Shown: positions 1-64,000 of the stretch, one piece after another
How the letters are laid out: each line of letters starts with the position of its first letter
Position numbering within the stretch: position 1 is the first letter of the stretch
Assembly (NCBI GenBank): GCA_009995225.1
Contig: JAACPW010000008.1
Coordinates: 1 to 64,000 of the forward strand
From: Sphingomonadales bacterium
Lineage (GTDB): Bacteria; Pseudomonadota; Alphaproteobacteria; Sphingomonadales; Sphingomonadaceae
Length of the DNA stretch: 64,000 nucleotides
Direction of reading: 5' to 3'
Notes under the pieces: model-generated
What the model was told of the DNA's origin: nothing
Database searches by the model: none
What the model saw: only the letters and a program-made list of their open reading frames with translations
Program-made: the position numbers and the translations under genes

Positions 1-479
1 TCACCTGACCCATCGACCGCTCCAAAGCACACTCTTAAGAGCACGCTTAAGAGCGCTCGCTGCCTAACCAGGCAAGGCGGCCCCCGCCGGATGGATACGT
101 GGCATTTCATCGAATGGCCAGATTGATTGGCGCAACGAATACCTTCGCATCCTGCGCCAACCCACGCTCGAGGAACTAAGCGCCTGCCGTTGCGCCTGAC
201 CATCGTGTCGTGGGTATGGCCCTGCCGATCATACTGTGATGCGATATGACTTATGCTATCAAACTTTCAGGGCAGCAGCATCCGCTGCTATTGCGCGGCC
301 GGCGTCTTCCCCTGCACAGGCTTGGACAGGCCAAACCATCGCGATCCCAATCTGGTTAGGGCAGATCATTGGCGTGACTGGAGATCCTAGAAGCCGATCG
401 ACTTGGCTTTGGCTCCGACGCCACGGCCTCTATTCGGGGCATCGGCGTCGTTTCGCACCACAACTTGTCGTTCTGAAAA
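1..479. other. unassigned region, no supported gene
   Basis: I see no convincing gene here. The only long open frame on the plus strand starts at 236 and runs into the DUF2805 gene on the other strand. Positions 32-54 hold a small repeat: CTTAAGAGC occurs at 34-42 and again at 46-54, and the first copy lies in the palindrome CTCTTAAGAG (32-41). Its role is unknown. Confidence 0.5.
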
Positions 480-692
480 TCACTTGTAGGTTTCGCGACG
501 GTCCGAGAACGTGCGAACGCGCTTGCGCCACGCCCGGTAACTGCCCGGCTTCAATGTTTGCCGCATCACTGCGCGCACTTCATCGGCGCTCAGGCCATGC
601 AAAGCTTCGATGCAGGCAAAGCTTGCTGAATCGCTCAAAGCCATTTCCACGATTTCGCTAAGGGACGCCGGGTCCAGATCATGCTTTGCCAT
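480..692 (-). CDS. DUF2805 / TIGR03643 family small protein
   Basis: A 70-residue protein that matches the compact DUF2805 (TIGR03643) family in length and pattern: an N-terminal acidic helix with IVEMALSD, then GLSADEVRAVMR, then a basic C-terminus with LKPGSYRAWRKRV. The family is widespread in proteobacteria and has no established biochemical function. The helical, basic C-terminal half would suit a nucleic-acid-binding role, but that is inference. It is the last gene of a minus-strand run and starts 35 bp after the methyltransferase gene stops. Confidence 0.75.
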   Translation of the reverse strand: MAKHDLDPASLSEIVEMALSDSASFACIEALHGLSADEVRAVMRQTLKPGSYRAWRKRVRTFSDRRETYK

Positions 693-727
693 GGGCTGTT
701 TTTTCCAAACGGTTGGAAGGTCAAGTA

Positions 728-1363
728 TCAGCGCAACGGTGCCCGGCCAGTTACAGCGACGAGGGGATCGCAGGCGGTGCCGTCGGTCAGCAATTGGGCG
801 CCAATCTCCGTGAAACCGGCGCGCTCCAGATACAGTCTGACCAGCGCTGCATGGCCACGCCTATCCAGCGACTGCCAAATCGCGACAGCCTTGGTGGGAA
901 AGCAACGGTTGGAAAAGCTGACGATGAATGGCGCGGCGGGCATCAGCACGCGGCGGACTTCGGCAAACACGACCAGCGGTTGTTGAAGATATTGTACGCC
1001 CACGCAGCAAACTGCCGCATCAAAGGTGCGATCACGGATCGGCAGCACCGGGGTTTGATTGAGGTTCTGCACAAACCACCGGGTCAGGCGTGGATTGGCT
1101 TCCAGCTCAACAGCGTTCATCCCGTGGCCGACCACGTCGGCGTAATTGCGATCGCAGGGTAGATGGCTGACCCAGCTCGACATCAGATCAAGCAGACGCC
1201 CGCCTTCAGGCAGCAATTCGCGATAAAGCTGTGTCAGGGCGGCGGTTGCGCCATCGTCGATGTGTGTGACCAGACGGGGCGGCGCGTAGAAATCCAGGTC
1301 ATCGCCCGGATCCTGCTTGGCAAAGGCCTCAGCCGGGAAATCGGGCGAGGACGGGATATTCAT
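728..1363 (-). CDS. class I SAM-dependent methyltransferase (type 11)
   Basis: A 211-residue soluble protein with a Methyltransf_11-like core. Motif I is atypical: the usual GxGxG is replaced by GGRLLDLMSSW at about residues 54-64. VELEANPRL supplies the acidic residue expected to bind the adenosine ribose, and FDAAVCCVGVQYLQQP (about 113-128) is the post-II strand, followed by EVRRVLMP. The substrate cannot be told from sequence. Its ATG overlaps the stop of the upstream substrate-binding-like gene by 4 bp, so the two are almost certainly co-transcribed and translationally coupled. Confidence 0.75.
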   Translation of the reverse strand: MNIPSSPDFPAEAFAKQDPGDDLDFYAPPRLVTHIDDGATAALTQLYRELLPEGGRLLDLMSSWVSHLPCDRNYADVVGHGMNAVELEANPRLTRWFVQNLNQTPVLPIRDRTFDAAVCCVGVQYLQQPLVVFAEVRRVLMPAAPFIVSFSNRCFPTKAVAIWQSLDRRGHAALVRLYLERAGFTEIGAQLLTDGTACDPLVAVTGRAPLR

Positions 1364-2232
1364 GCGAACATCGCTTCGAAGGTCGCCTCGTCCACCACAT
1401 CACCGCCGCGATCATGCAGATACCGCCACATCGGCCGCCACATTTCTGCATCACGAACCACCGGTTCGAGAAAGCGTGACAGCGAGGCATCGACAATTGC
1501 ATCGGATTCGGCATCCGGTGCCGCGCCGCTGGCCCGATACCACAACGCGCGCGCCGCGGCCGGGTCAGCGCACAGGCCGGGCGTCACTTTGTCCAGCGTC
1601 GCCACCAGGTTCGCGACGGTTCTGCGCAGGCCCGCCGTTGCATCCGCCGCGCCAATCAACTCCAACGCCGAGAAATTAGGGATCCCCGCTTCGGCAGTGG
1701 TAATCATCTGCGTGTCCATTCCGCGCACCTGCGCCGAAACGCCTTCGACATTGGCAAAGGCCAGCCATGCCCCATCAAAGCCATTGGCGAGGTTGTCAAC
1801 ATGGCTGAAGCCGGCGGTGTCAATTCTCACCTGATCGCCTTCCAGCAAAGCGCCTTGGCTGGCCATCCAGCCGCGCAAAATGTCGAGACACAGGCCATCG
1901 GTTGTCGGGTTGGAAACGGGGGAAGCAATCCGTATCGGAGCTCCCGCCGTGAGACGCAGCAACGCGTCACGGTGCATCAGCACGCCGCCATCGGTCGCAA
2001 AGAAGCAGCCATGCGAGGTGAGTTTCAGATCCCGCTGCTCGACAAGATGCAAGGGTTCGTTGACCACCAGATCGACAGCGCCATCTGCCAGAGCGTCAAA
2101 GCCATCATAATGGTCATCCGGAATCACAAGTTCGATGTTCCGGCCATCGGCCTGCCACAGTTCGCGCGCGGCCAGCAGCGGCAGGTGATCGGGGTTCAGA
2201 AACCATTCGAGAGCGATGCGGAGCTTTGTCAT
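1360..2232 (-). CDS. NMT1/THI5-like periplasmic-binding-fold protein without signal peptide
   Basis: A 290-residue protein of the NMT1/THI5 (SsuA/THI5) fold, beginning MTKLRIALEWFLNPDH like family members. I chose the ATG at 2232 because the longer frame starts at a TTG (2268) and adds only 12 non-conserved residues. No signal peptide or lipobox is visible, so it is probably cytosolic, unusual for an ABC solute-binding protein. Aligned from memory to yeast Thi5, His62 falls where Thi5 has the suicidal His66, but the PLP-lysine position is Asn58 and no CCCFC motif exists, so pyrimidine synthesis is unlikely. No ABC permease or ATPase lies nearby. It is coupled to the downstream methyltransferase. 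Confidence 0.65.
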   Translation of the reverse strand: MTKLRIALEWFLNPDHLPLLAARELWQADGRNIELVIPDDHYDGFDALADGAVDLVVNEPLHLVEQRDLKLTSHGCFFATDGGVLMHRDALLRLTAGAPIRIASPVSNPTTDGLCLDILRGWMASQGALLEGDQVRIDTAGFSHVDNLANGFDGAWLAFANVEGVSAQVRGMDTQMITTAEAGIPNFSALELIGAADATAGLRRTVANLVATLDKVTPGLCADPAAARALWYRASGAAPDAESDAIVDASLSRFLEPVVRDAEMWRPMWRYLHDRGGDVVDEATFEAMFA

Positions 2233-2332
2233 GGCCAAGTGGGTCGCAGCCGCGTGCCCGATAGTCAATTTCGTTTACGCGCCCGCCCGCTGAAACGGCG
2301 GTCGAGGCTTCGTCGGCGCATCCCCGTTACGG

Positions 2333-3724
2333 TCACGGTTCAATCACGGGACTGTCGCTGCTGCGATCATCGCCAACCGCCGTAAAAAGCGTGACGTAAG
2401 CCTGCGCAAGGTCCGCATCCCCATCGATCAGCGCCTCGCGTCCCGAAATGAGCTGGCGCTGCACATCAAGCACATCGAACAGCGAGGCGAGGCCTTCGCG
2501 GTAGAGCGCATTGGACTGGTCGAAGGCGGCTTCACTTTCGGTGACGGCATTCTGGAATTCTGTCGTGCGATCCTTGGCCGCGCTGATCGCAGTGAACGCG
2601 GTTTCGACTTCCGCCAGAACCTCCAGCAGTGCCTGACGATAATCGGCCAACTGCGCTTCCAGTTCGCTTTGCGCGGCGCTGACTTCGGCGCGGCGTCGGC
2701 CCCCGTCGAAAACCGGCACGCCAAGGACAGCCGACAGACCCGCCACCACAGACGAGAACAGTCCGTCCACGCTGCCATTGCCCAGCGTCAAAAGACCGGG
2801 CAGCGCCAGAGCGGGCAGCAGGTCAGCGCGCTCAATCCCCACGACAGCCGCCGCTTCGGCCACTTCAGCTTCGGCCAGCAGCAGATCAGGTCGCCTGCGC
2901 AGCAGATCGGCTGGGATACCGACGGCAGGGCCGCGGTCATAGCTTGGCACTTGGGCGCTCTGTTCGACTGCCGGGATTGGAGAGGGAGGCTCTCCTGTCA
3001 GCACCGCGAGCGCGTTCGCGGCGCGGGCGCGGGCGAGCACCAGCAGGCCGCGCTGGGCCTCGGTGCGCGCCAGGTCGGCGCGCGCGCGCCGCACATCGAG
3101 GTTGGACGATAGGCCGGCTTCAAATCGCAGGGTGACGATCCGCAGGGTTTGGCGCTGGAGGTCGGTCGATTCTTCCAGCAAGCGCAGCCGTGCAGCGGTA
3201 CGCTTGCGTTCGATATACTGGCTGGCGACGGCGGCGGCGAGTAGGCGGCGCTGATCGGCGACAAGATGGGCAGCGCCATCGGCTGCAGCGACCGCTGCGG
3301 CCCGTTCCGCCGCGAGGCGCCCGTTGATGTCGATGGTCCACACGCCGCCAAGCGAACCGCCCGCGCTGTTGTCGCTGCGGCCCGCATCATCCAGGGAACT
3401 GTCACCCGACACCTCCGCATCGATGGTCGGGAAGAAATCGGAATCTTCTGCGACGACAATTGCCCGTGCTGCTGCCAGCCGCTGGCGCGCCGCTTCCAGC
3501 GACTGGTTGCGCGCAAGGGCCTGATCCACCAGATCATCCAGCGCAGGATCACCAAACCCGCGCCACCATACATCATCGAGGCCCGGTTCGGGCCGGCCAC
3601 CCGAAAAGTAATCGGGTGAGAGGGCAATTCCCGAAGCCGGCTCGACCGTGGGGATGCGCGGCGAGGCGCAAGCAGCGACCAGCGCAAGCAATGATGCGGC
3701 AATGGCAGGTTTGGGGACAATCAT
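2333..3724 (-). CDS. RND efflux outer-membrane lipoprotein (NodT/OprM family)
   Basis: 463 residues. The signal peptide ends in the lipobox LVAAC (Cys near residue 19), so it is a lipid-anchored TolC-type channel. Two OEP repeats follow, with the family motifs LDDLVDQALARNQSLEAARQ near residue 65 and DLLRRRPDLLLAEAEV near residue 270. The protein would form the trimeric exit duct of a tripartite pump. Its start overlaps the stop of the pump gene by 4 bp. It is the third gene of the adaptor-pump-channel operon. Substrate cannot be inferred. Confidence 0.92.
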   Translation of the reverse strand: MIVPKPAIAASLLALVAACASPRIPTVEPASGIALSPDYFSGGRPEPGLDDVWWRGFGDPALDDLVDQALARNQSLEAARQRLAAARAIVVAEDSDFFPTIDAEVSGDSSLDDAGRSDNSAGGSLGGVWTIDINGRLAAERAAAVAAADGAAHLVADQRRLLAAAVASQYIERKRTAARLRLLEESTDLQRQTLRIVTLRFEAGLSSNLDVRRARADLARTEAQRGLLVLARARAANALAVLTGEPPSPIPAVEQSAQVPSYDRGPAVGIPADLLRRRPDLLLAEAEVAEAAAVVGIERADLLPALALPGLLTLGNGSVDGLFSSVVAGLSAVLGVPVFDGGRRRAEVSAAQSELEAQLADYRQALLEVLAEVETAFTAISAAKDRTTEFQNAVTESEAAFDQSNALYREGLASLFDVLDVQRQLISGREALIDGDADLAQAYVTLFTAVGDDRSSDSPVIEP

Positions 3725-6700
3725 TCAGCCGGACTGCCTGCGAGGGCGCCTGCGCCTGCGCCTGGGCCTGCAACCACGGGCGCCGTGCCGTCTTCGTCAT
3801 CACGCAGCTCCCGTTCAAGCCGGGCAAGATCGACACGGCGCCGTTTGGATAGCGGTGCGATCAGCACATACAGCGCCGGCACCAGAAACAACGTGAAGAT
3901 GGCAGCAATGCCCAGGCCGCCGAAGATTACCCAGCCGATCGCCTGGCGCGCTTCGGCCCCGGCGCCGCTCGCGACGACCAGCGGCACCGCGCCCAGCACT
4001 GTTGAAATCAGCGTCATCGCAATGGGCCGCAGCCGGATGGTCGCGGCGTCCCGGACTGCAGTAGCCACATCTGCACCTTCGTCGCGCCGCTGATCGGCAA
4101 ATTCGACCATCAGGATGCCGTTCTTGGCCATCAGCCCGATCAACATGACCAGCCCGATCTGCGAGTAGATGTTCAACGAGGTGCCCGACATGAACAAGGC
4201 AAACACCGCCGCCGCGAGCGCGAACGGAATCGACGCGAGAATGACCAGCGGACTGGCCAGGCTTTCGAATTGGGCGACAAGCACGAGGAACACGATCAGC
4301 AGCGCAAACCCGTAGGTCAGCAGCAATTCCTGAGAGCTTTCTTCCAACTGCTCCGCCTCGCCGCGCAGGATCAACTCGATGTCGTCAGCCAAGGCGGTTT
4401 CGGCCAGACGCTCGATTTCGGCCACCGCTTCGGCCAGCGGAACGCCCGGCGCAATGGCTGCCTCCACCTCGATCGCACGGCGTTGTTCGGTGCGGTCGAG
4501 TTCGGCAGCAACGCCTTCCTCGGTAAACGTGGTGAGCGAGGAGATCGGAACCAGCCCACCTGCGGTGCTGCGCACGTAGAGATTGCCAAGATCATCGGGC
4601 CGGGTGATCGCGACGGTCTTGGCCGTCAGGAAGATCGGAATAGCCTGATCGTCGACATTGAGATCGACGACCTCGGTGCCGTCCACCATCGTCTGCAAGG
4701 TCACGGCAAGCTCTTCAAGATCTACGCCCAATTCGGCAACGCGCGCACGGTCGATCGCGATCGAGATCTGCGGCTGGGTCGGCTGGTAGGAAATCTCGGG
4801 GTCGGACAGGATGGTCGATTCTGCTCCAATCGCATCAGCCAGCGCGCGGGCAGAGCGGTAGATGCCTTCGTAGTTATTGCCGGTCAGGGCAACCTGAATG
4901 CCGCCGCTGCCACCGCCACCGCCGCCCAATGTGCTGCGACCCCGTGCCGACGCGCGCGAACCTGGCAGTTCGTCGAGAGGCTTTTCCAGATCCGCCACGA
5001 TCTCTGCCTGGCTGCGGCTGCGATCCCCCCAATCGGCAAGGTTCGCGGTGACCTGGATCCGGTTGGGATCATAGCGGCCAACGATCGAAAGGGTGGACTG
5101 GATTTCACCGCTTTGCTCCAACGGGGCAAGCACCGTTTCGATTTCGTCCATCTCGCGGTCCATGAAGGCAAGGCCCACGCCGTCCGGTCCGCTGGCCCAG
5201 ACATAGAAGGTCGAACGGTCTTCGTCGGGCACCAGTTCTTCCTCGATCTGGGTGTAGGCGAGCCCGGCGCCCAACACCGCGAGAAGCGACGCGCCGACCA
5301 CCAGCCACGGCCTTGCGATGCACCGGCTCACCATCCGCTCGTAACGCCCTGCCACATGTGTGGCGTAGCCTTGCAGGCGGGGATGGGGCTCGGCGCCTTC
5401 GCCGGCCAGATCGACCTTGGCAGCCAAGGCGGGCACCAGCGAGACAGCGACGAAGGTGGACAGGATGACAGCCATGGCCAGAACGAAGCCGAATTCGCGG
5501 AACAGCCGCCCGGTTTCGGACGGAAGGAAACTGATTGGCACAAACACCGAAACAAGCACGGCCGTGGTTGCGATGACGGCGAAGTAGACCTGCCGCGTAC
5601 CCAGAACGGCCGCAGCCTTGCGGCCCAGCTTCTTTTCCTTTTGCAAGCGCTGAGCGTTTTCCAGCACCACGATGGCGTCGTCCACCACCAGCCCTGTCGC
5701 CAGCACGAGGGCTAGCAGGGTGAGAAGATTGATCGAGAAACCGAAAGCCCAGATTCCGGCCACCACGCCCACCAAAGCCACCGGAATGGCTGTGCTGGGG
5801 ATCAGCGTCGGTTTCAGATGGCCAAAGAACAGGTAGATCACGCCCATCACGACCAGCACGGTAACCACCAGTGTTACCAGCACCTCTTGCACCGATACGC
5901 TGATAAAGGTCGCATCGTCGGAAATGACCTGCAGGCTGATATTGTCGAACCTCTCATTCAGACGCGCAACAGCTTCGCGCGTTGCATCTGAAATGGCGAT
6001 GGTATTGGAATTGGCCTGACGGACCACGCCCAGCCCGATCACCGGTTCGCCATCGAGCCGCACATAACTGGTCGCATCAGCAGGCGCGAAGAAGGTTTCT
6101 GCCACGTCCCCGATGGTGACTTCGCCTTGCATCACCACAGCGGCGATGCGCTGTGGATTGTCTGCGGTTGCTTGGGCCCGAACGATCAGTTCCTGCGCGT
6201 CCGAGCGGAACGAACCCACCGGCGTATCGAACGGCGCCTGTTGCAGAGCGGTCGCTACATCGCTCATTGTCAGACGGTATCGCGCCAGCCGGGCCGGATC
6301 GACCGCCACCCGCAACTGCGTCTGGCGTGTTCCGAATGTCTCGATACTCGCGACCCCGTCAGCGGCGAGAAGTTCGGGGATGATGTCGTTTTCGACAATC
6401 CGGGTCAGTTCGGCGACATCATAGGCGTCGCTTTTCACCGCCAATGTCATGATTGCTTCGGCATCCTGATCCGCTTTGACGACCTGCACCTGTTCCGTGC
6501 GTTCGGGCAGGTCGCGGGTCACACGGCTCACCGCCTCGCGCAGATCGGATGCCGCAGTATCAAGGTCGGTTCCGGGATTGAATTCGACCCGGATGCGGCT
6601 GTTGTTTTCCTCGCTCGACGACCGGATCTGGCGCACGCCGTTGACCCGCGCAGCGGCGTTTTCGAGCAAGGATGTGACTTCGGAATCCATTGTTTTCGGT

Positions 6701-6873
6701 GCGCCGCCGGGCAAAGTGGCGCTGACGGTCACGATCGGGCGATCGACGTTCGGCAGTTCGCGAACCTCGCTGCCCAACAAGGCAGCGGCCCCGGCAATCA
6801 CGATCAGCAGGTTCAGAACCATAATCAGCAGCGGCCGCTTGACCGCAAGCAGCGGAAGGTCCGTCCGCGCCAT
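3721..6873 (-). CDS. RND efflux pump, HAE1 (AcrB/MexB-like)
   Basis: 1050 residues, the normal size for an inner-membrane RND pump with 12 membrane helices and two periplasmic porter domains. The proton relay is intact: GLVVDDAIVVLENAQR in TM4 carries the paired Asp, and GLMAKNGILMVEFAD in TM10 carries the Lys. These residues mark drug-type (HAE1) rather than metal-type pumps. The C-terminus has an extra low-complexity tail rich in Gly, Ala and Pro. It overlaps the adaptor stop by 1 bp and the channel start by 4 bp, so the three subunits are made together. No dedicated regulator is adjacent. Confidence 0.94.
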   Translation of the reverse strand: MARTDLPLLAVKRPLLIMVLNLLIVIAGAAALLGSEVRELPNVDRPIVTVSATLPGGAPKTMDSEVTSLLENAAARVNGVRQIRSSSEENNSRIRVEFNPGTDLDTAASDLREAVSRVTRDLPERTEQVQVVKADQDAEAIMTLAVKSDAYDVAELTRIVENDIIPELLAADGVASIETFGTRQTQLRVAVDPARLARYRLTMSDVATALQQAPFDTPVGSFRSDAQELIVRAQATADNPQRIAAVVMQGEVTIGDVAETFFAPADATSYVRLDGEPVIGLGVVRQANSNTIAISDATREAVARLNERFDNISLQVISDDATFISVSVQEVLVTLVVTVLVVMGVIYLFFGHLKPTLIPSTAIPVALVGVVAGIWAFGFSINLLTLLALVLATGLVVDDAIVVLENAQRLQKEKKLGRKAAAVLGTRQVYFAVIATTAVLVSVFVPISFLPSETGRLFREFGFVLAMAVILSTFVAVSLVPALAAKVDLAGEGAEPHPRLQGYATHVAGRYERMVSRCIARPWLVVGASLLAVLGAGLAYTQIEEELVPDEDRSTFYVWASGPDGVGLAFMDREMDEIETVLAPLEQSGEIQSTLSIVGRYDPNRIQVTANLADWGDRSRSQAEIVADLEKPLDELPGSRASARGRSTLGGGGGGSGGIQVALTGNNYEGIYRSARALADAIGAESTILSDPEISYQPTQPQISIAIDRARVAELGVDLEELAVTLQTMVDGTEVVDLNVDDQAIPIFLTAKTVAITRPDDLGNLYVRSTAGGLVPISSLTTFTEEGVAAELDRTEQRRAIEVEAAIAPGVPLAEAVAEIERLAETALADDIELILRGEAEQLEESSQELLLTYGFALLIVFLVLVAQFESLASPLVILASIPFALAAAVFALFMSGTSLNIYSQIGLVMLIGLMAKNGILMVEFADQRRDEGADVATAVRDAATIRLRPIAMTLISTVLGAVPLVVASGAGAEARQAIGWVIFGGLGIAAIFTLFLVPALYVLIAPLSKRRRVDLARLERELRDDEDGTAPVVAGPGAGAGALAGSPAE

Positions 6874-7940
6874 CAGCCCTTGACCTCGGCGGTGGCGGGG
6901 GCGCGCTGCGGTTGCTTTACAAGGCGTACCGATTGGCCGGGGCGAACCTTCTGGACGCCTTCGATGATGATCGGTGTGTTGGCAGCGATTGCCCCATCAA
7001 GCAGGACCGTGCCGTCGCGGCGCGATGTAATCGTTACGGGCACGCGCACGGCCTTGCCATTGCGCACGGCAAAGACCGATGAGCCTTCTCCGGTCCACAT
7101 CACCGCGGCTTCGGGCACGGCCGGGCGCACCTGTCCGCTATCGGTGAACCGCACGCTGAAGCTCATGCCGGGACGGAAGCGGTCTGCACCATTGGCGATG
7201 GCTATGCGGGCAATATAACTGCGTTGGTCCTGCTCAATCGTGCTGTTGACCGCCTCGATGCGGCTGGTGATTGTCGTTTCAGGTTCAGAAAACGGCACCA
7301 GTTCGACGCTTTGGCCGCGAGTCAGGCGGCGGAACACGGCTTCGGGCGCATTGAAGTCCACCAGCAGACGGCTGCGCTGGTCGATCTGGGCAATCAGCGT
7401 TTCGGGCGTCACGCGGTCGCCCGGGTCGATTTCCGAAAAGCTGACATGGCCGGCAAAGGGCGCCTTGATCGTGCGTTCGGCGAGCGCGACGGCGGCCTGA
7501 TCACGCTCGATTTGCGCTGCTGCCAGCGCGGTTTCGCCCGATTCAATCTGGCTATCGGAAAGCGCGCCGGTATCTTCAATCCGGCGATAGCGGTCGAGCA
7601 ATTGCTGGGCTTCCTCAACCCGTACTTCCGCCAGTTTAAGCGCCAGCTGTTCGCGCCGGGCATCCAGTTCAACCAGAATCTGTCCGGCGCGGGCAAACCC
7701 ACCGGATGTGAAGCGCACGGCTGAAACGCGGCCCGACACTTCCGCAAAGATTTGCGCCGACCGCATGGCCCGCGCGGTGCCAACCGCTTCAAGGATATTC
7801 TCGTCGGGAAGAAACTCGGCCGCTTGCGCCACAACCGCCACTTCGCGGTTCGGAGCGGGATCATTCTCGGCTGAACACGCGGCCAGCGATGCTGCAAACG
7901 CGAAGGAAAGATAAATGCGCATTGTGGAAAGGGAACTCAT
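6873..7940 (-). CDS. RND efflux periplasmic adaptor (MFP) lipoprotein
   Basis: 355 residues. The N-terminus has a short hydrophobic segment ending in the lipobox LAAC. An internal ATG at 7922 (MRIYLSFAF) would give a cleaner signal peptide and may be the real start. The rest is a standard membrane-fusion protein: a barrel-sandwich hybrid (residues about 50-75 and 160-185), a coiled-coil hairpin between them rich in E, Q and R, and a C-terminal beta barrel. It joins the RND pump to the outer-membrane channel and is the first gene of the operon. A 182-bp gap separates it from the divergent amidohydrolase gene, where the promoters must lie. Confidence 0.9.
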   Translation of the reverse strand: MSSLSTMRIYLSFAFAASLAACSAENDPAPNREVAVVAQAAEFLPDENILEAVGTARAMRSAQIFAEVSGRVSAVRFTSGGFARAGQILVELDARREQLALKLAEVRVEEAQQLLDRYRRIEDTGALSDSQIESGETALAAAQIERDQAAVALAERTIKAPFAGHVSFSEIDPGDRVTPETLIAQIDQRSRLLVDFNAPEAVFRRLTRGQSVELVPFSEPETTITSRIEAVNSTIEQDQRSYIARIAIANGADRFRPGMSFSVRFTDSGQVRPAVPEAAVMWTGEGSSVFAVRNGKAVRVPVTITSRRDGTVLLDGAIAANTPIIIEGVQKVRPGQSVRLVKQPQRAPATAEVKG

Positions 7941-8122
7941 GCCGGGGTTTTAGCGAGTGAATAGTCGCAGGCTACCTTTTGCGTTCCGGAAATTATCTGG
8001 GACGCCTTTCTTTAGCGATTAGCAGCGGGAAATAGCCGGTCCAAATCGACCAACGACGTTTCGCCCTCTAGCAATATCGTGTCGCCTCGCTAGGCTCCCG
8101 TTCCAATAGAGGGAGACACTTC

Positions 8123-11100
8123 ATGCGCTATATCGCCGCCGCCCTGCTTGCCGGGGCTGCCTGTATTGCCACGCCGCTTGCTGCGCAGTCCAAAGGCAAG
8201 GACGCCAAGACCGATGCCGCCGCATGGAGCGTCGAAGCGCCCAAGGGTGCGACGATCAAGCAAGTGCCGATCCGTACGGACGAAGGCACCTGGATGGATG
8301 TCGATGTTTCGCCAAACGGGGGCACGATCGCTTTCACGCTGCTTGGTGATATCTACACGATGCCGATCGCCGGCGGGACGCCCAAGCGCATCACCGAAGG
8401 CCTCGCCTGGGACGTGCACCCGCGCTTTTCTCCCGACGGCACGCGCATCGCCTTCACTTCGGACCGTGCGGGCGGGGACAACATCTGGGTCATGAATGTT
8501 GACGGCTCCGACGCGCGGCAGCTGACCAAGGAAGATTTTCGCCTGTTGAACCAGCCCAGCTGGTCGCCCGACGGGCAATTTATTGCTGCGAAGAAGCACT
8601 TCACCACCGGCCGTTCGCTCGGCACGGGTGAAATCTGGCTTTATCACGTGTCTGGCGGCGGCGGTGTGCAGGTGGTCGAACGCGCCAATGAGTCCTTGCA
8701 GAAGGAACTGGGCGAGCCGGTGTTCGCGCCTGATGGCAGTGCAATCTACTACACGCGCAACACGACCTCCGGGAATATCTTCGAATACGCGCAGGATTCC
8801 AACGCGGGCATCTTCGCTATCGAACGTCACGATTTGGCAACCGGTGAAGTCAGCACCGCGGTCAGCGGCTATGGTGGCGCGGTGCGGCCTGCGCCATCGC
8901 CCGACGGCCAGGAACTTGCCTTCGTCCGGCGCGACAAGGATCAGAGCCAGCTGTGGGTCAAGGACATCGCCACAGGGCGAGAACGCATGATCTACGGCAA
9001 GCTCGACTTGGATGTGCAGGAAACCTGGGCGGTCACCGGGGTCTATCCCAATATCGACTGGTTGCCCGACAGCTCGGGCATTGTTTTCTGGGCCGGCGGC
9101 AAGCTTAACCGCGTCAACCGCGACGGGACGGGCCATGCGGTCATTCCTTTTTCCGTGAATGACACGCGCGGGATTGCCGATGCGCCGCATCCGACCATCG
9201 AGGTGTCGCCCGATACCTTCACCACCACCATGCCGCGTTTTGCCACGCTCTCGCCTGACGGCAGCCAGGTCGTGTTCGAAAGCCTCGGCCGCCTGCACAG
9301 CAAGTCCGCGCGCGGCAGGGATGCGCCTGCGCCTCTGACGGGGGACACCGATGACGTAGTGGAAGCCTTCCCGGCCTTCAGCCGCGATGGCAGTCAACTG
9401 GCTTATGTGCGCTGGAATGACGCTGCGCTGGGCGAGATTGTCATCGCCGACGCCAGCGGCCAGAACCGACGCGTGCTGACCGGGCCGGGCCATTTCGGCA
9501 ATCTCGTCTTTTCGCCCGATGGCAGCATGATCGCCTTTGAAAAGCGCGATGGCGGCTATCTGACCTCAGGCGACTATTCCGAAAATGGCGGCATCTATGT
9601 CATCCCGGTGAGCGGCGGCGAGGCGCGTCTCGTCAGTCGGGACGGGGCCGCTCCGCAATGGGACGAGAGCACCGACCGTCTGTTCATGGTCGGGCGCGAA
9701 GGCGGCGGGCTGGCCCTGGTTTCGACCGACCTCAATGGCGAGGCAAAGCGGGTCCATGCCAAGGGCGATCTTGCCAATGATCTGCGTATTTCGCCCGATG
9801 GGCGCACCATTGCTTTCCGGCAGAATTACGAGGTGTTCGCGATGCCGCTGATCCCCGGCGGCAAGCCAGTGGATGTGAGCGAAAAGGGCGGGGCGCTGCC
9901 TGTTACCAAGGTCAGCACCGGCGGCGCGGATTACATCGGCTGGGCCAATGGCGGGGAAACGCTGTTCTGGTCGATCGGGCCCAGCCTGCAAAGCGCCAAG
10001 GTGGCCGAATTCTTCGCCGCAGCGCCCAAGGCCGAAGGCGACAAGACCGCCGCCTACACCCCTCCGACCACGGGCATTCCGCTGGGCGTGACCGTGCAGG
10101 CGGCCAAGCCCACGGGCACAACCGTCATTACTGGCGCGCGCGTGTTGACGATGAAGGCGGGACTAGGCGCAGATGATGCCGGCGTGATCCAGAATGGATT
10201 GATCGTCATCACCGGTGACCGGATCACCGGCGTCTATGATGCGACCACGGTGCGGATCAAATTGCCCGAGGATGCGACCTTGATCGACGCCAGCGGCAAA
10301 ACGATCATGCCGGGGCTGGTCGATGCGCACGCGCACGGGCCGTATGGTGTCGGCGACCTGATCCCGCAGCAGAACTGGGCGCTGCTTCAGGATCTCGCGC
10401 TGGGTGTGACCACGGTGCACAACCCGTCGAGCCAGGCGAGCACGGTGTTCGCCACTGCCGAACGCCAGCGCGCCGGGTTGACGCTGGGGCCGCGGATCTT
10501 CTCTACCGGCGAGATCATCTACGGGGCCAAGGCACCGGGCGTCTATGCGCGGATCGACACCTATGACGATGCGCTCGCCCATGTTCGCCGGATCAAGGCG
10601 CAAGGCGGGATATCGGTCAAGAACTACAACCAGCCGCGCCGCGAACAGCGCCAGATGGTCGCCCGCGCTGCGGCGGCCGAAAATATGCTCGTGGTCGCCG
10701 AAGGTGGATCGCTGTTCGGGATGGACATGAACCTTGTCGCCGATGGCAACTCGACACTCGAGCATAACGTGCCGGTCAATGTGTTTTACGAGGACGTGTT
10801 GCAGTTCTTCGGACAGTCGAACAGCAACTACACGCCGACGCTGGTGGTGACTTACGGCGGCCTTGCAGGCGATCCCTATTGGCGGCAGGCGACCAACGTC
10901 TGGGAAAATCCGCTGATGGTTCACACCCCGCCCAAACAGTTGCTGGCGGATAATGGTCGTCGCACCACGGCACCGGAGTGGGCATATGTTGATGATGACA
11001 GCGCCCGCGAGGCGCGCAAGCTTGCCCAGCGCGGCGTCAAGGTCAGCATCGGCGCGCACGGTCAGCAAGCCGGCATCGGGGCGCACTGGGAGTTGTGGAG

Positions 11101-11446
11101 CTTCGTGCGCGGCGGGATGAGCCCGGTCGAAGCATTGAAGGCAGGCACGATCACTTCGGCGCAATCGCTCGGCATGGGCAAGGATATCGGCAGTATCGAG
11201 GTCGGCAAGCTTGCCGATCTTGTGATCCTGTCGGACGACCCCAGCGCCGACATCGCCAATTCGGACAATATCGAACAAGTGATGATCGGTGGGCGGCTGT
11301 ATGACGCCAAAACCCTGAACGAGGTCGGCACCGGCACCGCCACGCGGCAACCCTATTGGTGGGAAGCCAATGGCGGGAACGGCGCAGGCGGTTCCGCAGA
11401 AGCGACTGCAGAAGGCCGCGGCCACGCCGACGGCGACGCGGGGTGA
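8123..11446 (+). CDS. secreted TolB-like beta-propeller / amidohydrolase fusion
   Basis: 1107 residues with a signal peptide ending ATPLAAQS, so it is exported. Residues about 45-650 hold repeated PD40/TolB-type blades with the motif FSPDGTRIAFTSDR and variants. Residues about 670-1075 form an amidohydrolase: LVDAHAHGPYG supplies the first metal-binding HxH, ISVKNYNQPRR carries the likely bridging lysine, LEHNV and IGAHGQ supply further His ligands, and IEVGKLADLVILSDDP is the usual C-terminal signature. Propeller-amidohydrolase fusions of this size are common in sphingomonads and are usually taken to be secreted peptidases or amidases. A good RBS (GAGGGAG) precedes the ATG. It is monocistronic and converges on the TetR gene. 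Confidence 0.88.
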   Translation: MRYIAAALLAGAACIATPLAAQSKGKDAKTDAAAWSVEAPKGATIKQVPIRTDEGTWMDVDVSPNGGTIAFTLLGDIYTMPIAGGTPKRITEGLAWDVHPRFSPDGTRIAFTSDRAGGDNIWVMNVDGSDARQLTKEDFRLLNQPSWSPDGQFIAAKKHFTTGRSLGTGEIWLYHVSGGGGVQVVERANESLQKELGEPVFAPDGSAIYYTRNTTSGNIFEYAQDSNAGIFAIERHDLATGEVSTAVSGYGGAVRPAPSPDGQELAFVRRDKDQSQLWVKDIATGRERMIYGKLDLDVQETWAVTGVYPNIDWLPDSSGIVFWAGGKLNRVNRDGTGHAVIPFSVNDTRGIADAPHPTIEVSPDTFTTTMPRFATLSPDGSQVVFESLGRLHSKSARGRDAPAPLTGDTDDVVEAFPAFSRDGSQLAYVRWNDAALGEIVIADASGQNRRVLTGPGHFGNLVFSPDGSMIAFEKRDGGYLTSGDYSENGGIYVIPVSGGEARLVSRDGAAPQWDESTDRLFMVGREGGGLALVSTDLNGEAKRVHAKGDLANDLRISPDGRTIAFRQNYEVFAMPLIPGGKPVDVSEKGGALPVTKVSTGGADYIGWANGGETLFWSIGPSLQSAKVAEFFAAAPKAEGDKTAAYTPPTTGIPLGVTVQAAKPTGTTVITGARVLTMKAGLGADDAGVIQNGLIVITGDRITGVYDATTVRIKLPEDATLIDASGKTIMPGLVDAHAHGPYGVGDLIPQQNWALLQDLALGVTTVHNPSSQASTVFATAERQRAGLTLGPRIFSTGEIIYGAKAPGVYARIDTYDDALAHVRRIKAQGGISVKNYNQPRREQRQMVARAAAAENMLVVAEGGSLFGMDMNLVADGNSTLEHNVPVNVFYEDVLQFFGQSNSNYTPTLVVTYGGLAGDPYWRQATNVWENPLMVHTPPKQLLADNGRRTTAPEWAYVDDDSAREARKLAQRGVKVSIGAHGQQAGIGAHWELWSFVRGGMSPVEALKAGTITSAQSLGMGKDIGSIEVGKLADLVILSDDPSADIANSDNIEQVMIGGRLYDAKTLNEVGTGTATRQPYWWEANGGNGAGGSAEATAEGRGHADGDAG

Positions 11447-11448
11447 GG

Positions 11449-12132
11449 CTATAGGCCCGTCGCGCTGGCGGCGGGCCTCTCGCAACCGGGGTTGCAAACG
11501 GGGCAGGGCGCGGGTTGAGGCTCGCCCATTCTTGCCGCCACAAGGAAGAAATCGGTGCGGTCATGCAGGCGTTCGGATTGAACTCTGATAGCTGCACCGT
11601 GGCTGATCGCTTGCGTTTGCAGGTCGCTGACGAACAGCCCCATGAACATTTCGGCCAGAAATTGCGGCGTGCCGTTCATGGCCACGCCGTCTGACCGCCA
11701 CTGGGTAAACAGCGCCGCAATCGCATCGCGGGTCTGGTTGGCTGTCCGTTCAAAAAACTGGCGGGCGAATTGCGGCTCGCTGATGCTGCGCGCGATCACG
11801 ATGCGGACCAACGCGATCACTTCGGGTTCCAGAAACCGTTCGTGCAGCCCTTCCGCGATCCGGCGCAATGTTGCTGCCGGAGGGAGGCGCGCCGCCGCAG
11901 CGTCGCGGACAAGCGTTTCGCCCGATGCCACATTTTCGCGAATCACTGCCTCAAGCAAGCCGTCCTTGTTGCCGAACAGCTTGTAGACCGTCGCCAGAGA
12001 CCCCCCGGCGCGCCGCACGATTTCCGCAAGAGTCGTGTGTTCGTAGCCTTGTTCGACGAACAGATGCCGCGCCGCAGCAATGATGGCCGCTCTACGCCGG
12101 TCGAGTCGGCACGTGTCGGCTGATAAATCCAT
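11449..12132 (-). CDS. TetR/AcrR family repressor of the adjacent RND operon
   Basis: 227 residues. The N-terminal helix-turn-helix (RAAIIAAARHLFVEQGYEHT, then GGSLATVYKLFGNKDGLLEA) is typical TetR. The C-terminal part resembles the TetR_C_7 (AefR-like) effector domain. I chose the ATG at 12132 because GGGGAGA stands 9-15 bp upstream; a longer frame would run through the operator. The gene diverges from the adaptor-pump-channel operon, and a perfect inverted repeat lies between them, the classic arrangement of AcrR/MexR-type local repression. The C-terminus is Cys- and Pro-rich (PAPCPVCNPGCERP), unusual for the family and possibly a metal or redox site; that is speculation. Confidence 0.88.
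   Translation of the reverse strand: MDLSADTCRLDRRRAAIIAAARHLFVEQGYEHTTLAEIVRRAGGSLATVYKLFGNKDGLLEAVIRENVASGETLVRDAAAARLPPAATLRRIAEGLHERFLEPEVIALVRIVIARSISEPQFARQFFERTANQTRDAIAALFTQWRSDGVAMNGTPQFLAEMFMGLFVSDLQTQAISHGAAIRVQSERLHDRTDFFLVAARMGEPQPAPCPVCNPGCERPAASATGL
11453..11478. terminator. bidirectional hairpin between convergent genes
   Basis: AGGCCCG (11453-11459) pairs with CGGGCCT (11472-11478), extended by CGC/GCG inside. The hairpin lies just after the amidohydrolase stop and inside the last codons of the convergent TetR gene. There is no strong T tract on either side, so termination is plausible but not proven. Confidence 0.5.
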
Positions 12133-12173
12133 GATGAAATGCGTCTCCCCAAGCGCAGGAATGATTGACATTG

Positions 12174-12191
12174 GTGTAATCGCTATTACAC
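12174..12191. promoter_or_regulatory. candidate TetR operator
   Basis: GTGTAAT-CGCT-ATTACAC is a perfect 7-bp inverted repeat with a 4-bp spacer. It sits 42 bp upstream of the TetR ATG and 42 bp upstream of the adaptor ATG, in the only intergenic space between the divergent genes. A TTGACA hexamer (12165-12170) lies next to it on the plus strand. Repressor bound here could block both promoters. Confidence 0.75.
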
Positions 12192-12233
12192 GTTCGCAGC
12201 TGCAATAAAATACCAAATGAAAGATCTCTCCCG

Positions 12234-13415
12234 ATGAATCGCATTTGCACCGGCCTTGCCGCCTGCTTCCTGATCGTTGCATGTTCAGGTGAGCAGGCTC
12301 CCCCCGAGCCTCAGCCGGTTCCGGTGCAGACTGTTACGATTGCGAGTCAGGCGATCCCCAATGTGATTGAACTGCCCGGGCGGGTGGAGCCGGTGCGTCA
12401 GGCCGAAGTGCGCGCGCGGGTGACCGGAATCGTGGTGAAACGGCTTTATACAGAGGGCACCAATGTCGCCGAAGGCCAGCCGCTGTTCCGGATCGATCCG
12501 CGCGAATTGCGCGCCAGCTATGCCCAGACGCAGGCAGCCCTTGACCGTGCCCGTGCGACGCAAAGCAATGCTCGCGCCGTGGTGGAACGTTACAAGCCGC
12601 TGGTCGCCGAAAACGCCATAAGCGGTCAGGAATATGATGCGGCCCTGGCAACTGCGCGTGAGGCGGAGGCGAATGTCGCGCAGATTCGTGCGCAGTTGGA
12701 GGCCGCATCGCTCCAGCTCAATTACACCACGGTACGCGCCCCGATTGCTGGCAGGGCCGGGCGCGCCGAGATTACCGAAGGTGCGCTGGTCAGCCAGACC
12801 GAAGGCACGCTGATGACACGGATCGAACAGACCGCACCGGTCTATGTCAACTTCGCCCAGGCTGCGAGCCAGGTTCTGGCGATCCGCCGTGACATTAGCG
12901 CGGGCAAGATCGCGCTCGATGCCGATGACAGGGTCGAGGTGCGTCTCACCTTCACCGACGGCAGTGAATATCCCATTCCTGGCTACATCAACTTCCTTGC
13001 CTTCTCGGTCGACGAGGAAACGGGAACCGTGGGACTGCGCGCCGAATTTCCCAACCCCACCGGGCTGCTGTTGCCCGGCGAATTCGTGCGGGCCAAGCTG
13101 TTCGTGGGGGAAGTGCGGCAGGGGATTGTCGTTCCGCAACGGGCGGTGACGCTGTCCGAACAGGGCGGATCGGTGTTTGTGATCGACGCCAAGGGTCTTG
13201 TCGCGCCGCGCGCGGTCAAGCTTGGGTCGCTGGTCGATGGCAACTGGATCGTCGAAAGCGGGCTGAAGGCAGGCGATGTGGTGATTGTCAGCAATCTCCA
13301 GAAATTGCGGCCCGGCGTGCCGGTGAAAGCGGCCAACCGTGCCGCTGCGGCGCGCCAACCTGCCGGAGCCCAGACTGCCCCAGCCAGCACCGCCCCAGCA
13401 AACAAGGCGCGTTGA
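12234..13415 (+). CDS. RND efflux periplasmic adaptor (AcrA/MexA-like) lipoprotein
   Basis: 393 residues. The signal peptide ends in the lipobox IVAC, giving a lipid-anchored periplasmic adaptor. Typical AcrA features follow: ELPGRVEPVRQAEVRARVTG (residues 43-62), the lipoyl half-motif around GTNVAEGQPLFRID, a coiled-coil hairpin (about 95-165), then LNYTTVRAPIAGRAGRAEI and a beta barrel. The C-terminus is rich in Ala, Pro and Gln. It is the first gene of the TetR-controlled operon; the pump gene starts 3 bp after its stop. Confidence 0.93.
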   Translation: MNRICTGLAACFLIVACSGEQAPPEPQPVPVQTVTIASQAIPNVIELPGRVEPVRQAEVRARVTGIVVKRLYTEGTNVAEGQPLFRIDPRELRASYAQTQAALDRARATQSNARAVVERYKPLVAENAISGQEYDAALATAREAEANVAQIRAQLEAASLQLNYTTVRAPIAGRAGRAEITEGALVSQTEGTLMTRIEQTAPVYVNFAQAASQVLAIRRDISAGKIALDADDRVEVRLTFTDGSEYPIPGYINFLAFSVDEETGTVGLRAEFPNPTGLLLPGEFVRAKLFVGEVRQGIVVPQRAVTLSEQGGSVFVIDAKGLVAPRAVKLGSLVDGNWIVESGLKAGDVVIVSNLQKLRPGVPVKAANRAAAARQPAGAQTAPASTAPANKAR

Positions 13416-13418
13416 TTT

Positions 13419-16400
13419 ATGGCGCGTTTTTTCATCGATCGCCCCATCTTTGCCTGGGTGGTGGCGCTCGGCATCCTGCTGGCCGGCATCATCGCACTGC
13501 GCGCCTTGCCGATCGAGCAATATCCCGAAGTCGCCCCGCCATCCCTGACGATCAGCGTGGTCTATCCCGGTGCCGATGCGCAGACGCTTGAACAGAACGT
13601 TACACAGGTCATCGAACAGCAGCTCAACGGGGTCGAGGGCTTCCTCTACATGGCCTCTTCGAGCGCATCGAACGGCACGGCCAGCATCACCCTGACTTTC
13701 GAGGCCGGCACCGATATTGATATTGCGCAGACCGAGGTGCAAAACCGCCTCAGCACGGTAGAGGCACGATTGCCCGAAGAGGTCCGCCAGCAGGGCATAA
13801 CTGTGCGGCAGGCCAACGCAGGCTTCCTGCTGATCGTCGCGCTGACCTCGCCGGCCGGCGATCTGACCAGCACCGATCTGGGCAACATCGCGTCCAGTCA
13901 GGTGATCGACGAATTGCGGCGTGTGCCCGGCGTGGGCGATGTCACGCTGTTCGGATCGCCTTATGCCATGCGGATATGGCTCGATCCCGATGCGCTGGCG
14001 TCCTACAACCTGTCGCCCGCTGCGGTACTGAATGCGATCCGCGAACAGAACACCCAGATCGCCGGTGGCTCCATCGGAGCCAAGCCGCTTGCGGCCGGCC
14101 AGCAGATCACCGCCACGATCACCAGCGAAGGGCGCTTCCGTACGGTCGAAGAGTTTGAGAACATCATCCTGCGCGCCAATACCGGCGCGGCGGTGGTGCG
14201 GCTGGGCGAAGTGGCCCGGATTGAAATTGGCGCGCAAACCTATGCCACGTCCACCACGCTCAACGGGGTTCCGATGGCGGGGATGGCGGTGCAGCTGGGG
14301 ACCGGCGCTAACGCGCTTGCCGCGGCGGAGGGCGTGAAGGCGCGGATGGCGGAACTGGCGTCGGGCCTGCCGGGTGATGTCACCTGGTCGATCCCCTATG
14401 ACACCACGCCCTTTGTGCAGGCGTCCGTTGACGAAGTGATCAAGACGCTTGTCGAAGCGATGGTCCTCGTGTTTCTCGTCATGTACCTGTTCTTGCAGAA
14501 CTGGCGCGCAACGCTGATCCCCACGCTGGTCGTTCCGATCGCGCTGGCGGGCGCGTGTCTGGGCCTGTGGTTGTTTGGTTTCTCGATCAACGTGCTGTCG
14601 CTGTTCGGCATGGTGCTGGCGATCGGCATTCTGGTCGATGATGCCATCGTAGTGATCGAGAATGTCGAACGGATCATGCGCGAAGAAGGCCTGCCTCCGC
14701 TTGAGGCGACCCGCAAGGCAATGGGCCAGATCAATACCGCGATCATCGGCATGACGCTGGTTCTGATTGCGGTGTTTGTGCCGATGGCCTTTTTCCCCGG
14801 ATCGACAGGGGGAATCTACCGCCAGTTTTCGGTCACGCTGGCCATCGCGATTTTCTTTTCTGCATTTCTGGCGCTTTCGCTCACCCCGGCGCTGTGCGCG
14901 ACCTTCCTGAAGCCGATGGCGGGCCATGGGCATGGGGCGGGGCATCAGGTCGACGACCTGGTTCATTCGCCCGCGCAGCCGCCGCAGCCTGGCTGGCGCG
15001 CGTGGTTGGCACGCGCGCGCGGATTTGCCGGCCGCTTTTTGGGCAAGTTCAACGTCTGGTTCGGGCGCATGGAGGGCAGATACGACCGCACCAACACGCG
15101 CATTCTTGCGCGGCCCAAGCGCGGGATGGCGATTTTTCTTGCGCTGATTGCGGTCACTGTCCTGTTGTTCATGCGTCTTCCGACAGCGTTCCTGCCGACC
15201 GAAGATCAGGGCTTCCTGATTACCGCCGTGCAAGCCCCTCCCGGTGCTACCGAGGAACGGATGGACGAGGCGCTGAAGCCCGTCACCGATTTCTGGATGG
15301 GTCAGGACGAGGTGCAAAGCTTGGTGGTGGTGCGCGGCTTCAGCTTCTTCGGTCAGGGGCAGAACAATGCGCTGATGTTCGCCTCGCTCAAGCCATGGGG
15401 TGAACGTTCCGCAGCCGAAAGCAGCGCGGAATCGCTGCTGCAACGCGCGATGGGTCTGTTCATGCAGAATGACGGCGCCACCGCCTTTGTAATCCAGCCC
15501 CCGGCGATCCAGTCACTCGGGCAGGCGAGCGGCTTTACGCTGAAGTTGCAGGATCGCGGCGGCGTGGGGCGCGAGGCCTTGATCGCTGCGCGCGACCAAT
15601 TGCTTGGCGCCGCCTCGCAAAGCCCCGTTGTCGCCAATCTCAGGCCCGAGGATCAGGGCCCCAGCCCCGAGGTCAAGGTCAAGATCGACCGGGTGCAAGC
15701 CCGCGCGCTGGGCCTTTCTATGACTGAAGTGAACGCGGCGCTCTCGATCACTTTTGGTTCGGCCTATGCCAATGACTTCAACCGCGAAGGCCGGGTGTTG
15801 CAGGTGCTGGTGCAGGCTGATGCGCCGTTCCGCATGACGCCCGATGATGTGCTGGCCCTGCGCATTCCCAATGCGGTGGGCGAACTGGTGCCGTTCGGTG
15901 CCTTTGCCACAGCAGAATGGTCTGCCGCGCCAGCCAGTCTTGCCCGTTACAATGGCTACCCTGCGATGACCCTGTCAGGCATGGCGGCGCCGAGTCAGTC
16001 CTCGGGCGCGGCGCTGGCCGAAATGGAGCGGTTCGCTGGCGAATTGCCGCAGGGCATCGGCTATGAATGGACCGGCGTGTCTTATGAAGAAAAGCAGGCT
16101 GGCGGGCAGATCGGTTTGCTGCTGGGCCTTTCGGTCGTGGTCGTGTTCCTCGTGCTGGCCGCACTTTATGAAAGCTGGACGATCCCGCTCGCGGTGCTGC
16201 TGATCGTGCCGATGGGCGTGCTGGGCGCGGTGCTATTCTCGATGCTGCGTGGACTTTCGGCCGATGTGTATTTCAATGTCGGCCTGATCACGATCATCGG
16301 TCTGGCCGCAAAGAACGCGATCCTGATCGTCGAGTTTGCGATCGAGGAAGAGGAACGCGGCGTGTCCCCGCTTGAAGCCGTCAAGTCTGCCGCCCGGTTG

Positions 16401-16664
16401 CGGCTGCGCCCGATCATCATGACGTCGCTCGCCTTTGCGATGGGGATGGTGCCGCTGGTGCTGGCCAGTGGTGCGGGTGCGGCCAGCCGCATTGCGGTGG
16501 GCACCGGCGTTCTGGGCGGCATGATCGCGGCAACCGTGCTGGGCATCTTCCTGATCCCGCTGCTATATCTGACGATTCGCCGCATCGGTCACAAGGACGA
16601 TGACGCGTCCACTAGAGGCGCGGTTCCTTATGGCCCTGTTCGCGAGGGGGAGCCCGTGCAATGA
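13419..16664 (+). CDS. RND efflux pump, HAE1 (AcrB/MexB-like)
   Basis: 1081 residues. It starts MARFFIDRPIFAWVVALGILLAG in part, typical AcrB, with YPEVAPP and QNRL motifs following. The TM4 proton-relay pair is present in GILVDDAIVVIENVERI, and the TM10 Lys in GLAAKNAILIVEFAIE. A roughly 40-residue stretch between the two halves (His, Gly and Pro-rich, near residue 510) is longer than in AcrB. It forms the energised part of the second tripartite pump in this window. It overlaps the outer-membrane channel gene by 4 bp (ATGA). Confidence 0.95.
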   Translation: MARFFIDRPIFAWVVALGILLAGIIALRALPIEQYPEVAPPSLTISVVYPGADAQTLEQNVTQVIEQQLNGVEGFLYMASSSASNGTASITLTFEAGTDIDIAQTEVQNRLSTVEARLPEEVRQQGITVRQANAGFLLIVALTSPAGDLTSTDLGNIASSQVIDELRRVPGVGDVTLFGSPYAMRIWLDPDALASYNLSPAAVLNAIREQNTQIAGGSIGAKPLAAGQQITATITSEGRFRTVEEFENIILRANTGAAVVRLGEVARIEIGAQTYATSTTLNGVPMAGMAVQLGTGANALAAAEGVKARMAELASGLPGDVTWSIPYDTTPFVQASVDEVIKTLVEAMVLVFLVMYLFLQNWRATLIPTLVVPIALAGACLGLWLFGFSINVLSLFGMVLAIGILVDDAIVVIENVERIMREEGLPPLEATRKAMGQINTAIIGMTLVLIAVFVPMAFFPGSTGGIYRQFSVTLAIAIFFSAFLALSLTPALCATFLKPMAGHGHGAGHQVDDLVHSPAQPPQPGWRAWLARARGFAGRFLGKFNVWFGRMEGRYDRTNTRILARPKRGMAIFLALIAVTVLLFMRLPTAFLPTEDQGFLITAVQAPPGATEERMDEALKPVTDFWMGQDEVQSLVVVRGFSFFGQGQNNALMFASLKPWGERSAAESSAESLLQRAMGLFMQNDGATAFVIQPPAIQSLGQASGFTLKLQDRGGVGREALIAARDQLLGAASQSPVVANLRPEDQGPSPEVKVKIDRVQARALGLSMTEVNAALSITFGSAYANDFNREGRVLQVLVQADAPFRMTPDDVLALRIPNAVGELVPFGAFATAEWSAAPASLARYNGYPAMTLSGMAAPSQSSGAALAEMERFAGELPQGIGYEWTGVSYEEKQAGGQIGLLLGLSVVVVFLVLAALYESWTIPLAVLLIVPMGVLGAVLFSMLRGLSADVYFNVGLITIIGLAAKNAILIVEFAIEEEERGVSPLEAVKSAARLRLRPIIMTSLAFAMGMVPLVLASGAGAASRIAVGTGVLGGMIAATVLGIFLIPLLYLTIRRIGHKDDDASTRGAVPYGPVREGEPVQ

Positions 16665-18097
16665 ACCGTCTGATCCCTATTGCGATTGCTACGACCATGC
16701 TGACTGGCTGCGTTAATCTGGCCCCGGACGATACCCGCCCAACGTTGGCCACCACGCCTGCCTTCGATCCTGCATACCGGCCCGATGGCACGGTTGTGGC
16801 ATCGCAGATGTCCTATCGCGAATGGTATCGCGATCCGCGCCTCCAGGGCCTGATTGCCTCTGCGCTGGCGAATAACCGCGATCTGATGGCGGCGACCGCC
16901 CGGATTGAGCAGGCCCGTGCGAGCTTCCGGATCGAAAACAGCCGCCGCCTGCCCAACCTTGTCGCCACGGCCAATGGCACGCGCACGCGGCAGGCCACGG
17001 CGGGGAACCCGGCATTCGGGGCGGCGGGCGGCAACCTCCCGACCTCTTTCACTTTTAATCGCTACGATATCGGGGTTGGCGTCAGCGCGTTTGAGCTCGA
17101 TTTCTGGGGGCGGGTCAGCAATCTCAGCGAAGCGGCGCGGGCGAGTTACCTCGCATCAGTCGCCACGCAGCGGGCCTTTTATCTTTCGTTGATTGCCGAC
17201 ACCGCGACGACCTATTTCGAGATTGTCGAGAGCGAAGAACAGATCGTGCTGGCCGAAGCGACCGCCGCGAGCCGCCGTGAGGGCCTGAAGATTGCCAAGC
17301 TGCGGCTGGATGCTGGCGTGACCTCGGCGCTGCCATATCGACAGGCGGAAACCCTGCTGACGCAGGCCGAACAGCAGATTGCCAGCGAGCGGTTGGCGCT
17401 TGCGCAGTTGCGCAACCAACTGGCCGTGCTGGTGGGCGGGGCTGCGCCCGAGGGTCTGCCGCCGGGCCTGTCGCTTGCCGCGCAGGCGGACGAACGGCGG
17501 CTTGCAGCGGGGCTTCCGTCCGAACTGCTGCTGGCGCGCCCGGATATTCTTGCCGCAGAGGAGCAGCTTCGCGCGGCGCGGGCCAACATCGGCGCCGCAC
17601 GCGCCGCCTTCTTCCCGTCGATCTCGTTGACCGGCAATGCCGGGCTAACCTCCGCCAGCCTCGGCAACCTGTTCAACGGTGACGGGCTGGGCTGGAGCTT
17701 TGGTCCTTCGATCTCGTTGCCGATCTTCGATTTCGGTGCACGCGAGGCCAATCTCGATCTGGCCCGCGCGCTCGAAGTGGAGCAGGTCGCCACGTATGAT
17801 CTGACCGTCCAGCAGGCGTTCCGCGAAGTGTCCGATGCGCTGGCAGGACGCGAATATCTCGCGCAACAGATCGAGACGCTGGAGCGCGCACGCATCGCAC
17901 AGACCGAAATCGCGCGTATCGCCCGCGCGCGTTACCGTGAAGGTGTGGCCGATTACCTCGAAGTGCTCGATGCCGAGCGCAACCTTTTCAGCGCCGAGCA
18001 GCAATTGCTCGCAACGAACCGGGCCTGGCTGCAAAACCGCGCGACGCTGTTTGTTTCACTGGGCGGAGGTTTTGCGCCTGGAGATGCTGGCGTTTGA
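16661..18097 (+). CDS. RND efflux outer-membrane lipoprotein (NodT/OprM family)
   Basis: 478 residues. The signal peptide ends in the lipobox LTGC (Cys17). Two OEP repeats follow: the first has DPRLQGLIASALANNRDL near residue 65, the second GLPSELLLARPDILAAEEQL near residue 285. Near the C-terminus, ARYREGVADYLEVLDAERN is the usual helix motif. It supplies the outer-membrane duct of the second RND system. GAGGGGGA upstream is a strong RBS, and its start overlaps the pump stop. Confidence 0.93.
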   Translation: MNRLIPIAIATTMLTGCVNLAPDDTRPTLATTPAFDPAYRPDGTVVASQMSYREWYRDPRLQGLIASALANNRDLMAATARIEQARASFRIENSRRLPNLVATANGTRTRQATAGNPAFGAAGGNLPTSFTFNRYDIGVGVSAFELDFWGRVSNLSEAARASYLASVATQRAFYLSLIADTATTYFEIVESEEQIVLAEATAASRREGLKIAKLRLDAGVTSALPYRQAETLLTQAEQQIASERLALAQLRNQLAVLVGGAAPEGLPPGLSLAAQADERRLAAGLPSELLLARPDILAAEEQLRAARANIGAARAAFFPSISLTGNAGLTSASLGNLFNGDGLGWSFGPSISLPIFDFGAREANLDLARALEVEQVATYDLTVQQAFREVSDALAGREYLAQQIETLERARIAQTEIARIARARYREGVADYLEVLDAERNLFSAEQQLLATNRAWLQNRATLFVSLGGGFAPGDAGV

Positions 18098-18471
18098 ACG
18101 AGCTACGTCACAAAGCGAGGGCGTTTGGACTTTGGCAGGGCAACGGGAGCATGATTTTTACAAATCATGATGGGACTGACCGTAGTTTCCGCAGGTTGCG
18201 CTGTAGCTCGCGATGGAGGAGCGGCTCGGCCGAGATCTGATCGATCATGCGGCCGTGCGTAAAGGGTGCCTTTCGCTCGGAACGCGGGGCATTGGCTGGC
18301 GCTTTGCCATCCCCGGCAGGCTGCAACGCTTCGGCATTCCGGCTAAGGTTCATGCGACACTCATGCCGAATGAACTATTGCCATCTTGAAGAACCGGACA
18401 GATTTTTGTTCGAGTGGATTTGTGATACAAAACTTATGATTAGTGCCCAAAAATTGTACGAAGACAAGCCA
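18098..18471. other. intergenic region with one inverted repeat
   Basis: No gene is supported here. CATGATTT-TTAC-AAATCATG (18150-18169) is a perfect 8-bp inverted repeat 53 bp after the efflux operon. It lacks a T tract and could be a weak terminator or a regulator site. The rest must hold the promoter of the FixJ-type regulator; I could not identify a clear -35/-10 pair. Confidence 0.5.
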
Positions 18472-19107
18472 ATGGAAGCGAGTTCTGAGCGCCGGATATA
18501 CGTGGTCGATGATGATAGCGATGTGCGCAAATCCCTGCACTTCTTGTTCAAGGCATCGAACATAAATGTTCGGCCTTTTGCATCGGCAGCAGATTTTCTC
18601 GATCAGTTGGATATCCTGTCTCCGGCTCCTATTCTGCTCGATATCCGCATGGCCGAGATCGATGGCTTGCAGCTTCTCCAGATCCTCAATGATCGCGGTA
18701 TCGCTTGGCCTGTTGTTGTGCTGACCGCGCATGGCGACATCACGGTTGCTGTGCAGGCGATGAAGCTTGGCGCGATCGAGTTTCTTGAAAAACCGTTTGC
18801 TGCAGAGGCGCTGGACAAGGCGGTGGCGCAGGCGTTCGATACTCTTGGAAGGACCGAAGATTTGCTCTCGGTACAGGATCAGGTGCGTTACCGGGTCAGC
18901 CAGCTGACGGCCCGCGAACGCGAAACCATTGCCATTTTGATGGAGGGGGTATCCAACAAAGAAGTGGCGCATCGGTTAGGCCTGAGTGTGCGGACAGCCG
19001 AGATGCACCGTGCCAATGCGCTTGCCAAGCTGGATGTCAAAAGCATCGCCGAAGTCGTGAAACTGGCGGCGTTGGGAGGCTATGATGGAAATTCGCGCCT
19101 CTTTTGA
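18472..19107 (+). CDS. FixJ/StyR-type response regulator
   Basis: 211 residues. An N-terminal receiver domain (RRIYVVDDDSDVRKSL; phospho-acceptor Asp in ILLDIRMAEIDG; conserved Thr/Ala in VVLTAHGDI; Lys in FLEKPF) is followed by a LuxR/GerE helix-turn-helix (LTARERETIAILMEGVSNKE then AHRLGLSVRTAEMHRANALAKL). The frame is open upstream; an alternative ATG at 18436 would add 12 residues. The gene sits 142 bp before a PAS histidine kinase of the FixL/DctS type, the normal partner of this class, so the two probably form one two-component system. The stimulus is unknown. Confidence 0.9.
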   Translation: MEASSERRIYVVDDDSDVRKSLHFLFKASNINVRPFASAADFLDQLDILSPAPILLDIRMAEIDGLQLLQILNDRGIAWPVVVLTAHGDITVAVQAMKLGAIEFLEKPFAAEALDKAVAQAFDTLGRTEDLLSVQDQVRYRVSQLTARERETIAILMEGVSNKEVAHRLGLSVRTAEMHRANALAKLDVKSIAEVVKLAALGGYDGNSRLF

Positions 19108-19249
19108 GCAAGAGAAATGTTAAGAACCCTAATCCAGGCTAGGTTTTGGATCCAATCATTGGCCGAAAGCTTGAGAACCGGCGTTGAGTAAGGCGTCGTC
19201 GCGACGCACGACGGAGACTGCCTGAAAACGGGAATCAGGACATTTGACG

Positions 19250-20809
19250 ATGGCAAACTGCGCTCAATCGGGTGCGATGGATCTGCCGCAGGCGCTTCAT
19301 CCTGCTATTGATGCTGCCGCCCGAATAGCGCAGCGGTCTGCGCTACCAACCGTCCTGATCGATGGTTTGAAACCGCCACACCCTGTGGTGTTCGCCAACG
19401 ATGCTTTTGTCGAAGCGACGAAGACGCCGCGCGAGTCGATCATGGCACAGTCGGTCATGACTATTATCGGCGAAAGCCAGGGCGCTTCGGTTTTGTCCCA
19501 ATTCCAGACGGCGTTGGCGGTGGGAAGCAGTGGGAATTGGCAGATGCGGCTCAGGCTGAAAAACACTGCTTGGCAATCCGCGGTGGTCTATCTTTCACCG
19601 ATTTGCGATGCGGCGGGCGCAGTGGTGGGTCACAGCGTCAATCTGGCCGGGCCGGCAATGATCGGCGTTAGCGCGCACGGCAAGGATGGGTTCGAAACGG
19701 GCATCTACGACGATGCACCGGGCTTCATCGCGATATCGCGCGGACCTAGCCACACCTTCATCTACGCCAATACGTCCTATCGCAACTTTGTGAATCGCGA
19801 TGACTTGATCGGGCGAGGTGTGGCCGAGGCCCTGCCGGAAATAGCCGCAGAGGGTTTCCTTACGCTACTGGATGAAGTCTACCGCACGGGCGTGCCCTTT
19901 CGCGGGACAAGTCTGCCGATCCGCGTCCTCGACCCGGCAACAGGACGTCTCCAGCAGCGGTGGATGAATGTGGTGTATCAGCCCGTGCGTGATGCGCAGG
20001 GTGCGATCATCGGTCTGTTCTGTGAAGGGCATGATGTCACCACGCTGCATCATATGAACGAGGCCCTGGCTGAGCTGGAATTGAAAATGATCCATGTCTC
20101 GCGCGTCAATGCGATGGGGACGATGGCTGCCACGCTTGCGCATGAGCTCAATCAACCGCTCACATCGATCAACAACTACCTTGCGGGTGTGAGGCCGTTG
20201 GACGGGGCCGCCCCTGATGTCGACCGGCTATGCGAAGCAATGGAGGGGATCCGCCAATCATCAGAGCGCGCGTCTGCGATCATCAGTCACCTGCGTAAGC
20301 TGACCCGGCATCGCAAACCCATGCGCGAACCGTTCAAGCTGCACGACGCGGTTGAAGAATGTGTGCGGCTGATGCGGTGTTCCTACCCGGAATGCATCGT
20401 GTTTGAAAATCGCGTGGCGGATGATGCCATCATGATCGCCGATCGCGTAAAGATCCAACAGGTGCTGATCAATCTGCTTCAGAATGCCTGTGAAGCAATG
20501 TTGGATAATCAGGGCGAGCTGATTGTAATCTCCGCGATACAGGGGCCGAATGATCTGACCGTATGCATTGCCGATGCCGGCCCCGGCGTGCCCGAAGGCG
20601 AGAGGGAAGCCATCTTTTCGTGGACTGCGACGTCCAAGGATGAAGGTATGGGGATCGGACTTTCGATCTGCCGCACGATTGTCGAACTGTATCGCGGCAC
20701 CATTTGGCTGGAGAAGAGCAGTCCGCAAGGGGCCGAGTTCCGCTTTTCCATTCCGTTACCCGATGACACGCAGGGCGACGCTGATTTCAGGCGCGCGGTG
20801 GCGAATTAG
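19250..20809 (+). CDS. PAS-domain sensor histidine kinase (FixL/DctS-like)
   Basis: 519 residues, no membrane segment, so a cytosolic sensor. Two PAS domains (about 30-140 and 155-275) precede a HisKA phospho-acceptor helix, MAATLAHELNQPLTSINNYL, whose HELNQPL motif is typical of FixL/DctS-type kinases. The HATPase_c domain has the N box LINLLQNACEAM, DAGPGVPEGE (G1) and GMGIGLSICRTIVEL (G2). The ATG at 19250 is preferred over a TTG two codons earlier. The second PAS lacks an obvious haem-ligand His context, so oxygen sensing cannot be claimed. Its stop overlaps the stop of the convergent BLUF gene by 4 bp. Confidence 0.9.
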   Translation: MANCAQSGAMDLPQALHPAIDAAARIAQRSALPTVLIDGLKPPHPVVFANDAFVEATKTPRESIMAQSVMTIIGESQGASVLSQFQTALAVGSSGNWQMRLRLKNTAWQSAVVYLSPICDAAGAVVGHSVNLAGPAMIGVSAHGKDGFETGIYDDAPGFIAISRGPSHTFIYANTSYRNFVNRDDLIGRGVAEALPEIAAEGFLTLLDEVYRTGVPFRGTSLPIRVLDPATGRLQQRWMNVVYQPVRDAQGAIIGLFCEGHDVTTLHHMNEALAELELKMIHVSRVNAMGTMAATLAHELNQPLTSINNYLAGVRPLDGAAPDVDRLCEAMEGIRQSSERASAIISHLRKLTRHRKPMREPFKLHDAVEECVRLMRCSYPECIVFENRVADDAIMIADRVKIQQVLINLLQNACEAMLDNQGELIVISAIQGPNDLTVCIADAGPGVPEGEREAIFSWTATSKDEGMGIGLSICRTIVELYRGTIWLEKSSPQGAEFRFSIPLPDDTQGDADFRRAVAN

Positions 20810-21231
20810 GTTGCGCCCGAGCCTCTGGCGAACTCCCATAAAAGCTCATCAAGCCATTGCGCCGAGAGAGCTTTTCTAACGGAACTTTCCTCGTTCAAAA
20901 GGCGCGTGACGTAGCCTGCCACGAATTGTGAGGGGCCGGAATAGGCCATGTTCCACGCGCCAAACCGCCGCGCACGAATTGGCGCCTGTGCGAAGATGAT
21001 GATGGTGTCATGCCGAACGTCAGCGGCAATCTTCTCCATCAGTTTGTCGACGACCGCTGACGGACCTTCGAACACCTGTGCGAAGTGTTCCCCAGTGAAT
21101 AACAGGGCGCCGGTCACCCCCAGACGGGAGTTGTTGCTACGCGACGCCGTTATAATATCCGCCACCGCGTCGGCGGCGCTATCGGCAGGTAAGGTGCTGC
21201 GGCTGACATAAAGGAGGGACAAAAGGCTCAA
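20806..21231 (-). CDS. short BLUF-domain blue-light sensor
   Basis: 141 residues, essentially a lone BLUF domain (FAD-binding blue-light sensor). All photocycle residues are present: Tyr8 (LLYVSRS), Asn34 (SRSNNSRLGVTG), Gln52 (HFAQVFEG), Trp93 and Met95 (FGAWNM), matching AppA Tyr21, Asn45, Gln63, Trp104 and Met106 in order and spacing. Short BLUF proteins signal by binding a partner. Its ATG overlaps the stop of a GGDEF-EAL gene by 4 bp, so the likely partner is that c-di-GMP enzyme, a split version of BLUF-EAL proteins such as BlrP1 and YcgF/BluF. The pairing is inference. Confidence 0.93.
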   Translation of the reverse strand: MSLLSLLYVSRSTLPADSAADAVADIITASRSNNSRLGVTGALLFTGEHFAQVFEGPSAVVDKLMEKIAADVRHDTIIIFAQAPIRARRFGAWNMAYSGPSQFVAGYVTRLLNEESSVRKALSAQWLDELLWEFARGSGAT

Positions 21232-23156
21232 TGGCTATCGGATCCCAGCGATAGCGGTGATGACGCGTCGCGGGTGAAGCGTTCAATCACTGCGGGAACA
21301 AAGGCGGCCGGCTTGGCTTTGCCGAAAAAGTAGCCTTGTGCGATATCGCAGCCATGGAATCTTGCGAATTCAGCCTGCGCTGCTGTTTCAATCCCTTCTG
21401 CGACGGTTGCAATCCCTAGGCTTTTGCCAAGGCCGATCAGCGCACGCACAATGGTTGTGTCATCAAAGTTTTCGTCGATCCCACTGACGAAGGATCGGTC
21501 GATCTTCAGGACATCGACACGGAATTGCTTGAGGTGAGTGAGCGAGGCATAGCCCGTTCCGAAATCGTCAAGCGCAATTCTCACACCCGCTTTGCTCAGT
21601 GTGGACAGGGCGCGATCCACATGCTGAGCGCCGCGTCCCAGGAACACACCTTCGGTCACTTCGAGTTCGATCATGCTGGGCGACAGGCCCCGCGCATTGA
21701 TCTCTGCAAGCAGCATTTCGGCAAAGGAGTCCGTCCGAAAATCCGCCGCTCCGGTGTTAATGGCGACGTGGCCGAAGGCAAGCCCCTGGTCAGCCCATGT
21801 CCGGATATCGTCAAGCACTGACGAAATCATCTTGGCGCTGATGGCGACCGCCAGTTCGCGGTCATCGAAGGCATGGGCAAAGCTGTTCGGCATGATCGTA
21901 AGATCGTCATCGATCTGGCACCGGACCAGGGCTTCGAAACCGACGAGTGCCCCGGTGTTCAGATCTATCTTCGGCTGGTAGTGAGCGATCAGGCGACCGG
22001 CATCCAGCCCTTCTCTCGCCACCGACAGCATTTGCGCATTGTGGTTAAACTCATCCATCAAGCGGGGGCTGAAGGTTTCGACGCGGCCGCGCGAAAGCTT
22101 GGCTTCGGCGAGCGCAAGGTCAGCGCATTTCATCAGGCCTTCGGCATCAGTGGCATGATCGGGATAGATGGCCACACCCACACTGGCCTTGCAATTGATC
22201 TGCTGGCCGCGGTGGGGGATCGGCTCGTGAAGACGCTGACTGAGTGACTTCATTACGTCGGCGATCTGCTCGTCACGATCGATCCCGGTCAGGATTACGC
22301 CGAATTCATCGCCGCCAAGACGCGCTGCGGTGTCCTTGTGCCGCAGCAGGGTGCGCAGCTTTTGTCCAAAGCCGCATAGCAGCGCATCGCCCGCATCATG
22401 ACCAAGCGAATCGTTCACTTGTTTGAAGTGATCGACATCAACGAACAGCATGGCCGTGCGCGTGCCGTTCTGCGCCGCATCGTGCATCGCGGCGATAAGC
22501 CGTCGTTGAAACAGGTCGCGGCGCGGCAGGCCGGTGAGATCGTCGTGCTCTGCCACGTAGCGCAGTCGGTCCGACAAGCGGGATTGCGCGATCACCTGTG
22601 CCTCGCGTTCAAGTAACAGGCGGCGCAGTTCCAGCAAGGCTTCGACCTGTCCCGCCAGCGTCCGCAGGGTGGTTTCCTCGATCGCAGTCAGGCCGTCGGG
22701 ACGCGGAGTCTGATCGATTACGCAGAGCGCCGCGATTGGCGTGCCGTCGCCTGCCAGTATCCGCATGCCGGCATAAAATCGGACATGCGGCGGGCCTGTG
22801 ACGAGGGGGTTGTCAGCAAAACGGCAATCGGACGATGCGTCCCTGATCACGAACAGATCGTCCGATTCAATGGCATGGGCGCAGAAGGACACCGAAAGCG
22901 GCGTTTCGCTCGGTTCGATACCGCAGCGGGCCTTGAACCATTGGCGGTGGTCATCGATCAGACTGATGGCGGCCGCCTGCGTTCCAACGATGCGTGCCGC
23001 CAGCGTCACGAGATCATCGAACTGGGTTTCCGATGCGCTGTCGAGGATGTCATATCGGGCGAGCGCATCGCGCCGGGATCGTGAACGTTCGCGGTCGGAA
23101 CTGTCCGGTTCGTATGCGATGCTATCGGGCGAAAAGTCGTGCAGCGCCAATGTCAT
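21228..23156 (-). CDS. GAF-GGDEF-EAL cyclic-di-GMP synthase/phosphodiesterase
   Basis: 642 residues: GAF (about 35-175), GGDEF (about 205-370), EAL (about 385-630). The cyclase motif is intact (RLGGDEFGVIL) and preceded at the right spacing by the inhibitory-site RHKD. The EAL domain keeps its catalytic set: FEALVR, the Asn of VAINTGA, ELEVTEG, LDDFGTGYASL, LKIDRSFV, AEGIET and QGYFFGKA. Both activities are therefore possible. I chose the ATG at 23156 because it overlaps the PilZ gene stop (ATGA); a longer frame begins at 23207. Order PilZ - GAF-GGDEF-EAL - BLUF, each coupled by overlap, links light, c-di-GMP turnover and a c-di-GMP receptor. Confidence 0.93.
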   Translation of the reverse strand: MTLALHDFSPDSIAYEPDSSDRERSRSRRDALARYDILDSASETQFDDLVTLAARIVGTQAAAISLIDDHRQWFKARCGIEPSETPLSVSFCAHAIESDDLFVIRDASSDCRFADNPLVTGPPHVRFYAGMRILAGDGTPIAALCVIDQTPRPDGLTAIEETTLRTLAGQVEALLELRRLLLEREAQVIAQSRLSDRLRYVAEHDDLTGLPRRDLFQRRLIAAMHDAAQNGTRTAMLFVDVDHFKQVNDSLGHDAGDALLCGFGQKLRTLLRHKDTAARLGGDEFGVILTGIDRDEQIADVMKSLSQRLHEPIPHRGQQINCKASVGVAIYPDHATDAEGLMKCADLALAEAKLSRGRVETFSPRLMDEFNHNAQMLSVAREGLDAGRLIAHYQPKIDLNTGALVGFEALVRCQIDDDLTIMPNSFAHAFDDRELAVAISAKMISSVLDDIRTWADQGLAFGHVAINTGAADFRTDSFAEMLLAEINARGLSPSMIELEVTEGVFLGRGAQHVDRALSTLSKAGVRIALDDFGTGYASLTHLKQFRVDVLKIDRSFVSGIDENFDDTTIVRALIGLGKSLGIATVAEGIETAAQAEFARFHGCDIAQGYFFGKAKPAAFVPAVIERFTRDASSPLSLGSDSH

Positions 23157-23833
23157 GGTTGTGCAGCCGGCTCGTCTAGCCCCCCTGATACGATCATGGA
23201 GACGCAAGGTGTCACAAGACTGCGCGCCGATCCGAGCGCCTCGACGCTAAGCGGTTCCAGCAACATGACCCCGGCGTGGTTATCACGAGTCCAACGCACG
23301 ATCCCCTGACGATCCAGACCGCAGGGCAGCGTCACCTTCAGGTCCAGGCCTGCGGTCAGGCTGCCATCGTGCAGAAGCTTGAGCCCGCGCTGCGAAATAT
23401 CGACCACGCGGACGCTGCGAACCCCGCGTTCGCTGCGGGTGAGGGCCGTGGCGGCAACGCGCAGTCTTACCGGACGGGTAAGGCCGCTTTGTGTTCCGAC
23501 CGCCAGCGCAGCCAGCAGATCGACCGCACTTATAGGGCGTTCAAAATTCAGGCCGAACTCGTGGTCGTTTCTCCATACCACGTGCCCGCGCAGCTCCACA
23601 CCGTCGACAAGCTCGATCGTGACGGTGTCCGACAGATCCGCCGGGATCGACATGCGTATACCCGCACCGCTGTCGGACATGTTCTTGATCCGGGCCAGGC
23701 CCTCGTCATCGGCGCCGATGATGCGGGCGACGCGAAACACCGTGTGCACGCGGTCTTCGGCGCGGCGTTCATTGTCTGGAAGAATAGCGTTGGCGAAAGA
23801 TGCGGTCGTCGAATTTGGCTTCGGTTGCGACAT
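23153..23833 (-). CDS. tandem PilZ-domain protein (c-di-GMP receptor)
   Basis: 226 residues with two PilZ-like domains. The first carries the RxxxR-type motif RRAEDRVHTVFR and NMSDSGAGIRM (the D/NxSxxG motif); the second carries VVDISQRGLKLLHDG but a weaker arginine motif, so it may bind poorly. I chose the ATG at 23833 because GGGGAG stands just upstream; the longer frame opens with TTG. It is soluble and has no output domain, so it would act by binding a partner. It is the first gene of the PilZ / GGDEF-EAL / BLUF run and is coupled by ATGA overlap. Confidence 0.88.
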   Translation of the reverse strand: MSQPKPNSTTASFANAILPDNERRAEDRVHTVFRVARIIGADDEGLARIKNMSDSGAGIRMSIPADLSDTVTIELVDGVELRGHVVWRNDHEFGLNFERPISAVDLLAALAVGTQSGLTRPVRLRVAATALTRSERGVRSVRVVDISQRGLKLLHDGSLTAGLDLKVTLPCGLDRQGIVRWTRDNHAGVMLLEPLSVEALGSARSLVTPCVSMIVSGGLDEPAAQP

Positions 23834-23952
23834 TTCCTTGGCTCCCCGACCTATGCTTTGCAGCAAGGCGGGGTAGCGCGAAATCTGTTGAAGCTACGGC
23901 AACAATGTTAATCTGTGTTAAACCATTTTTTCGTGAATGACAGCCAATGCCT

Positions 23953-25002
23953 TCAGAACTTGCGGCTTTGCCGTACAAGTTCCGCCATCCGGATGCTTGC
24001 GCCAGCTACTGTCACGCGGGCGTGATCCGCGCCTACCGATGCTGCGGTTGCCGCTGCCTCGGCAAACAGGCGCCCCCCTACCGAAACTACGGTGGGGTGA
24101 TTGGCCGGGATAAGTCGGCTGTGCTCCACCGTGCTACGCAGGCCTATCAGCGATTGCTGCCGGAACAAGGCATCAGACAGGCCGATGTCGAGCGCATCGG
24201 GTCTTTGCGCGCTCAGCTGATTCAGCAGAGCCTCCTCGCTATCGGGGAAGGCCATCTGCACATCCCATCCAGCGTCGGTGAACTGATCCGCCAGAAGCGC
24301 GGTGCCCAGCATATGCGGCTCTCCCGGCGCGGTCGCCAGAAGGATGCTGTATCGGCTGCTACGGATCGCTTGCGGTGCTGTTTCATAGCGCACGGCGTGA
24401 CCTGCAAGCTGCATCATGCTGAGCGCAATGGTAAGATCCAGTTCGCTGCAATCGTCGGCAAGCCAGGCATCGCCCAAAGCGCGTGCTGACGGTTCGATCA
24501 GCATGCGGAGCATCGCGTCGCTGGTCCAGCCCTTTTCCACCAGTTCCGCCATCAGCGCATTGAGGCCGATGTCATCGCCATCGAGTGACAGTTTGACCGC
24601 GGCGCGCACATGTTCGGCCACGGCGGGCGGAAGGTCGGATACGATCCCCGCCGGACTGGACACGTGGCCTGTCTTGCTGCTCAAGAACATGTCCCACCCG
24701 GTGAACAAGCGGGCGGGAGCCATGTGCTTGCTCAGCACTTCGATGTCGCTGTGGCGCTGATCGCGGGCAACCGATGACCAGATCGCATCAAGCCCTTCGG
24801 GTGGGCCTTCCAAGGTCTGGAGAAAGCGACCTTCTTCAAACAGGAGCATTCCAGTCACGCCGACGCTGCGATTCCGCGCGCGGGCCTGACGGGTGAGCGA
24901 ACGAAGCTCATCAGCGCTCGGCATGACAGTCGCGGTGCTTTGATAGGTCAGGCAACCGACCCAGTTGTCCTGCGGAAATTGAAGGTTGTTTGCTCTGACC
25001 AT
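23953..25002 (-). CDS. BLUF + B12-binding/SCHIC photoreceptor (AppA-like)
   Basis: 349 residues. The N-terminal BLUF domain (about 10-110) keeps Tyr20, Asn44, Gln62, Trp103 and Met105. Residues about 125-205 are the helical cap of B12-binding proteins (IEPSARALGDAWLADDCSEL). Residues about 215-345 are a Rossmann-type B12/SCHIC domain with EPHMLG (228-233), the counterpart of the cobalamin-ligand DxHxxG motif. BLUF followed by SCHIC is the layout of AppA, the light/redox antirepressor of PpsR in purple bacteria. Whether it binds haem or cobalamin cannot be told. The ATG at 25002 follows GTGGGGA. A longer upstream frame looks non-coding. Confidence 0.88.
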   Translation of the reverse strand: MVRANNLQFPQDNWVGCLTYQSTATVMPSADELRSLTRQARARNRSVGVTGMLLFEEGRFLQTLEGPPEGLDAIWSSVARDQRHSDIEVLSKHMAPARLFTGWDMFLSSKTGHVSSPAGIVSDLPPAVAEHVRAAVKLSLDGDDIGLNALMAELVEKGWTSDAMLRMLIEPSARALGDAWLADDCSELDLTIALSMMQLAGHAVRYETAPQAIRSSRYSILLATAPGEPHMLGTALLADQFTDAGWDVQMAFPDSEEALLNQLSAQRPDALDIGLSDALFRQQSLIGLRSTVEHSRLIPANHPTVVSVGGRLFAEAAATAASVGADHARVTVAGASIRMAELVRQSRKF

Positions 25003-25542
25003 CCATCGATCCCCACTTCGCCTTGACGCTTGGGAACCGGACGAGCGGCACGGGCACTTCGGCTCGCACGGACTCGGCGTTTCCCTCCGCCGCCTCATGT
25101 CTTTCCCTGACGAGTGGTCCGGCATCTTTGCGCCAGTTGTTCCGCCTTGGTCGCCGCTTTGCCGAATTATGGCATTTTCAGCGCGCCCGCTTCACAAAAC
25201 CAATCCACATTTCGGGAGCCGAAAGTGTTGAAGCGCTGAATGGCAGCTTACGCCGTTACCTGGGACCATCAGCAGCCACGCGCGTTTCGTCAAGAGATAT
25301 ATCCGGAACGATCTGTGCGCAAAATGCGCAATTACCCGGAATTGCGAGCCGAATCTTTCGATCGTGGGGCAACCCCAGTCACATTTTTGTGTTAAGTGAC
25401 GGTACGACTTCGCGACGTTAAAGCCGCCCAAGCCAACGCTGACCTTTTGTGCGGCGACTCGCCCGGTGCGCTGGTCTGCATGAACTGCAAATCGTTCTTG
25501 CTGGAACTGATATGCGGGTTTCCGGCTGGCGCGTGCGCCAGC
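25003..25542. other. intergenic region between sigma factor and BLUF-B12 gene
   Basis: No gene is supported. A perfect hairpin, GCTGGCGC-GT-GCGCCAGC (25525-25542), directly follows the sigma-factor stop and may end its transcript, although no T tract follows. I looked for an EcfG-type promoter (GGAAC, 16-17 bp, CGTT) in front of the BLUF-B12 gene and did not find a convincing one. Confidence 0.45.
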
Positions 25543-26079
25543 TCAGGCCAGCAACAACCCTTGGCCACCGTCGAGTGTTGCCCTGATTGCCGCTCGTCCG
25601 CGAGAAATCCGGCTCTTGACGGTGCCGATCTTGCAATCGGCTGCGATGGCGGCTTCTTCGTAGCTCATGCCCGCGCCCGCGATCAGCATCAGCATTTCTC
25701 GCTGGCTGTCAGGAAGCTTTCGCACGGCGGATTGGATATCCTGGACGTGGAAATCCGATTCCTGGTCCGGCTGCTGGATCAAAATCCGCTCTGCCGCCTC
25801 GGGATCCCACGAGATCATACGGCTGCGTTTGCGTGCGGTGCTGTAGAACTGGTTGCGCAGAATGGTGAACACCCATGGGCGAAAATTGCTACCGGGCTGA
25901 AAGGTGTGGCGCGAAGACCAGGCTCTCATCATCGTTTCCTGCACAAGATCATCGGCGATGTCGCCTTGGCGGCAGAGCGACCGTGCAAAGCGCCTAAGCG
26001 CCGGCAAAGCCGCAACCATGTCGTCGGCAAAGCCGTCAGCGTGGCCATCGCAGGGCTTCGTGGAGGATAATGGGGGCAT
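25543..26079 (-). CDS. ECF sigma factor, EcfG-like
   Basis: 178 residues with sigma-70 regions 2 and 4 only. Region 2 reads DDLVQETMMRAWSSRHTFQPG then FRPWVFTILRNQFYS, close to EcfG (ECF15), the general-stress sigma of alphaproteobacteria. Region 4 has LPDSQREMLMLIAGAGMSYEEA and GTVKSRISRGRAA. The usual EcfG neighbours, the anti-sigma NepR and the anti-anti-sigma PhyR, are absent here, so it may be a secondary paralogue. It lies upstream of and co-directional with the BLUF-B12 gene, separated by 540 bp. Confidence 0.85.
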   Translation of the reverse strand: MPPLSSTKPCDGHADGFADDMVAALPALRRFARSLCRQGDIADDLVQETMMRAWSSRHTFQPGSNFRPWVFTILRNQFYSTARKRSRMISWDPEAAERILIQQPDQESDFHVQDIQSAVRKLPDSQREMLMLIAGAGMSYEEAAIAADCKIGTVKSRISRGRAAIRATLDGGQGLLLA

Positions 26080-26182
26080 GGCGCCTTTCCGTCACGTTTC
26101 TAATCACCCCCCATCGGCGCTTACCTGTTCGATCACACTATACTCGGCAAGGTTTTGAAAAGGGATGCGTTGAACGGAATGG

Positions 26183-27451
26183 TCACGCCTTTTGCGCTGC
26201 GGCATCCGCGCCGACGTTGCCTTCGGCCCCGTTTTCCGCATCGTCATCGGCGCGAATTCCGGCAAGGGCTGCTCCGGCACTCAGGCCATGGACCACCGCC
26301 GACAGAGCGATCGTTACCAATACGGTGAGCCACAGGTCGGCAAGGCCGGGCAAGGTGGCGGTGCCCGCGGCAAAGGCGAGGTAATAAAGGCTCCCGATCC
26401 CCCGCACGCCAAAGACTGCGGTGACCAGACGCTCTCGGGGTGGGAGGTCCGTTCCTACCAGCGCAATCCACCCGCTCAGCGGCCGGACGAGGAAGACCAG
26501 GCTGGCTGCGATCACCACATGGTACCACGCGATCGAAGCCGCATAGGTGCCCAGCGCAGCGCCTGTCATCAGCAGCAACACCGAAGTCAACGCGTGTTCG
26601 ATGGCGAGGTTGAACAGGTGAAGGTTGCTGTGAAATTGGTGCTGCGCTTCAATCTGCCGGAACACAAGCCCGCCCACAAAGCAGGCGATGAAGCCGTAAC
26701 CGTGGATGAATTCCGCCGCACCGTAGCAGACAAAAACGCCGGCCAGTGCGAGCACACCCGATCCTGTCTCGGCCAGCACATTGTGCGCGGGCCAGCGGAA
26801 CACCACCTGTCCCAGCAGCCAACCAACCAGTGCGCCAGTGAGCGTGCCCACCACAATCCGATAGCCCACATCATAGGCAAGCCAGTGCCACATGTCCGTG
26901 GCGGACAGCCCGCCGAGCGCCACAATCGCAAGATAGACGAAGGGGAACGCCAGCCCGTCATTCAATCCGGCTTCGGTCGTGAGTCCGAATCGCACCGGAT
27001 GCTCGCCCCCCTCGGTTGGCGGACCGACCTGCACATCGGCTGCCAGCACCGGATCGGTCGGCGCAAGCACCGCGCCCAACAACAATGCGCTTGCCAACGG
27101 CAGGCCGATCGCGGTTCCGGCCAGAACCATCGCACCAATCGTCAACGGCATTGCCACCGCCAGCAAGCGCCAGGTCACGCGCCACCGTGTGAACGGGCGC
27201 ACCACATCCAGCCGGATGCCAGTAGCAAATAGCGCCACAATCACCGTCATTTCGCTCAGGGTCTCCCACCAGTCTGGCTCGGCGATCGGATCGAACAGGT
27301 TCGGCGTCTCAGGAATGACCAGAGCGCACACCACCCCACCGGCAATCAGCAGCGCAGAAGCTGCCGGCGCGCGGCCCGAAACGAAGCGCGGCAGCCAATA
27401 CGCCGCACAGATGGCGAGTCCTGCAAACAGCAGGAATTCGTGATAAGACAT
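26183..27451 (-). CDS. CPA1-type Na+(K+)/H+ antiporter
   Basis: 422 residues, almost entirely hydrophobic with about 12 predicted membrane helices. APTDPVLAADVQVGPP near residue 115 and LTTEAGLNDGLAFPFVYLA near residue 145 are the NhaP/NhaO signature, with the ion-binding acidic residues. FGVRGIGSLYYLAFA in the last third is also typical. The ATG at 27451 starts MSYHEFLLFAGL, directly at the first helix; the longer frame adds 61 residues of unlikely composition. The C-terminal tail is short and acidic, without a TrkA-C or CNMP domain. It exchanges monovalent cations for protons at the inner membrane. Confidence 0.88.
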   Translation of the reverse strand: MSYHEFLLFAGLAICAAYWLPRFVSGRAPAASALLIAGGVVCALVIPETPNLFDPIAEPDWWETLSEMTVIVALFATGIRLDVVRPFTRWRVTWRLLAVAMPLTIGAMVLAGTAIGLPLASALLLGAVLAPTDPVLAADVQVGPPTEGGEHPVRFGLTTEAGLNDGLAFPFVYLAIVALGGLSATDMWHWLAYDVGYRIVVGTLTGALVGWLLGQVVFRWPAHNVLAETGSGVLALAGVFVCYGAAEFIHGYGFIACFVGGLVFRQIEAQHQFHSNLHLFNLAIEHALTSVLLLMTGAALGTYAASIAWYHVVIAASLVFLVRPLSGWIALVGTDLPPRERLVTAVFGVRGIGSLYYLAFAAGTATLPGLADLWLTVLVTIALSAVVHGLSAGAALAGIRADDDAENGAEGNVGADAAAQKA

Positions 27452-27552
27452 GAACGGTATCTGCCGCCGGCCGCTCAGGGAGGCAAGCGTCTTGCGTATC
27501 GGTTCATTGCCACCTGATCCGCCCGACGCGCCTTGCCGCTGTGCGACGCGAC

Positions 27553-27580
27553 AAAAAACCCCGCCCATTGCTGGGCGGGG
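27553..27580 (-). terminator. intrinsic terminator of the small-RNA candidate
   Basis: On the minus strand CCCCGCCCA-GCAA-TGGGCGGGG is a perfect 9-bp stem (27559-27580) followed by six T residues. This is the clearest rho-independent terminator in the window. It lies upstream of the antiporter start, with no protein gene on the minus strand before it. Confidence 0.88.
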
Positions 27581-27716
27581 AGTATATTGGGGCAATGACC
27601 GGACCGGATGAAAGTCGCGCACGGGCCGGATCATTCAAAGACCAGAAGAATCGGGCGCTTCTGGTATTCAAGACACTGCCCACCTTAGCCGAAGCACGCT
27701 TTAACCTACATTGGGG
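27553..27716 (-). ncRNA. candidate structured small RNA with intrinsic terminator
   Basis: No protein gene fits here, yet the minus strand can fold over its length. CAATG (complement of 27709-27713) pairs with CATTG (27593-27597); AAAGCGTGC (27694-27702) pairs with GCGCG-A-CTTT (27611-27620) with one bulged A; CCAGAAG (27658-27664) and CTTCTGG (27642-27648) close an apical hairpin. A strong terminator follows. Nested stems of this size recall 6S RNA, but I cannot assign a family. The 5' end is not defined. Confidence 0.45.
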
Positions 27717-28107
27717 AGTCGCGGTTTCGATCTCTACGGGCCACAATCACCGAGTTTCACGGTTGAGCGGTTAGCGTGTGGTGCCCGCATCAACCGCTTT
27801 ACCCAGCGCAAGCATCCGTGAGGCCCTCGATGGTTGGGCGGCGTCGTCCAGCAACCTGCTCGGTATTTCGCCATAATGGCGGAACATATTTCTGAGGATA
27901 AGATTAAACCGTGCGATTTGATAAAATTACAGGCGTGTGTTCGCGCCTTGCCTGGTTAACTGATCTGGTTTGTTGCCGAACGTCAGTGCGCGGTTTTTTC
28001 GCGGTAGAACGAAGTCAATTCGATCCGCAGCATATCTTTTGAGTGAGAAGAGCAGGAGCAATTGGCCAATATTGATTTGGATGCAACCATCCGGAGGAGG
28101 ACGCAAA
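27717..28107. other. intergenic region upstream of a Crp/Fnr gene
   Basis: No gene is supported. CGGTTGA (27760-27766) and TCAACCG (27790-27796) form a hairpin extended by GCGG/CCGC inside. ATTGGCCAAT (28061-28070) is a perfect 10-bp palindrome 38 bp before the Crp/Fnr ATG and could be an operator. GGAGGAGG (28093-28100) is a very strong RBS for that gene. Confidence 0.5.
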
Positions 28108-28860
28108 ATGGTCAATGCTTTTCTGCAACGCTTAAGCCAAGCGGCCGACCTTACTGATGGGGAGCTATCCGCGGTTGATGAGCTTTGCCGTCAGCCTAAG
28201 GATATTGCCGCCAAGAAGTATCTGTCGCGCGACGGTGACGAAATGGTGTCATTTCCTGTTGTGTTGAGCGGGTGGGCAGCGCGTTATCAGATTCTTCGTG
28301 ACGGTGCGCGGCAGATTACACGATTGTTGCTTCCCGGCGATGCGTTCTATTTTGGATCAGCGCCCAATGGGGTCGCGATTGAAGAAGTGATCACTTTGAG
28401 CCCATGCAAGATCGTGAATATTCTCTATTCGGACATGCGCCGTCTGATCGACCGTTTTCCGGCGATCGGCGAGGCGATGCGCACCTATGGTTGCATGGAG
28501 AATGCCATTTTGGCGTCTTGGGTGGTCAATGTCGGCCGGCGCGACGCGCTGGAGCGGATGGCGCACCTGATTTGCGAATCGCATTACCGCCTTGCGCTGG
28601 TCGATCTGGATCAAGGTCAGCAGATTCATTTTCCGCTGACACAGGACGATCTGGCTGACGTTCTTGGCCTCACGCCGGTTCATATCAATCGCAAGCTTCA
28701 ACAATTGCGTCAGGATGATCTGATCACGCTGCGGTGCAAGCAATTGACGATTCATGATCTGCGCGCATTGCAGCAGGTGGCCGGCTTCGATCCTGCGTAT
28801 CTGACACCGCGCGCACAATCGCAGCCCGATCAACAAAGTCCGCGCGCCGCCGCCGCGTGA
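28108..28860 (+). CDS. Crp/Fnr family regulator
   Basis: 250 residues. A cyclic-nucleotide-binding-type beta roll (about 20-130, with VLSGWAARYQILRDGARQIT and LLPGDAF) is followed by a winged helix (FPLTQDDLADVLGLTPVHIN then RKLQQL). There is no N-terminal Cys cluster, so it is not an oxygen-sensing Fnr. The ATG at 28108 follows a near-perfect Shine-Dalgarno. A paralogue of similar domain layout lies at 31983-32720. Single-gene unit. Confidence 0.9.
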   Translation: MVNAFLQRLSQAADLTDGELSAVDELCRQPKDIAAKKYLSRDGDEMVSFPVVLSGWAARYQILRDGARQITRLLLPGDAFYFGSAPNGVAIEEVITLSPCKIVNILYSDMRRLIDRFPAIGEAMRTYGCMENAILASWVVNVGRRDALERMAHLICESHYRLALVDLDQGQQIHFPLTQDDLADVLGLTPVHINRKLQQLRQDDLITLRCKQLTIHDLRALQQVAGFDPAYLTPRAQSQPDQQSPRAAAA

Positions 28861-28887
28861 GATCGCGCGCGCAGCTTTGGTGGTGAA

Positions 28888-29262
28888 TTACGTCGGGCGC
28901 GCGGCGATGTTCGCAATCACCTCGATCACACGGTTGATATTGGCCGGCTTGCTGATGCAGGTGCTGGCAGACAGATCGTCCGGCAGGATTCCCGCATCAT
29001 AACCCGTCAGGAATGCAAAAGGGATTGCCTTGGCGTTGAGTTCACGGGCAAAATCGAACGTGTGGCTTTGTCCCAGATTGATGTCGATCAGAGCCGCGTC
29101 CAGCCGTCCATCTGCCAGCAGCGCATCTAGGTCAGGGACGACAGCCGACACCGCAATCACCTTGGCCCCGGCCTGTTCAAGCATCTGCTTGCAATCGTGG
29201 GCCTGATAGTAATCGTCTTCGACGATGATGATGCGGCAGCCAGAGAGTGCTCTGTCGGTCAT
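28888..29262 (-). CDS. stand-alone receiver-domain response regulator
   Basis: 124 residues, only a receiver domain: IIIVEDDYYQAHD (acidic pocket), AALIDINLG (phospho-acceptor Asp), FLTGYD and ISKPAN (conserved Lys). There is no output domain. It begins 13 bp after the stop of the HWE histidine kinase on the same strand, so it is very likely that kinase's partner, as for many HWE kinases. I chose the ATG at 29262 rather than the frame opening at 29307, which would overlap the kinase. Confidence 0.88.
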   Translation of the reverse strand: MTDRALSGCRIIIVEDDYYQAHDCKQMLEQAGAKVIAVSAVVPDLDALLADGRLDAALIDINLGQSHTFDFARELNAKAIPFAFLTGYDAGILPDDLSASTCISKPANINRVIEVIANIAARPT

Positions 29263-29275
29263 GGCAGCGGCAGTC

Positions 29276-31414
29276 TCAGGAACGCGTCTCGAGAATGCTG
29301 CCAGCATTCGAAAGCGGGAAATCCAATTGTGCCAGCACCCCGGTGTCGTGGATTTCGAATCGCCCCTCGCCTTGTAATTCGTAAGGCACGCGCTCTTCGA
29401 TCAGGCGCCTGCCAAAACCCTTGCGATTGAACTTGGTCTTGTGCGGCGGCGCGGTTTCCTGCCAGCGCAGGCTGATCCATGGCTTGCCGTCCCTGTCCAA
29501 GGTTTTCCAAACAATCCGAATATAACCGGTATCGCCCAACGCGCCATATTTGATTGAGTTGGCGGCCAGTTCATGAATCGCCAGCGTCACGATTTCCGCA
29601 GCGTGTGGCGACAGCGCGATGGGAGGCCCATCAAGATGATACTGGTCGGGTTGAGCGGCATGGACCAGCAATTCTTCGCGCACCAGTTCGCTCAGATCGA
29701 CACTGCGGCCCGGTGAGCGGGTGAGTGTGCTTTGCGTGCGGCCCATCGCTTGCAACCGGCCGATCAGGTGGTCGACATAGTCGCTGACATTGCGGTGGCT
29801 GGGCGCGGATAGGCGGGCCACCGAACGAACCATGCCTATCAGGTTGCGCACCCGGTGCTGCAGTTCGGCCACCAACAGCCTTTGCCATTCCTCTTCGCGG
29901 CGGCGCTGGGTGGTATCCACGATAGCGCCGAGCATCCGCACCGCCTGGCCCTGTTCGCCAAACAAAAAGCGACCCCGCGCCGAAAGCCATCGGACATCGC
30001 CATTGGGTTGGCACACCCGGTATTCGTTGAGATATTCGCCGCCGGTGCGCATCGCATCGGCGATCTTGGCTTCGGTGGTGGCGCGGTCTTCGGGATGCAG
30101 GCGTGCGGCCCAAACGTCGTAGGTCGGCACGATTTCGCCAGGCTCATAGCCTTCCATGCGGAAATGTTCGTCAGACCAGGTGAGTTCGCCGCTTTCGACG
30201 TTCCAGTCCCACAGACCCACCCTGCCGATCTCGCTCGCTACACGCAGCATCTGCGCACCGTGCGAAAGCTGCTGTTCGACCTGGCGCCGGGTGGTAATGT
30301 CGGCTGCCATGCCGAACCATTCTGCAATCTCGCCGTCATCGCCCAGCACCGGAACGGCGCGCGATGATAGCCATTTGAGCGCGCCTTGCGCTGTGACCAC
30401 GCGATGCTCGATCTCGATCGGCTGGCGATTGCTGATGGCGGCGGCGACTGCGGCCTGCACCGCTGCGCGGTCGCTATCGAGAACAAACGCTTCGATCCAG
30501 TTGGTTGCCGCACCGGGATTCCCCAACAGATCCCTGCCGCCGACCTGCTGCATTTCGGTGGCGTCAGGATTCATCTGAAAGATCAGATCGGACGTCGCCT
30601 CAATCAACGAATGCAGCCGATTTTCACTGTGGCGCAGTGCCATTTCCATCGCCTTGCGCTGCCCGACGTCCTCAAACAGGATTCCCAGCTGGTAGGGCGC
30701 CTGCTCACCGATCGGGAAGGCAAAGACATCGAACCAACGCCCCATGGCGCTGGACTCGCTCTCAAACCGTTCTGCGACACCGCCCATTGCGATGCGGCCA
30801 TAAATGGCGGGCCAATGGTCTTCGATATCGGGCTGCAAGGCGCGCATTGTCTTGCCGATCGGATCGATCAGGCCGGTGTGGCTGACAAAGGCGTTGTTAG
30901 CTTCCACGAAGCGGTAATCGACGGGCGTGCCCTTATCGTCGAAGATCACATCAATAATGCAGAACCCTTCGTCGATGGCATCGAACAGAAGCTTGTACCG
31001 CGCATCGGCCTCGCGACGGCGTTCGCGAGCGAGGTGTTCGCTGGTTACATCGCGCACCCGCGCCAGAACCGCACCATATTCGCCATGTGCCAGGGGCGTC
31101 AGCGAAACCTCGAACAAGCGCGGTTGGTCCGGGTCTTCCTGCGTGACGACCTGTGACGTTTTGCTGGAAAGCGCGCGATGGAAATGATCCGACCACTGCT
31201 GCGCCACTTTGGGAAAACGCGCGCGCAGCGACATCCCGGCAAGGTCGTCTACTTGGAGCAATTGGCAAAAGGCGGGATTGGACGAAAGATAGCGCCAATC
31301 GCATCCAGCATCGTCAGCACCGCCGAGCGGTTCAAGAATGCAGGCAGCGTCAGGCAAGGCCGAGAAGGCGGTAATAAAAAGGCTGTCTTGCGTCTTGTCC
31401 GGAAAATCCGACAT
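29276..31414 (-). CDS. multi-PAS HWE-family histidine kinase
   Basis: 712 residues, cytosolic. Four PAS-type domains in series (about 10-125, 140-260, 270-385, 395-510) precede an HWE kinase core: LVAELQHRVRNLIGMVRSVA carries the phospho-acceptor His, and HELAANSIKYGAL is the HWE N box; the W-x-E motif is RWQETAPP. The PAS domains show no NCRFLQ motif, so they are not LOV flavin domains. AAGG eight bases before the ATG at 31414 supports this start. It pairs with the receiver gene immediately downstream. The signal is unknown. Confidence 0.9.
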   Translation of the reverse strand: MSDFPDKTQDSLFITAFSALPDAACILEPLGGADDAGCDWRYLSSNPAFCQLLQVDDLAGMSLRARFPKVAQQWSDHFHRALSSKTSQVVTQEDPDQPRLFEVSLTPLAHGEYGAVLARVRDVTSEHLARERRREADARYKLLFDAIDEGFCIIDVIFDDKGTPVDYRFVEANNAFVSHTGLIDPIGKTMRALQPDIEDHWPAIYGRIAMGGVAERFESESSAMGRWFDVFAFPIGEQAPYQLGILFEDVGQRKAMEMALRHSENRLHSLIEATSDLIFQMNPDATEMQQVGGRDLLGNPGAATNWIEAFVLDSDRAAVQAAVAAAISNRQPIEIEHRVVTAQGALKWLSSRAVPVLGDDGEIAEWFGMAADITTRRQVEQQLSHGAQMLRVASEIGRVGLWDWNVESGELTWSDEHFRMEGYEPGEIVPTYDVWAARLHPEDRATTEAKIADAMRTGGEYLNEYRVCQPNGDVRWLSARGRFLFGEQGQAVRMLGAIVDTTQRRREEEWQRLLVAELQHRVRNLIGMVRSVARLSAPSHRNVSDYVDHLIGRLQAMGRTQSTLTRSPGRSVDLSELVREELLVHAAQPDQYHLDGPPIALSPHAAEIVTLAIHELAANSIKYGALGDTGYIRIVWKTLDRDGKPWISLRWQETAPPHKTKFNRKGFGRRLIEERVPYELQGEGRFEIHDTGVLAQLDFPLSNAGSILETRS

Positions 31415-31533
31415 CAATATGCCTTGTAGACTCAATCGCATGGGCGACGGGGCAGTTCGCCATGTTAATAGCAGGTGTTTTAGATGAAGGCACCCTGTCG
31501 GCACTAACGCACGATAGGGACGCAATACCCTGC

Positions 31534-31551
31534 GGCGGCGACAACGCCGCC
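31534..31551. promoter_or_regulatory. leader hairpin before small SFPASDPP gene
   Basis: GGCGGCG-ACAA-CGCCGCC is a perfect 7-bp stem 28 bp upstream of the next ATG, followed by AGATCTTTTG. It may be a 5'-leader structure or a weak terminator. Confidence 0.45.
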
Positions 31552-31578
31552 AGATCTTTTGTCCCTGAAGGAGTATTT

Positions 31579-31818
31579 ATGCGGTTCATTCTCAGCCTGC
31601 TCGCCATCGGCGGCGCTGCCTATGCGCTTACCCGCAAGGCGGGCCGCAGCGCGTCTGGAAATGCGGCCTACGCCGATGGCCAGCCGCGCAAAGCCCACGA
31701 CGATGTTCGCGATGCCGGGCCCGATGCTATGCGCGATCCGCCGAGCGGCCGTTGGTCAGAGGTGGACCAGGCCAGCGATCAGAGTTTCCCGGCCAGCGAT
31801 CCTCCCGGCAATTACTGA
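31579..31818 (+). CDS. small membrane-anchored protein with SFPASDPP motif
   Basis: 79 residues. One N-terminal hydrophobic helix (MRFILSLLAIGGAAYALT) is followed by a polar, disordered-looking stretch and a C-terminal motif, WSEVDQASDQSFPASDPP. The same tail occurs in many small alphaproteobacterial proteins of unknown function. The ATG at 31579 follows GAAGGAG at 6 bp spacing, so the longer frame from 31462 is not needed. Single gene between the HWE kinase and a Crp/Fnr gene. Membrane anchoring or export is inference. Confidence 0.75.
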   Translation: MRFILSLLAIGGAAYALTRKAGRSASGNAAYADGQPRKAHDDVRDAGPDAMRDPPSGRWSEVDQASDQSFPASDPPGNY

Positions 31819-31982
31819 CGGGCATCGCGACCAGCACGCCGCCGTGCACGTCCGATCCGGTTTGCAAGGCGTCCAGTCGCACATTTCCGATGCATGAGCC
31901 TTAACCAGGACAGCAATGGGTATTATACAACCGCGTTTGAGGCGGCTGTCATCATGCCTCCCTCATCAGGGAATATAGAATT

Positions 31983-32720
31983 ATGGCATCTTTGACCGCC
32001 GCGGGGACAGAGCCGCTTTTCCGATTGCTCAATTGCTTCATGCCGCTGGATCAGGCGGACCGTGAGGCGCTGACGGTGCTCGAAGCGGGCCAGATGCTGT
32101 CGTGCGATGCGCGTAGTGACATCGCGCGCGAAGGCGAGAACCCGTCAGTTGTGCGCCTGCTGGTTTCGGGTTGGGCGTGCCGTTACAAGGATCTGCCCGA
32201 TGGCCGGCGGCAAATCGTCGGGTTTTTTCTGCCCGGCGATTTCTGCGATCAGAATGTCTATATCCTGAGCCAGCTTGACCATTCGATCGGTGCATTAACG
32301 CATGTCCGGTATTACGAAATCGCGCCGCACCAGATCAAGGATGTGATCGACCCGCGTCCGAACCTGCTTCGCGCCTCGCTTTATCATGAACTGGTGTCCT
32401 CGGCGATTCAGCGCGAATGGCTGCTTTCCATCGGGCAACGCTCTCCGGTGGAGCGGCTGGCGCATCTGTTTGTGGAACTTTACTACCGTCTGCGGGCGGT
32501 CGGCCTGGCGACCGGGCTGACCTTCGATTTCCCGCTGACGCAGAACCATTTGGCCGAAGCCAACGGCGTCAGTGTAGTGCACATCAACCGGACGTTGCAG
32601 GAAATGCGGCGCGAAGGATTGATCGAGCTTAGTGACCGGCAGTTGCGGATTATCGACCTTGAACGGTTAAAGCGCGTGTCGATGTTCAATCCCAATTACC
32701 TGCATTTCAACCGGGCCTGA
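31983..32720 (+). CDS. Crp/Fnr family regulator (second copy)
   Basis: 245 residues. The effector-binding beta roll contains LLVSGWACRYKDLPDGRRQI and FFLPGDFCD; the winged helix contains FPLTQNHLAEANGVSVVHIN and RTLQEMRREGLIEL. It resembles the Crp/Fnr protein at 28108-28860 in both halves and lacks an Fnr-type Cys cluster. It precedes an MscS-type channel by 17 bp on the same strand and may be in one transcript with it. Confidence 0.9.
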   Translation: MASLTAAGTEPLFRLLNCFMPLDQADREALTVLEAGQMLSCDARSDIAREGENPSVVRLLVSGWACRYKDLPDGRRQIVGFFLPGDFCDQNVYILSQLDHSIGALTHVRYYEIAPHQIKDVIDPRPNLLRASLYHELVSSAIQREWLLSIGQRSPVERLAHLFVELYYRLRAVGLATGLTFDFPLTQNHLAEANGVSVVHINRTLQEMRREGLIELSDRQLRIIDLERLKRVSMFNPNYLHFNRA

Positions 32721-32737
32721 CCGGCCATGCGACTGAC

Positions 32738-33829
32738 ATGATATTGAGCGAGCCAATCGCCGCAATGGTGGCGGATGAAGCCCGACTGATCGCCATGATT
32801 CAGACGCTCGGTGTGGTGCTGGTGCTGGTGGTTGCGGCGCTGGTGGCCCACCGATTGTTTGTGTTCGTTGCCCGCCGCATAACCCAGCGCACACGCACGC
32901 AGAGCGACGAATTGCTGCTCGACCATCTGGCTAAGCCGCTGCGTTGGATCATGGTAGCACTGGCGCTGAACGGGCTTGATCAGATCGCCACATCCGACAC
33001 CGCGCTGGCCGGCTGGATCATCAGCGCAACGCGCGTGGTGATGCCGGTGTTGTGGGGTATGATGGCCATCGCGCTGATCCGCTTTGCCAAGCGGTATATC
33101 GACAAAACCTCAGACATCGATGTCGAGGATAACCTCGGTGCGCGCCGCCGCCGCACGCGCGCCGATATTCTTGCACGCATTGCGGTGGTCATCGTGATCG
33201 TCATCAGTGCCGGTCTGATGCTGTTGAACATTCCGGCGGTGCGCGAAATCGGCGTTGCGCTGGTTGCCTCGGCGGGTCTTGCAGGTCTTGCGGTAGGGGT
33301 TGCGGCGCAGCCCCTGCTCAAGAATATCGTGGGCGGTTTCCAGCTGGCTTTTACCGAGCCCGTGCGGATTGATGACGTGATCGTCTATCGCGGCGAATGG
33401 GGCCGGATTGAGCAGATCGGCTTGACCTATGTGGTGCTGCGCATCTGGGATCAACGCCGCCTGGTGATCCCAGTGTCCAAACTGGTCGAAGAGCCGATCG
33501 AGAACTGGACCCGCCAGACCAGCGATCTGCTGGGCGCGGTGTTCATCCATGTCGATCATGCCGCCGACATCGCGGCCTTGCGCGACATTGCGCTGAACGC
33601 GGTGCAGGGGCATCGCCTGTGGGACGGGCGGGTCGCCGCGCTGCAAGTCACCGACATGACGGCACAGACATTGGAGCTGCGGGTTTTGATGAGCGGGCGC
33701 AACGGTTCGGAATTGTTTGATTTGCGGTGTGATGTGCGCGAGGCCGTGGTGCGCGCTCTGGCCGAAACACTGCCCCGCTCATTGAACCGCAACCGGGTGA
33801 CGCTCGATGCGACGGAGACAGAGCTATGA
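32738..33829 (+). CDS. MscS-type mechanosensitive channel
   Basis: 363 residues. Hydrophobic helices near residues 20-42, 70-85, 95-115 and 150-170 are followed by the pore helix, ALVASAGLAGLAVGVAAQPL, with the Gly/Ala packing pattern of MscS TM3. Then come the beta domain (IDDVIVYRGEWGRIEQIGL, TYVVLRIWDQRRLVIPVSKL) and an alpha/beta vestibule. It should open on membrane tension during osmotic down-shock. It overlaps the SemiSWEET gene by 4 bp. Confidence 0.9.
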   Translation: MILSEPIAAMVADEARLIAMIQTLGVVLVLVVAALVAHRLFVFVARRITQRTRTQSDELLLDHLAKPLRWIMVALALNGLDQIATSDTALAGWIISATRVVMPVLWGMMAIALIRFAKRYIDKTSDIDVEDNLGARRRRTRADILARIAVVIVIVISAGLMLLNIPAVREIGVALVASAGLAGLAVGVAAQPLLKNIVGGFQLAFTEPVRIDDVIVYRGEWGRIEQIGLTYVVLRIWDQRRLVIPVSKLVEEPIENWTRQTSDLLGAVFIHVDHAADIAALRDIALNAVQGHRLWDGRVAALQVTDMTAQTLELRVLMSGRNGSELFDLRCDVREAVVRALAETLPRSLNRNRVTLDATETEL

Positions 33830-34125
33830 TCGACTGGGTGACTATCATCGGCACAGTCGGCGCTTGCGCCTCGGTTGCGAGTTTCACTCCGCAAGCTTGG
33901 AAGATCATTCACGAACGCTCGACACAGGGCCTGTCGCTGGCGATGTTCGCGCTGACGGCGCTGGCTTTCGCGGCATGGACTGCTTTTGGATTTCTGAAGG
34001 GCGAATGGACGCTGGTTATTCCCAACGCGATTTGCCTGTGCTTTGCGCTATTCATTCTCGGCATGATCGCATTGCCGCAACGCGAGAAAGAAGAAGTGGC
34101 CCAAGCGATCGACCCGGAAAAATAG
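33826..34125 (+). CDS. SemiSWEET (PQ-loop) sugar transporter
   Basis: 99 residues with three membrane helices, the whole of a SemiSWEET protomer. The PQ motif is in ASFTPQAWKIIHERST (residues 17-32), and the second helix contains the conserved aromatic and Asn region (AFAAWTAFGF, IPNAICL). SemiSWEETs act as dimers and move sugars down their gradient. The ATG overlaps the MscS stop, so the two are coupled. The substrate is not predictable. Confidence 0.9.
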   Translation: MIDWVTIIGTVGACASVASFTPQAWKIIHERSTQGLSLAMFALTALAFAAWTAFGFLKGEWTLVIPNAICLCFALFILGMIALPQREKEEVAQAIDPEK

Positions 34126-34152
34126 CGGCCCCGCCGATAGGGCAGGGCCGCT
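34124..34152. terminator. bidirectional terminator between convergent genes
   Basis: AGCGGCCC (34124-34131) pairs perfectly with GGGCCGCT (34145-34152), with a further CGCC/GGC contact inside. It stands between the SemiSWEET stop on the plus strand and the PRC-barrel stop on the minus strand. Only short T runs follow (GGATTTGTC). Confidence 0.65.
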
Positions 34153-34161
34153 GGATTTGTC

Positions 34162-34524
34162 TCAGTAAGTCACGCCATAGTAGGAATAGACCTGCTGACC
34201 ATAACCGTCGTTATAATCCGGTTCGTTATTGTCGGCATAGCGCGGCGCATCTTCCAGACGATCCTTGTCGAGATCGACCACATAACCGCCCTGATCGGTG
34301 CTGTAATTGAGCATCTTCCAGGGAATGGGGTAATAATCGGCGCCGATGCCGAGGAACCCGCCAAACTGCATCACAGCATATTCTGCCTGGCCCGAACGCT
34401 TGTCGACCATGAAATTGTTCACGTTGCCAAGCCGTTCGCCTGTCATATTGTAGACAGCGGTGCCTTCGACCTTGTTTGACGCGATGAGATCGCGGGTTTC
34501 GTCGGTGTTGATAGTATCAGCCAT
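34162..34524 (-). CDS. PRC-barrel domain protein
   Basis: 120 residues. The PRC-barrel fold is recognisable from DLIASNKVEGTAVYN then GERLGNVNNFMVDK and a strand rich in aromatic residues (AVMQFGGFLGIGADYYPIPW). The C-terminus is acidic and Tyr-rich. Such proteins in sphingomonads are often stress-induced, but their partner is unknown. The ATG at 34524 is set by ACGGAGGAG at the right spacing. Its promoter must lie in the 228 bp shared with the parS-like site. Confidence 0.85.
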   Translation of the reverse strand: MADTINTDETRDLIASNKVEGTAVYNMTGERLGNVNNFMVDKRSGQAEYAVMQFGGFLGIGADYYPIPWKMLNYSTDQGGYVVDLDKDRLEDAPRYADNNEPDYNDGYGQQVYSYYGVTY

Positions 34525-34716
34525 GGGAATCTCCTCCGTATTAGGCAGGACAGATCTTGTGGCTTGGGGGGGCAGCGCGGCACTCACATACATCAACAGG
34601 CGCCGTCAGTTCCCACGAAGCGCCTTGTGGATGCGACAGACCTTCAGGACCGCGATGCGCTGCGGCTAGACCCACGTCAGGCTGCGCCAGACTCCTTCCA
34701 GCCTGATTTAGCCCCA

Positions 34717-34732
34717 TGTTTCACGTGGAACA
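34717..34732. promoter_or_regulatory. parS-like ParB-binding site
   Basis: TGTTTCACGTGGAACA fits the near-universal chromosomal parS consensus TGTTNCACGTGNAACA at every fixed position. It is intergenic, between the PRC-barrel start and the RibB-like stop. ParB-parS complexes organise and segregate the origin region, so the window may lie fairly near the replication origin. No parA or parB gene is in view. Confidence 0.8.
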
Positions 34733-34751
34733 GGTGAGCGTCTGGACGCTC

Positions 34752-35366
34752 TCAGACCCTGGCCGCTTCACGTAGCGTGATAAGGTCGCCGATATCAGCA
34801 ACGGCCAGGGCGTGAGACGCGATCATATCGCTAATATCATCGATCCGCGCCATTTCGCCATCGTCGCGCAGGATCGAACAGATCACTGCGGCATCGCCGG
34901 CGCCCGCAAGACGCGCAAGGTCAATCGCCGCCTCGCAAGCCGCTGCGCGGTCGAGAACGCCGCCGCTTTGCGCGATCAGCGGGAAGACATGGCCGGGGGA
35001 GTGGATGTCCGCTGACGTTGCGTTATCGGCGATTGTCACTGCGATGGTATGGGCGCGGTCGGCCGCGGAAATGCCGGTGGAGACGCCATGCCCTGCCTCG
35101 ATCGAGCGGGCGAAGGGCCGCCCGGTTTGGCGTGCTGTGCCAGGGTTTATGAGACTGAGGCCAAGCTGCGCTGCCCGCTCGGGCGTGACCGCAAGACAGA
35201 TCAACCCGCGCCCGTGGGTGGCCATGAAATTGATCGCTTCGGGCGTGACATGGCGGGCGGCGATCATCAGATCGATATCGCCGCCGCGCAGCTGATCGCC
35301 CGAAATCACAACGATCCGCCCCGCCGCAATGGCCGCCAGCGCCGCGTCCAGCCCAGCGCCGCTCAC
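34752..35366 (-). CDS. degenerate RibB-like (DHBP synthase fold) protein
   Basis: 204 residues, collinear with E. coli RibB: THGRGLICLAVTPER, GVSTGISAADRAHTI, and SPGHVFPL near residues 50, 95 and 125 are conserved. Catalytic residues are not: RibB Glu38 is Gly28, Glu40 is Asp30, the metal ligand His153 is Ala143, and Glu174 is Ser164 (aligned from memory). It should not make dihydroxybutanone phosphate. It starts with GTG, overlapping the FMN reductase stop by 4 bp, as last gene of the minus arm of the sulfoquinovose cluster. A flavin-related or regulatory role is possible but unproven. Confidence 0.82.
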   Translation of the reverse strand: MSGAGLDAALAAIAAGRIVVISGDQLRGGDIDLMIAARHVTPEAINFMATHGRGLICLAVTPERAAQLGLSLINPGTARQTGRPFARSIEAGHGVSTGISAADRAHTIAVTIADNATSADIHSPGHVFPLIAQSGGVLDRAAACEAAIDLARLAGAGDAAVICSILRDDGEMARIDDISDMIASHALAVADIGDLITLREAARV

Positions 35367-35935
35367 GCCAGATCCCTTCCCGCCGCGAAGCTTCTGGCGC
35401 CCAGCACCACCTGCTTGCCAACGAGCTCCAACTGACCCCGCGCGCGTTCATCCAGACACTCGCCATCGGGCGAGAACAGCCCGCGATAGGTGCGGATCGT
35501 CGCGCCCATCGGGGTCGGCCAGCCGCGCAGGGCATGGGTGATCGCCCGCATCGTCAGCAGCGTCGACATCGACGCCTGATCGCCGAACGCAGTGGCAATC
35601 AGACCGACCGCGCGGCCATCGAGATAGGGGCGTTCGTCCCGCGACAGGTCTTCGAGGTAATCGAGTGCGTTCTTGACCATCCCGGATATGGTGCCGTGAT
35701 AGCCCGGTGCTGCGACCAGCAAACCATCCGCCGCGCGCACCGCTGCGACCATCTCTGCCCCTTGCGAGGGATCGTGCAGCGGGCCGAGATAATGGGGCAG
35801 GGCGGTGAGATATTCGCCGCCGAACACCGTCACTTCGGCCCCGCCTTCAGCCGCGATGCTGGCGGCCAGACGCAAGGCCTGCTCGGTCGACGAACCGGGA
35901 TTGACCGTGCCGCCAAGGGCTACAATGCGGGTCAT
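35363..35935 (-). CDS. SsuE-like NADPH-dependent FMN reductase
   Basis: 190 residues of the flavodoxin-like NADPH_dep_FMN_red fold. GGTVNPGSSTEQAL forms the FMN-phosphate loop and APGYHGTISGMVKNALDYL is the family signature (residues about 77-95). It should reduce free FMN for a two-component monooxygenase; the obvious partner is the SsuD/SmoC-like enzyme at 46569-47660 in the divergent arm. In the known Agrobacterium sulfo-ASMO pathway the reductase SmoA belongs to another flavin reductase family, so this is a replacement. It overlaps GlpD and the RibB-like gene by 4 bp each. Confidence 0.88.
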   Translation of the reverse strand: MTRIVALGGTVNPGSSTEQALRLAASIAAEGGAEVTVFGGEYLTALPHYLGPLHDPSQGAEMVAAVRAADGLLVAAPGYHGTISGMVKNALDYLEDLSRDERPYLDGRAVGLIATAFGDQASMSTLLTMRAITHALRGWPTPMGATIRTYRGLFSPDGECLDERARGQLELVGKQVVLGARSFAAGRDLA

Positions 35936-37434
35936 GCGGGGGTGATCCTTTCGGTGATATAGCCAGCAAGATGCGCCGTCTGCGCGTCCGTGAAATGCAG
36001 GCCAAGCTTGGTACGCCGCCACAAGACATCTTCGGCCGTGCGCGCCCATTCGTGCTCGATGAGATGGTTGACCTCGGCAGCGGACAGTCCGTGGCCGAAA
36101 TGCTCGCCAAGGTCTGCGAGTGATGCGGCATGGCCAAGAATGGTTGCGGCGCTTGTGCCGTAAAGGCGGATCAGACGTGTCGCTTCGGCTCCGCCCAGGA
36201 AGGGATAGCGCGCTGCCAGATCGCGGGCAAGTTCGGGCGCCTGGAAACGGCCGAAATCACCGCCGGGCAAGGGAGCCTTGCCGGTCCAGTCGCTGCCGCC
36301 CAACACCGGCAGGAAGGGCGCAAGCTGGTCAATCGCCTCGGCGGCGAGCTCGCGGTAGGTGGTAATCTTGCCGCCGAACACGGACAGCAGCGGTGCCGTG
36401 CCGTCGCTGCCGCCGTCGCATTCAAAGCTGTAACCGCGCGTCGCCGCCTCAGGCTTGCCTGAACCGTCGTCAATCAGCGGGCGGACCCCGGAATAGGTCC
36501 AGACCACATCAGCAGGGGTGACGGGTTTGCGGAAATATTCCGAAGCGCCCGCGCACAGATAGGCGATTTCCTCTGCACTGGCGCGCACCTCGTCGAGGCT
36601 GCCGTCGTGATCGACATCGGTGGTGCCGATCAGGGTGAAGTCCTGTTCGTAGGGGATGGCAAAGAAAATGCGCCCGTCCGGCAGTTGAAAGAAATAGGCA
36701 AATTCGTGATCGAACAGCTTGTTCACCACAATATGCGATCCGCGAACCAGCCGCATCTTCTGCGCAGAAGGCTCGCCCGCGCGGCCCAAGAGATCGAGCA
36801 CGCGCGGGCCTGCGGCGTTGACCACGGCGCGGGCATGGAAGGCCTCGTCGCCCGCTGCAATCCGCCAGTGATCGCTGTCTCGGGAGAGCGCCGTGACCTC
36901 GCAGCGCGTGCGCACGACGGCCCCGCGGTTCGCCGCATCGCGAGCGGTTAGCACCACCAAGCGCGCATCGTCCACCCAGCCATCGGAATAGGCGAAGGCG
37001 CGGGTGTAATCGGGCTTGAGCGGCGCACCAGCTGGATGGCGCGCAAGGTCGACGCTTTTGGCCGACGGCAGATATTTGCGCCCGCCGATGTGATCATACA
37101 GGAACAGGCCCAGCCGCAGCAACCAGCGCGGGCGCAGGCCGGGGCGGTGCGGTAGGATAAAGCGCAGCGGCCAGATGATGTGCGGCGCGATCCCCCACAG
37201 CACCTCGCGCTCTGTCAGTGCCTCGCGCACGAGGCTGAACTCGTAGTGCTCGAGATAGCGCAAGCCGCCGTGAATCAGCTTGGTGGAATTGGACGAGGTG
37301 CCTTCCGCCAGATCGCCACGTTCGAGCAGCAGCACCTTAGCGCCGCGTCCTGCCGCGTCGCGCGCGATCCCGGCGCCGTTCACGCCGCCACCGATCACCG
37401 CAAGGTCGAACATGGCTGTTTCAGAGTCGGGCAT
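35932..37434 (-). CDS. glpD: glycerol-3-phosphate dehydrogenase (FAD, GlpD)
   Basis: 500 residues. FDLAVIGGGVNGAGIARDAA is the FAD-binding loop; TKLIHGGLRYLEHYEF and NAAGPRVLDLLG are GlpD motifs, and the C-terminal DAO_C domain ends in EHEWARTAEDVLWRRTKLGL. It oxidises sn-glycerol 3-phosphate to DHAP at the inner membrane, feeding electrons to quinone. Here it sits in the sulfoquinovose cluster, where glycerol is the second product when sulfoquinovosyl-glycerol is hydrolysed. No glycerol kinase is in the window. The ATG at 37434 overlaps the YeiH-type stop by 1 bp; MFDLAVIGGG at 37413 is an alternative. Confidence 0.93.
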   Translation of the reverse strand: MPDSETAMFDLAVIGGGVNGAGIARDAAGRGAKVLLLERGDLAEGTSSNSTKLIHGGLRYLEHYEFSLVREALTEREVLWGIAPHIIWPLRFILPHRPGLRPRWLLRLGLFLYDHIGGRKYLPSAKSVDLARHPAGAPLKPDYTRAFAYSDGWVDDARLVVLTARDAANRGAVVRTRCEVTALSRDSDHWRIAAGDEAFHARAVVNAAGPRVLDLLGRAGEPSAQKMRLVRGSHIVVNKLFDHEFAYFFQLPDGRIFFAIPYEQDFTLIGTTDVDHDGSLDEVRASAEEIAYLCAGASEYFRKPVTPADVVWTYSGVRPLIDDGSGKPEAATRGYSFECDGGSDGTAPLLSVFGGKITTYRELAAEAIDQLAPFLPVLGGSDWTGKAPLPGGDFGRFQAPELARDLAARYPFLGGAEATRLIRLYGTSAATILGHAASLADLGEHFGHGLSAAEVNHLIEHEWARTAEDVLWRRTKLGLHFTDAQTAHLAGYITERITPA

Positions 37435-38525
37435 CAGATCATCCACCATGCAAAGCCCAGCGCGGTTCCCAGCGAGGCAATAGTCGCCGCCAGCACCGGC
37501 ATCACCGAACGCCAGCCGAGCCCGAGCAGCAGGTCGGTGCGCGTCCGCATCGCTGTGGCGGTGACGGCCAGAAGCAGCAAGGCTTTTGACGCTGTCAGCG
37601 CGTGCCCAGCCAGATTGGCGGGCAGGGTGACCACGGAATTGACTATTACCAGCACAAGGAACGCCAGAATGAAGCCCGGCAGCAGGGGGACCCGCGCTTT
37701 TCCGGTCTCTTCAGGCAGAGGCTGCGCTCGGGCGATCCACAGCGCGGCGAGCGTCACCGATGGCGCGAGCAGGGCAACGCGGGTCAACTTCACCACGGTC
37801 GCTTGCGCGCCGGCTGCGTCGGACACGGCAAAACCTGCGCCGATCGCCTGCGCCACGTCATGAATGGACGCGCCGACGAGGAAGCCTGCCTGCGCATCGG
37901 TAAAGCCGAGCATCCGGGTCAGCGGCGGATAGGTGACAAGCGCAATGGCGCTGGCTGCGGCCAGGATGACCAGCGTGAGGGTGAAGAGCGATTGGTCGAT
38001 CCGTTCTCGCCCGATCACACCGTACAGAGCCAACGCCGCCGATGCGCCGCAGATCGCGGTTGACCCGCCGCCAAGGATACCGACGGCGGCGCTTTGCCCC
38101 GTGAGACGCGCAGCGGCGAGCGCGGCGATCAACGCGGACATCATCACAAGTGCCAGGCCCATGAACGGTACCGCCCCCATTGCGAGGACCTGCATGACCG
38201 TGACCTGCACCCCCAGCAGCACGATCCCGGCGCGTAGGCCGTGGCGCGACACCCAATCGAGGCCTTCATGCGTGCGCGGATCGCTCGCGGCGAAGTTCAG
38301 CGCAAGGCCGATCAGCAGCCCTGCCAGAATGATCGGCACACTGTAGTTCTGGCTGAGCCAAGCCGCAGCAGCCCCGGCGATGGCGCAGATGGCAACGCCG
38401 GGTATGAAGCGCGACAGCGGCTTGCGGGTGCGGGGCTCGGCCGCAGCGGCTGTGTCGGCCAGCATGATCTCGCCGAACAGATCGCCGGCGAACGCCTCGA
38501 AATCGGGGGTGGACCCTCGCTTCAT
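37434..38525 (-). CDS. YeiH-family putative sulfate/sulfite exporter
   Basis: 363 residues, about ten membrane helices after a polar 40-residue N-terminus. GGGSTAICGASAALAL (near residue 150) and VGASIHDVAQAIGAG (near 218) are the signature of the Cons_hypoth698/YeiH family, annotated as putative sulfate exporters. In this cluster the sulfur product expected from the monooxygenase is sulfite, a toxic anion that must leave, so an exporter fits well. Function within the family is poorly tested. It lies between the MFS gene and glpD on the same strand. Confidence 0.85.
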   Translation of the reverse strand: MKRGSTPDFEAFAGDLFGEIMLADTAAAAEPRTRKPLSRFIPGVAICAIAGAAAAWLSQNYSVPIILAGLLIGLALNFAASDPRTHEGLDWVSRHGLRAGIVLLGVQVTVMQVLAMGAVPFMGLALVMMSALIAALAAARLTGQSAAVGILGGGSTAICGASAALALYGVIGRERIDQSLFTLTLVILAAASAIALVTYPPLTRMLGFTDAQAGFLVGASIHDVAQAIGAGFAVSDAAGAQATVVKLTRVALLAPSVTLAALWIARAQPLPEETGKARVPLLPGFILAFLVLVIVNSVVTLPANLAGHALTASKALLLLAVTATAMRTRTDLLLGLGWRSVMPVLAATIASLGTALGFAWWMI

Positions 38526-38636
38526 GCCGGTGCAGCCTTGCCCATCGCCTGCGCGGCGAACCCTTGTCGCGGCGCTTCTGTCTTACGGTGTCATAACCCT
38601 AACCCGCGCCGCTTCCCATTGCAACCGCGCGTGCGT

Positions 38637-39902
38637 TCAATCCGCTGCGAGAGCGGCGTCTTCCGGGCGGCGGATATCGGGCAGCAGCCATTGGAACCAT
38701 GCCAGGGCGACAAGATAGGATGAAGCGGCAAAGATGAACAGCGGAACGAAGCCCAGCCCCGCATCCAGCACGCGGCCGGTCACAAGGCTGATCGCGACGC
38801 CGCCCATGTTGCCCATGAACGCGCCGAACGCCGTCACCCGCCCGACCTTCGCATTGGGGACCACATCGGTGATGGTCGAGAACAGCGAGAGCGAGAAGCC
38901 CTGGTGTCCGGCCATGACCAGCCCGATCATGCAGGCAACCGGCCAAAAGGCATTCAATTCCAGCACCAGCGGCAAGGGCGCAACCAGCAGGGCGGAGACA
39001 AGCATCACGCTCTTGCGCACACGGTTGGGGCTGACGCCGCGCTCCAGCAGCTTGGTCGAGACCCAGCCTGCCAGCAGCGCACCAAGCCCCGATCCGGCGA
39101 ACGCGATGGCCAGCGGCAGCGCCAATTCGAGCGTGGTGAGACCAAATTCCTTGCGGTAATAATCGGCCAGCCAGAAATTGATGAACCACCATGTCATGTC
39201 CGACAGCGCCTTCGCGCCGACGATCGCCCAGGTCTGGCGGTTGGCAAGGATCGGGCCATAAGCCGCGCTGTTCGCGCTATCGGCCGGTGAAGCGGTAACC
39301 GTGCGCTCCCGCAATTGCGCCACACCGCGCGCCAGCCAGATCCACGCCAGCAGCGAAATGAATCCGCCAATACCGCCTGCCACCAGCGCCCCGCGCCAGC
39401 CCACCGTCAGCGCCAGCGCCGGGATTACGAAAGGCATCGCAATTGTCCCCGCCCCTGCCAACATGGTGGCAAAGCCGAAGGCGAAGCTGCGCTGGTCGGG
39501 CGGGAACAATGTGGCGACGGTCTTGATTGTTAGCGGGGTCTGCACCGCCTCGGTCACGCCAAGACCCACGCGGGCGGCGACGACCTGCGCGGTGGTGATC
39601 GCCCAGCCGTGCGCCATGGCCGCAAGGCTCCACGCCGCCGCGCCGACCTGCATCGAACGGTTCACGCCCAGCCGATCAACCAGCCAGCCGGTGAACAGAA
39701 ACGCAAAGGCGGCCGAAAACTGCGTCACTGCGGCCAAATCACCGAAGTTGCTGTCGCTCCATCCGAAATCGGCCATCATGTCGGGCTTGAGGATTGCGAT
39801 GATCGGACGGTCCATCGCGTTGAACACACCTGCGACGCACAGCACCGTGAACAGCGACCAACGCAACCGGGCGGACAGGATCGGGGAAGATTGGGCCATC
39901 AT
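38637..39902 (-). CDS. MFS transporter (ACS/hexuronate-like), probable sulfoquinovoside importer
   Basis: 421 residues with 12 predicted helices. The loop-2 signature GWLVDRLGVNRSM and TEAVQTPLTIKTVATLFPPDQRS in part recall the anion:cation symporters that carry hexuronates and other sugar acids. A GAGGAG ribosome site precedes ATGATG at 39902. Being between the TonB receptor and the YeiH-type exporter, in a cluster whose hydrolase is cytosolic, it is the best candidate to carry sulfoquinovose or its glyceride across the inner membrane. Agrobacterium uses an ABC importer and E. coli a GPH carrier, so this would be a different solution. Confidence 0.85.
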   Translation of the reverse strand: MMAQSSPILSARLRWSLFTVLCVAGVFNAMDRPIIAILKPDMMADFGWSDSNFGDLAAVTQFSAAFAFLFTGWLVDRLGVNRSMQVGAAAWSLAAMAHGWAITTAQVVAARVGLGVTEAVQTPLTIKTVATLFPPDQRSFAFGFATMLAGAGTIAMPFVIPALALTVGWRGALVAGGIGGFISLLAWIWLARGVAQLRERTVTASPADSANSAAYGPILANRQTWAIVGAKALSDMTWWFINFWLADYYRKEFGLTTLELALPLAIAFAGSGLGALLAGWVSTKLLERGVSPNRVRKSVMLVSALLVAPLPLVLELNAFWPVACMIGLVMAGHQGFSLSLFSTITDVVPNAKVGRVTAFGAFMGNMGGVAISLVTGRVLDAGLGFVPLFIFAASSYLVALAWFQWLLPDIRRPEDAALAAD

Positions 39903-39953
39903 CGGCTCCTCATCAGCAAAATGCAGGCCAGCACAAGGCCAGGCTATCATGCG

Positions 39954-39983
39954 AAGGGCCGCCGGATCGCTCCGACGGCCCTT
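39954..39983. terminator. hairpin between TonB receptor and MFS genes
   Basis: AAGGGCCGCCGGA (39954-39966) pairs with TCCGACGGCCCTT (39971-39983) with one mismatch and a TCGC loop. A T-rich tract follows only on the plus strand. On the minus strand it lies between two co-directional genes and may lower readthrough from the receptor gene into the transporter gene. Confidence 0.65.
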
Positions 39984-40012
39984 TCTTGTTTGTTATGACC
40001 TGAAGGGGCGCA

Positions 40013-42343
40013 TCACATCCGCGCGCGCAGGCTGACGCCGAAGTAACGATCCGCATCGCGCGGGATTTGCAGGCGGCGCTGGTTCTCGATGTTGAGCAGC
40101 ACGTAGCTTTCATCGGTGATGTTGCGCGCATGGAAAGTGATGCGATACTTGTCCTCAATATCGGAGAAGCCGATCGAGGCATTCCAGATCCCGTAAGGAT
40201 CAATCCGGGTCGCGGGATTTTCGCCGAGGTCCGAAAACTGCGTGCTGGTGTGGCGGAAATCGGTGTTGAGATACATCACCGCTGCATCGCCCAGATCCCT
40301 CGTGTAGTCTGCACCCACGGTATAGACGAACTTGGGGGCGAGCGGCAGCTGCGTCCCGTTCTGGGCGTTGGGCGCGTTGGTCAGCGGGTTGGGGTTGAAT
40401 TCCTTGACCCGTGCATCAGCGTAGGCGGCGCTGGCGCGCAAGTTCAGACCATCGACTGCCGAAACCACGAGGTCGGCTTCGAAGCCTTCGGACTTGACCG
40501 TCCCGGCGTTGGTCAGGTTCGATACCGTCGCGCCGTTGATCAGGACGAAGTTGTTCGCCTGGAACCCGTCATATTCGACCGTGAAGGCCGCCAGATTCAA
40601 TTGCACCCGGTTGTCGAGAAACTGCGACTTCACCCCGATTTCGAAACTGTCGGACAGCTCTTCGTTGATCGGCACAGCGTTGTTCGGCGCGGTGTGGTTG
40701 AAGAACACGTTGAACGCCGGGCCTTTGTAACCGCGCGTGTACGACCCGTAGAGCATGATGTCTTCGGTCGGCTCGAACTGGATCACCGCGCGGCCCGAGA
40801 GGTTGCCGTTGGTGGTCGATCCCGCCGAGGTGTTGGTCCCGTTGCCGCCGCCGGCGATGGTGCCGCCCGCCGGATTGCCCGACACGCCCGGCCCGGTTGC
40901 CGGCAGGCCGGTGACGGCATTGACGCCCGGTGCGCGGGTGTGGGTGTATTCGAGATCGTCCCAAGTGTAGCGCAGGCCGCCGGTCAACGAGAGCTGCTCA
41001 GTGAAGCGATAGGTCGCCTGGCTGAACACCGCAAAGTTTTGCGAACGCACCTCGCTGCGCGAGGTCGCGGTCGGGAACAGGGTGTTCACGCGGTCTGCAA
41101 GGTTGCAGGGCCGTGCGCCGGTGCGCGGGTCGACCGGCAGGGTCGAGGTGGCGCAGGTGACGTTGTTGCGGGTAAAGTCCTGCGTGTTGTCCGACTGCCA
41201 GGCAAACACGCCGGCCTGATAGAAGAACGGCTGGGTCTGATCAGATGCGATGCGGATTTCGGCTGAAAGCTGCTCGGTCCGCACCACGCCGTCATCGTGC
41301 AGCTCGCCCACGCCCACCAGTGCGCGCGGCAGGAAATCGCCTTCACGCTGCTCGCGGTTGAACCAGTTGCGATAGCCCAGAACGGCGCTCAGGGTGTGGG
41401 TATCACTGATCTCGAAATCGCCCGCGGCGGTCAGGCTCCACTGTTCGTCATTGGTCTGCGTTACGAGGTTGTGATTGACGAAACGCTGGTCCTCGCCAAG
41501 CGCCACGCCGTTCGGCAGGTTCAGTTCGGCATCCTGCTGCGCGCCGCGGCTGGCGCCGGTCACATCGGCGCAGCAATCGTCATTCGCCTTGTAGTAATCG
41601 GCGATCAGGCGAACGGCATTGGCGCCGTCATCATAATCCATGATCCCGCGCACGCCGTAACGTTCGTAACCATTGACCTTGTTGTTGGTGCCGCCATTGA
41701 TGTTGGTGATGTTGCCATCATAGCTGCCATAAAAGCCGGTAAGACGGGCGCTGAGGTTTTCGCCAAGCGGGCCAGACAGCGCGGCGCGCAGCCGATATTC
41801 GTCGCCCTCGAAATAATCGGCGTTCACTTCGGCCTCGAGGGTGTCGGTGCCACCCTTCGATACGATGTTGACGAGGCCAGCCGAGGCATTGCGACCGAAC
41901 AGCGTGCCTTGAGGCCCGCGCAGCACTTCAAGGCGCTGGATATCGACCAGGTCCATGAAGGCCTGTCCCGAACGCGACAGGACAACGCCGTCGACAACGG
42001 TGGACACGGATGGCTCGGCCGCGACCGAGAAGCTGATGGTGCCGACGCCGCGCATCACGATCGCGCTGTTGGCGCTGGTGGTGCCCTTGCGGAAGGTCAC
42101 CGACGGGATCACGGTCGAGATGTTTTCAAGACTGAAGACGACGGCTTGTTGCAGGCGGTCGCCCGAAACCGCGGTAATCGCGATCGGCACGTCCTGCACA
42201 TTTTCCTCGACTTTTTGTGAGGTTACGATGATCTCTTCGACCTGCGCCATAGCCGGCGCGGTGTGGATCAACGCCAGCGAACTGGCAGAAAGGGCAAGTG
42301 CCCTCAGCGCGAATCGCTGCGCAATACGGGTGGTGGCCGGCAT
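40013..42343 (-). CDS. TonB-dependent receptor (probable sulfoquinovoside uptake)
   Basis: 776 residues. A signal peptide ends PAMAQ; VEEIIVTSQK next to it is the TonB-box region. The plug domain contains VFSLENISTVIPSVTFRKG and LEVLRGPQGTLFGRNASAG, the usual plug signature, and the rest is a 22-strand barrel ending YFGVSLRARM. It would move a substrate too large or scarce for porins across the outer membrane. It is the first gene of the minus arm and diverges from the sulfoquinovosidase gene across 162 bp, so co-regulation is expected. GGGGAGAG supports the ATG at 42343. Confidence 0.9.
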   Translation of the reverse strand: MPATTRIAQRFALRALALSASSLALIHTAPAMAQVEEIIVTSQKVEENVQDVPIAITAVSGDRLQQAVVFSLENISTVIPSVTFRKGTTSANSAIVMRGVGTISFSVAAEPSVSTVVDGVVLSRSGQAFMDLVDIQRLEVLRGPQGTLFGRNASAGLVNIVSKGGTDTLEAEVNADYFEGDEYRLRAALSGPLGENLSARLTGFYGSYDGNITNINGGTNNKVNGYERYGVRGIMDYDDGANAVRLIADYYKANDDCCADVTGASRGAQQDAELNLPNGVALGEDQRFVNHNLVTQTNDEQWSLTAAGDFEISDTHTLSAVLGYRNWFNREQREGDFLPRALVGVGELHDDGVVRTEQLSAEIRIASDQTQPFFYQAGVFAWQSDNTQDFTRNNVTCATSTLPVDPRTGARPCNLADRVNTLFPTATSRSEVRSQNFAVFSQATYRFTEQLSLTGGLRYTWDDLEYTHTRAPGVNAVTGLPATGPGVSGNPAGGTIAGGGNGTNTSAGSTTNGNLSGRAVIQFEPTEDIMLYGSYTRGYKGPAFNVFFNHTAPNNAVPINEELSDSFEIGVKSQFLDNRVQLNLAAFTVEYDGFQANNFVLINGATVSNLTNAGTVKSEGFEADLVVSAVDGLNLRASAAYADARVKEFNPNPLTNAPNAQNGTQLPLAPKFVYTVGADYTRDLGDAAVMYLNTDFRHTSTQFSDLGENPATRIDPYGIWNASIGFSDIEDKYRITFHARNITDESYVLLNIENQRRLQIPRDADRYFGVSLRARM

Positions 42344-42472
42344 ATCATTCTCTCCCCTGCATCGTGATCGGTTCATTCGGGCAATGGCCAAAGCCATCGC
42401 TCGTGGGTCGATCTTTCGCTGTTCGGGTTGCGCTGTCCGCCGCGATCTGTCAAGCGGTGTCATAGTGGGTTA

Positions 42473-42484
42473 CGGGATATCCCG
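42473..42484. promoter_or_regulatory. candidate LacI operator in the divergent promoter
   Basis: CGGGATATCCCG is a perfect 12-bp palindrome 22 bp before the sulfoquinovosidase ATG, within the only regulatory space between the two arms of the cluster. Nearby lie TGTCA repeated at 42448-42452 and 42458-42462. The cluster's LacI-type repressor is the likely ligand, but the match is short and the assignment is tentative. Confidence 0.4.
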
Positions 42485-42505
42485 CTGCTTGATCGAGGGG
42501 CTGGA

Positions 42506-44494
42506 ATGGTGCGGCTGACGCCATGCGAGGGCGGATTTGACTTGGCATTGGCCGGGTGCGCTTTGCTGCGTCATCGCCCGGAATATCCTGCAATTTCGGT
42601 GGCTTCGGGTGACCCGCGGGTCGTCATGGTGCGTGGCAACTTCCGCCTGTCCGACGATGCTGTGACCGCGCAGCCACTATGCGTGGCAGAAGTGGACGAT
42701 GCCGGGCAATGGACGCTATCGACCGCTGATGGCAGCGCGAAGGTGTCCGTCGCGCTTGCGCGGGATGCATCGCGCCTCACTGTGGCGGCACTTTGCAGGC
42801 ATGACCGGCTGACGATCGATGTCACGCTAGGCTCTGACGACATCTTGTGGGGCGGGGGCGAACAGATGAGCTATCTCGCCCTGAATGGCCGCACCTTCCC
42901 GATCTGGACCAGCGAGCCGGGCGTGGGCCGTGAACCTGGTACGCCGCCGACCGATCAGGCAAGCGCCGATGGATCCTTTGCGGGCGGGGATTACTGGACC
43001 ACCAATTATCCCGAACCCACGGTGCTGTGTTCGGCAGGATGGGCGCTGAGCCTTGCCAATGCCGACTATGTCGAACTGGACGCGACCCAGCCGGGTCGGC
43101 TGCGCATCAATGTCTGGTCGGGCACAGTCCGGATCGACCTGTTTGAAGGTGAGCCCGCCGATCTCACCCGGCAATTGGCAGGCCGTTTCGGCGCACGCCC
43201 CGCACTCCCCGATTGGGCGCTGGGCGGCGCCATCGTCGGGCTCAAACAGGGCGCGGCCAGCTTCGACCGGCTTGAAGCCCTGATCGATGCCGGCGCGATG
43301 GTCAGCGGCCTTTGGTGTGAAGACTGGGTCGGTATCCGCGAAACCAGCTTCGGGCGCCGCCTGTTCTGGGATTGGCAGTGGAACGCCGACCGTTATCCGG
43401 ATTTGCCCGCGCGCATGGCAGCGTTAAAGGCGCGAGGCATCCGCTTCCTTGGCTATGTGAACCCCTATCTCGCGGTCGATGGCCCACTCTATCCCGAGGC
43501 CGCTGCCAAGGGCTATTTCGCCAAATGCCTGGATAGCGATGAACCCTACGCGGTCGATTTTGGCGAGTTTTACGCAGGCGTGGTCGATTTCACCAATCCT
43601 GCCGCGTGCGATTGGTTTGCCGAAGACGTGATCGGCCAGCGAATGCTCGATTTCGGGCTGGATGGCTGGATGGCGGACTTTGGCGAATATCTCCCCACTG
43701 ATTTGCGCCTGCACGATGGCGACCCGATGGAGGAACACAACCGCTGGCCGGTGCGCTGGGCCGAAGTTAACGCCCGCGCCGTTGCGTCACGCGGGCGCAC
43801 GGGCGACGTGCTGTGGTTCATGCGCGCTGGCCATACGGGCGTGCAGGCGCATTGCCCCTTGCTGTGGGCAGGCGACCAGTCGGTCGATTTCAGCCGCCAT
43901 GACGGTATCGGCACGGTCATCACCGCTGCGCTTTCGTCCGGGCTTGTCGGCAATGCCTTCAGCCACTCGGACGTCGGTGGCTATACCAGCCTGTTTGGCA
44001 ATGTCCGCACACCGGAACTGATGCTGCGCTGGTACGAACTGGGCGCCTTCAGCCCCGTGATGCGCACGCATGAAGGCAACCGGCCGGACGACAATCTCCA
44101 GATCGACAGCAATGCCGAACTGATCGCCGGATTTGTGCGCTGGAGCAATGTTCATACCGCACTGACGCCCTATCTCCGTCATCTCGTTGCCGAGGCACAG
44201 GCCACCGGCCTTCCGGCGCAGCGGGCGGTGTTTCTGCACTATCCCGAAGACCGCGAAACCTTCACCATACAGGACCAGTTCCTCTATGGCAGGGACATGA
44301 TGGTGGCACCCGTGATCGAAGCAGGGGCGAATATGCGAAAGGTCTATCTTCCGGACGGCGCATGGCGGCACGTGTGGAGCGGGCAGGACTTCGCCCCTGG
44401 GTGGCACGATGTCGCAGCGCCGCTGGGCGAGCCGCCTGTGTTCTATCGACCGGACAGCGCCTTTGCGCCGCTGTTCGCGAGAATCCCCAAATGA
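42506..44494 (+). CDS. GH31 sulfoquinovosidase (YihQ/SmoI type)
   Basis: 662 residues, no signal peptide, so cytosolic. It is collinear with E. coli YihQ: GGGEQMSYLALNGRTFPIWT, GIRETSFGRRLFWDWQWN, DGWMADFGEYLPTDL and MRTHEGNRPDDN are near-identical blocks. Nucleophile Asp391 (MADFGE) and acid/base Asp457 (WAGDQ) match YihQ Asp405 and Asp472. The sulfonate pocket is Lys247, Glu272, Arg285, Trp288, Tyr493, matching YihQ positions 262, 288, 301, 304, 508: the K-E-R-W-Y form described for some sulfoquinovosidases (YihQ has Q-Q-R-W-Y). It should release sulfoquinovose and glycerol from sulfoquinovosyl-glycerol. It overlaps the LacI gene by 4 bp. Confidence 0.92.
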   Translation: MVRLTPCEGGFDLALAGCALLRHRPEYPAISVASGDPRVVMVRGNFRLSDDAVTAQPLCVAEVDDAGQWTLSTADGSAKVSVALARDASRLTVAALCRHDRLTIDVTLGSDDILWGGGEQMSYLALNGRTFPIWTSEPGVGREPGTPPTDQASADGSFAGGDYWTTNYPEPTVLCSAGWALSLANADYVELDATQPGRLRINVWSGTVRIDLFEGEPADLTRQLAGRFGARPALPDWALGGAIVGLKQGAASFDRLEALIDAGAMVSGLWCEDWVGIRETSFGRRLFWDWQWNADRYPDLPARMAALKARGIRFLGYVNPYLAVDGPLYPEAAAKGYFAKCLDSDEPYAVDFGEFYAGVVDFTNPAACDWFAEDVIGQRMLDFGLDGWMADFGEYLPTDLRLHDGDPMEEHNRWPVRWAEVNARAVASRGRTGDVLWFMRAGHTGVQAHCPLLWAGDQSVDFSRHDGIGTVITAALSSGLVGNAFSHSDVGGYTSLFGNVRTPELMLRWYELGAFSPVMRTHEGNRPDDNLQIDSNAELIAGFVRWSNVHTALTPYLRHLVAEAQATGLPAQRAVFLHYPEDRETFTIQDQFLYGRDMMVAPVIEAGANMRKVYLPDGAWRHVWSGQDFAPGWHDVAAPLGEPPVFYRPDSAFAPLFARIPK

Positions 44495-45498
44495 GCCGCG
44501 CCAATATCAAGGATGTGGCCGCCCGCGCGGGCGTGGCGGTGAAGACGGTCAGTCGCGTCCTGAACGGCCATCCCTATGTCAGCGAGGCGCTGCGCGAGAA
44601 GGTCGAGACAGCGATGGCCGATCTCGATTACCGCCCTTCCGTTGCGGCCCGCATACTTTCGGGGGCAAAGTCCCATCAGATCGCGCTGATTTACGACAAT
44701 CACAGCCCCTATTACATGTTCCAGATCCAGAAGGGCTGCTGGGACGTGTGCCACGAAAATGGCGTTCGCCTGCTGGCACAGCCCGTGGATGTCGCCGACC
44801 CCCGCGTCGGCGATCAGGTGCGCGGGCTGGTGACCGAGACACACGTCGACGGCATCATCCTGTCATCGCCCGTCACCGATTGCGTGTCCGTGCTGCGCGC
44901 GCTGGAGGGGATGGACGTGCCCTTCGTGCGGATTTCGCCGGGCACCAATCATGCGCTGACATCATCGGTGTTCATGGACGATGCCCAGGCCGCCGATGAC
45001 ATGACCACGCACCTCATCAATGCCGGCCATCGCCGGATCGGCTTCATCAAGGGCCACACCAATCACATGGCGTCCGACGACCGGTTGTTTGGTTACCGCC
45101 GCGCGCTGGACCGGGTCGGCATCCCGTTTGAACCGCAGATGGTGGTCGACGGCAAATTCGATTTCGATTCCGGCGTGGCGGGCGCGCGCGTCTTGCTCGA
45201 CCTGCCTGACCGGCCGACCGCGATCTTCGCTTCGAATGACGATATGGCCGCAGGTGTGCTCGCCTTGGCGCATGACCGGGGGATTGCAATTCCGGCTGAT
45301 CTGTCCGTCGCCGGCTTCGATGATACCACACTGGCCCGGACCGTCTGGCCGCCGCTTACCACCATCCGCCAGCCGATGGCCGATCTGGCGCGCACCGCTA
45401 CCCAGATCCTGATTGCAGGTGGAGACATCACCCATAAACGCTTGCCCCATGACCTTGTCGAGCGCGCTTCGGTCGCTCCGCCAAAGAAGACCCAATGA
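44491..45498 (+). CDS. LacI-family repressor of the sulfoquinovose cluster
   Basis: 335 residues. The N-terminal LacI helix-turn-helix reads IKDVAARAGVAVKTVSRVLN, with the hinge helix near RPSVAARILSG, then a periplasmic-binding-type effector domain with GHRRIGFIKGHTNHMASDDR and AGFDDTTLARTVWPPLTTIR. It is translated with the sulfoquinovosidase (ATGA overlap) and is followed 10 bp later by the aldo/keto reductase, so it is embedded in the operon it probably controls. The inducer is likely sulfoquinovose or its glyceride, by position only. Confidence 0.9.
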   Translation: MSRANIKDVAARAGVAVKTVSRVLNGHPYVSEALREKVETAMADLDYRPSVAARILSGAKSHQIALIYDNHSPYYMFQIQKGCWDVCHENGVRLLAQPVDVADPRVGDQVRGLVTETHVDGIILSSPVTDCVSVLRALEGMDVPFVRISPGTNHALTSSVFMDDAQAADDMTTHLINAGHRRIGFIKGHTNHMASDDRLFGYRRALDRVGIPFEPQMVVDGKFDFDSGVAGARVLLDLPDRPTAIFASNDDMAAGVLALAHDRGIAIPADLSVAGFDDTTLARTVWPPLTTIRQPMADLARTATQILIAGGDITHKRLPHDLVERASVAPPKKTQ

Positions 45499-45508
45499 GG
45501 AACCCCGC

Positions 45509-46435
45509 ATGAGTGAATTGCCCCTGCCGCCCGAGTCCCGTGTTCTTGGCCGCCACCTTGGCGCAGGCGGGATCGAAGTCTCCCCGCTCGCATGGGGGAT
45601 GTGGCGTCTGGCCGACAATGGCCGCAGCGCCGCCGATGCGGCTAAGCTGGTTCACGCCGCGCTCGATGCCGGGATCACCTTCCTCGACACCGCCGACATC
45701 TATGGTTTCGATGGCAACGGCGGCTTTGGCGATGCCGAAGTGCTGCTGGGCGAAGTGCTGGCGGCGGAGCCCGGTTTGCGGGACCGTATGGTGCTGGCCA
45801 CCAAGGGCGGCATCCTGCCGCCGCTGCCATACGATCAGAGCGCGGATTATCTGCGCAAGGCTATCGACGATTCGCTGGCACGGCTGAAGGTTGACAGCGT
45901 TGACCTTTGGCAGATTCACCGTCCCGATATTCTCGCGCACCCGCAAGAGACGGCGCGCGTGCTGGATGATGTCGTGGCAAGCGGCAAGGTGCGCAGCCTT
46001 GGCGTGTCAAACTTCACCATTCATCAGACCGCCGCGCTCAATCACCTCCTCGGCACCAAGCTGGTAACGACCCAGCCCGAAATCAGTGCGCTGCGTATCG
46101 ACTGCTTCGAGAATGGCGAGCTGGACCAGGCGATGATGCTGGGCCTGACTCCGATGGCATGGTCGCCGCTGGGCGGCGGCAGGCTTGCGGTGCCGGAAAC
46201 GCCGCGCGACAAAGCGGTGGCTGCCGCGCTAGATAGCGTGGCAGAGGCACAAGGCGTGTCGCGCACGGTCTGCGCCTATAGCTGGCTGATGGCGCACCCC
46301 GCCGGGATCATCCCCATCATCGGCTCACAGAATGCCGAGCGGATCGCGGAAAGTGCCGAGGCGCTCAAGGTCCGCTGGACCCGCACGGATTGGTACGCGG
46401 TTCTGGTCGCCGCGCGGGGCGTTCCGCTGCCCTGA
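45509..46435 (+). CDS. aldo/keto reductase, probable 6-oxo-glucose reductase (SmoB-like)
   Basis: 308 residues, an AKR (beta/alpha)8 barrel with the catalytic tetrad Asp60, Tyr65 (FLDTADIYG), Lys99 (LATKGG) and His137 (WQIHRPD). SNFTIHQTAALNHLL and WSPLGGGRL are further AKR motifs; IPIIGSQNAERIAES near the C-terminus is the NADP(H)-binding region. In the sulfo-ASMO pathway an enzyme of this family, SmoB, reduces 6-oxo-glucose to glucose. Its place between the LacI gene and the monooxygenase makes that the best assignment. GAGG 9 bp upstream supports the ATG at 45509. Confidence 0.87.
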   Translation: MSELPLPPESRVLGRHLGAGGIEVSPLAWGMWRLADNGRSAADAAKLVHAALDAGITFLDTADIYGFDGNGGFGDAEVLLGEVLAAEPGLRDRMVLATKGGILPPLPYDQSADYLRKAIDDSLARLKVDSVDLWQIHRPDILAHPQETARVLDDVVASGKVRSLGVSNFTIHQTAALNHLLGTKLVTTQPEISALRIDCFENGELDQAMMLGLTPMAWSPLGGGRLAVPETPRDKAVAAALDSVAEAQGVSRTVCAYSWLMAHPAGIIPIIGSQNAERIAESAEALKVRWTRTDWYAVLVAARGVPLP

Positions 46436-46450
46436 CGCTCACACCTCCCC

Positions 46451-46546
46451 CCGTTCGGGCTGAGCTTGTCGAAGCCCTGCCTTTCTTGAGGTTCGGTTGG
46501 TGAGGCGAAGCAAATTGCAGCCCTTCGACAAGCTCAGGGCGAACGG
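46451..46546. repeat. REP-like inverted repeat (CTTCGACAAGCTCAG core)
   Basis: A 24-bp arm at 46451-46474 is the inverse of 46523-46546 with two mismatches. Each arm contains the CTTCGACAAGCTCAG core that is dispersed in sphingomonad genomes. The pair can form a long hairpin between the aldo/keto reductase and the monooxygenase genes and could affect mRNA stability or readthrough. Open frames through it encode the repeat-derived peptide FDKLRANG, so they are not part of the next gene. Confidence 0.82.
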
Positions 46547-46568
46547 AAATTGGGATGGGAATGACGCA

Positions 46569-47660
46569 ATGACTGAACAGCAACAATGCGAAATCGCGTG
46601 GTTTTCCGCGCTGTGCGACGATGATTACGAGTTTCTCGGCGTTCCAGATCCCTACCTGCAATCGAGCTGGGAGCATTGCCGCAATATCGTGCTGCGCGCC
46701 GAAGAGGGCGGGTTTGACAACATCCTGCTGCCTTCGGGCTATCAGCTTGGCGTTGACACCACGATCTTTGCCGCCGCCGTCGCGACGCAGGTCAAGCGCA
46801 TCAAGCTGCTTTGGGCGACCCGCATGGGCGAAGACTGGCCGCCGCAACTGGCGCGCCGGATCGCGACACTTGATCGCATCCTCGGGCCCAACGCGGCGGG
46901 TACCGGCGGGCGGCTGAACGTCAACATCATCTCGTCTGACATGCCGGGCGAAAAGATCGAAAGCGCACCGCGCTATCGCCGCGGCACCGAGATCATGAAG
47001 ATCGTCCGCACGCTGCTGAACGGCGAACACCTCGATTTTCAGGGTGAATTCTACCAACTGAAGCTTGATCCGCCGCGGATCACAACGCTGAATGGCAAGT
47101 GCCCGCCGTTCTACTTTGGCGGCCTCAGCCACGAAGCCCGCGAGTGCGCAGCAGAAGCGGCGGACGTCTACCTGATGTGGCCCGACACGATGGACAAGGT
47201 CCGCGAGAATATCGCTGACCTGAAGGCACGCGCTGCCAATTACGGTCGAACGTTGAAGTTCGGCTATCGCGCTCACGTGATTGTCCGCGAGACAGAGGAC
47301 GAAGCGCGCCTTTATGCGGATCGCCTGCTTTCCAAACTCGACGATGAAGCGGGCCGCGCGATCCGCGAACAGAGCCTCGATGCCAAGAACTACGGCGTGC
47401 AGCGGCAGCAGGAATTGCGCGGGGCGGCGGATGGCGATGGCTTTGTCGAAGAGAACCTGTGGACCGGCCTCGGCCGCGCGCGTTCGGGCTGCGGGGCGGC
47501 GATTGTTGGCACACCTGATCAGGTGCTGGCGAAACTGCGCGCCTATCAGGCCGAAGGGATCGAGGCCTTCATTCTGTCAGGCTACCCCCATGCGCAGGAA
47601 GCCGATCTGTTTGCGCGCCATGTGCTGCCGCATATCGCGCACGGCCCGCTGGAACTGTAA
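46569..47660 (+). CDS. LLM-class flavin-dependent sulfoquinovose monooxygenase (SsuD/SmoC-like)
   Basis: 363 residues, a bacterial luciferase-like barrel collinear with alkanesulfonate monooxygenase SsuD. CPPFYFGGLSHEARECAAE, GYRAHVIVRETEDEA and FILSGYPHAQEAD are family blocks. Active-site residues Arg234, His236, Arg305 and Tyr339 match SsuD Arg226, His228, Arg297 and Tyr331 at a constant offset; SsuD Cys54 is not kept. With FMNH2 from the cluster's reductase it should oxidise sulfoquinovose at C6, releasing sulfite and 6-oxo-glucose, like SmoC. The ATG at 46569 is chosen because upstream codons derive from the REP-like repeat. A separate promoter is possible. Confidence 0.9.
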   Translation: MTEQQQCEIAWFSALCDDDYEFLGVPDPYLQSSWEHCRNIVLRAEEGGFDNILLPSGYQLGVDTTIFAAAVATQVKRIKLLWATRMGEDWPPQLARRIATLDRILGPNAAGTGGRLNVNIISSDMPGEKIESAPRYRRGTEIMKIVRTLLNGEHLDFQGEFYQLKLDPPRITTLNGKCPPFYFGGLSHEARECAAEAADVYLMWPDTMDKVRENIADLKARAANYGRTLKFGYRAHVIVRETEDEARLYADRLLSKLDDEAGRAIREQSLDAKNYGVQRQQELRGAADGDGFVEENLWTGLGRARSGCGAAIVGTPDQVLAKLRAYQAEGIEAFILSGYPHAQEADLFARHVLPHIAHGPLEL

Positions 47661-47678
47661 GGCGCGCGGGGTCTGCCG

Positions 47679-48951
47679 TCAGCTGTCGGCAGGCTCCGCC
47701 CCGTCTCTTTCGGTCCCGTCCTCTGCGGCTTCGTCCTGTGCCGCTCCGTCCTGTGCGGGCGTGTTGGTCCGGATCACAAAGCGCACCCGCTCAATACAGG
47801 CGGTGTGGGCTTCTTCCGATGGCAGGAACTTACCCGATTGCAGCACCACTGTGCCCGCCGTGCCGAACTCCTCGGTCGGCTGGGCGGCGAGCACGCTGAC
47901 ATTGCCGATGCTGCCATCGCCTGCGATGTCGAAGCCCAGCACTGCCCAGCCTTCGATCTGCCGTTCATTATAGGCTTGCGGGTAGGTGAGTTTGGGCTTC
48001 GTGTCCCAGGTGCGCAGCGCATCGCAACTGCGGAAATCGGGAAAGTGTGCGTTATCCGGCGCGGCCGGGGCAGGGATGATGGCAGGATTGCTCCACCACG
48101 CCATGACGCAGCCGGTGCGCGGGCCTTCGGCCACGCGGCTTTCCCGCACAGCGCGCAGGCCCTCGGCGTCGAGATCGTAATCCCCGCTCGAAGCAATGAT
48201 GCTGAGATTGGCAGGCTGGCCCGCTTCATCAATGTCGAAGCGGATCCAGTTCCATTTGCGCGCGCCGGGCTGCGGGTTGATCCGGCGAAAATCAGGATAG
48301 GCGCGTCAGCGGGGCCGGCCAGCCCACGGTGTTGCAATCGCTACCGCCCAACTGATCGCGCTGGGCGGGTGTCACGCGGAACCCCGGCACAGCGGCGATC
48401 GCGGCCAGCCTGTCGCGCCCGATCTCGGCTGCGTCGCCATAGCGCGGAGCATAGATCACGCTGCACCCGGTCTGCGGCGCATCGGCGGCAAAGCGGCTGG
48501 CGCGCAGCGATGGCATCAGATCGCGCAGCGCGGCTGCTTCGAGCAGGCCCTTGGCGTTGATGCGCACCGTCTTGGCCGCCGCATCGAAATTGGCTTCGAA
48601 CTTGCCTTCGACAAAGCCGCCTTCCAACACCCTGATATCGACCGCGCGGCCTTCGGCATCGATGGCAAAGCCGATGGTCACTGGAAAATCGAGCAGCTGC
48701 TTGTCGGCGAACCGCAAATGGGGCGCGATCCATGTGGTCGCCGTCACCGCGCTGCCAGCGCAAGCGATTTCGCTCACCTCCCACGACAGCACCAGATCGC
48801 CCTTGGCGGGGGGCGCGATCTTCATCATCGTCGTGTTCATGCTGCGCGGAAAGGGCAAGGGCGCTGTGGTCACCTGCGCGGCGCTCAGAGCCGATTGCGA
48901 GAGCACGGTGCAAGCCAGCGCTGCTATGCTGGCAAGGGTGAGTTTCGTCAT
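47679..48951 (-). pseudogene. frameshifted exported protein with TonB-C-like repeats
   Basis: The first part (48951 to 48292) opens MTKLTLASIAALACTVLS, a signal peptide, and runs about 219 residues to an early TGA. The second part continues in another frame from about 48303 to 47679: AYPDFRRINPQPGARKW, then DYDLDAEGLRAVRESR, then LTYPQAYNERQIEGWAVLGF, all typical of TonB C-terminal domains. The two join smoothly at PLTR/AYPDF if one base is removed or two are added in the GCGC-rich stretch near 48300. Together they make one exported protein with about three TonB-C-like modules. It is either a real frameshift or a sequencing error. Confidence 0.75.
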
Positions 48952-49375
48952 TGGCGTTCTCCCATGATCCTCGGCCCCCTTCCTGATACAACCTAACAAA
49001 CGAAGCCGAGGCCGCAACAAGGATGAATGGATAATCAGCCATTTACACAATGGACCTCACCAAGGCATTCCTGCACATCCGCAGCGGGGCGGGCAATCGG
49101 GATTCTTCACTGCGCGCCTGCCGCCATGTCGGACACCGATTGTAAGCGCCGGCGGCGCGACTCTGGCCGGCCCCGGACTTGTCCAGACCCCTTTAGACCC
49201 AGCATAGCCCCCCTCCAGACTTGGCTTGCCCGATGTTTCTCGTGAAACCTTCCCCTACTGCATGGCCGGTTCCCGCAACGGTTCGGCAAAGCTGGCGCAA
49301 TTGCCTCTTTTCCGCGTCCGCAGGCCATGACAAGACGTGTGGTAACGCACAAACCCTCGCTGGAGAGAGCACGTC
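48952..49375. other. intergenic region with degenerate parS-like site
   Basis: No gene is supported. TGTTTCTCGTGAAACC (49234-49249) differs from the parS sequence TGTTTCACGTGAAACA at two positions, including one in the central CACGTG. The region must hold the divergent promoters of the frameshifted TonB-C gene and of the acyl-CoA dehydrogenase operon. Confidence 0.5.
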
Positions 49376-50572
49376 ATGAACCTTGAATTCACCCCGGAAG
49401 AACAGGCCTTCCGCGACGAAGTCCGCACCTTCATCGCCGAGAATCACCCCACGGAACTGGGCGATTTCGGGATGCGCGAAGATATGACGCGCGAGGAAAT
49501 GGTCGCCTGGCACAAGGTCCTTGGCACAAAGGGCTGGTCGGTTCCGGCTTGGCCGGTCGAATATGGCGGCACCGGCTGGAGCCCGACTCAGCGGTACATC
49601 TGGTCCGAAGAAAATGCCCGCGCCAACACTTTCATGCCATTGCCGTTCGGCGTCTCGATGGTCGGCCCGGTGATCTACACCTTCGGCAATGAAGAACAGA
49701 AGGCCAAGCACCTGCCCGGCATCCGCAGCGGCGAAGTGTGGTGGTGCCAGGGTTACTCCGAGCCCGGCGCTGGGTCGGATCTCGCCAGCCTCAAGACCAC
49801 CGCCGTGCGCGATGGCGATCACTATATCATCAACGGTCAGAAGACCTGGACGACCCTTGCCCAGCACGCCGATTGGGGCTTCTTCCTGTGTCGCACCGAT
49901 TCCACCGTGAAAGCGCAGGAAGGCATCAGCTTCATCCTGATCGACATGAACACGCCGGGTGTGGAAGTGAAGCCTATCAAGCTGCTCGACGGCGGTTATG
50001 AGGTCAACGAAACCTGGCTGACCGATGTGCGGGTGCCGGTCGAGAACCTCGTCGGGCAGGAGAACAAGGGCTGGACCTACGCCAAGTTCCTGCTCGCCCA
50101 TGAACGCTCCGGCATCGCCGGCGTTGCCCGCTCGAAGCGCGGCGTGGAAAAGCTGCGCGAAATTGCCGCCAACGAAACGCTGGACGGTGCGCCGCTGATC
50201 AAGGATTACGACTTTGCCAAGAAGGTGAGCCAGCTCGAAATCGATCTCGCCGCGCTCGAAATCACCGAGCTGCGCACGCTGGCAGGCGAGCAGGCGGGCA
50301 AGGGGCCGGGGCCGGAAAGCTCGATCCTCAAGATCAAGGGCACCGAAATTCAGCAACGCCTCACCGAACTGATGCTGGAAGCGGTCGGCACCTATAGCGC
50401 GCCCTATTATGGCAGCATCGCCAACGACACCGGCAGCAACGAATATGCGGTCGGCCCGGCGCACGCCCAGCACGCGGCGGCGACTTATTTCAACATGCGC
50501 AAGACCTCGATCTATGGCGGATCGAACGAGATTCAGCGCAACATCATCACCAAGATGATCCTCGGCCTGTAA
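49376..50572 (+). CDS. acyl-CoA dehydrogenase, large-type subunit
   Basis: 398 residues with the three ACAD domains. WCQGYSEPGAGSDLASLKT is the flavin-binding signature, and IYGGSNEIQRNIITKMILGL is the C-terminal one. At the position where medium-chain ACADs carry catalytic Glu376 (YEGT) this protein has Gly (YGGS), as in heteromeric FadE26/27- or PimC-type subunits that use another base. A second ACAD gene follows 22 bp later, so the enzyme is probably an alpha2beta2 heterotetramer. Substrates of such enzymes are often bulky or dicarboxylic acyl-CoAs. GGAGAGAG precedes the ATG. Confidence 0.9.
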   Translation: MNLEFTPEEQAFRDEVRTFIAENHPTELGDFGMREDMTREEMVAWHKVLGTKGWSVPAWPVEYGGTGWSPTQRYIWSEENARANTFMPLPFGVSMVGPVIYTFGNEEQKAKHLPGIRSGEVWWCQGYSEPGAGSDLASLKTTAVRDGDHYIINGQKTWTTLAQHADWGFFLCRTDSTVKAQEGISFILIDMNTPGVEVKPIKLLDGGYEVNETWLTDVRVPVENLVGQENKGWTYAKFLLAHERSGIAGVARSKRGVEKLREIAANETLDGAPLIKDYDFAKKVSQLEIDLAALEITELRTLAGEQAGKGPGPESSILKIKGTEIQQRLTELMLEAVGTYSAPYYGSIANDTGSNEYAVGPAHAQHAAATYFNMRKTSIYGGSNEIQRNIITKMILGL

Positions 50573-50594
50573 GGTTGCGGACGGGAGAGACTAC

Positions 50595-51725
50595 GTGGAT
50601 TTCAACTTCACCGAAGAACAGGACATGGTTCGCGACGGGTTGTCGCGGATGGTGCGTGAACAATACGACTGGGAAACGCGGCGCAAGGCGATCGCGTCGA
50701 ACGAAGGCTGGCGGCCCGAAGTGTGGGCGCAGTTGGCGGAACTCGGCATCCTCGGCATGCCGTTCAGCGAGGCCGACGGCGGTTTTGGCGGCGGCGCGAT
50801 CGACGCGATGGTCATCATGGAAGAGTTCGGCAAGGGTCTGGTGGTCGAACCTTTCGTCCCCACCGTGGTCTGTGCGGGCGGATTCCTGAAGCACGGCGGC
50901 ACGCAGGCGCAGAAGGATGAGCATATCGGCGGGATCGTTGCGGGCAGCAGCGTTTTTGCCTTCGCTTATGCCGAACCGCGCGGGCGGTTCGACTATGCCG
51001 ACTTGGAAACCACCGCCAAGAAGGACGGCGCAGGCTACGTCATCAACGGCCACAAGGCCGTCGTGATCGGCGCGCCCTGGGCGAGCCACCTGATCGTCAC
51101 CGCCCGCACCGGCGGGGAACGCCGTGATCGTTCGGGCGTCTCGGTCTTCGTGGTCGCCAAGGATGCCGCAGGTATCACCACCCGCGATTACGTGACCGTG
51201 GATGGCCGCCGCGCCGCCGAAGTCTATTTCGAAAACGTCGCAGTCGGCGCCGACGCGCTGATCGGCGGCGAGGGCGAAGGCCTCGCGCTGATCGAGCTTG
51301 TCACTGACGAGGCGATTGCCGCGATCTGTGCCGAAGCCTGCGGGGCGATGAAGGTCGCACACGCGATGACAGTCGAATATTCGCGTCAGCGCAAGCAGTT
51401 CGGCGTGCCGATCGGCAGCTTCCAGGTGCTGCAGCACCGCATGGTCGACATGTACACCGCCTATGAAACTGCCGTTTCACTGACCTATCTGGCAACCCTG
51501 CGGCTCTCCGCCGATGAGACGGAGCGCAAGCGCGCCGTCTCGGCGGCAAAGGTCGGGGTAGGGCAGTCGGCGCGGCTGATGGGGCAGGAAGCGGTCCAGA
51601 TCCATGGCGGCAACGGCGTGACCGACGAATATGCCATCGGCCACTACTTCAAGCGCCTGACGATCTTCGACAGCGAATTCGGCAATGTCGATCATCACAT
51701 GAAGCGCCACGTCGCGCTCGGCTGA
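50595..51725 (+). CDS. acyl-CoA dehydrogenase, small-type subunit
   Basis: 376 residues, starting with GTG at 50595 after GGGAGAG. Typical ACAD pieces are GILGMPFSEADGGFGGGAID, AYAEPRGRFDYADLETT and QRKQFGVPIGSFQVLQHR; the C-terminal QIHGGNGVTDEYAIGHYFKR is the family signature. It resembles PimD and FadE27-type subunits that pair with a larger partner, here the gene just upstream. The two form a complete operon closed by a strong hairpin. Confidence 0.9.
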   Translation: MDFNFTEEQDMVRDGLSRMVREQYDWETRRKAIASNEGWRPEVWAQLAELGILGMPFSEADGGFGGGAIDAMVIMEEFGKGLVVEPFVPTVVCAGGFLKHGGTQAQKDEHIGGIVAGSSVFAFAYAEPRGRFDYADLETTAKKDGAGYVINGHKAVVIGAPWASHLIVTARTGGERRDRSGVSVFVVAKDAAGITTRDYVTVDGRRAAEVYFENVAVGADALIGGEGEGLALIELVTDEAIAAICAEACGAMKVAHAMTVEYSRQRKQFGVPIGSFQVLQHRMVDMYTAYETAVSLTYLATLRLSADETERKRAVSAAKVGVGQSARLMGQEAVQIHGGNGVTDEYAIGHYFKRLTIFDSEFGNVDHHMKRHVALG

Positions 51726-51746
51726 GGCTTTCGCTGACCATGCATG

Positions 51747-51780
51747 AGGCCCCGTTCCCGGATATCCGGGAACGGGGCCT
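51747..51780 (+). terminator. intrinsic terminator of the acyl-CoA dehydrogenase operon
   Basis: A perfect 34-bp palindrome (left arm AGGCCCCGTTCCCGGAT, right arm its exact complement) begins 22 bp after the ACAD stop and is followed by TTTGCATTTGTG. The stem is exceptionally long and GC-rich. It is well placed to stop transcription before the sigma-factor pseudogene. Confidence 0.85.
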
Positions 51781-51828
51781 TTGCATTTGTGCTGTAATCA
51801 TGTGCCGGCGTGCTGCGAACGGGGCTGT

Positions 51829-52341
51829 GTGAAAGCCGACAAAGCCACGCTTGCCCGCTTGATGGCGCTGTCGCAAGCGGGCGACAAGCAAGCCTATGCC
51901 GCTCTACTGGAAGCCTGCCAGCGCTGGCTGCGCGGCTAATACAGCCGCCGCTTGGCGCCTGCCAGCCTTGATGACCTGGTGCAGGAAACGCTAATTGCGC
52001 TCCACACAAAACGCGCTTCGTGGGATTCGTCCCGGCCGTTTCTGCCATGGCTGGCGGCGATTGCGCGCTACCGCTGGGTGGATCACCTGCGCCGCCTGTA
52101 TCGTGCCAGCGAACATGAATTCCATGATGAACTGATCGGCACCGATGACGAACCGGCCATTGCCGCACGGATCAGTCTGGACCGCTTGCTCGGCCTGCTC
52201 CCGCCCGCGCAGGAGCGGGCGATCGACCTGGTCAAGATCCAAGGACTGAGCATCGCCGCGACGGGGCAGAGCGAGGCTCTGGTCAAAGTGAATATTCACC
52301 CGGGGCTGAAACGGCTTGCCCACATGATCGAGAAAGAATGA
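51829..52341 (+). pseudogene. ECF sigma factor with in-frame stop
   Basis: From GTG at 51829 the frame reads as an ECF sigma N-terminus (KADKATLARLMALSQAGDKQ, then LEACQRWLRG), meets TAA at 51937-51939, and continues in the same frame as YSRRLAPASLDDLVQETLIA (region 2) and LPPAQERAIDLVKIQGLSIA (region 4). A Tyr or similar codon is expected at the stop. Region 4 also looks short by a few residues before ATGQSEALVKVN. The piece after the stop could only be made from a TTG at 51952. It precedes an NrsF gene, the usual anti-sigma partner. Confidence 0.85.
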
Positions 52342-52988
52342 CAATGTTGCGCAATTCCGACGCCCTGATTGCCGAACTGGTGGGCGGCCTTGAGCCGGTG
52401 AAGCCGCTGCGCTTTGGTGCGGGCATGGCGCTTGCCTTGGCGGCGGCAACGGCGGCAACGCTGCTGGTCATCGCGCTGTTCGGTCTTCGTGCCGATATTG
52501 CAGCGGGCCGGGTCAACGCGATGCATCTGGTGACCACCGGGCTTTACCTCGGCCTCGCACTGGCGGCGACGTCGACCGTCATCATCATGAGCCGCCCGCA
52601 GGTGGGAAGCGACCATACTGGCTGGCGCTGGGCGGCGGGCATGGCGGGAATGTTACCCCTGGCAGCACTGATCGTTGGAAGTAGCAGTGGCAGTGACGTG
52701 TCCTTGGCACAGAAGATGGATCACGGCCGGTTGTGCCTTGTCATGGGCGGATCGGCCTCGTTGGTCGTCTTTGCGACGCTGGTGTGATGGCTGCGCCGGG
52801 GTGCGCCAACCGCGCCGGACCGGGCAGGTCTGGTAGCCGGAATTGCCGCCGGGGCATTCGGCACCTTCGCCTTCGCGCTGCACTGCCCCGATAATGATAT
52901 TGTCCATATCGGATTGTGGCACAGCGCGCCGGTGCTGGCGATGGCCGCGCTGGGCCGCGTGGTGGTGCCGCGCCTGATCCGCTGGTAG
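52338..52988 (+). pseudogene. NrsF/DUF1109 anti-sigma factor with in-frame stop
   Basis: The frame starts at ATG 52338, overlapping the sigma pseudogene end by 4 bp, and encodes four membrane helices of the DUF1109/NrsF family before TGA at 52785-52787. The same frame then continues without a break as WLRRGAPTAPDRAGLVAGI and FAFALHCPDNDIVHIGLW to TAG at 52986-52988, clearly the missing last two helices. NrsF proteins hold an ECF sigma at the membrane. Both members of this pair carry a single stop codon, which suggests that the whole regulatory unit has been lost. Confidence 0.85.
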
Positions 52989-53016
52989 GCGCACGCCGTA
53001 ACGCGCGCCCCCTGCT

Positions 53017-54792
53017 TTAGTCGCGCGGCTTGGGCTTGCCCTTGAACTTGCCGGGCGCCTTGCTGAAATGCTTCGGCTTGCCTTGCGCGGCGCCCGCTCC
53101 GGTCGGCTTGCCCTTGAAGGGGCGTGCCTGGACGGGGCCGTTAGGTTTGCCACGACGCGCGTTTTCGCGCGCGGCCACGCGTGGCGGTTCATTCGACTGT
53201 TCGATGGCGACATAGCCGCCGTTTTCCTCGCTCCCGGCGGTGGCAGCCACGGCTTCGGTGAACTTGCCTGCAATCGCGCGGGGAATCTGGAAATAGGTCT
53301 CGCCCTGCGCAATGCGGATCGCGCCGATTTCATTACGGGTGATATACCCGCGGCGGCAGATCAGCGGCATGATCCAGCGCGGGTCGGCATTCTGGCTACG
53401 ACCGATGTCCATGCGGAACCATACCGTATCTTCAAATCCTTCGCGGTGACGATCCTTCTGGGCGGCGCGCTGCGCATCGACAGATTGCGCCAGCAATTCT
53501 TCCGGCTCGGGCATCGACGCGCGGTGCGCCTGCACCAGCATCGCGGCGATTTCCTGAGGGGAGCGGGTTTCGAGCAACTTGTCGGCCAGTTCGCGGTCGC
53601 CATCGGTGACTTCGACCGGCTGCATCAACTTGTCGAGCAGCCGCACGCGGTCCTGCGCGACGATATCTTCGCGGTTGGGCGCGTTGATCCATTCGGCGTT
53701 GATCTTGGCATGACGCAGCATCGATTCGACGCGCTTGCGGCGCGGGTAGGGCACGATGATGACAGCAATGCCCTTTTTGCCTGCACGCCCGGTGCGGCCC
53801 GAACGGTGCTGCAGCGTTTCGGCATCCCGCGGGATTTCCACGTGCACCACAAGGCTAAGGCTCGGAAGATCGATCCCGCGTGCGGCAACATCGGTGGCGA
53901 CGCACACCCGCGCGCGGCGATCGCGCAAGGCTTGCAATGCCTGATTGCGTTCCTGCTGCGAATGTTCGCCCGAAAGGGCAACAACGCCAAAGCCGCGTTC
54001 CTGCAAGGTGGCGTGGAGGTGGCGGACATTGTCCCGCGTGGCGCAGAACAGGATTGCGGTTTCCGCTTCGTGGAAACGCAGCAGGTTGATGACTGCGTTC
54101 TCGATTTCCGGGGGGGAAACGGTCACGGCCTGATAGGCAATGTCGCCATGCCCACGCTCGCTGCCACCGGTCTGGATGCGCAGCGCATCACGCTGATAAC
54201 GGCGGGCGAGCGCTTCGATCGGGCGAGGCATGGTGGCCGAGAACATCAACACCCGGCGGTTTTCAGGCGTCGCGTCGAGGATTTCTTCCAGTTCGTCGCG
54301 GAAGCCCATGTCGAGCATTTCGTCCGCCTCATCGAGCACAACTGCGGCCAGCGCCGACAGGTCAAGCGCGCCGCGTTCGAGGTGATCGCGCAGGCGTCCG
54401 GGGGTGCCAACCACAATGGTCGCGCCGCCCGCCAGTGCGCGGCGTTCGACCTGCGGGTTCATGCCGCCCACGCAGGTGGCAATGCGCGCACCGGCGGACT
54501 TGTACAGCCAGTCGAGTTCGCGCGCCACTTGCAACGCCAGCTCGCGGGTCGGGGCGATGACCAACGCCAGGGGCGCTGTGGCACGGCCCACGCGGCCATC
54601 CTCGCCCAGCACCTGATCTGCAAAGGCGAGACCGAAGGCAACGGTCTTGCCGGAACCCGTCTGCGCCGAGACGACCAGATCGCGGCCGTGGGCTTCGGGT
54701 TCAAGAACGGCAGACTGCACCGGGGTGAGCGTTTCATAGCCGCGCGTGGTCAGGGCCTCGGCGAGGCCGGCGGCTATATGGGGAAATGACAT
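53017..54792 (-). CDS. DEAD-box RNA helicase with DbpA-type RNA-binding domain
   Basis: 591 residues. All helicase motifs are present: Q motif (TPVQSAVL), SAQTGSGKT, PTRELALQV, VLDEADEMLDMGF, FSATMPRP, VCVATDVAARGIDLPSLSL and HRSGRTGRAGKKG. A DbpA/CsdA RNA-binding fold (ending near GETYFQIPRA) follows, then a basic tail rich in Lys, Pro and Gly (FKGKPTGAGAAQGKPKH). It is most like DeaD/CsdA, which remodels structured RNA in ribosome assembly and at low temperature. The ATG at 54792 starts MSFPHIAAGL, the natural beginning of the Q-motif region. Confidence 0.93.
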   Translation of the reverse strand: MSFPHIAAGLAEALTTRGYETLTPVQSAVLEPEAHGRDLVVSAQTGSGKTVAFGLAFADQVLGEDGRVGRATAPLALVIAPTRELALQVARELDWLYKSAGARIATCVGGMNPQVERRALAGGATIVVGTPGRLRDHLERGALDLSALAAVVLDEADEMLDMGFRDELEEILDATPENRRVLMFSATMPRPIEALARRYQRDALRIQTGGSERGHGDIAYQAVTVSPPEIENAVINLLRFHEAETAILFCATRDNVRHLHATLQERGFGVVALSGEHSQQERNQALQALRDRRARVCVATDVAARGIDLPSLSLVVHVEIPRDAETLQHRSGRTGRAGKKGIAVIIVPYPRRKRVESMLRHAKINAEWINAPNREDIVAQDRVRLLDKLMQPVEVTDGDRELADKLLETRSPQEIAAMLVQAHRASMPEPEELLAQSVDAQRAAQKDRHREGFEDTVWFRMDIGRSQNADPRWIMPLICRRGYITRNEIGAIRIAQGETYFQIPRAIAGKFTEAVAATAGSEENGGYVAIEQSNEPPRVAARENARRGKPNGPVQARPFKGKPTGAGAAQGKPKHFSKAPGKFKGKPKPRD

Positions 54793-54967
54793 GGGGAGAA
54801 GGCTTTCAGGCAAGAGCGCCGCCACATGTGGCAGGCGGGGAGGCAAAGGGGACGTCGGACGCACGGATCAGGCTGCAAGGCCGCCTCGCGCAGAGCATCG
54901 ATCCCGGGTCCATACACAGTTTTGGGGTGTTTGGCTTGCGTTTAAATTGTGCAGGCGCGCGCCAGAG

Positions 54968-55228
54968 CTAATCTGGCCCGGCAGCGGCGAGCATGTCCAT
55001 GAGATTGCGCGCAGCCTCACGGTCTTCTTCATGGGTAAAGGCGACGTCGAGATCGGGCGCATCGCCCAGCACCATCAGCAGCGTCCACAGGGCAAAGCGT
55101 GCGCCCCGGTCCTGCGTCATGCCGAAATCGACCCGCATCCGTTCGATCCCGTCGGGCAGAGCCGCCGCATCGACGGCGGCAAGGTCGCGGGTGCCGAAAT
55201 ATCGGTGGAGGAGGTCAGCCATGTCCAT
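54968..55228 (-). CDS. small hypothetical protein
   Basis: 86 residues, not recognised. It is soluble and acidic, with FALWTLLMVLGDAPDLDVAF as a hydrophobic core and an ending (EEDREAARNLMDMLAAAG) that suggests a helix. Codon use and a good RBS (AGGGAG, 6 bp before the ATG) support a real gene. It stands alone between the LacI gene of the sucrose locus and the helicase. Confidence 0.65.
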   Translation of the reverse strand: MDMADLLHRYFGTRDLAAVDAAALPDGIERMRVDFGMTQDRGARFALWTLLMVLGDAPDLDVAFTHEEDREAARNLMDMLAAAGPD

Positions 55229-55284
55229 GCGCTGCTCCCTATCGCAAGGAGCGGCGATTGCATACAGGCGGCGCGACGCACACC

Positions 55285-56307
55285 CTAGGCGGTGGCGCGC
55301 ACCACCAATTGAGGCGGCATGACCAGGCTTTCGGTTTCCTCCCCTGCCAACCGCCGCAACAACAGATCGACCAGTCCTTGAGCGCCAGCTGCAATATCCT
55401 GCCGCACCGTGGTCAGCGGCGGAACGGTTTGGCGCGCAATCGGCAGATCGTCAAAGCCGACCAGTTTCATGTCATCGGGAACGGCAATTCCCTGGCTGCG
55501 CAGTTCGGTGAGGCACAGCGCGGCGAGCGTATCGGTCGCGGCGAAGATCCCATCGATGGTGCCCGCATGGTCGGCAAGGTGCCGGGCGATCTCTTCACTG
55601 GCACGGTCAGGTGACAGGTGGGTGCGCAGGGTAACGATCGGCGGTAGGCCGAGCCGCGCGACACTGTCCTGCGCACCGGCAAAGCGCGCGGCAAATTCGA
55701 TGGCCGTGGTATCGCCCAGAAAGGCAAGGCGGGTGGCACCGGCTGCGATCAGGCGCTCTGCCGCCATTCTGCCACCCAGACGGTTGTCGGTGCCGACTAC
55801 GCAATGGCGCTGGCCTTCGGTGTGGTTGCCCCACACCACCATCGGGTCGTAGCCATCGGCGACATCCTCGATCCGGTCGAACTGGTCGGACTGGCCGATT
55901 ACAATCACGCCGTCGATCATGCCCGATCCGATGAAGCGATCCAGCCAGTCGGCATCCTTGCCCGGCACCACCCGGCGCAGCATCAGATCATAGCCTTCGC
56001 GGGTCAGCTCGTCCGCCAAATGCCCGAGCAACGTCATGAAGAAGGCATCGGAAATCTGCTGGCGGGTGTCATGGCCCAGAGGGATGACCACGCCGATTAC
56101 GTCGGTTTTCTGCCGCCGCAAGCCGCTGGCCATTTGGTTGGGCCGAAAGCCATGTTCGCGGGCGATGGCCTGGATTTTCGTGCGGGTCTCTATGTTGACG
56201 AGGCTTTTGCCCGCCAACGCACGGCTCACCGTGCCGGGCGAAACACCGGCGATCCGCGCCAGATCGGTGATCGTGCGCACCGCGCCCTTGGTATCCCGAT
56301 CCGGCAT
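55285..56307 (-). CDS. LacI-family repressor of the sucrose locus
   Basis: 340 residues. The helix-turn-helix is ITDLARIAGVSPGTVSRALA with the hinge at RPNQMASGLRRQKTD; the effector domain contains VVIPLGHDTRQQISDAFFMT and VGFDDLPIARQTVPPLTTVR. It lies 21 bp downstream of the MFS gene on the same strand and near a divergent TonB receptor, GH68 and fructokinase operon. It is the likely ligand of the large inverted repeat at 57736-57773. By context it is a SuxR-like sucrose repressor. Confidence 0.9.
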   Translation of the reverse strand: MPDRDTKGAVRTITDLARIAGVSPGTVSRALAGKSLVNIETRTKIQAIAREHGFRPNQMASGLRRQKTDVIGVVIPLGHDTRQQISDAFFMTLLGHLADELTREGYDLMLRRVVPGKDADWLDRFIGSGMIDGVIVIGQSDQFDRIEDVADGYDPMVVWGNHTEGQRHCVVGTDNRLGGRMAAERLIAAGATRLAFLGDTTAIEFAARFAGAQDSVARLGLPPIVTLRTHLSPDRASEEIARHLADHAGTIDGIFAATDTLAALCLTELRSQGIAVPDDMKLVGFDDLPIARQTVPPLTTVRQDIAAGAQGLVDLLLRRLAGEETESLVMPPQLVVRATA

Positions 56308-56328
56308 GATTGTTCCTACTGTGCGGCC

Positions 56329-57657
56329 TTACTGCGGGGCCAATGTCTGTTCGCGCGGGGTGCGATGCCCCGCATCCACAAGCAGCGTAGCCAGCGCGCC
56401 CGCAAGCATCAAGATGCCACCCAGAATAAGCACATGACGCGGGTCGCCGCCCAGCAAAGGACGGTAGATGAGCGGCATGGTCAACGTCTGGATCAGCATC
56501 GGGATGACGATGAACAGATTGAAGATGCCCATGTAGATGCCGTTCCTCGCCGCAGGGATGCAATCGGCCAGCATGACGTACGTGTTGCCCATCATTCCCG
56601 CCCAGCCAATCCCGATGCCCAGCATCAGCACAAACAGCGCCGCCGGGGTCGATGCGCCGGGGATCATCAGCATCGCTGCGCCCGACGCGGCCAGACACAC
56701 CGCGTGAACGTGCCGCGCCCCAAACTTCTTCACCACCGGGATCAAAACCAGCGCGCCCAGAAAGGCGATGAAATTGTAGAGCGCGCCTGCCTGCTGGGTG
56801 GTCAGCGTCGCTTCGCGGAACAGCGCGCTGGCTGGATCGCTGGTGCCATACATGCTGCGGCCGACGGCAAAGGTGATGTATTGCCAATAGGCGAACATCG
56901 CATACCACTGACACAGCATCGCGCCGGCGAGCTGGCGCATCGGGCGCGGCATTTCGCGAATCGCATCGCGAATGTCGGCCAAGGTGCTGCGCGCGGTCAA
57001 AGGCTTGGCATCGAGATCAGCCTGCTCGGCCGCATCAAGCGGCAGTTCGGGCACGCGCCACACCGACCACACGATGGTCGAAATCGAAAGAACGGCGCCG
57101 ATCAGGAAGGCGATCCGGACGATCACCGGGATGCCGTTCGCGTCAAGCACATCGCGCGCCACGAAAGCGGTCAGCAACGAAGGCGCAAGATAGGACAGCG
57201 TTTGCGCAAGGCCGGTGAAGGCGCTTTGCGTCAGGAACCCGGTCGACCGCTGGTCCGGCGCCAGCCTGTCTGCCACATAGGCACGGTAAGGCTCCATCGT
57301 GATGTTGTTGCCTGCGTCCAATATCCACAGGAGGCTGGCCGCCATCCATAGGGTGCTCGAATAGGGCATGGCAAAGAGAGAGAGGGTGCAGATCACCGCG
57401 CCAATCAGGAAATAGGGGGTGCGGCGGCCCATGCGGGTGTTGGTACGATCGCTCATCGCGCCCACGATCGGCTGGATCAACAGGCCGGTCATCGGCCCGG
57501 CCAGCCACAGCAGCGGCATGGTTGCTTCGTCTGCACCAAGGAAGCCGTAGATCGGCCCCATATTGGCCTGTTGCAGTCCGAACGAGAATTGCAGGCCGAA
57601 GAAGCCGATGTTCATCTCGATGATTCTTAATAACGAAAGCCGTGGCTTGCTCGTCAT
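56329..57657 (-). CDS. MFS sucrose importer (SLC45/GPH-like)
   Basis: 442 residues, about 12 helices. FFGLQFSFGLQQANMGPIYG, PLLWLAGPMTGLLIQPIVG and SDRTNTRMGRRTPYFLIGA are the hallmarks of the SLC45/plant-SUT-related sucrose carriers found in sugar loci of Caulobacter, Xanthomonas and sphingomonads. It should bring sucrose across the inner membrane with protons. GAGGAGAGG supports the ATG at 57657. It precedes the LacI gene and diverges from the TonB receptor. Confidence 0.88.
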   Translation of the reverse strand: MTSKPRLSLLRIIEMNIGFFGLQFSFGLQQANMGPIYGFLGADEATMPLLWLAGPMTGLLIQPIVGAMSDRTNTRMGRRTPYFLIGAVICTLSLFAMPYSSTLWMAASLLWILDAGNNITMEPYRAYVADRLAPDQRSTGFLTQSAFTGLAQTLSYLAPSLLTAFVARDVLDANGIPVIVRIAFLIGAVLSISTIVWSVWRVPELPLDAAEQADLDAKPLTARSTLADIRDAIREMPRPMRQLAGAMLCQWYAMFAYWQYITFAVGRSMYGTSDPASALFREATLTTQQAGALYNFIAFLGALVLIPVVKKFGARHVHAVCLAASGAAMLMIPGASTPAALFVLMLGIGIGWAGMMGNTYVMLADCIPAARNGIYMGIFNLFIVIPMLIQTLTMPLIYRPLLGGDPRHVLILGGILMLAGALATLLVDAGHRTPREQTLAPQ

Positions 57658-57735
57658 GCGCACCTCTCCTCGATCCTGTCCCTTGCGCAGTCTATGCCAC
57701 GCTGTTGCGATTTGGTGACACAAATCTGCGCTGGT

Positions 57736-57773
57736 TGCAAACGATTGCAATTATTCTGTTGCAATCGTTTGCA
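57736..57773. promoter_or_regulatory. paired LacI-type operator of the sucrose locus
   Basis: TGCAAACGATTGCAA (57736-57750) and TTGCAATCGTTTGCA (57759-57773) are exact inverse copies, separated by TTATTCTG. Each is itself an imperfect palindrome around an AACG or CGTT core, the usual LacI-family operator form. The element lies between the divergent MFS-LacI and receptor-GH68-kinase transcripts, 79 bp before the MFS ATG and 61 bp before the receptor ATG, well placed to repress both. Confidence 0.82.
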
Positions 57774-57833
57774 GGAAAGTTAGTCATGGCCTTGTTGCCG
57801 CCAGAGAAGCGTGCACTCGAGAGGAGAGAGTCC

Positions 57834-60287
57834 ATGAAATTGCGTCACGCGCTTTGCGCAAGTGCGGCCATGTGCTGCCTGATAACCGCCCCGGCTTTCG
57901 CGCAGGACACTGCCGAGGTTGAGGGTGACGAAATCATCGTTACCGCCGTTGCTCGCGGGCAGAACCGGATCGAAAGCTCGGTCTCGGTCAGCACGATCGG
58001 TGCCGAAGCGATCACCAATCTTGCCGCGCCGTCCGCGGCCGATTTGATCCGCCAGATCCCGGGCATCCGTTCCGAAGCATCGGGCGGCGAAGGCAATGCC
58101 AATATTGCGGTGCGCGGCATTCCGGTTTCTACCGGCGGCGCGCGCTACATCCAGCTTCAAGAAGATGGCCTGCCGATCCTCGAATTCGGCGACATCATTT
58201 TCGGCAATGCCGATAACTTCCTGCGCGCCGACCGTTCGGTCGCCCGCGTCGAAGCAGTGCGCGGCGGTTCGGCCTCGACCTTCGCCTCGAATGCGCCGGG
58301 CGCGGTGATCAACTTCATCTCCAAGACGGGTGAACAGGAAGGCGGCGCGATCCAGGGCAGCGTCGGGCTCGATTTCGAAAGCTACCGGATCGATTTCGAT
58401 TATGGCGCCCCGCTGGCTGATGACCTCTACTTCCACGTCGGCGGCTTCTACCGCACCGGCGAAGGGCCGCGTGATATCGGCTATAACGGCTATGACGGCG
58501 GCCAGATCAAGGCCAATCTCACCAAGGAATTCGACGGCGGATACGTGCGCTTCCATGCCAAGTATCTCGACGATCGCACCCCCACCATCCTGCCGCAGCC
58601 GGTGCGCGTTACCGGCGCTGGCGGCAATCCCGATTATCAGGCGATTGCCGGTTTCGACCCGCGCACGGATTCGCTCTACAGCCCGTTTCTGACGCCGGCC
58701 CAGTCGCTTGACGGCAGCAACAATCCCACCAGCTATGATTTCCGTGACGGGCTTTCGGTGCAGTCGAAGGCCTTCGGGATCGAGAGCGAGATCGACGTGG
58801 GCGGCGGTTGGACGCTGATCAACCGCTTCCGCTTTGCCGACAATTCGGGCAGCTTCCAGTCGCCCTTCCCGGCGGGCGCGGACAGTGCGCAGGCGATTGC
58901 CAACGGCATCGGCGGCGCGGGCTCCAGCATCGTGTTTGCCAGTGGGCCCAATGCCGGGCAGACCGCCAACGCGGCCGACATCGGCGGGAATGGCTTGCTG
59001 GCCAATGTGGTGGTGTTCAACGTCCGGTTGAACAGCCTCGACAACGTCACCAATGATTTCCGCGTCAACAAGGCGTTCGATATCGGCGGCGGCACGGCCA
59101 ACTTCACCAGCGGCTTTTACCTGTCGCGCCAGACAGTCGATACCGATTGGGTTTGGACCAGCCATGTCCAGACCGTGCAGGGCGACGGGCAAGCCGTGCT
59201 GGTCGACATTCGCAATGCGGCAGGCCAGCCAGTCACGCAGAACGGCACCGTCGGCTATAGCGCGAGCTTCTTTGGCAATTGCTGCCGCCGCAGCTATGAT
59301 GTCGATTATTCGACCTATGCGCCCTTCGCCTCGCTTTCTGTCGAACTGGATCGTCTGACGATCGATGCGTCGGTTCGTTACGATTTTGGCGATGCCAGCG
59401 GCACGATCACCGGATCGGACACCGGCTTTGGCGCTGGCATCGCCAGCTTCGATTTCGACCGTAACGGCGCGATCAGCCCCGCCGAAGCGCAAACGGCGGT
59501 TCTGCCGCTCGGCAATGCGCGGCCGGTCAATTATGATTTCGATTACTTCAGCTTCTCGCTGGGGGCCAACTACCTTGTGACCGATGATCTGGGCGTGTTC
59601 GCACGCTACAGCCAGGGCGGCCGTCACACAGCGGACCGTTCGTTGTTCTCGCCTGCGGTGAGCACCATTGATGGCAGCCTGCCGGGCGGCGATCAGGGTG
59701 TGGTTGCCACCGTCGATCAGCTTGAGGCGGGTCTCAAGTATCAGGCCAATGGCCTGTCGCTGTTTGCCACCGGGTTCTTTGCCAAGACGGCGGAAACCAA
59801 TGTTGAACTGGCTCCGCTGGAATTGTTCGACACCGAATACGAAGCCTACGGCATTGAACTGGAAGGCGCCTACCGTGCCGGCCCGCTCACCCTTTCGGCA
59901 GGGGCGACCTGGACCGATGCGGAGATCGTGGATGCGCTGGCGGTCGGCACCATCGGCAACACGCCGCGCCGGCAGGCTGACCTCGTTTATCAGGCCACCG
60001 CACAATATGACGCCGATATGTTCACGCTGGGCGCCAATGTGGTCGGCACCACGGAAAGCTTCACGCAGGACAACAACGATCTGGTGCTGCCCGCCTTTGC
60101 CCAGGTCAACGCTTTCCTCGCCTTCCGCCCGATCGAGCGGATCGAGGTGGGGCTGAACGCGCAGAACCTGTTCAACGTCTCCGGATTTACCGAGGCAGAA
60201 GAAGGCTCGATCCCCGCCAATGGCATCGTGCGGGCGCGCTCGATTGCCGGACGCACGATACTCGCTTCGGTCCGGTTCGACTTTTAG
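57834..60287 (+). CDS. TonB-dependent receptor (probable sucrose uptake, SuxA-like)
   Basis: 817 residues. A signal peptide ends APAFAQ; GDEIIVTAVARGQ is the TonB-box region; the plug has SAADLIRQIPGIRSEASGGE and RVEAVRGGSASTFASNAPG; the C-terminus ends SVRFDF with a terminal Phe, the outer-membrane assembly signal. By locus it carries sucrose across the outer membrane, as SuxA does in Xanthomonas. GAGGAGAGAG precedes the ATG at 57834, favoured over ATG 57786. Confidence 0.9.
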   Translation: MKLRHALCASAAMCCLITAPAFAQDTAEVEGDEIIVTAVARGQNRIESSVSVSTIGAEAITNLAAPSAADLIRQIPGIRSEASGGEGNANIAVRGIPVSTGGARYIQLQEDGLPILEFGDIIFGNADNFLRADRSVARVEAVRGGSASTFASNAPGAVINFISKTGEQEGGAIQGSVGLDFESYRIDFDYGAPLADDLYFHVGGFYRTGEGPRDIGYNGYDGGQIKANLTKEFDGGYVRFHAKYLDDRTPTILPQPVRVTGAGGNPDYQAIAGFDPRTDSLYSPFLTPAQSLDGSNNPTSYDFRDGLSVQSKAFGIESEIDVGGGWTLINRFRFADNSGSFQSPFPAGADSAQAIANGIGGAGSSIVFASGPNAGQTANAADIGGNGLLANVVVFNVRLNSLDNVTNDFRVNKAFDIGGGTANFTSGFYLSRQTVDTDWVWTSHVQTVQGDGQAVLVDIRNAAGQPVTQNGTVGYSASFFGNCCRRSYDVDYSTYAPFASLSVELDRLTIDASVRYDFGDASGTITGSDTGFGAGIASFDFDRNGAISPAEAQTAVLPLGNARPVNYDFDYFSFSLGANYLVTDDLGVFARYSQGGRHTADRSLFSPAVSTIDGSLPGGDQGVVATVDQLEAGLKYQANGLSLFATGFFAKTAETNVELAPLELFDTEYEAYGIELEGAYRAGPLTLSAGATWTDAEIVDALAVGTIGNTPRRQADLVYQATAQYDADMFTLGANVVGTTESFTQDNNDLVLPAFAQVNAFLAFRPIERIEVGLNAQNLFNVSGFTEAEEGSIPANGIVRARSIAGRTILASVRFDF

Positions 60288-60305
60288 GAACCTGTCCGAA
60301 GCACG

Positions 60306-60363
60306 CGGGCCGGTTGCCGCTCTTTCTTCCCCCCGATCCAAGGGTGGGGCCGGCCCGTTTTTT
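60306..60363 (+). terminator. intrinsic terminator inside the sucrose operon
   Basis: CGGGCCGG (60306-60313) pairs perfectly with CCGGCCCG (60350-60357), with C-run/G-run pairing in the loop, and six T residues follow. It lies after the TonB receptor and 28 bp before the GH68 gene. It should reduce, not necessarily abolish, expression of the GH68 and fructokinase genes from the receptor promoter. Confidence 0.82.
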
Positions 60364-60391
60364 GATTGCATAATGGAATGGAAACGCTGCC

Positions 60392-61471
60392 ATGACGAGC
60401 GCCTGGAAAGCCGAACACGTCAAGGGTATCCTGCCTGGGGATGCGGGCTTGATACCGGCAGTGCGCGCGCCTGACCGCTCGGCCCTCGATCCGGCGCGGC
60501 TCTATTGGGATATGTGGCCACTGCAAGATGCGCAGGGGCATCCTGCGCAACTGGCGGGGCGTTCCATGTGGATGGCGCTGACTGCGCCCGATCGCGGCGA
60601 TCCGGCGCTGCGGCATTTCGAGGCGAAGATCCACTGGATCGAGCGGCGCGGCGATGCGTGGCACGATCTGGGGCCGGCGCTTCCCGATCTGGCCGTGCCC
60701 TACGAACGCGAATGGGCCGGATCGGCCTTGCTCGACACAGGCGCAGTGACGCTGTTCTTCACCGCCGCGGGAACCGCAAGGGCCGCAGGTGGCTACCAGC
60801 AGGAACTGTGGTCGACGACTGCGCCGCTTGGCGCTGACGGATGGCCGCGGCAGTGGTCGTTCCCGGTCCCATCCGTTCAAGGCTATGGCCCCTATTACAT
60901 GGCCGCCGATGCCCACGACGGCGCGCCGGGCACCATCAAGGCGTTCCGTGACCCGGCCTTCTTCCGCGACCCTGCCGACGGCGCGCGCTACATCGCCTTC
61001 ACCGCATCGCTGGCCGGATCGGACAGTGCCTTCAACGGCGCCTTCGGAATAGCCCGTTTGACGGCTCAGGGGTGGGTCTTGTGCCCCCCTTGTCTCCATG
61101 CAGACGGCGTCAACAACGAGCTTGAGCGGGCCCATCTGGTCTTTCATGGCGATCGTTACTATGCATTCTGGTCAACGCAGACGGTGACCTTCGCGCCCGG
61201 TCTGAGCCATGCACCGGGCGGGCTTTACGGGATGGTGGCGGACAGCATGGCAGGCCCGTGGCGGCCACTGAACGGGACCGGACTGGTGCTCGCCAATCCG
61301 GCAGACCGTCCGCAACAGACCTATAGCTGGTTCGTCGATGCCTCCCTTACGGTGTGCAGCTTTGTCGATGTCATGCCAGACGGCAGTTTCGGCGGCGTGC
61401 CTGCGCCGCTTTTGCAACTGCGACTGGAAGGTGACCGGGCGACGGTTCGCACGGCGGAGCAGGTCGGCTGA
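60392..61471 (+). CDS. GH68 family sucrose hydrolase/fructosyltransferase without signal peptide
   Basis: 359 residues. The GH68 catalytic set is visible: nucleophile Asp40 in YWDMWPL, EWAGSA (107-112), transition-state stabiliser Asp187 in FRDPAF, and acid/base Glu245 in ELERAHL. Classical GH68 levansucrases are secreted and about 100 residues longer; this one has no signal peptide and sits with a sucrose importer and a fructokinase. It most likely splits sucrose in the cytosol into glucose and fructose. Levan synthesis is less likely. Zymomonas SacC is a related sphingomonad precedent for GH68 sucrase. It overlaps the kinase by TGATG. Confidence 0.88.
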   Translation: MTSAWKAEHVKGILPGDAGLIPAVRAPDRSALDPARLYWDMWPLQDAQGHPAQLAGRSMWMALTAPDRGDPALRHFEAKIHWIERRGDAWHDLGPALPDLAVPYEREWAGSALLDTGAVTLFFTAAGTARAAGGYQQELWSTTAPLGADGWPRQWSFPVPSVQGYGPYYMAADAHDGAPGTIKAFRDPAFFRDPADGARYIAFTASLAGSDSAFNGAFGIARLTAQGWVLCPPCLHADGVNNELERAHLVFHGDRYYAFWSTQTVTFAPGLSHAPGGLYGMVADSMAGPWRPLNGTGLVLANPADRPQQTYSWFVDASLTVCSFVDVMPDGSFGGVPAPLLQLRLEGDRATVRTAEQVG

Positions 61472-62331
61472 TGCTCGGCGGGATCGAGGCGGGCGGCACC
61501 AAGTTCGTGCTGGCCGTCGGCCCTTCGCCCGACCGGATCGCCGCGCGCCACACCATCCCCACCCGTGACCCTGCGACCACGCTGGCCGAGGCGGCGGACT
61601 GGTTCGCGGGCCGAGGCGCGGTCAAGGCGCTTGGCATTGGCAGCTTCGGCCCGGTGGAGCTCGACCGGCAGTCGCAACGCTGGGGTTTTATCACGAACAC
61701 CCCGAAACCGGGCTGGGCGGACTGCAATATCGTGGGCTATTTCGACCAGGCGCTGGGCGTTCCGGTCGGCTTCGATACCGATGTGAACGCGGCGGCGCTG
61801 GCGGAATACGCTGGCGCGGGGGGGACGGGCGGAGGTCTTGCCTATCTCACCATCGGCACCGGGATCGGCGGCGGTCTGGTGCTGGACGGCAAGCCGGTCC
61901 ACGGCATCGCGCACCCCGAAATGGGTCACATCTACCCGCGCCGCCACCCGCAAGACACGGACTTTGCAGGCGTCTGCCCGCATCATGGCGACTGTCTGGA
62001 AGGGCTTGCCAGTGGCCCTGCGATCATGGCGCGCTGGGGCGCTTCGCTGTCCGAACTTCCGGCAGACCATCCCGGTCACGTGATGATCGCCGATTACATC
62101 GCGCAGGCCTGCCATATGCTGTTTGCCAGTGTGGCCGTGGGGAAGATCGTCATCGGCGGCGGGGTAGCGAACACGCCGGGGCTGATCGAGACGGTCGCCC
62201 GGCGCTGCCGCAGCCTTGATGCAGGCTATCTGCCGGGCGGCGCCCGCCATGCCGTGATCCGTCCGCGCCTTGGCGGCGATGCCGGGATCAGGGGCGCGAT
62301 GATGCTGGCTCAGGTCGCAGCAAGGGCTTGA
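61471..62331 (+). CDS. ROK-family fructokinase
   Basis: 286 residues. GIEAGGTKF is the phosphate-binding loop of ROK sugar kinases, DTDVNAAAL contains catalytic Asp104, and the zinc site is formed by His153 (EMGHIYP), Cys169, His172 and Cys175 (VCPHHGDCLEG). GTGIGGGLVLDG completes the set. The zinc pattern and the locus favour fructose as substrate, giving fructose 6-phosphate. Its ATG overlaps the GH68 stop. GGGCTTG-AA-CAAGCCC (62324-62339) forms a hairpin over its stop codon and may end the transcript. Confidence 0.88.
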   Translation: MLGGIEAGGTKFVLAVGPSPDRIAARHTIPTRDPATTLAEAADWFAGRGAVKALGIGSFGPVELDRQSQRWGFITNTPKPGWADCNIVGYFDQALGVPVGFDTDVNAAALAEYAGAGGTGGGLAYLTIGTGIGGGLVLDGKPVHGIAHPEMGHIYPRRHPQDTDFAGVCPHHGDCLEGLASGPAIMARWGASLSELPADHPGHVMIADYIAQACHMLFASVAVGKIVIGGGVANTPGLIETVARRCRSLDAGYLPGGARHAVIRPRLGGDAGIRGAMMLAQVAARA

Positions 62332-62552
62332 ACAAGCCCCGGCGCTGAGAGCCGGGTTCACGAAGGCGCCCAGCAGTCTTGTCAGTTCGGCCGGGGCGGG
62401 CCCCGTCACCGCCGTGTTGGAGACACATGAGACACAGTCCAGAAACCAAAAACCTGCCGCTCCGTTCGTCTTGTCCTGACGGAGCATAGGCGGGTTGCGA
62501 CGGTTCATCGGGCAAGCCTGTCAGCTTCCCGCGCAGTAGGAAAGCGTGTGCG

Positions 62553-63161
62553 TTACCGCAGGGCGAAGGCCTCACGCGCCAGCGCCTCGATCATCGCCTT
62601 ATCCGGCGCGCCCTTCGGCGAAACCCAGCTTCCGCCAACACACAGCACCGGATCAAAGGCGAGCCATTCGGCCGCATTGTCGATCGTGATGCCGCCGGTA
62701 GGGCAGAACCGGCACTGGCCAAATGGCCCCGCCAACGCCTTCAGCGCCGGAAGCCCGCCCGCCGCCATCGCGGGGAAGAACTTGAAACGATCGAGGCCCA
62801 GATCCAGCCCGCGCATGATATCGCCCGCATTGGCAATGCCGGGAAGGAAGGGCACACCGCTTGCAATCGCCGCTTTGCCCAGCGTCTCGGTAAGGCCGGG
62901 GGAGACAATGAATTCGCTCCCCGCAGCCAGGGCCGCGTCGAGCTGATGCGGGTTGGTGACAGTGCCCGCGCCGACGATGGCGCCTTCCACCTGCTTCATC
63001 GCCGTAATGGCTTCGAGCGCCGCAGGGGTGCGCAAGGTGACTTCGAGCACGCGCAATCCGCCCGCCACCAGCGCCTCGGCCAGCGGCACGGCATGGGCGA
63101 TATCGTCAATCACGATAACCGGGATAACCGGCGCGGTGCGCATGATGGTGTCGATCGTCAT
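62553..63161 (-). CDS. eda: KDPG/KHG aldolase (Eda)
   Basis: 202 residues, a class I aldolase barrel. LEVTLRTPAALEAI holds Glu40, and LDRFKFFPA holds the Schiff-base Lys127; GAGTVTNPHQ and CPTGGITIDNAAEWL are further signatures. It cleaves 2-keto-3-deoxy-6-phosphogluconate to pyruvate and glyceraldehyde 3-phosphate, the last step of the Entner-Doudoroff route. It follows edd by 3 bp. The 221 bp between it and the convergent fructokinase hold no gene. Confidence 0.95.
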   Translation of the reverse strand: MTIDTIMRTAPVIPVIVIDDIAHAVPLAEALVAGGLRVLEVTLRTPAALEAITAMKQVEGAIVGAGTVTNPHQLDAALAAGSEFIVSPGLTETLGKAAIASGVPFLPGIANAGDIMRGLDLGLDRFKFFPAMAAGGLPALKALAGPFGQCRFCPTGGITIDNAAEWLAFDPVLCVGGSWVSPKGAPDKAMIEALAREAFALR

Positions 63162-63164
63162 CGC

Positions 63165-64000
63165 TTAGATTCCTCCGGTCGCTAACATCGCGCTGGCGCC
63201 CTGTTCGGCTCCGTCGGCAAAACGGCGCATCATGCCGAACAATTCGCGGCCCGTGCCCATGTCGGGGTGCGGATCGGTAGCGGGTTCGCGGCCTGCAAGA
63301 TCAGCCGTGGTTGAAAGCGTGCCGGTGACGGCGCAGACCCGCACAATGTCGCCATCGCGCAGCCGGGCGAGCGGGCCGCCGCCCAAAGCTTCGGGGGTGC
63401 AGTGGATTGCCGCAGGCACCTTGCCGCTCGCGCCCGACATCCGCCCGTCTGTCACCAGCGCAACCTTGAACCCGCGATCCTGAATCACACCCAGAGCCGG
63501 GGTCAGCTTGTGCAATTCGGGCATTCCGTTGGCGCGTGGGCCCTGGAACCGGACGACCACCACCACATCGCGGTCCAACTCTCCCGCCGCAAAGGCGGCG
63601 TTGACCGCGTGCTGATCCTGGAACACGCGGGCGGGCGCCTCGATGGTCCAGCGGTGTTCCTCGACCGCCGAGGTCTTGATGCAGGCGCGGCCCAGATTGC
63701 CCTGAAGCAGCCGCATCCCGCCATCGGGGCGGAACGGCGCGGCAACGGGGCGCAGCATCGTGTCATCGCCCGCCGGGCCGACATCGCGCCAGACCAGGTC
63801 TTCGCCATCAAGGCCGGGTTCGCGCGCGTAATCGCTGAAATCGCCGCCCCCAACGGTCAGGATATCACCATGCGCAAGGCCTGCTTCCAGCAGTTCGCCG
63901 ATCACGAACCCCATGCCGCCTGCCGCGTGGAACTGGTTCACATCGCCCGAACCATTGGGATAGACCTGCGCAATCAGCGGCACCGCGCCGGACAATTCGC
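63165..64000 (-). CDS. edd: phosphogluconate dehydratase (Edd), C-terminal part, cut by window edge
   Basis: About 278 C-terminal residues are present; the start lies beyond the window. [56 protein letters not shown] and [19 protein letters not shown] are IlvD/Edd-family blocks, and adjacency to eda identifies it as Edd rather than dihydroxy-acid dehydratase. It dehydrates 6-phosphogluconate to KDPG with a 4Fe-4S or 2Fe-2S cluster; the Cys ligands would be in the missing part. Confidence 0.95.

Follow-up and report, generated by a model that had tools for sequence, protein, structure and literature searches.

The window (the 64,000-nucleotide stretch of sphingomonad DNA analyzed here, from a genome of 3.0 Mb) carries at 34752–47660 a ten-gene cluster in two divergent arms, delimited with open reading frames, Pfam and NCBIfam profiles and PDB sequence searches. 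On the sequence data, the cluster very probably uses the sulfo-SMO/ASMO route to turn sulfoquinovosyl-glycerol (SQ-glycerol) into glucose, glycerol and sulfite, and includes a conserved RibB paralogue without Mg ligands that was likely recruited to the pathway. The paralogue is what appears to be new; the pathway itself is already known.

The right arm (plus strand) holds the genes of the sulfoquinovosidase (SQase), a LacI regulator, a SmoB-like reductase and a SmoC-like SQ monooxygenase. The left arm (minus strand) holds those of a TonB receptor, an MFS transporter, a YeiH-type exporter, GlpD, an FMN reductase and, as the tenth gene, the RibB-like protein. A preliminary description of this DNA had named nine of them, and all nine are open frames with Pfam matches above the curated cut-offs (Table 1). 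Its gene list did not mention the RibB-like gene (34752–35366), however, although that gene lies inside the region it described. Likely starts were chosen from overlaps and relatives, with the codons checked (TonB receptor, 42343; GH31 protein, 42506; aldo/keto reductase, 45509; SmoC, 46569; FMN reductase, 35935). The likely LacI start (44491) forms an ATGA overlap with the GH31 stop, the ATG of the FMN reductase overlaps the GlpD stop by 4 bases, and the GTG start of the RibB-like gene overlaps the FMN reductase stop by 4 bases. No tRNA was found in the window, and Rfam gave no match at gathering scores.

Table 1. Genes and operator-like sites of the cluster, named by homology (positions are those of the window).
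Feature	Position	Strand	Basis
RibB-like protein, DHBP synthase paralogue without Mg ligands	34752..35366	-	PF00926, 206 bits
NAD(P)H:FMN reductase	35363..35935	-	PF03358 (FMN_red), 82.5 bits
GlpD, glycerol-3-phosphate dehydrogenase	35932..37449	-	NF009906, 738 bits (cut-off 352)
YeiH-type membrane protein, predicted sulfite or sulfate exporter	37434..38525	-	PF03601, 161.4 bits (cut-off 24.5)
Second operator-like site TGTCTTACGGTGTCA, 5′ of the YeiH-GlpD-FMN reductase-RibB-like run	38579..38593	+	Pattern search
MFS transporter, predicted inner-membrane uptake of SQ or SQ-glycerol	38637..39950	-	PF07690, 146 bits
TonB-dependent outer-membrane receptor	40013..42343	-	PF00593 and PF07715
Operator-like element TGTCAAGCGGTGTCA, between the divergent arms	42448..42462	+	Conserved across intergenic stretches
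GH31 sulfoquinovosidase, YihQ/SmoI type	42506..44494	+	NF007746, 810 bits (cut-off 553); 5ohy, 776 bits
LacI-family regulator	44491..45498	+	PF00356 and PF13377
Aldo/keto reductase, SmoB/SquF type, predicted 6-oxo-glucose reductase	45509..46435	+	7bbz, 197 bits
SQ monooxygenase, SmoC/SquD type	46569..47660	+	7olf, 365 bits

The best PDB matches of the GH31 protein were 5ohy and 5ohs (776 and 774 bits), with E. coli YihQ at 585 bits and GH31 proteins outside that group at no more than 152 bits. Arg301, Trp304 and the Tyr of the GGYT motif of YihQ, which we take to be the sulfonate-pocket residues, align with R, W and Y in the window protein (printed alignment; R301 and W304 counted on the chain), in agreement with its earlier description as a YihQ-like GH31 that keeps this pocket. 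The monooxygenase scored 365 bits with 7olf, 360 with 7oh2, 200 with 7jv3 and 186 with SsuD. The motif LWTGxGRARSGCGAA is common to the window SmoC, 7olf and 7oh2, whereas SsuD has LWAGVGLVRGGAGTA at this place. The gene announced as an SsuD-like monooxygenase is therefore present, but its product is nearer to the SQ monooxygenases than to SsuD. The aldo/keto reductase described on the SQase arm is there, and its best PDB matches are of SmoB type (7bbz and 7bby, 197 bits; next best, 147 bits). The 5ohy/5ohs, 7olf/7oh2 and 7bbz/7bby pairs are presumably Agrobacterium/Rhizobium Smo enzymes. The LacI assignment was borne out by its two Pfam matches. The flavin reductase belongs to the FMN_red family, but it scored 28.6 bits against the SsuE model TIGR03567 (cut-off 164.05); SsuE identity was dropped, and "SsuE-like" is a loose label because the protein lies so far below that model.

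Genomes with SmoB and SmoC are called sulfo-SMO positive in the part of PMC13372026 available, where the rule is that both lie within ten ORFs. The window genes lie within this distance, as judged by best PDB relatives and not by the queries of that paper, and they are accompanied by the SQase and by a dedicated flavin reductase. By homology, the four pathway proteins fit the oxidative SQ route that had been proposed for the locus.

The TonB receptor and the MFS transporter were correctly recognized at the outset; the latter does not reach the cut-off in any of the 19 NCBIfam models listed for it. The YeiH-type label holds for PF03601, but TIGR00698 gave 85 bits (cut-off 232.6). Pfam detected no ABC component, hence no Agrobacterium-type ABC importer, among the ten cluster genes. 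GlpD, also named before, lies well above its model cut-off, and the cluster copy is the only GlpD match in a search of its own genome. The one FGGY protein of the genome is a glycerol kinase (613 bits, cut-off 590), and a glucokinase lies 8 kb beyond the window. That the genome has GlpK, a glucokinase and just one GlpD supports the pathway reading. No SorA/SoxC-type sulfite dehydrogenase stood out in a PF00174 search of the genome; the one PF00174 protein is nearest to MsrP and lies below the MsrP cut-off.

We infer every enzyme activity at the locus, and its regulation, from these homologies and from conserved sites. The TonB receptor and the MFS transporter would bring in SQ-glycerol, from which the GH31 enzyme would free SQ and glycerol. 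The FMN reductase would give FMNH2 to SmoC, which would cleave the C–S bond of SQ to yield sulfite and 6-oxo-glucose, and the aldo/keto reductase would convert the latter to glucose. Export of sulfite or sulfate is the likely task of the YeiH-type protein, and glycerol would be taken by GlpK, encoded elsewhere in the genome, and GlpD. The cluster points to a likely coupling of SQ and glycerol use in such bacteria.

The Agrobacterium Smo cluster, reportedly described by Sharma et al. in 2022, presumably has no RibB-like gene. That cluster resembles the window in its SQase, SmoB, SmoC and flavin reductase, but it has an ABC importer (PMC9594981) in place of a TonB receptor and an MFS transporter. 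The earlier label "divergent" stands when the locus is set against Agrobacterium but not against sphingomonads, with the Novosphingobium aromaticivorans route in print. Sulfo-ASMO is given as shown in Agrobacterium and N. aromaticivorans (SquD/SquF; Liu et al., 2021, through the portions of PMC9594981 and PMC12890257 consulted), so that the route is not new in sphingomonads, and Novosphingobium is reported as an SQ assimilator (PMC13372026, in part). The N. aromaticivorans system likewise has an SQ monooxygenase and a 6-dehydroglucose reductase with a YihQ-type SQase; in contrast to the window, with its FMN reductase and RibB-like gene, its cluster has no SsuE homologue according to the same portions of PMC9594981 and PMC12890257. 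Six Novosphingobium plasmids encode a SmoC 85–88% identical to that of the window. Novosphingobium plasmid pLA3 differs from the window in having neither the FMN reductase nor the RibB-like gene, and GlpK adjoins GlpD there.

The operator-like element TGTCAAGCGGTGTCA between the arms is a single exact copy in the genome. At two mismatches it was found at five further places, when compared with two for the reversed control pattern. Of 94 intergenic stretches, among which some genomes are represented twice, 93 have the pattern TGTCAAGC (L052 is the one without it). The second site, TGTCTTACGGTGTCA, is by itself at chance level (3 matches in the window at ≤3 mismatches, 1.92 expected); TGTCNNNCGGTGTCA recurs in all 33 same-type stretches examined, some genomes again counted twice. 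These elements are imperfect palindromes, and a sigma-70 scan of the intergenic region gave no match. With two such conserved sites, both arms may belong to a single LacI regulon, the LacI protein likely repressing both via TGTCNNNCGGTGTCA sites. Since TGTCNNNCGGTGTCA stands before the YeiH-GlpD-FMN reductase-RibB-like run in 33 of 33 cases, the data suggest that the RibB-like gene belongs to the SQ regulon through predicted LacI binding.

SmoC was detected at E ≤ 1e-60 in 18 of 61 genomes, its own included, and in 17 of 37 of the same genus. In the named collection, the nearest SmoC loci (L003–L030, 89–96% identity) are mostly from Erythrobacter/Porphyrobacter, with kinship judged by the SmoC protein only. 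Relatives of SmoC occur in Bacteroidota too. The preliminary description had advised a search of sphingomonad genomes for the same gene order; among the loci named here, which are the best 80 of 178 SmoC relatives, the SQase-LacI-aldo/keto reductase-SmoC core was found in the same order and strand in 75. Two of the other five are cut by contig ends (L054 and L074), one is rearranged (L026), and two have no LacI match and their SQase elsewhere (L053 and L060). GlpD is on the left arm in 26 of the 80 loci and right of SmoC in 31 (L064, L070 and L072 included), with a partial match in L030. Twelve of 14 same-genus stretches with longer flanks carry the FMN reductase and the RibB-like gene, and in the other two the contigs end first. 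Ten of the 12 have the layout of the window, and two (L119 and L120) have both genes right of SmoC. Among the 80 loci, 26 with no less than 9 kb of sequence before SmoC and 3.5 kb behind it were listed as having neither gene. The count is 22 once L030, where the reductase is present, and L064, L070 and L072, in which GlpD runs off the edge, are taken out.

The RibB-like protein has the fold of a DHBP synthase: its model has a pLDDT of 91.4, and Foldseek ranks 1–47 are all DHBP synthases. When it is aligned with E. coli RibB, DRENEGD is replaced by LRGGDID and GHTEA by AACEA. We compared 51 RibB-like orthologue sequences (48 distinct) with 12 canonical RibBs; one row (L140) begins past the first motif, which leaves n = 50 for the first-motif columns. 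Glu174, which we take to be a DHBP synthase residue, was scored beside the Mg ligands Glu38 and His153. His153 and Glu174 were lost in all 51 orthologues and Glu38 in 49 of 50 (L142 retains Glu), and Glu40 was Asp in 50 of 50. Arg37 and Asp42 (50/50) and His136 and Arg150 (51/51) were kept, and the canonical RibBs kept all seven of these residues other than Glu40 (12/12). Arg83 and Pro84 were present in all 51 orthologues vs. Thr and Ala in the 12 canonical RibBs, and Arg167 in 51 of 51 vs. 1 of 12; it is Lys in Novosphingobium humi, whose RibB-like protein, outside the set of 51, shows the same residue losses. The window protein shares with RibB the fold, the phosphate arginines, His136 and Asp42, whereas it lacks Glu38, His153 and Glu174 and has gained Arg83, Pro84 and Arg167.

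In a DHBPS crystal structure (PMC12268802, sections available), R34 and R147 hold the phosphono group, H133 and D39 contact the ligand, and E35 and H150 bind Mg; matched by motif, they correspond to Arg37, Arg150, His136, Asp42, Glu38 and His153, respectively. The phosphate arginines are kept and Glu38 and His153 are lost, so that the anion cradle is retained and the metal site gone. In simulations of another DHBPS with changes at Glu39, Glu41 and His154, Mg at times still enters the mutants, at positions unlike those of the wild type (PMC5228156, in the text accessible). A FastTree analysis placed the 48 distinct RibB-like sequences and the 12 canonical RibBs on opposite sides of a long branch (midpoint-root supports, 1.0 and 0.858).

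RibB was searched in 246 Sphingomonadales genomes (E ≤ 1e-68, with at most 12 candidates per genome scored), yielding 29 matches in 28 genomes, 18 degenerate and 11 canonical. The FMN reductase adjoins 18 of 18 degenerate and 0 of 11 canonical matches (Fisher p 3e-8, relatedness ignored). SmoC was present at E ≤ 1e-120 in 43 of the 246 genomes; at this limit, less similar relatives (for example, that of G057, at 51%) were scored absent. All 18 carriers of a degenerate RibB are among these 43, with SmoC on the same contig 0.9–11.2 kb away, whereas the other 203 genomes, which have no close SmoC, gave none (Fisher p 7e-16 over the same 246 genomes, with no correction for relatedness). The link to SmoC is thus shown within these 246 Sphingomonadales genomes. 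Three matches were flagged with a stop codon, and in each the stop is outside the frame.

At least one of the two genes, FMN reductase and RibB-like, was found at 34 SmoC loci, and 33 of these have both (L048 and L120 are one contig); in the exception, L030, the FMN reductase match begins 64 bases from the locus edge. The six most diverged RibB-like sequences (five fetched with wide flanks, plus L041) are all inside SQ clusters; the SmoC of L162 was placed by genome search, beyond the fetched stretch. The most diverged carrier, L146, scores among canonical RibBs, so still more diverged forms, in or outside SQ loci, may be missed. In a plasmid search with the RibB-like protein (best 40 of 254), the N. 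humi sequence came first; it is degenerate and lies in an SQ cluster. Two matches opened among those listed (H33 and H37) keep the catalytic residues. The RibB-like gene is not needed for the pathway generally, since a degenerate match at E ≤ 1e-68 is missing from 25 of the 43 genomes with SmoC, and the 22 roomy loci have neither gene.

If the RibB-like protein made DHBP, it could raise the FMN supply for the flavin-dependent monooxygenase. It adjoins the FMN reductase and narrowly passes, by 1.6 bits, the NCBIfam ribB model TIGR00506 (179 bits, cut-off 177.45), which counts against reading it as anything other than a DHBP synthase. RibBs do occur near other flavin enzymes: the one in Sphingopyxis FD7 (L157) has an NAD(P)H-dependent oxidoreductase as its neighbour, and the one in Azospirillum (L158) adjoins a flavin reductase, with an LLM monooxygenase nearby. 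These two keep all catalytic residues. The orthologues of the window protein, however, have lost the Mg ligands and Glu174 in all or nearly all cases, and the host genome already has a canonical RibAB with catalytic residues elsewhere. The FMN-supply role was dropped on the residue table (losses of Glu38, His153 and Glu174), and we consider it very improbable. It is equally improbable that the gene is a decaying passenger without function. Catalytic residues are indeed lost and the gene is missing from many SmoC clusters, but all 10 comparisons gave a dN/dS of 0.112–0.178, values like those of GlpD and the SQase, Arg83, Pro84 and Arg167 are constant in the 51 orthologues, the gene is paired with the FMN reductase, and the flagged stops do not interrupt the frame.

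The cluster might also act on another sulfonated or a plain alpha-glucoside instead of SQ-glycerol. Specificity is not certain from sequence, and the window GH31 has Lys and Glu where YihQ has Gln262 and Gln288. The same Lys and Glu are found in 5ohy, however, and SmoC- and SmoB-type partners stand in the same cluster. We regard such a substrate as very unlikely.

Recruitment of the RibB-like protein to the SQ pathway is the reading that we prefer: the related genomes sampled show the gene nowhere but next to this pathway, in which it therefore likely has a new role. With both Mg ligands lost, the protein should not make DHBP, and it is proposed to bind an anionic ligand because the two phosphate arginines are kept. 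The ligand may be SQ, with the sulfonate replacing the phosphate, or FMN, and the protein would work beside the FMN reductase, its constant neighbour. The available part of PMC5902678 states that SQases release alpha-SQ, that spontaneous SQ mutarotation is slow (predicted half-life of 299 min without phosphate) and that a mutarotase gene is part of sulfoglycolytic clusters. Pfam found no aldose-1-epimerase among the ten cluster genes. With slow SQ mutarotation and no such epimerase in the cluster, a RibB-derived SQ-binding protein or mutarotase is a reasonable predicted idea. As a tentative proposal, which we hold to be possible but on balance doubtful, the RibB-like protein would have turned into a sulfosugar protein whose phosphate cradle holds the SQ sulfonate. 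It would serve SmoC as the missing SQ mutarotase, or else as a partner that hands over substrate or FMN within the reductase-monooxygenase pair.

In the literature searched, which leaves out most subscription papers, we found no description of a RibB-like gene in an SQ pathway. The gene is a candidate new pathway component, and one branch of SQ clusters can be recognized by it. Where databases name it, it is labelled as a riboflavin enzyme.

The gap between the genes for the SmoB/SquF-type aldo/keto reductase (AKR) and the sulfoquinovose monooxygenase SmoC contained two copies of a TTCGACAAGCTCAGGGCGAAC-type repeat arranged as an inverted pair, which looks like a REP-type element. One SmoC frame listed, with a TTG start at 46497, ran through one of these copies.

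Repeat copies and other genes of the window
Feature	Position	Strand	Location
TTCGACAAGCTCAGGGCGAAC-type repeat, copy one	46453-46473	-	intergenic, reductase/SmoC
TTCGACAAGCTCAGGGCGAAC-type repeat, copy two	46524-46544	+	intergenic, reductase/SmoC
Two RND (AcrB-type) transporter genes and outer-membrane efflux gene	3721-18097
GH68 levansucrase/invertase and ROK-family gene, adjacent	60392-62331

SmoC was also found in other settings. On a plasmid of Rhizobium sp. WSM4643 (locus L107), SmoC (66% identity) was accompanied by a nearby GH31 sulfoquinovosidase-like gene and by dehydrogenase, lactonase, dehydratase and aldolase genes, a group that looks like a sulfo-ED set to which a SmoC has been joined. 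The layout of SmoC and AKR differed on the Novosphingobium sp. EMRT-2 plasmid (locus L169), where a phytanoyl-CoA dioxygenase-family gene adjoined them, and the surroundings also held a fatty-acid-CoA ligase gene and two GH31-type genes. Bacteroidota relatives of SmoC (44-45% identity) were present on Spirosoma plasmids and on an Emticicia oligotrophica plasmid (locus L168); on the latter, the genes nearby included one for a sodium/solute symporter and one of family GH95. One relative's contig (G023:C225, loci L095 and L101) carried two SmoC copies in inverted orientation ∼3 kb apart, possibly an assembly artefact.

Elsewhere in the window, the GH68 and ROK-family pair is likely a sucrose-use locus, and the RND transporter and efflux genes flanked an amidohydrolase with a WD40-like propeller.
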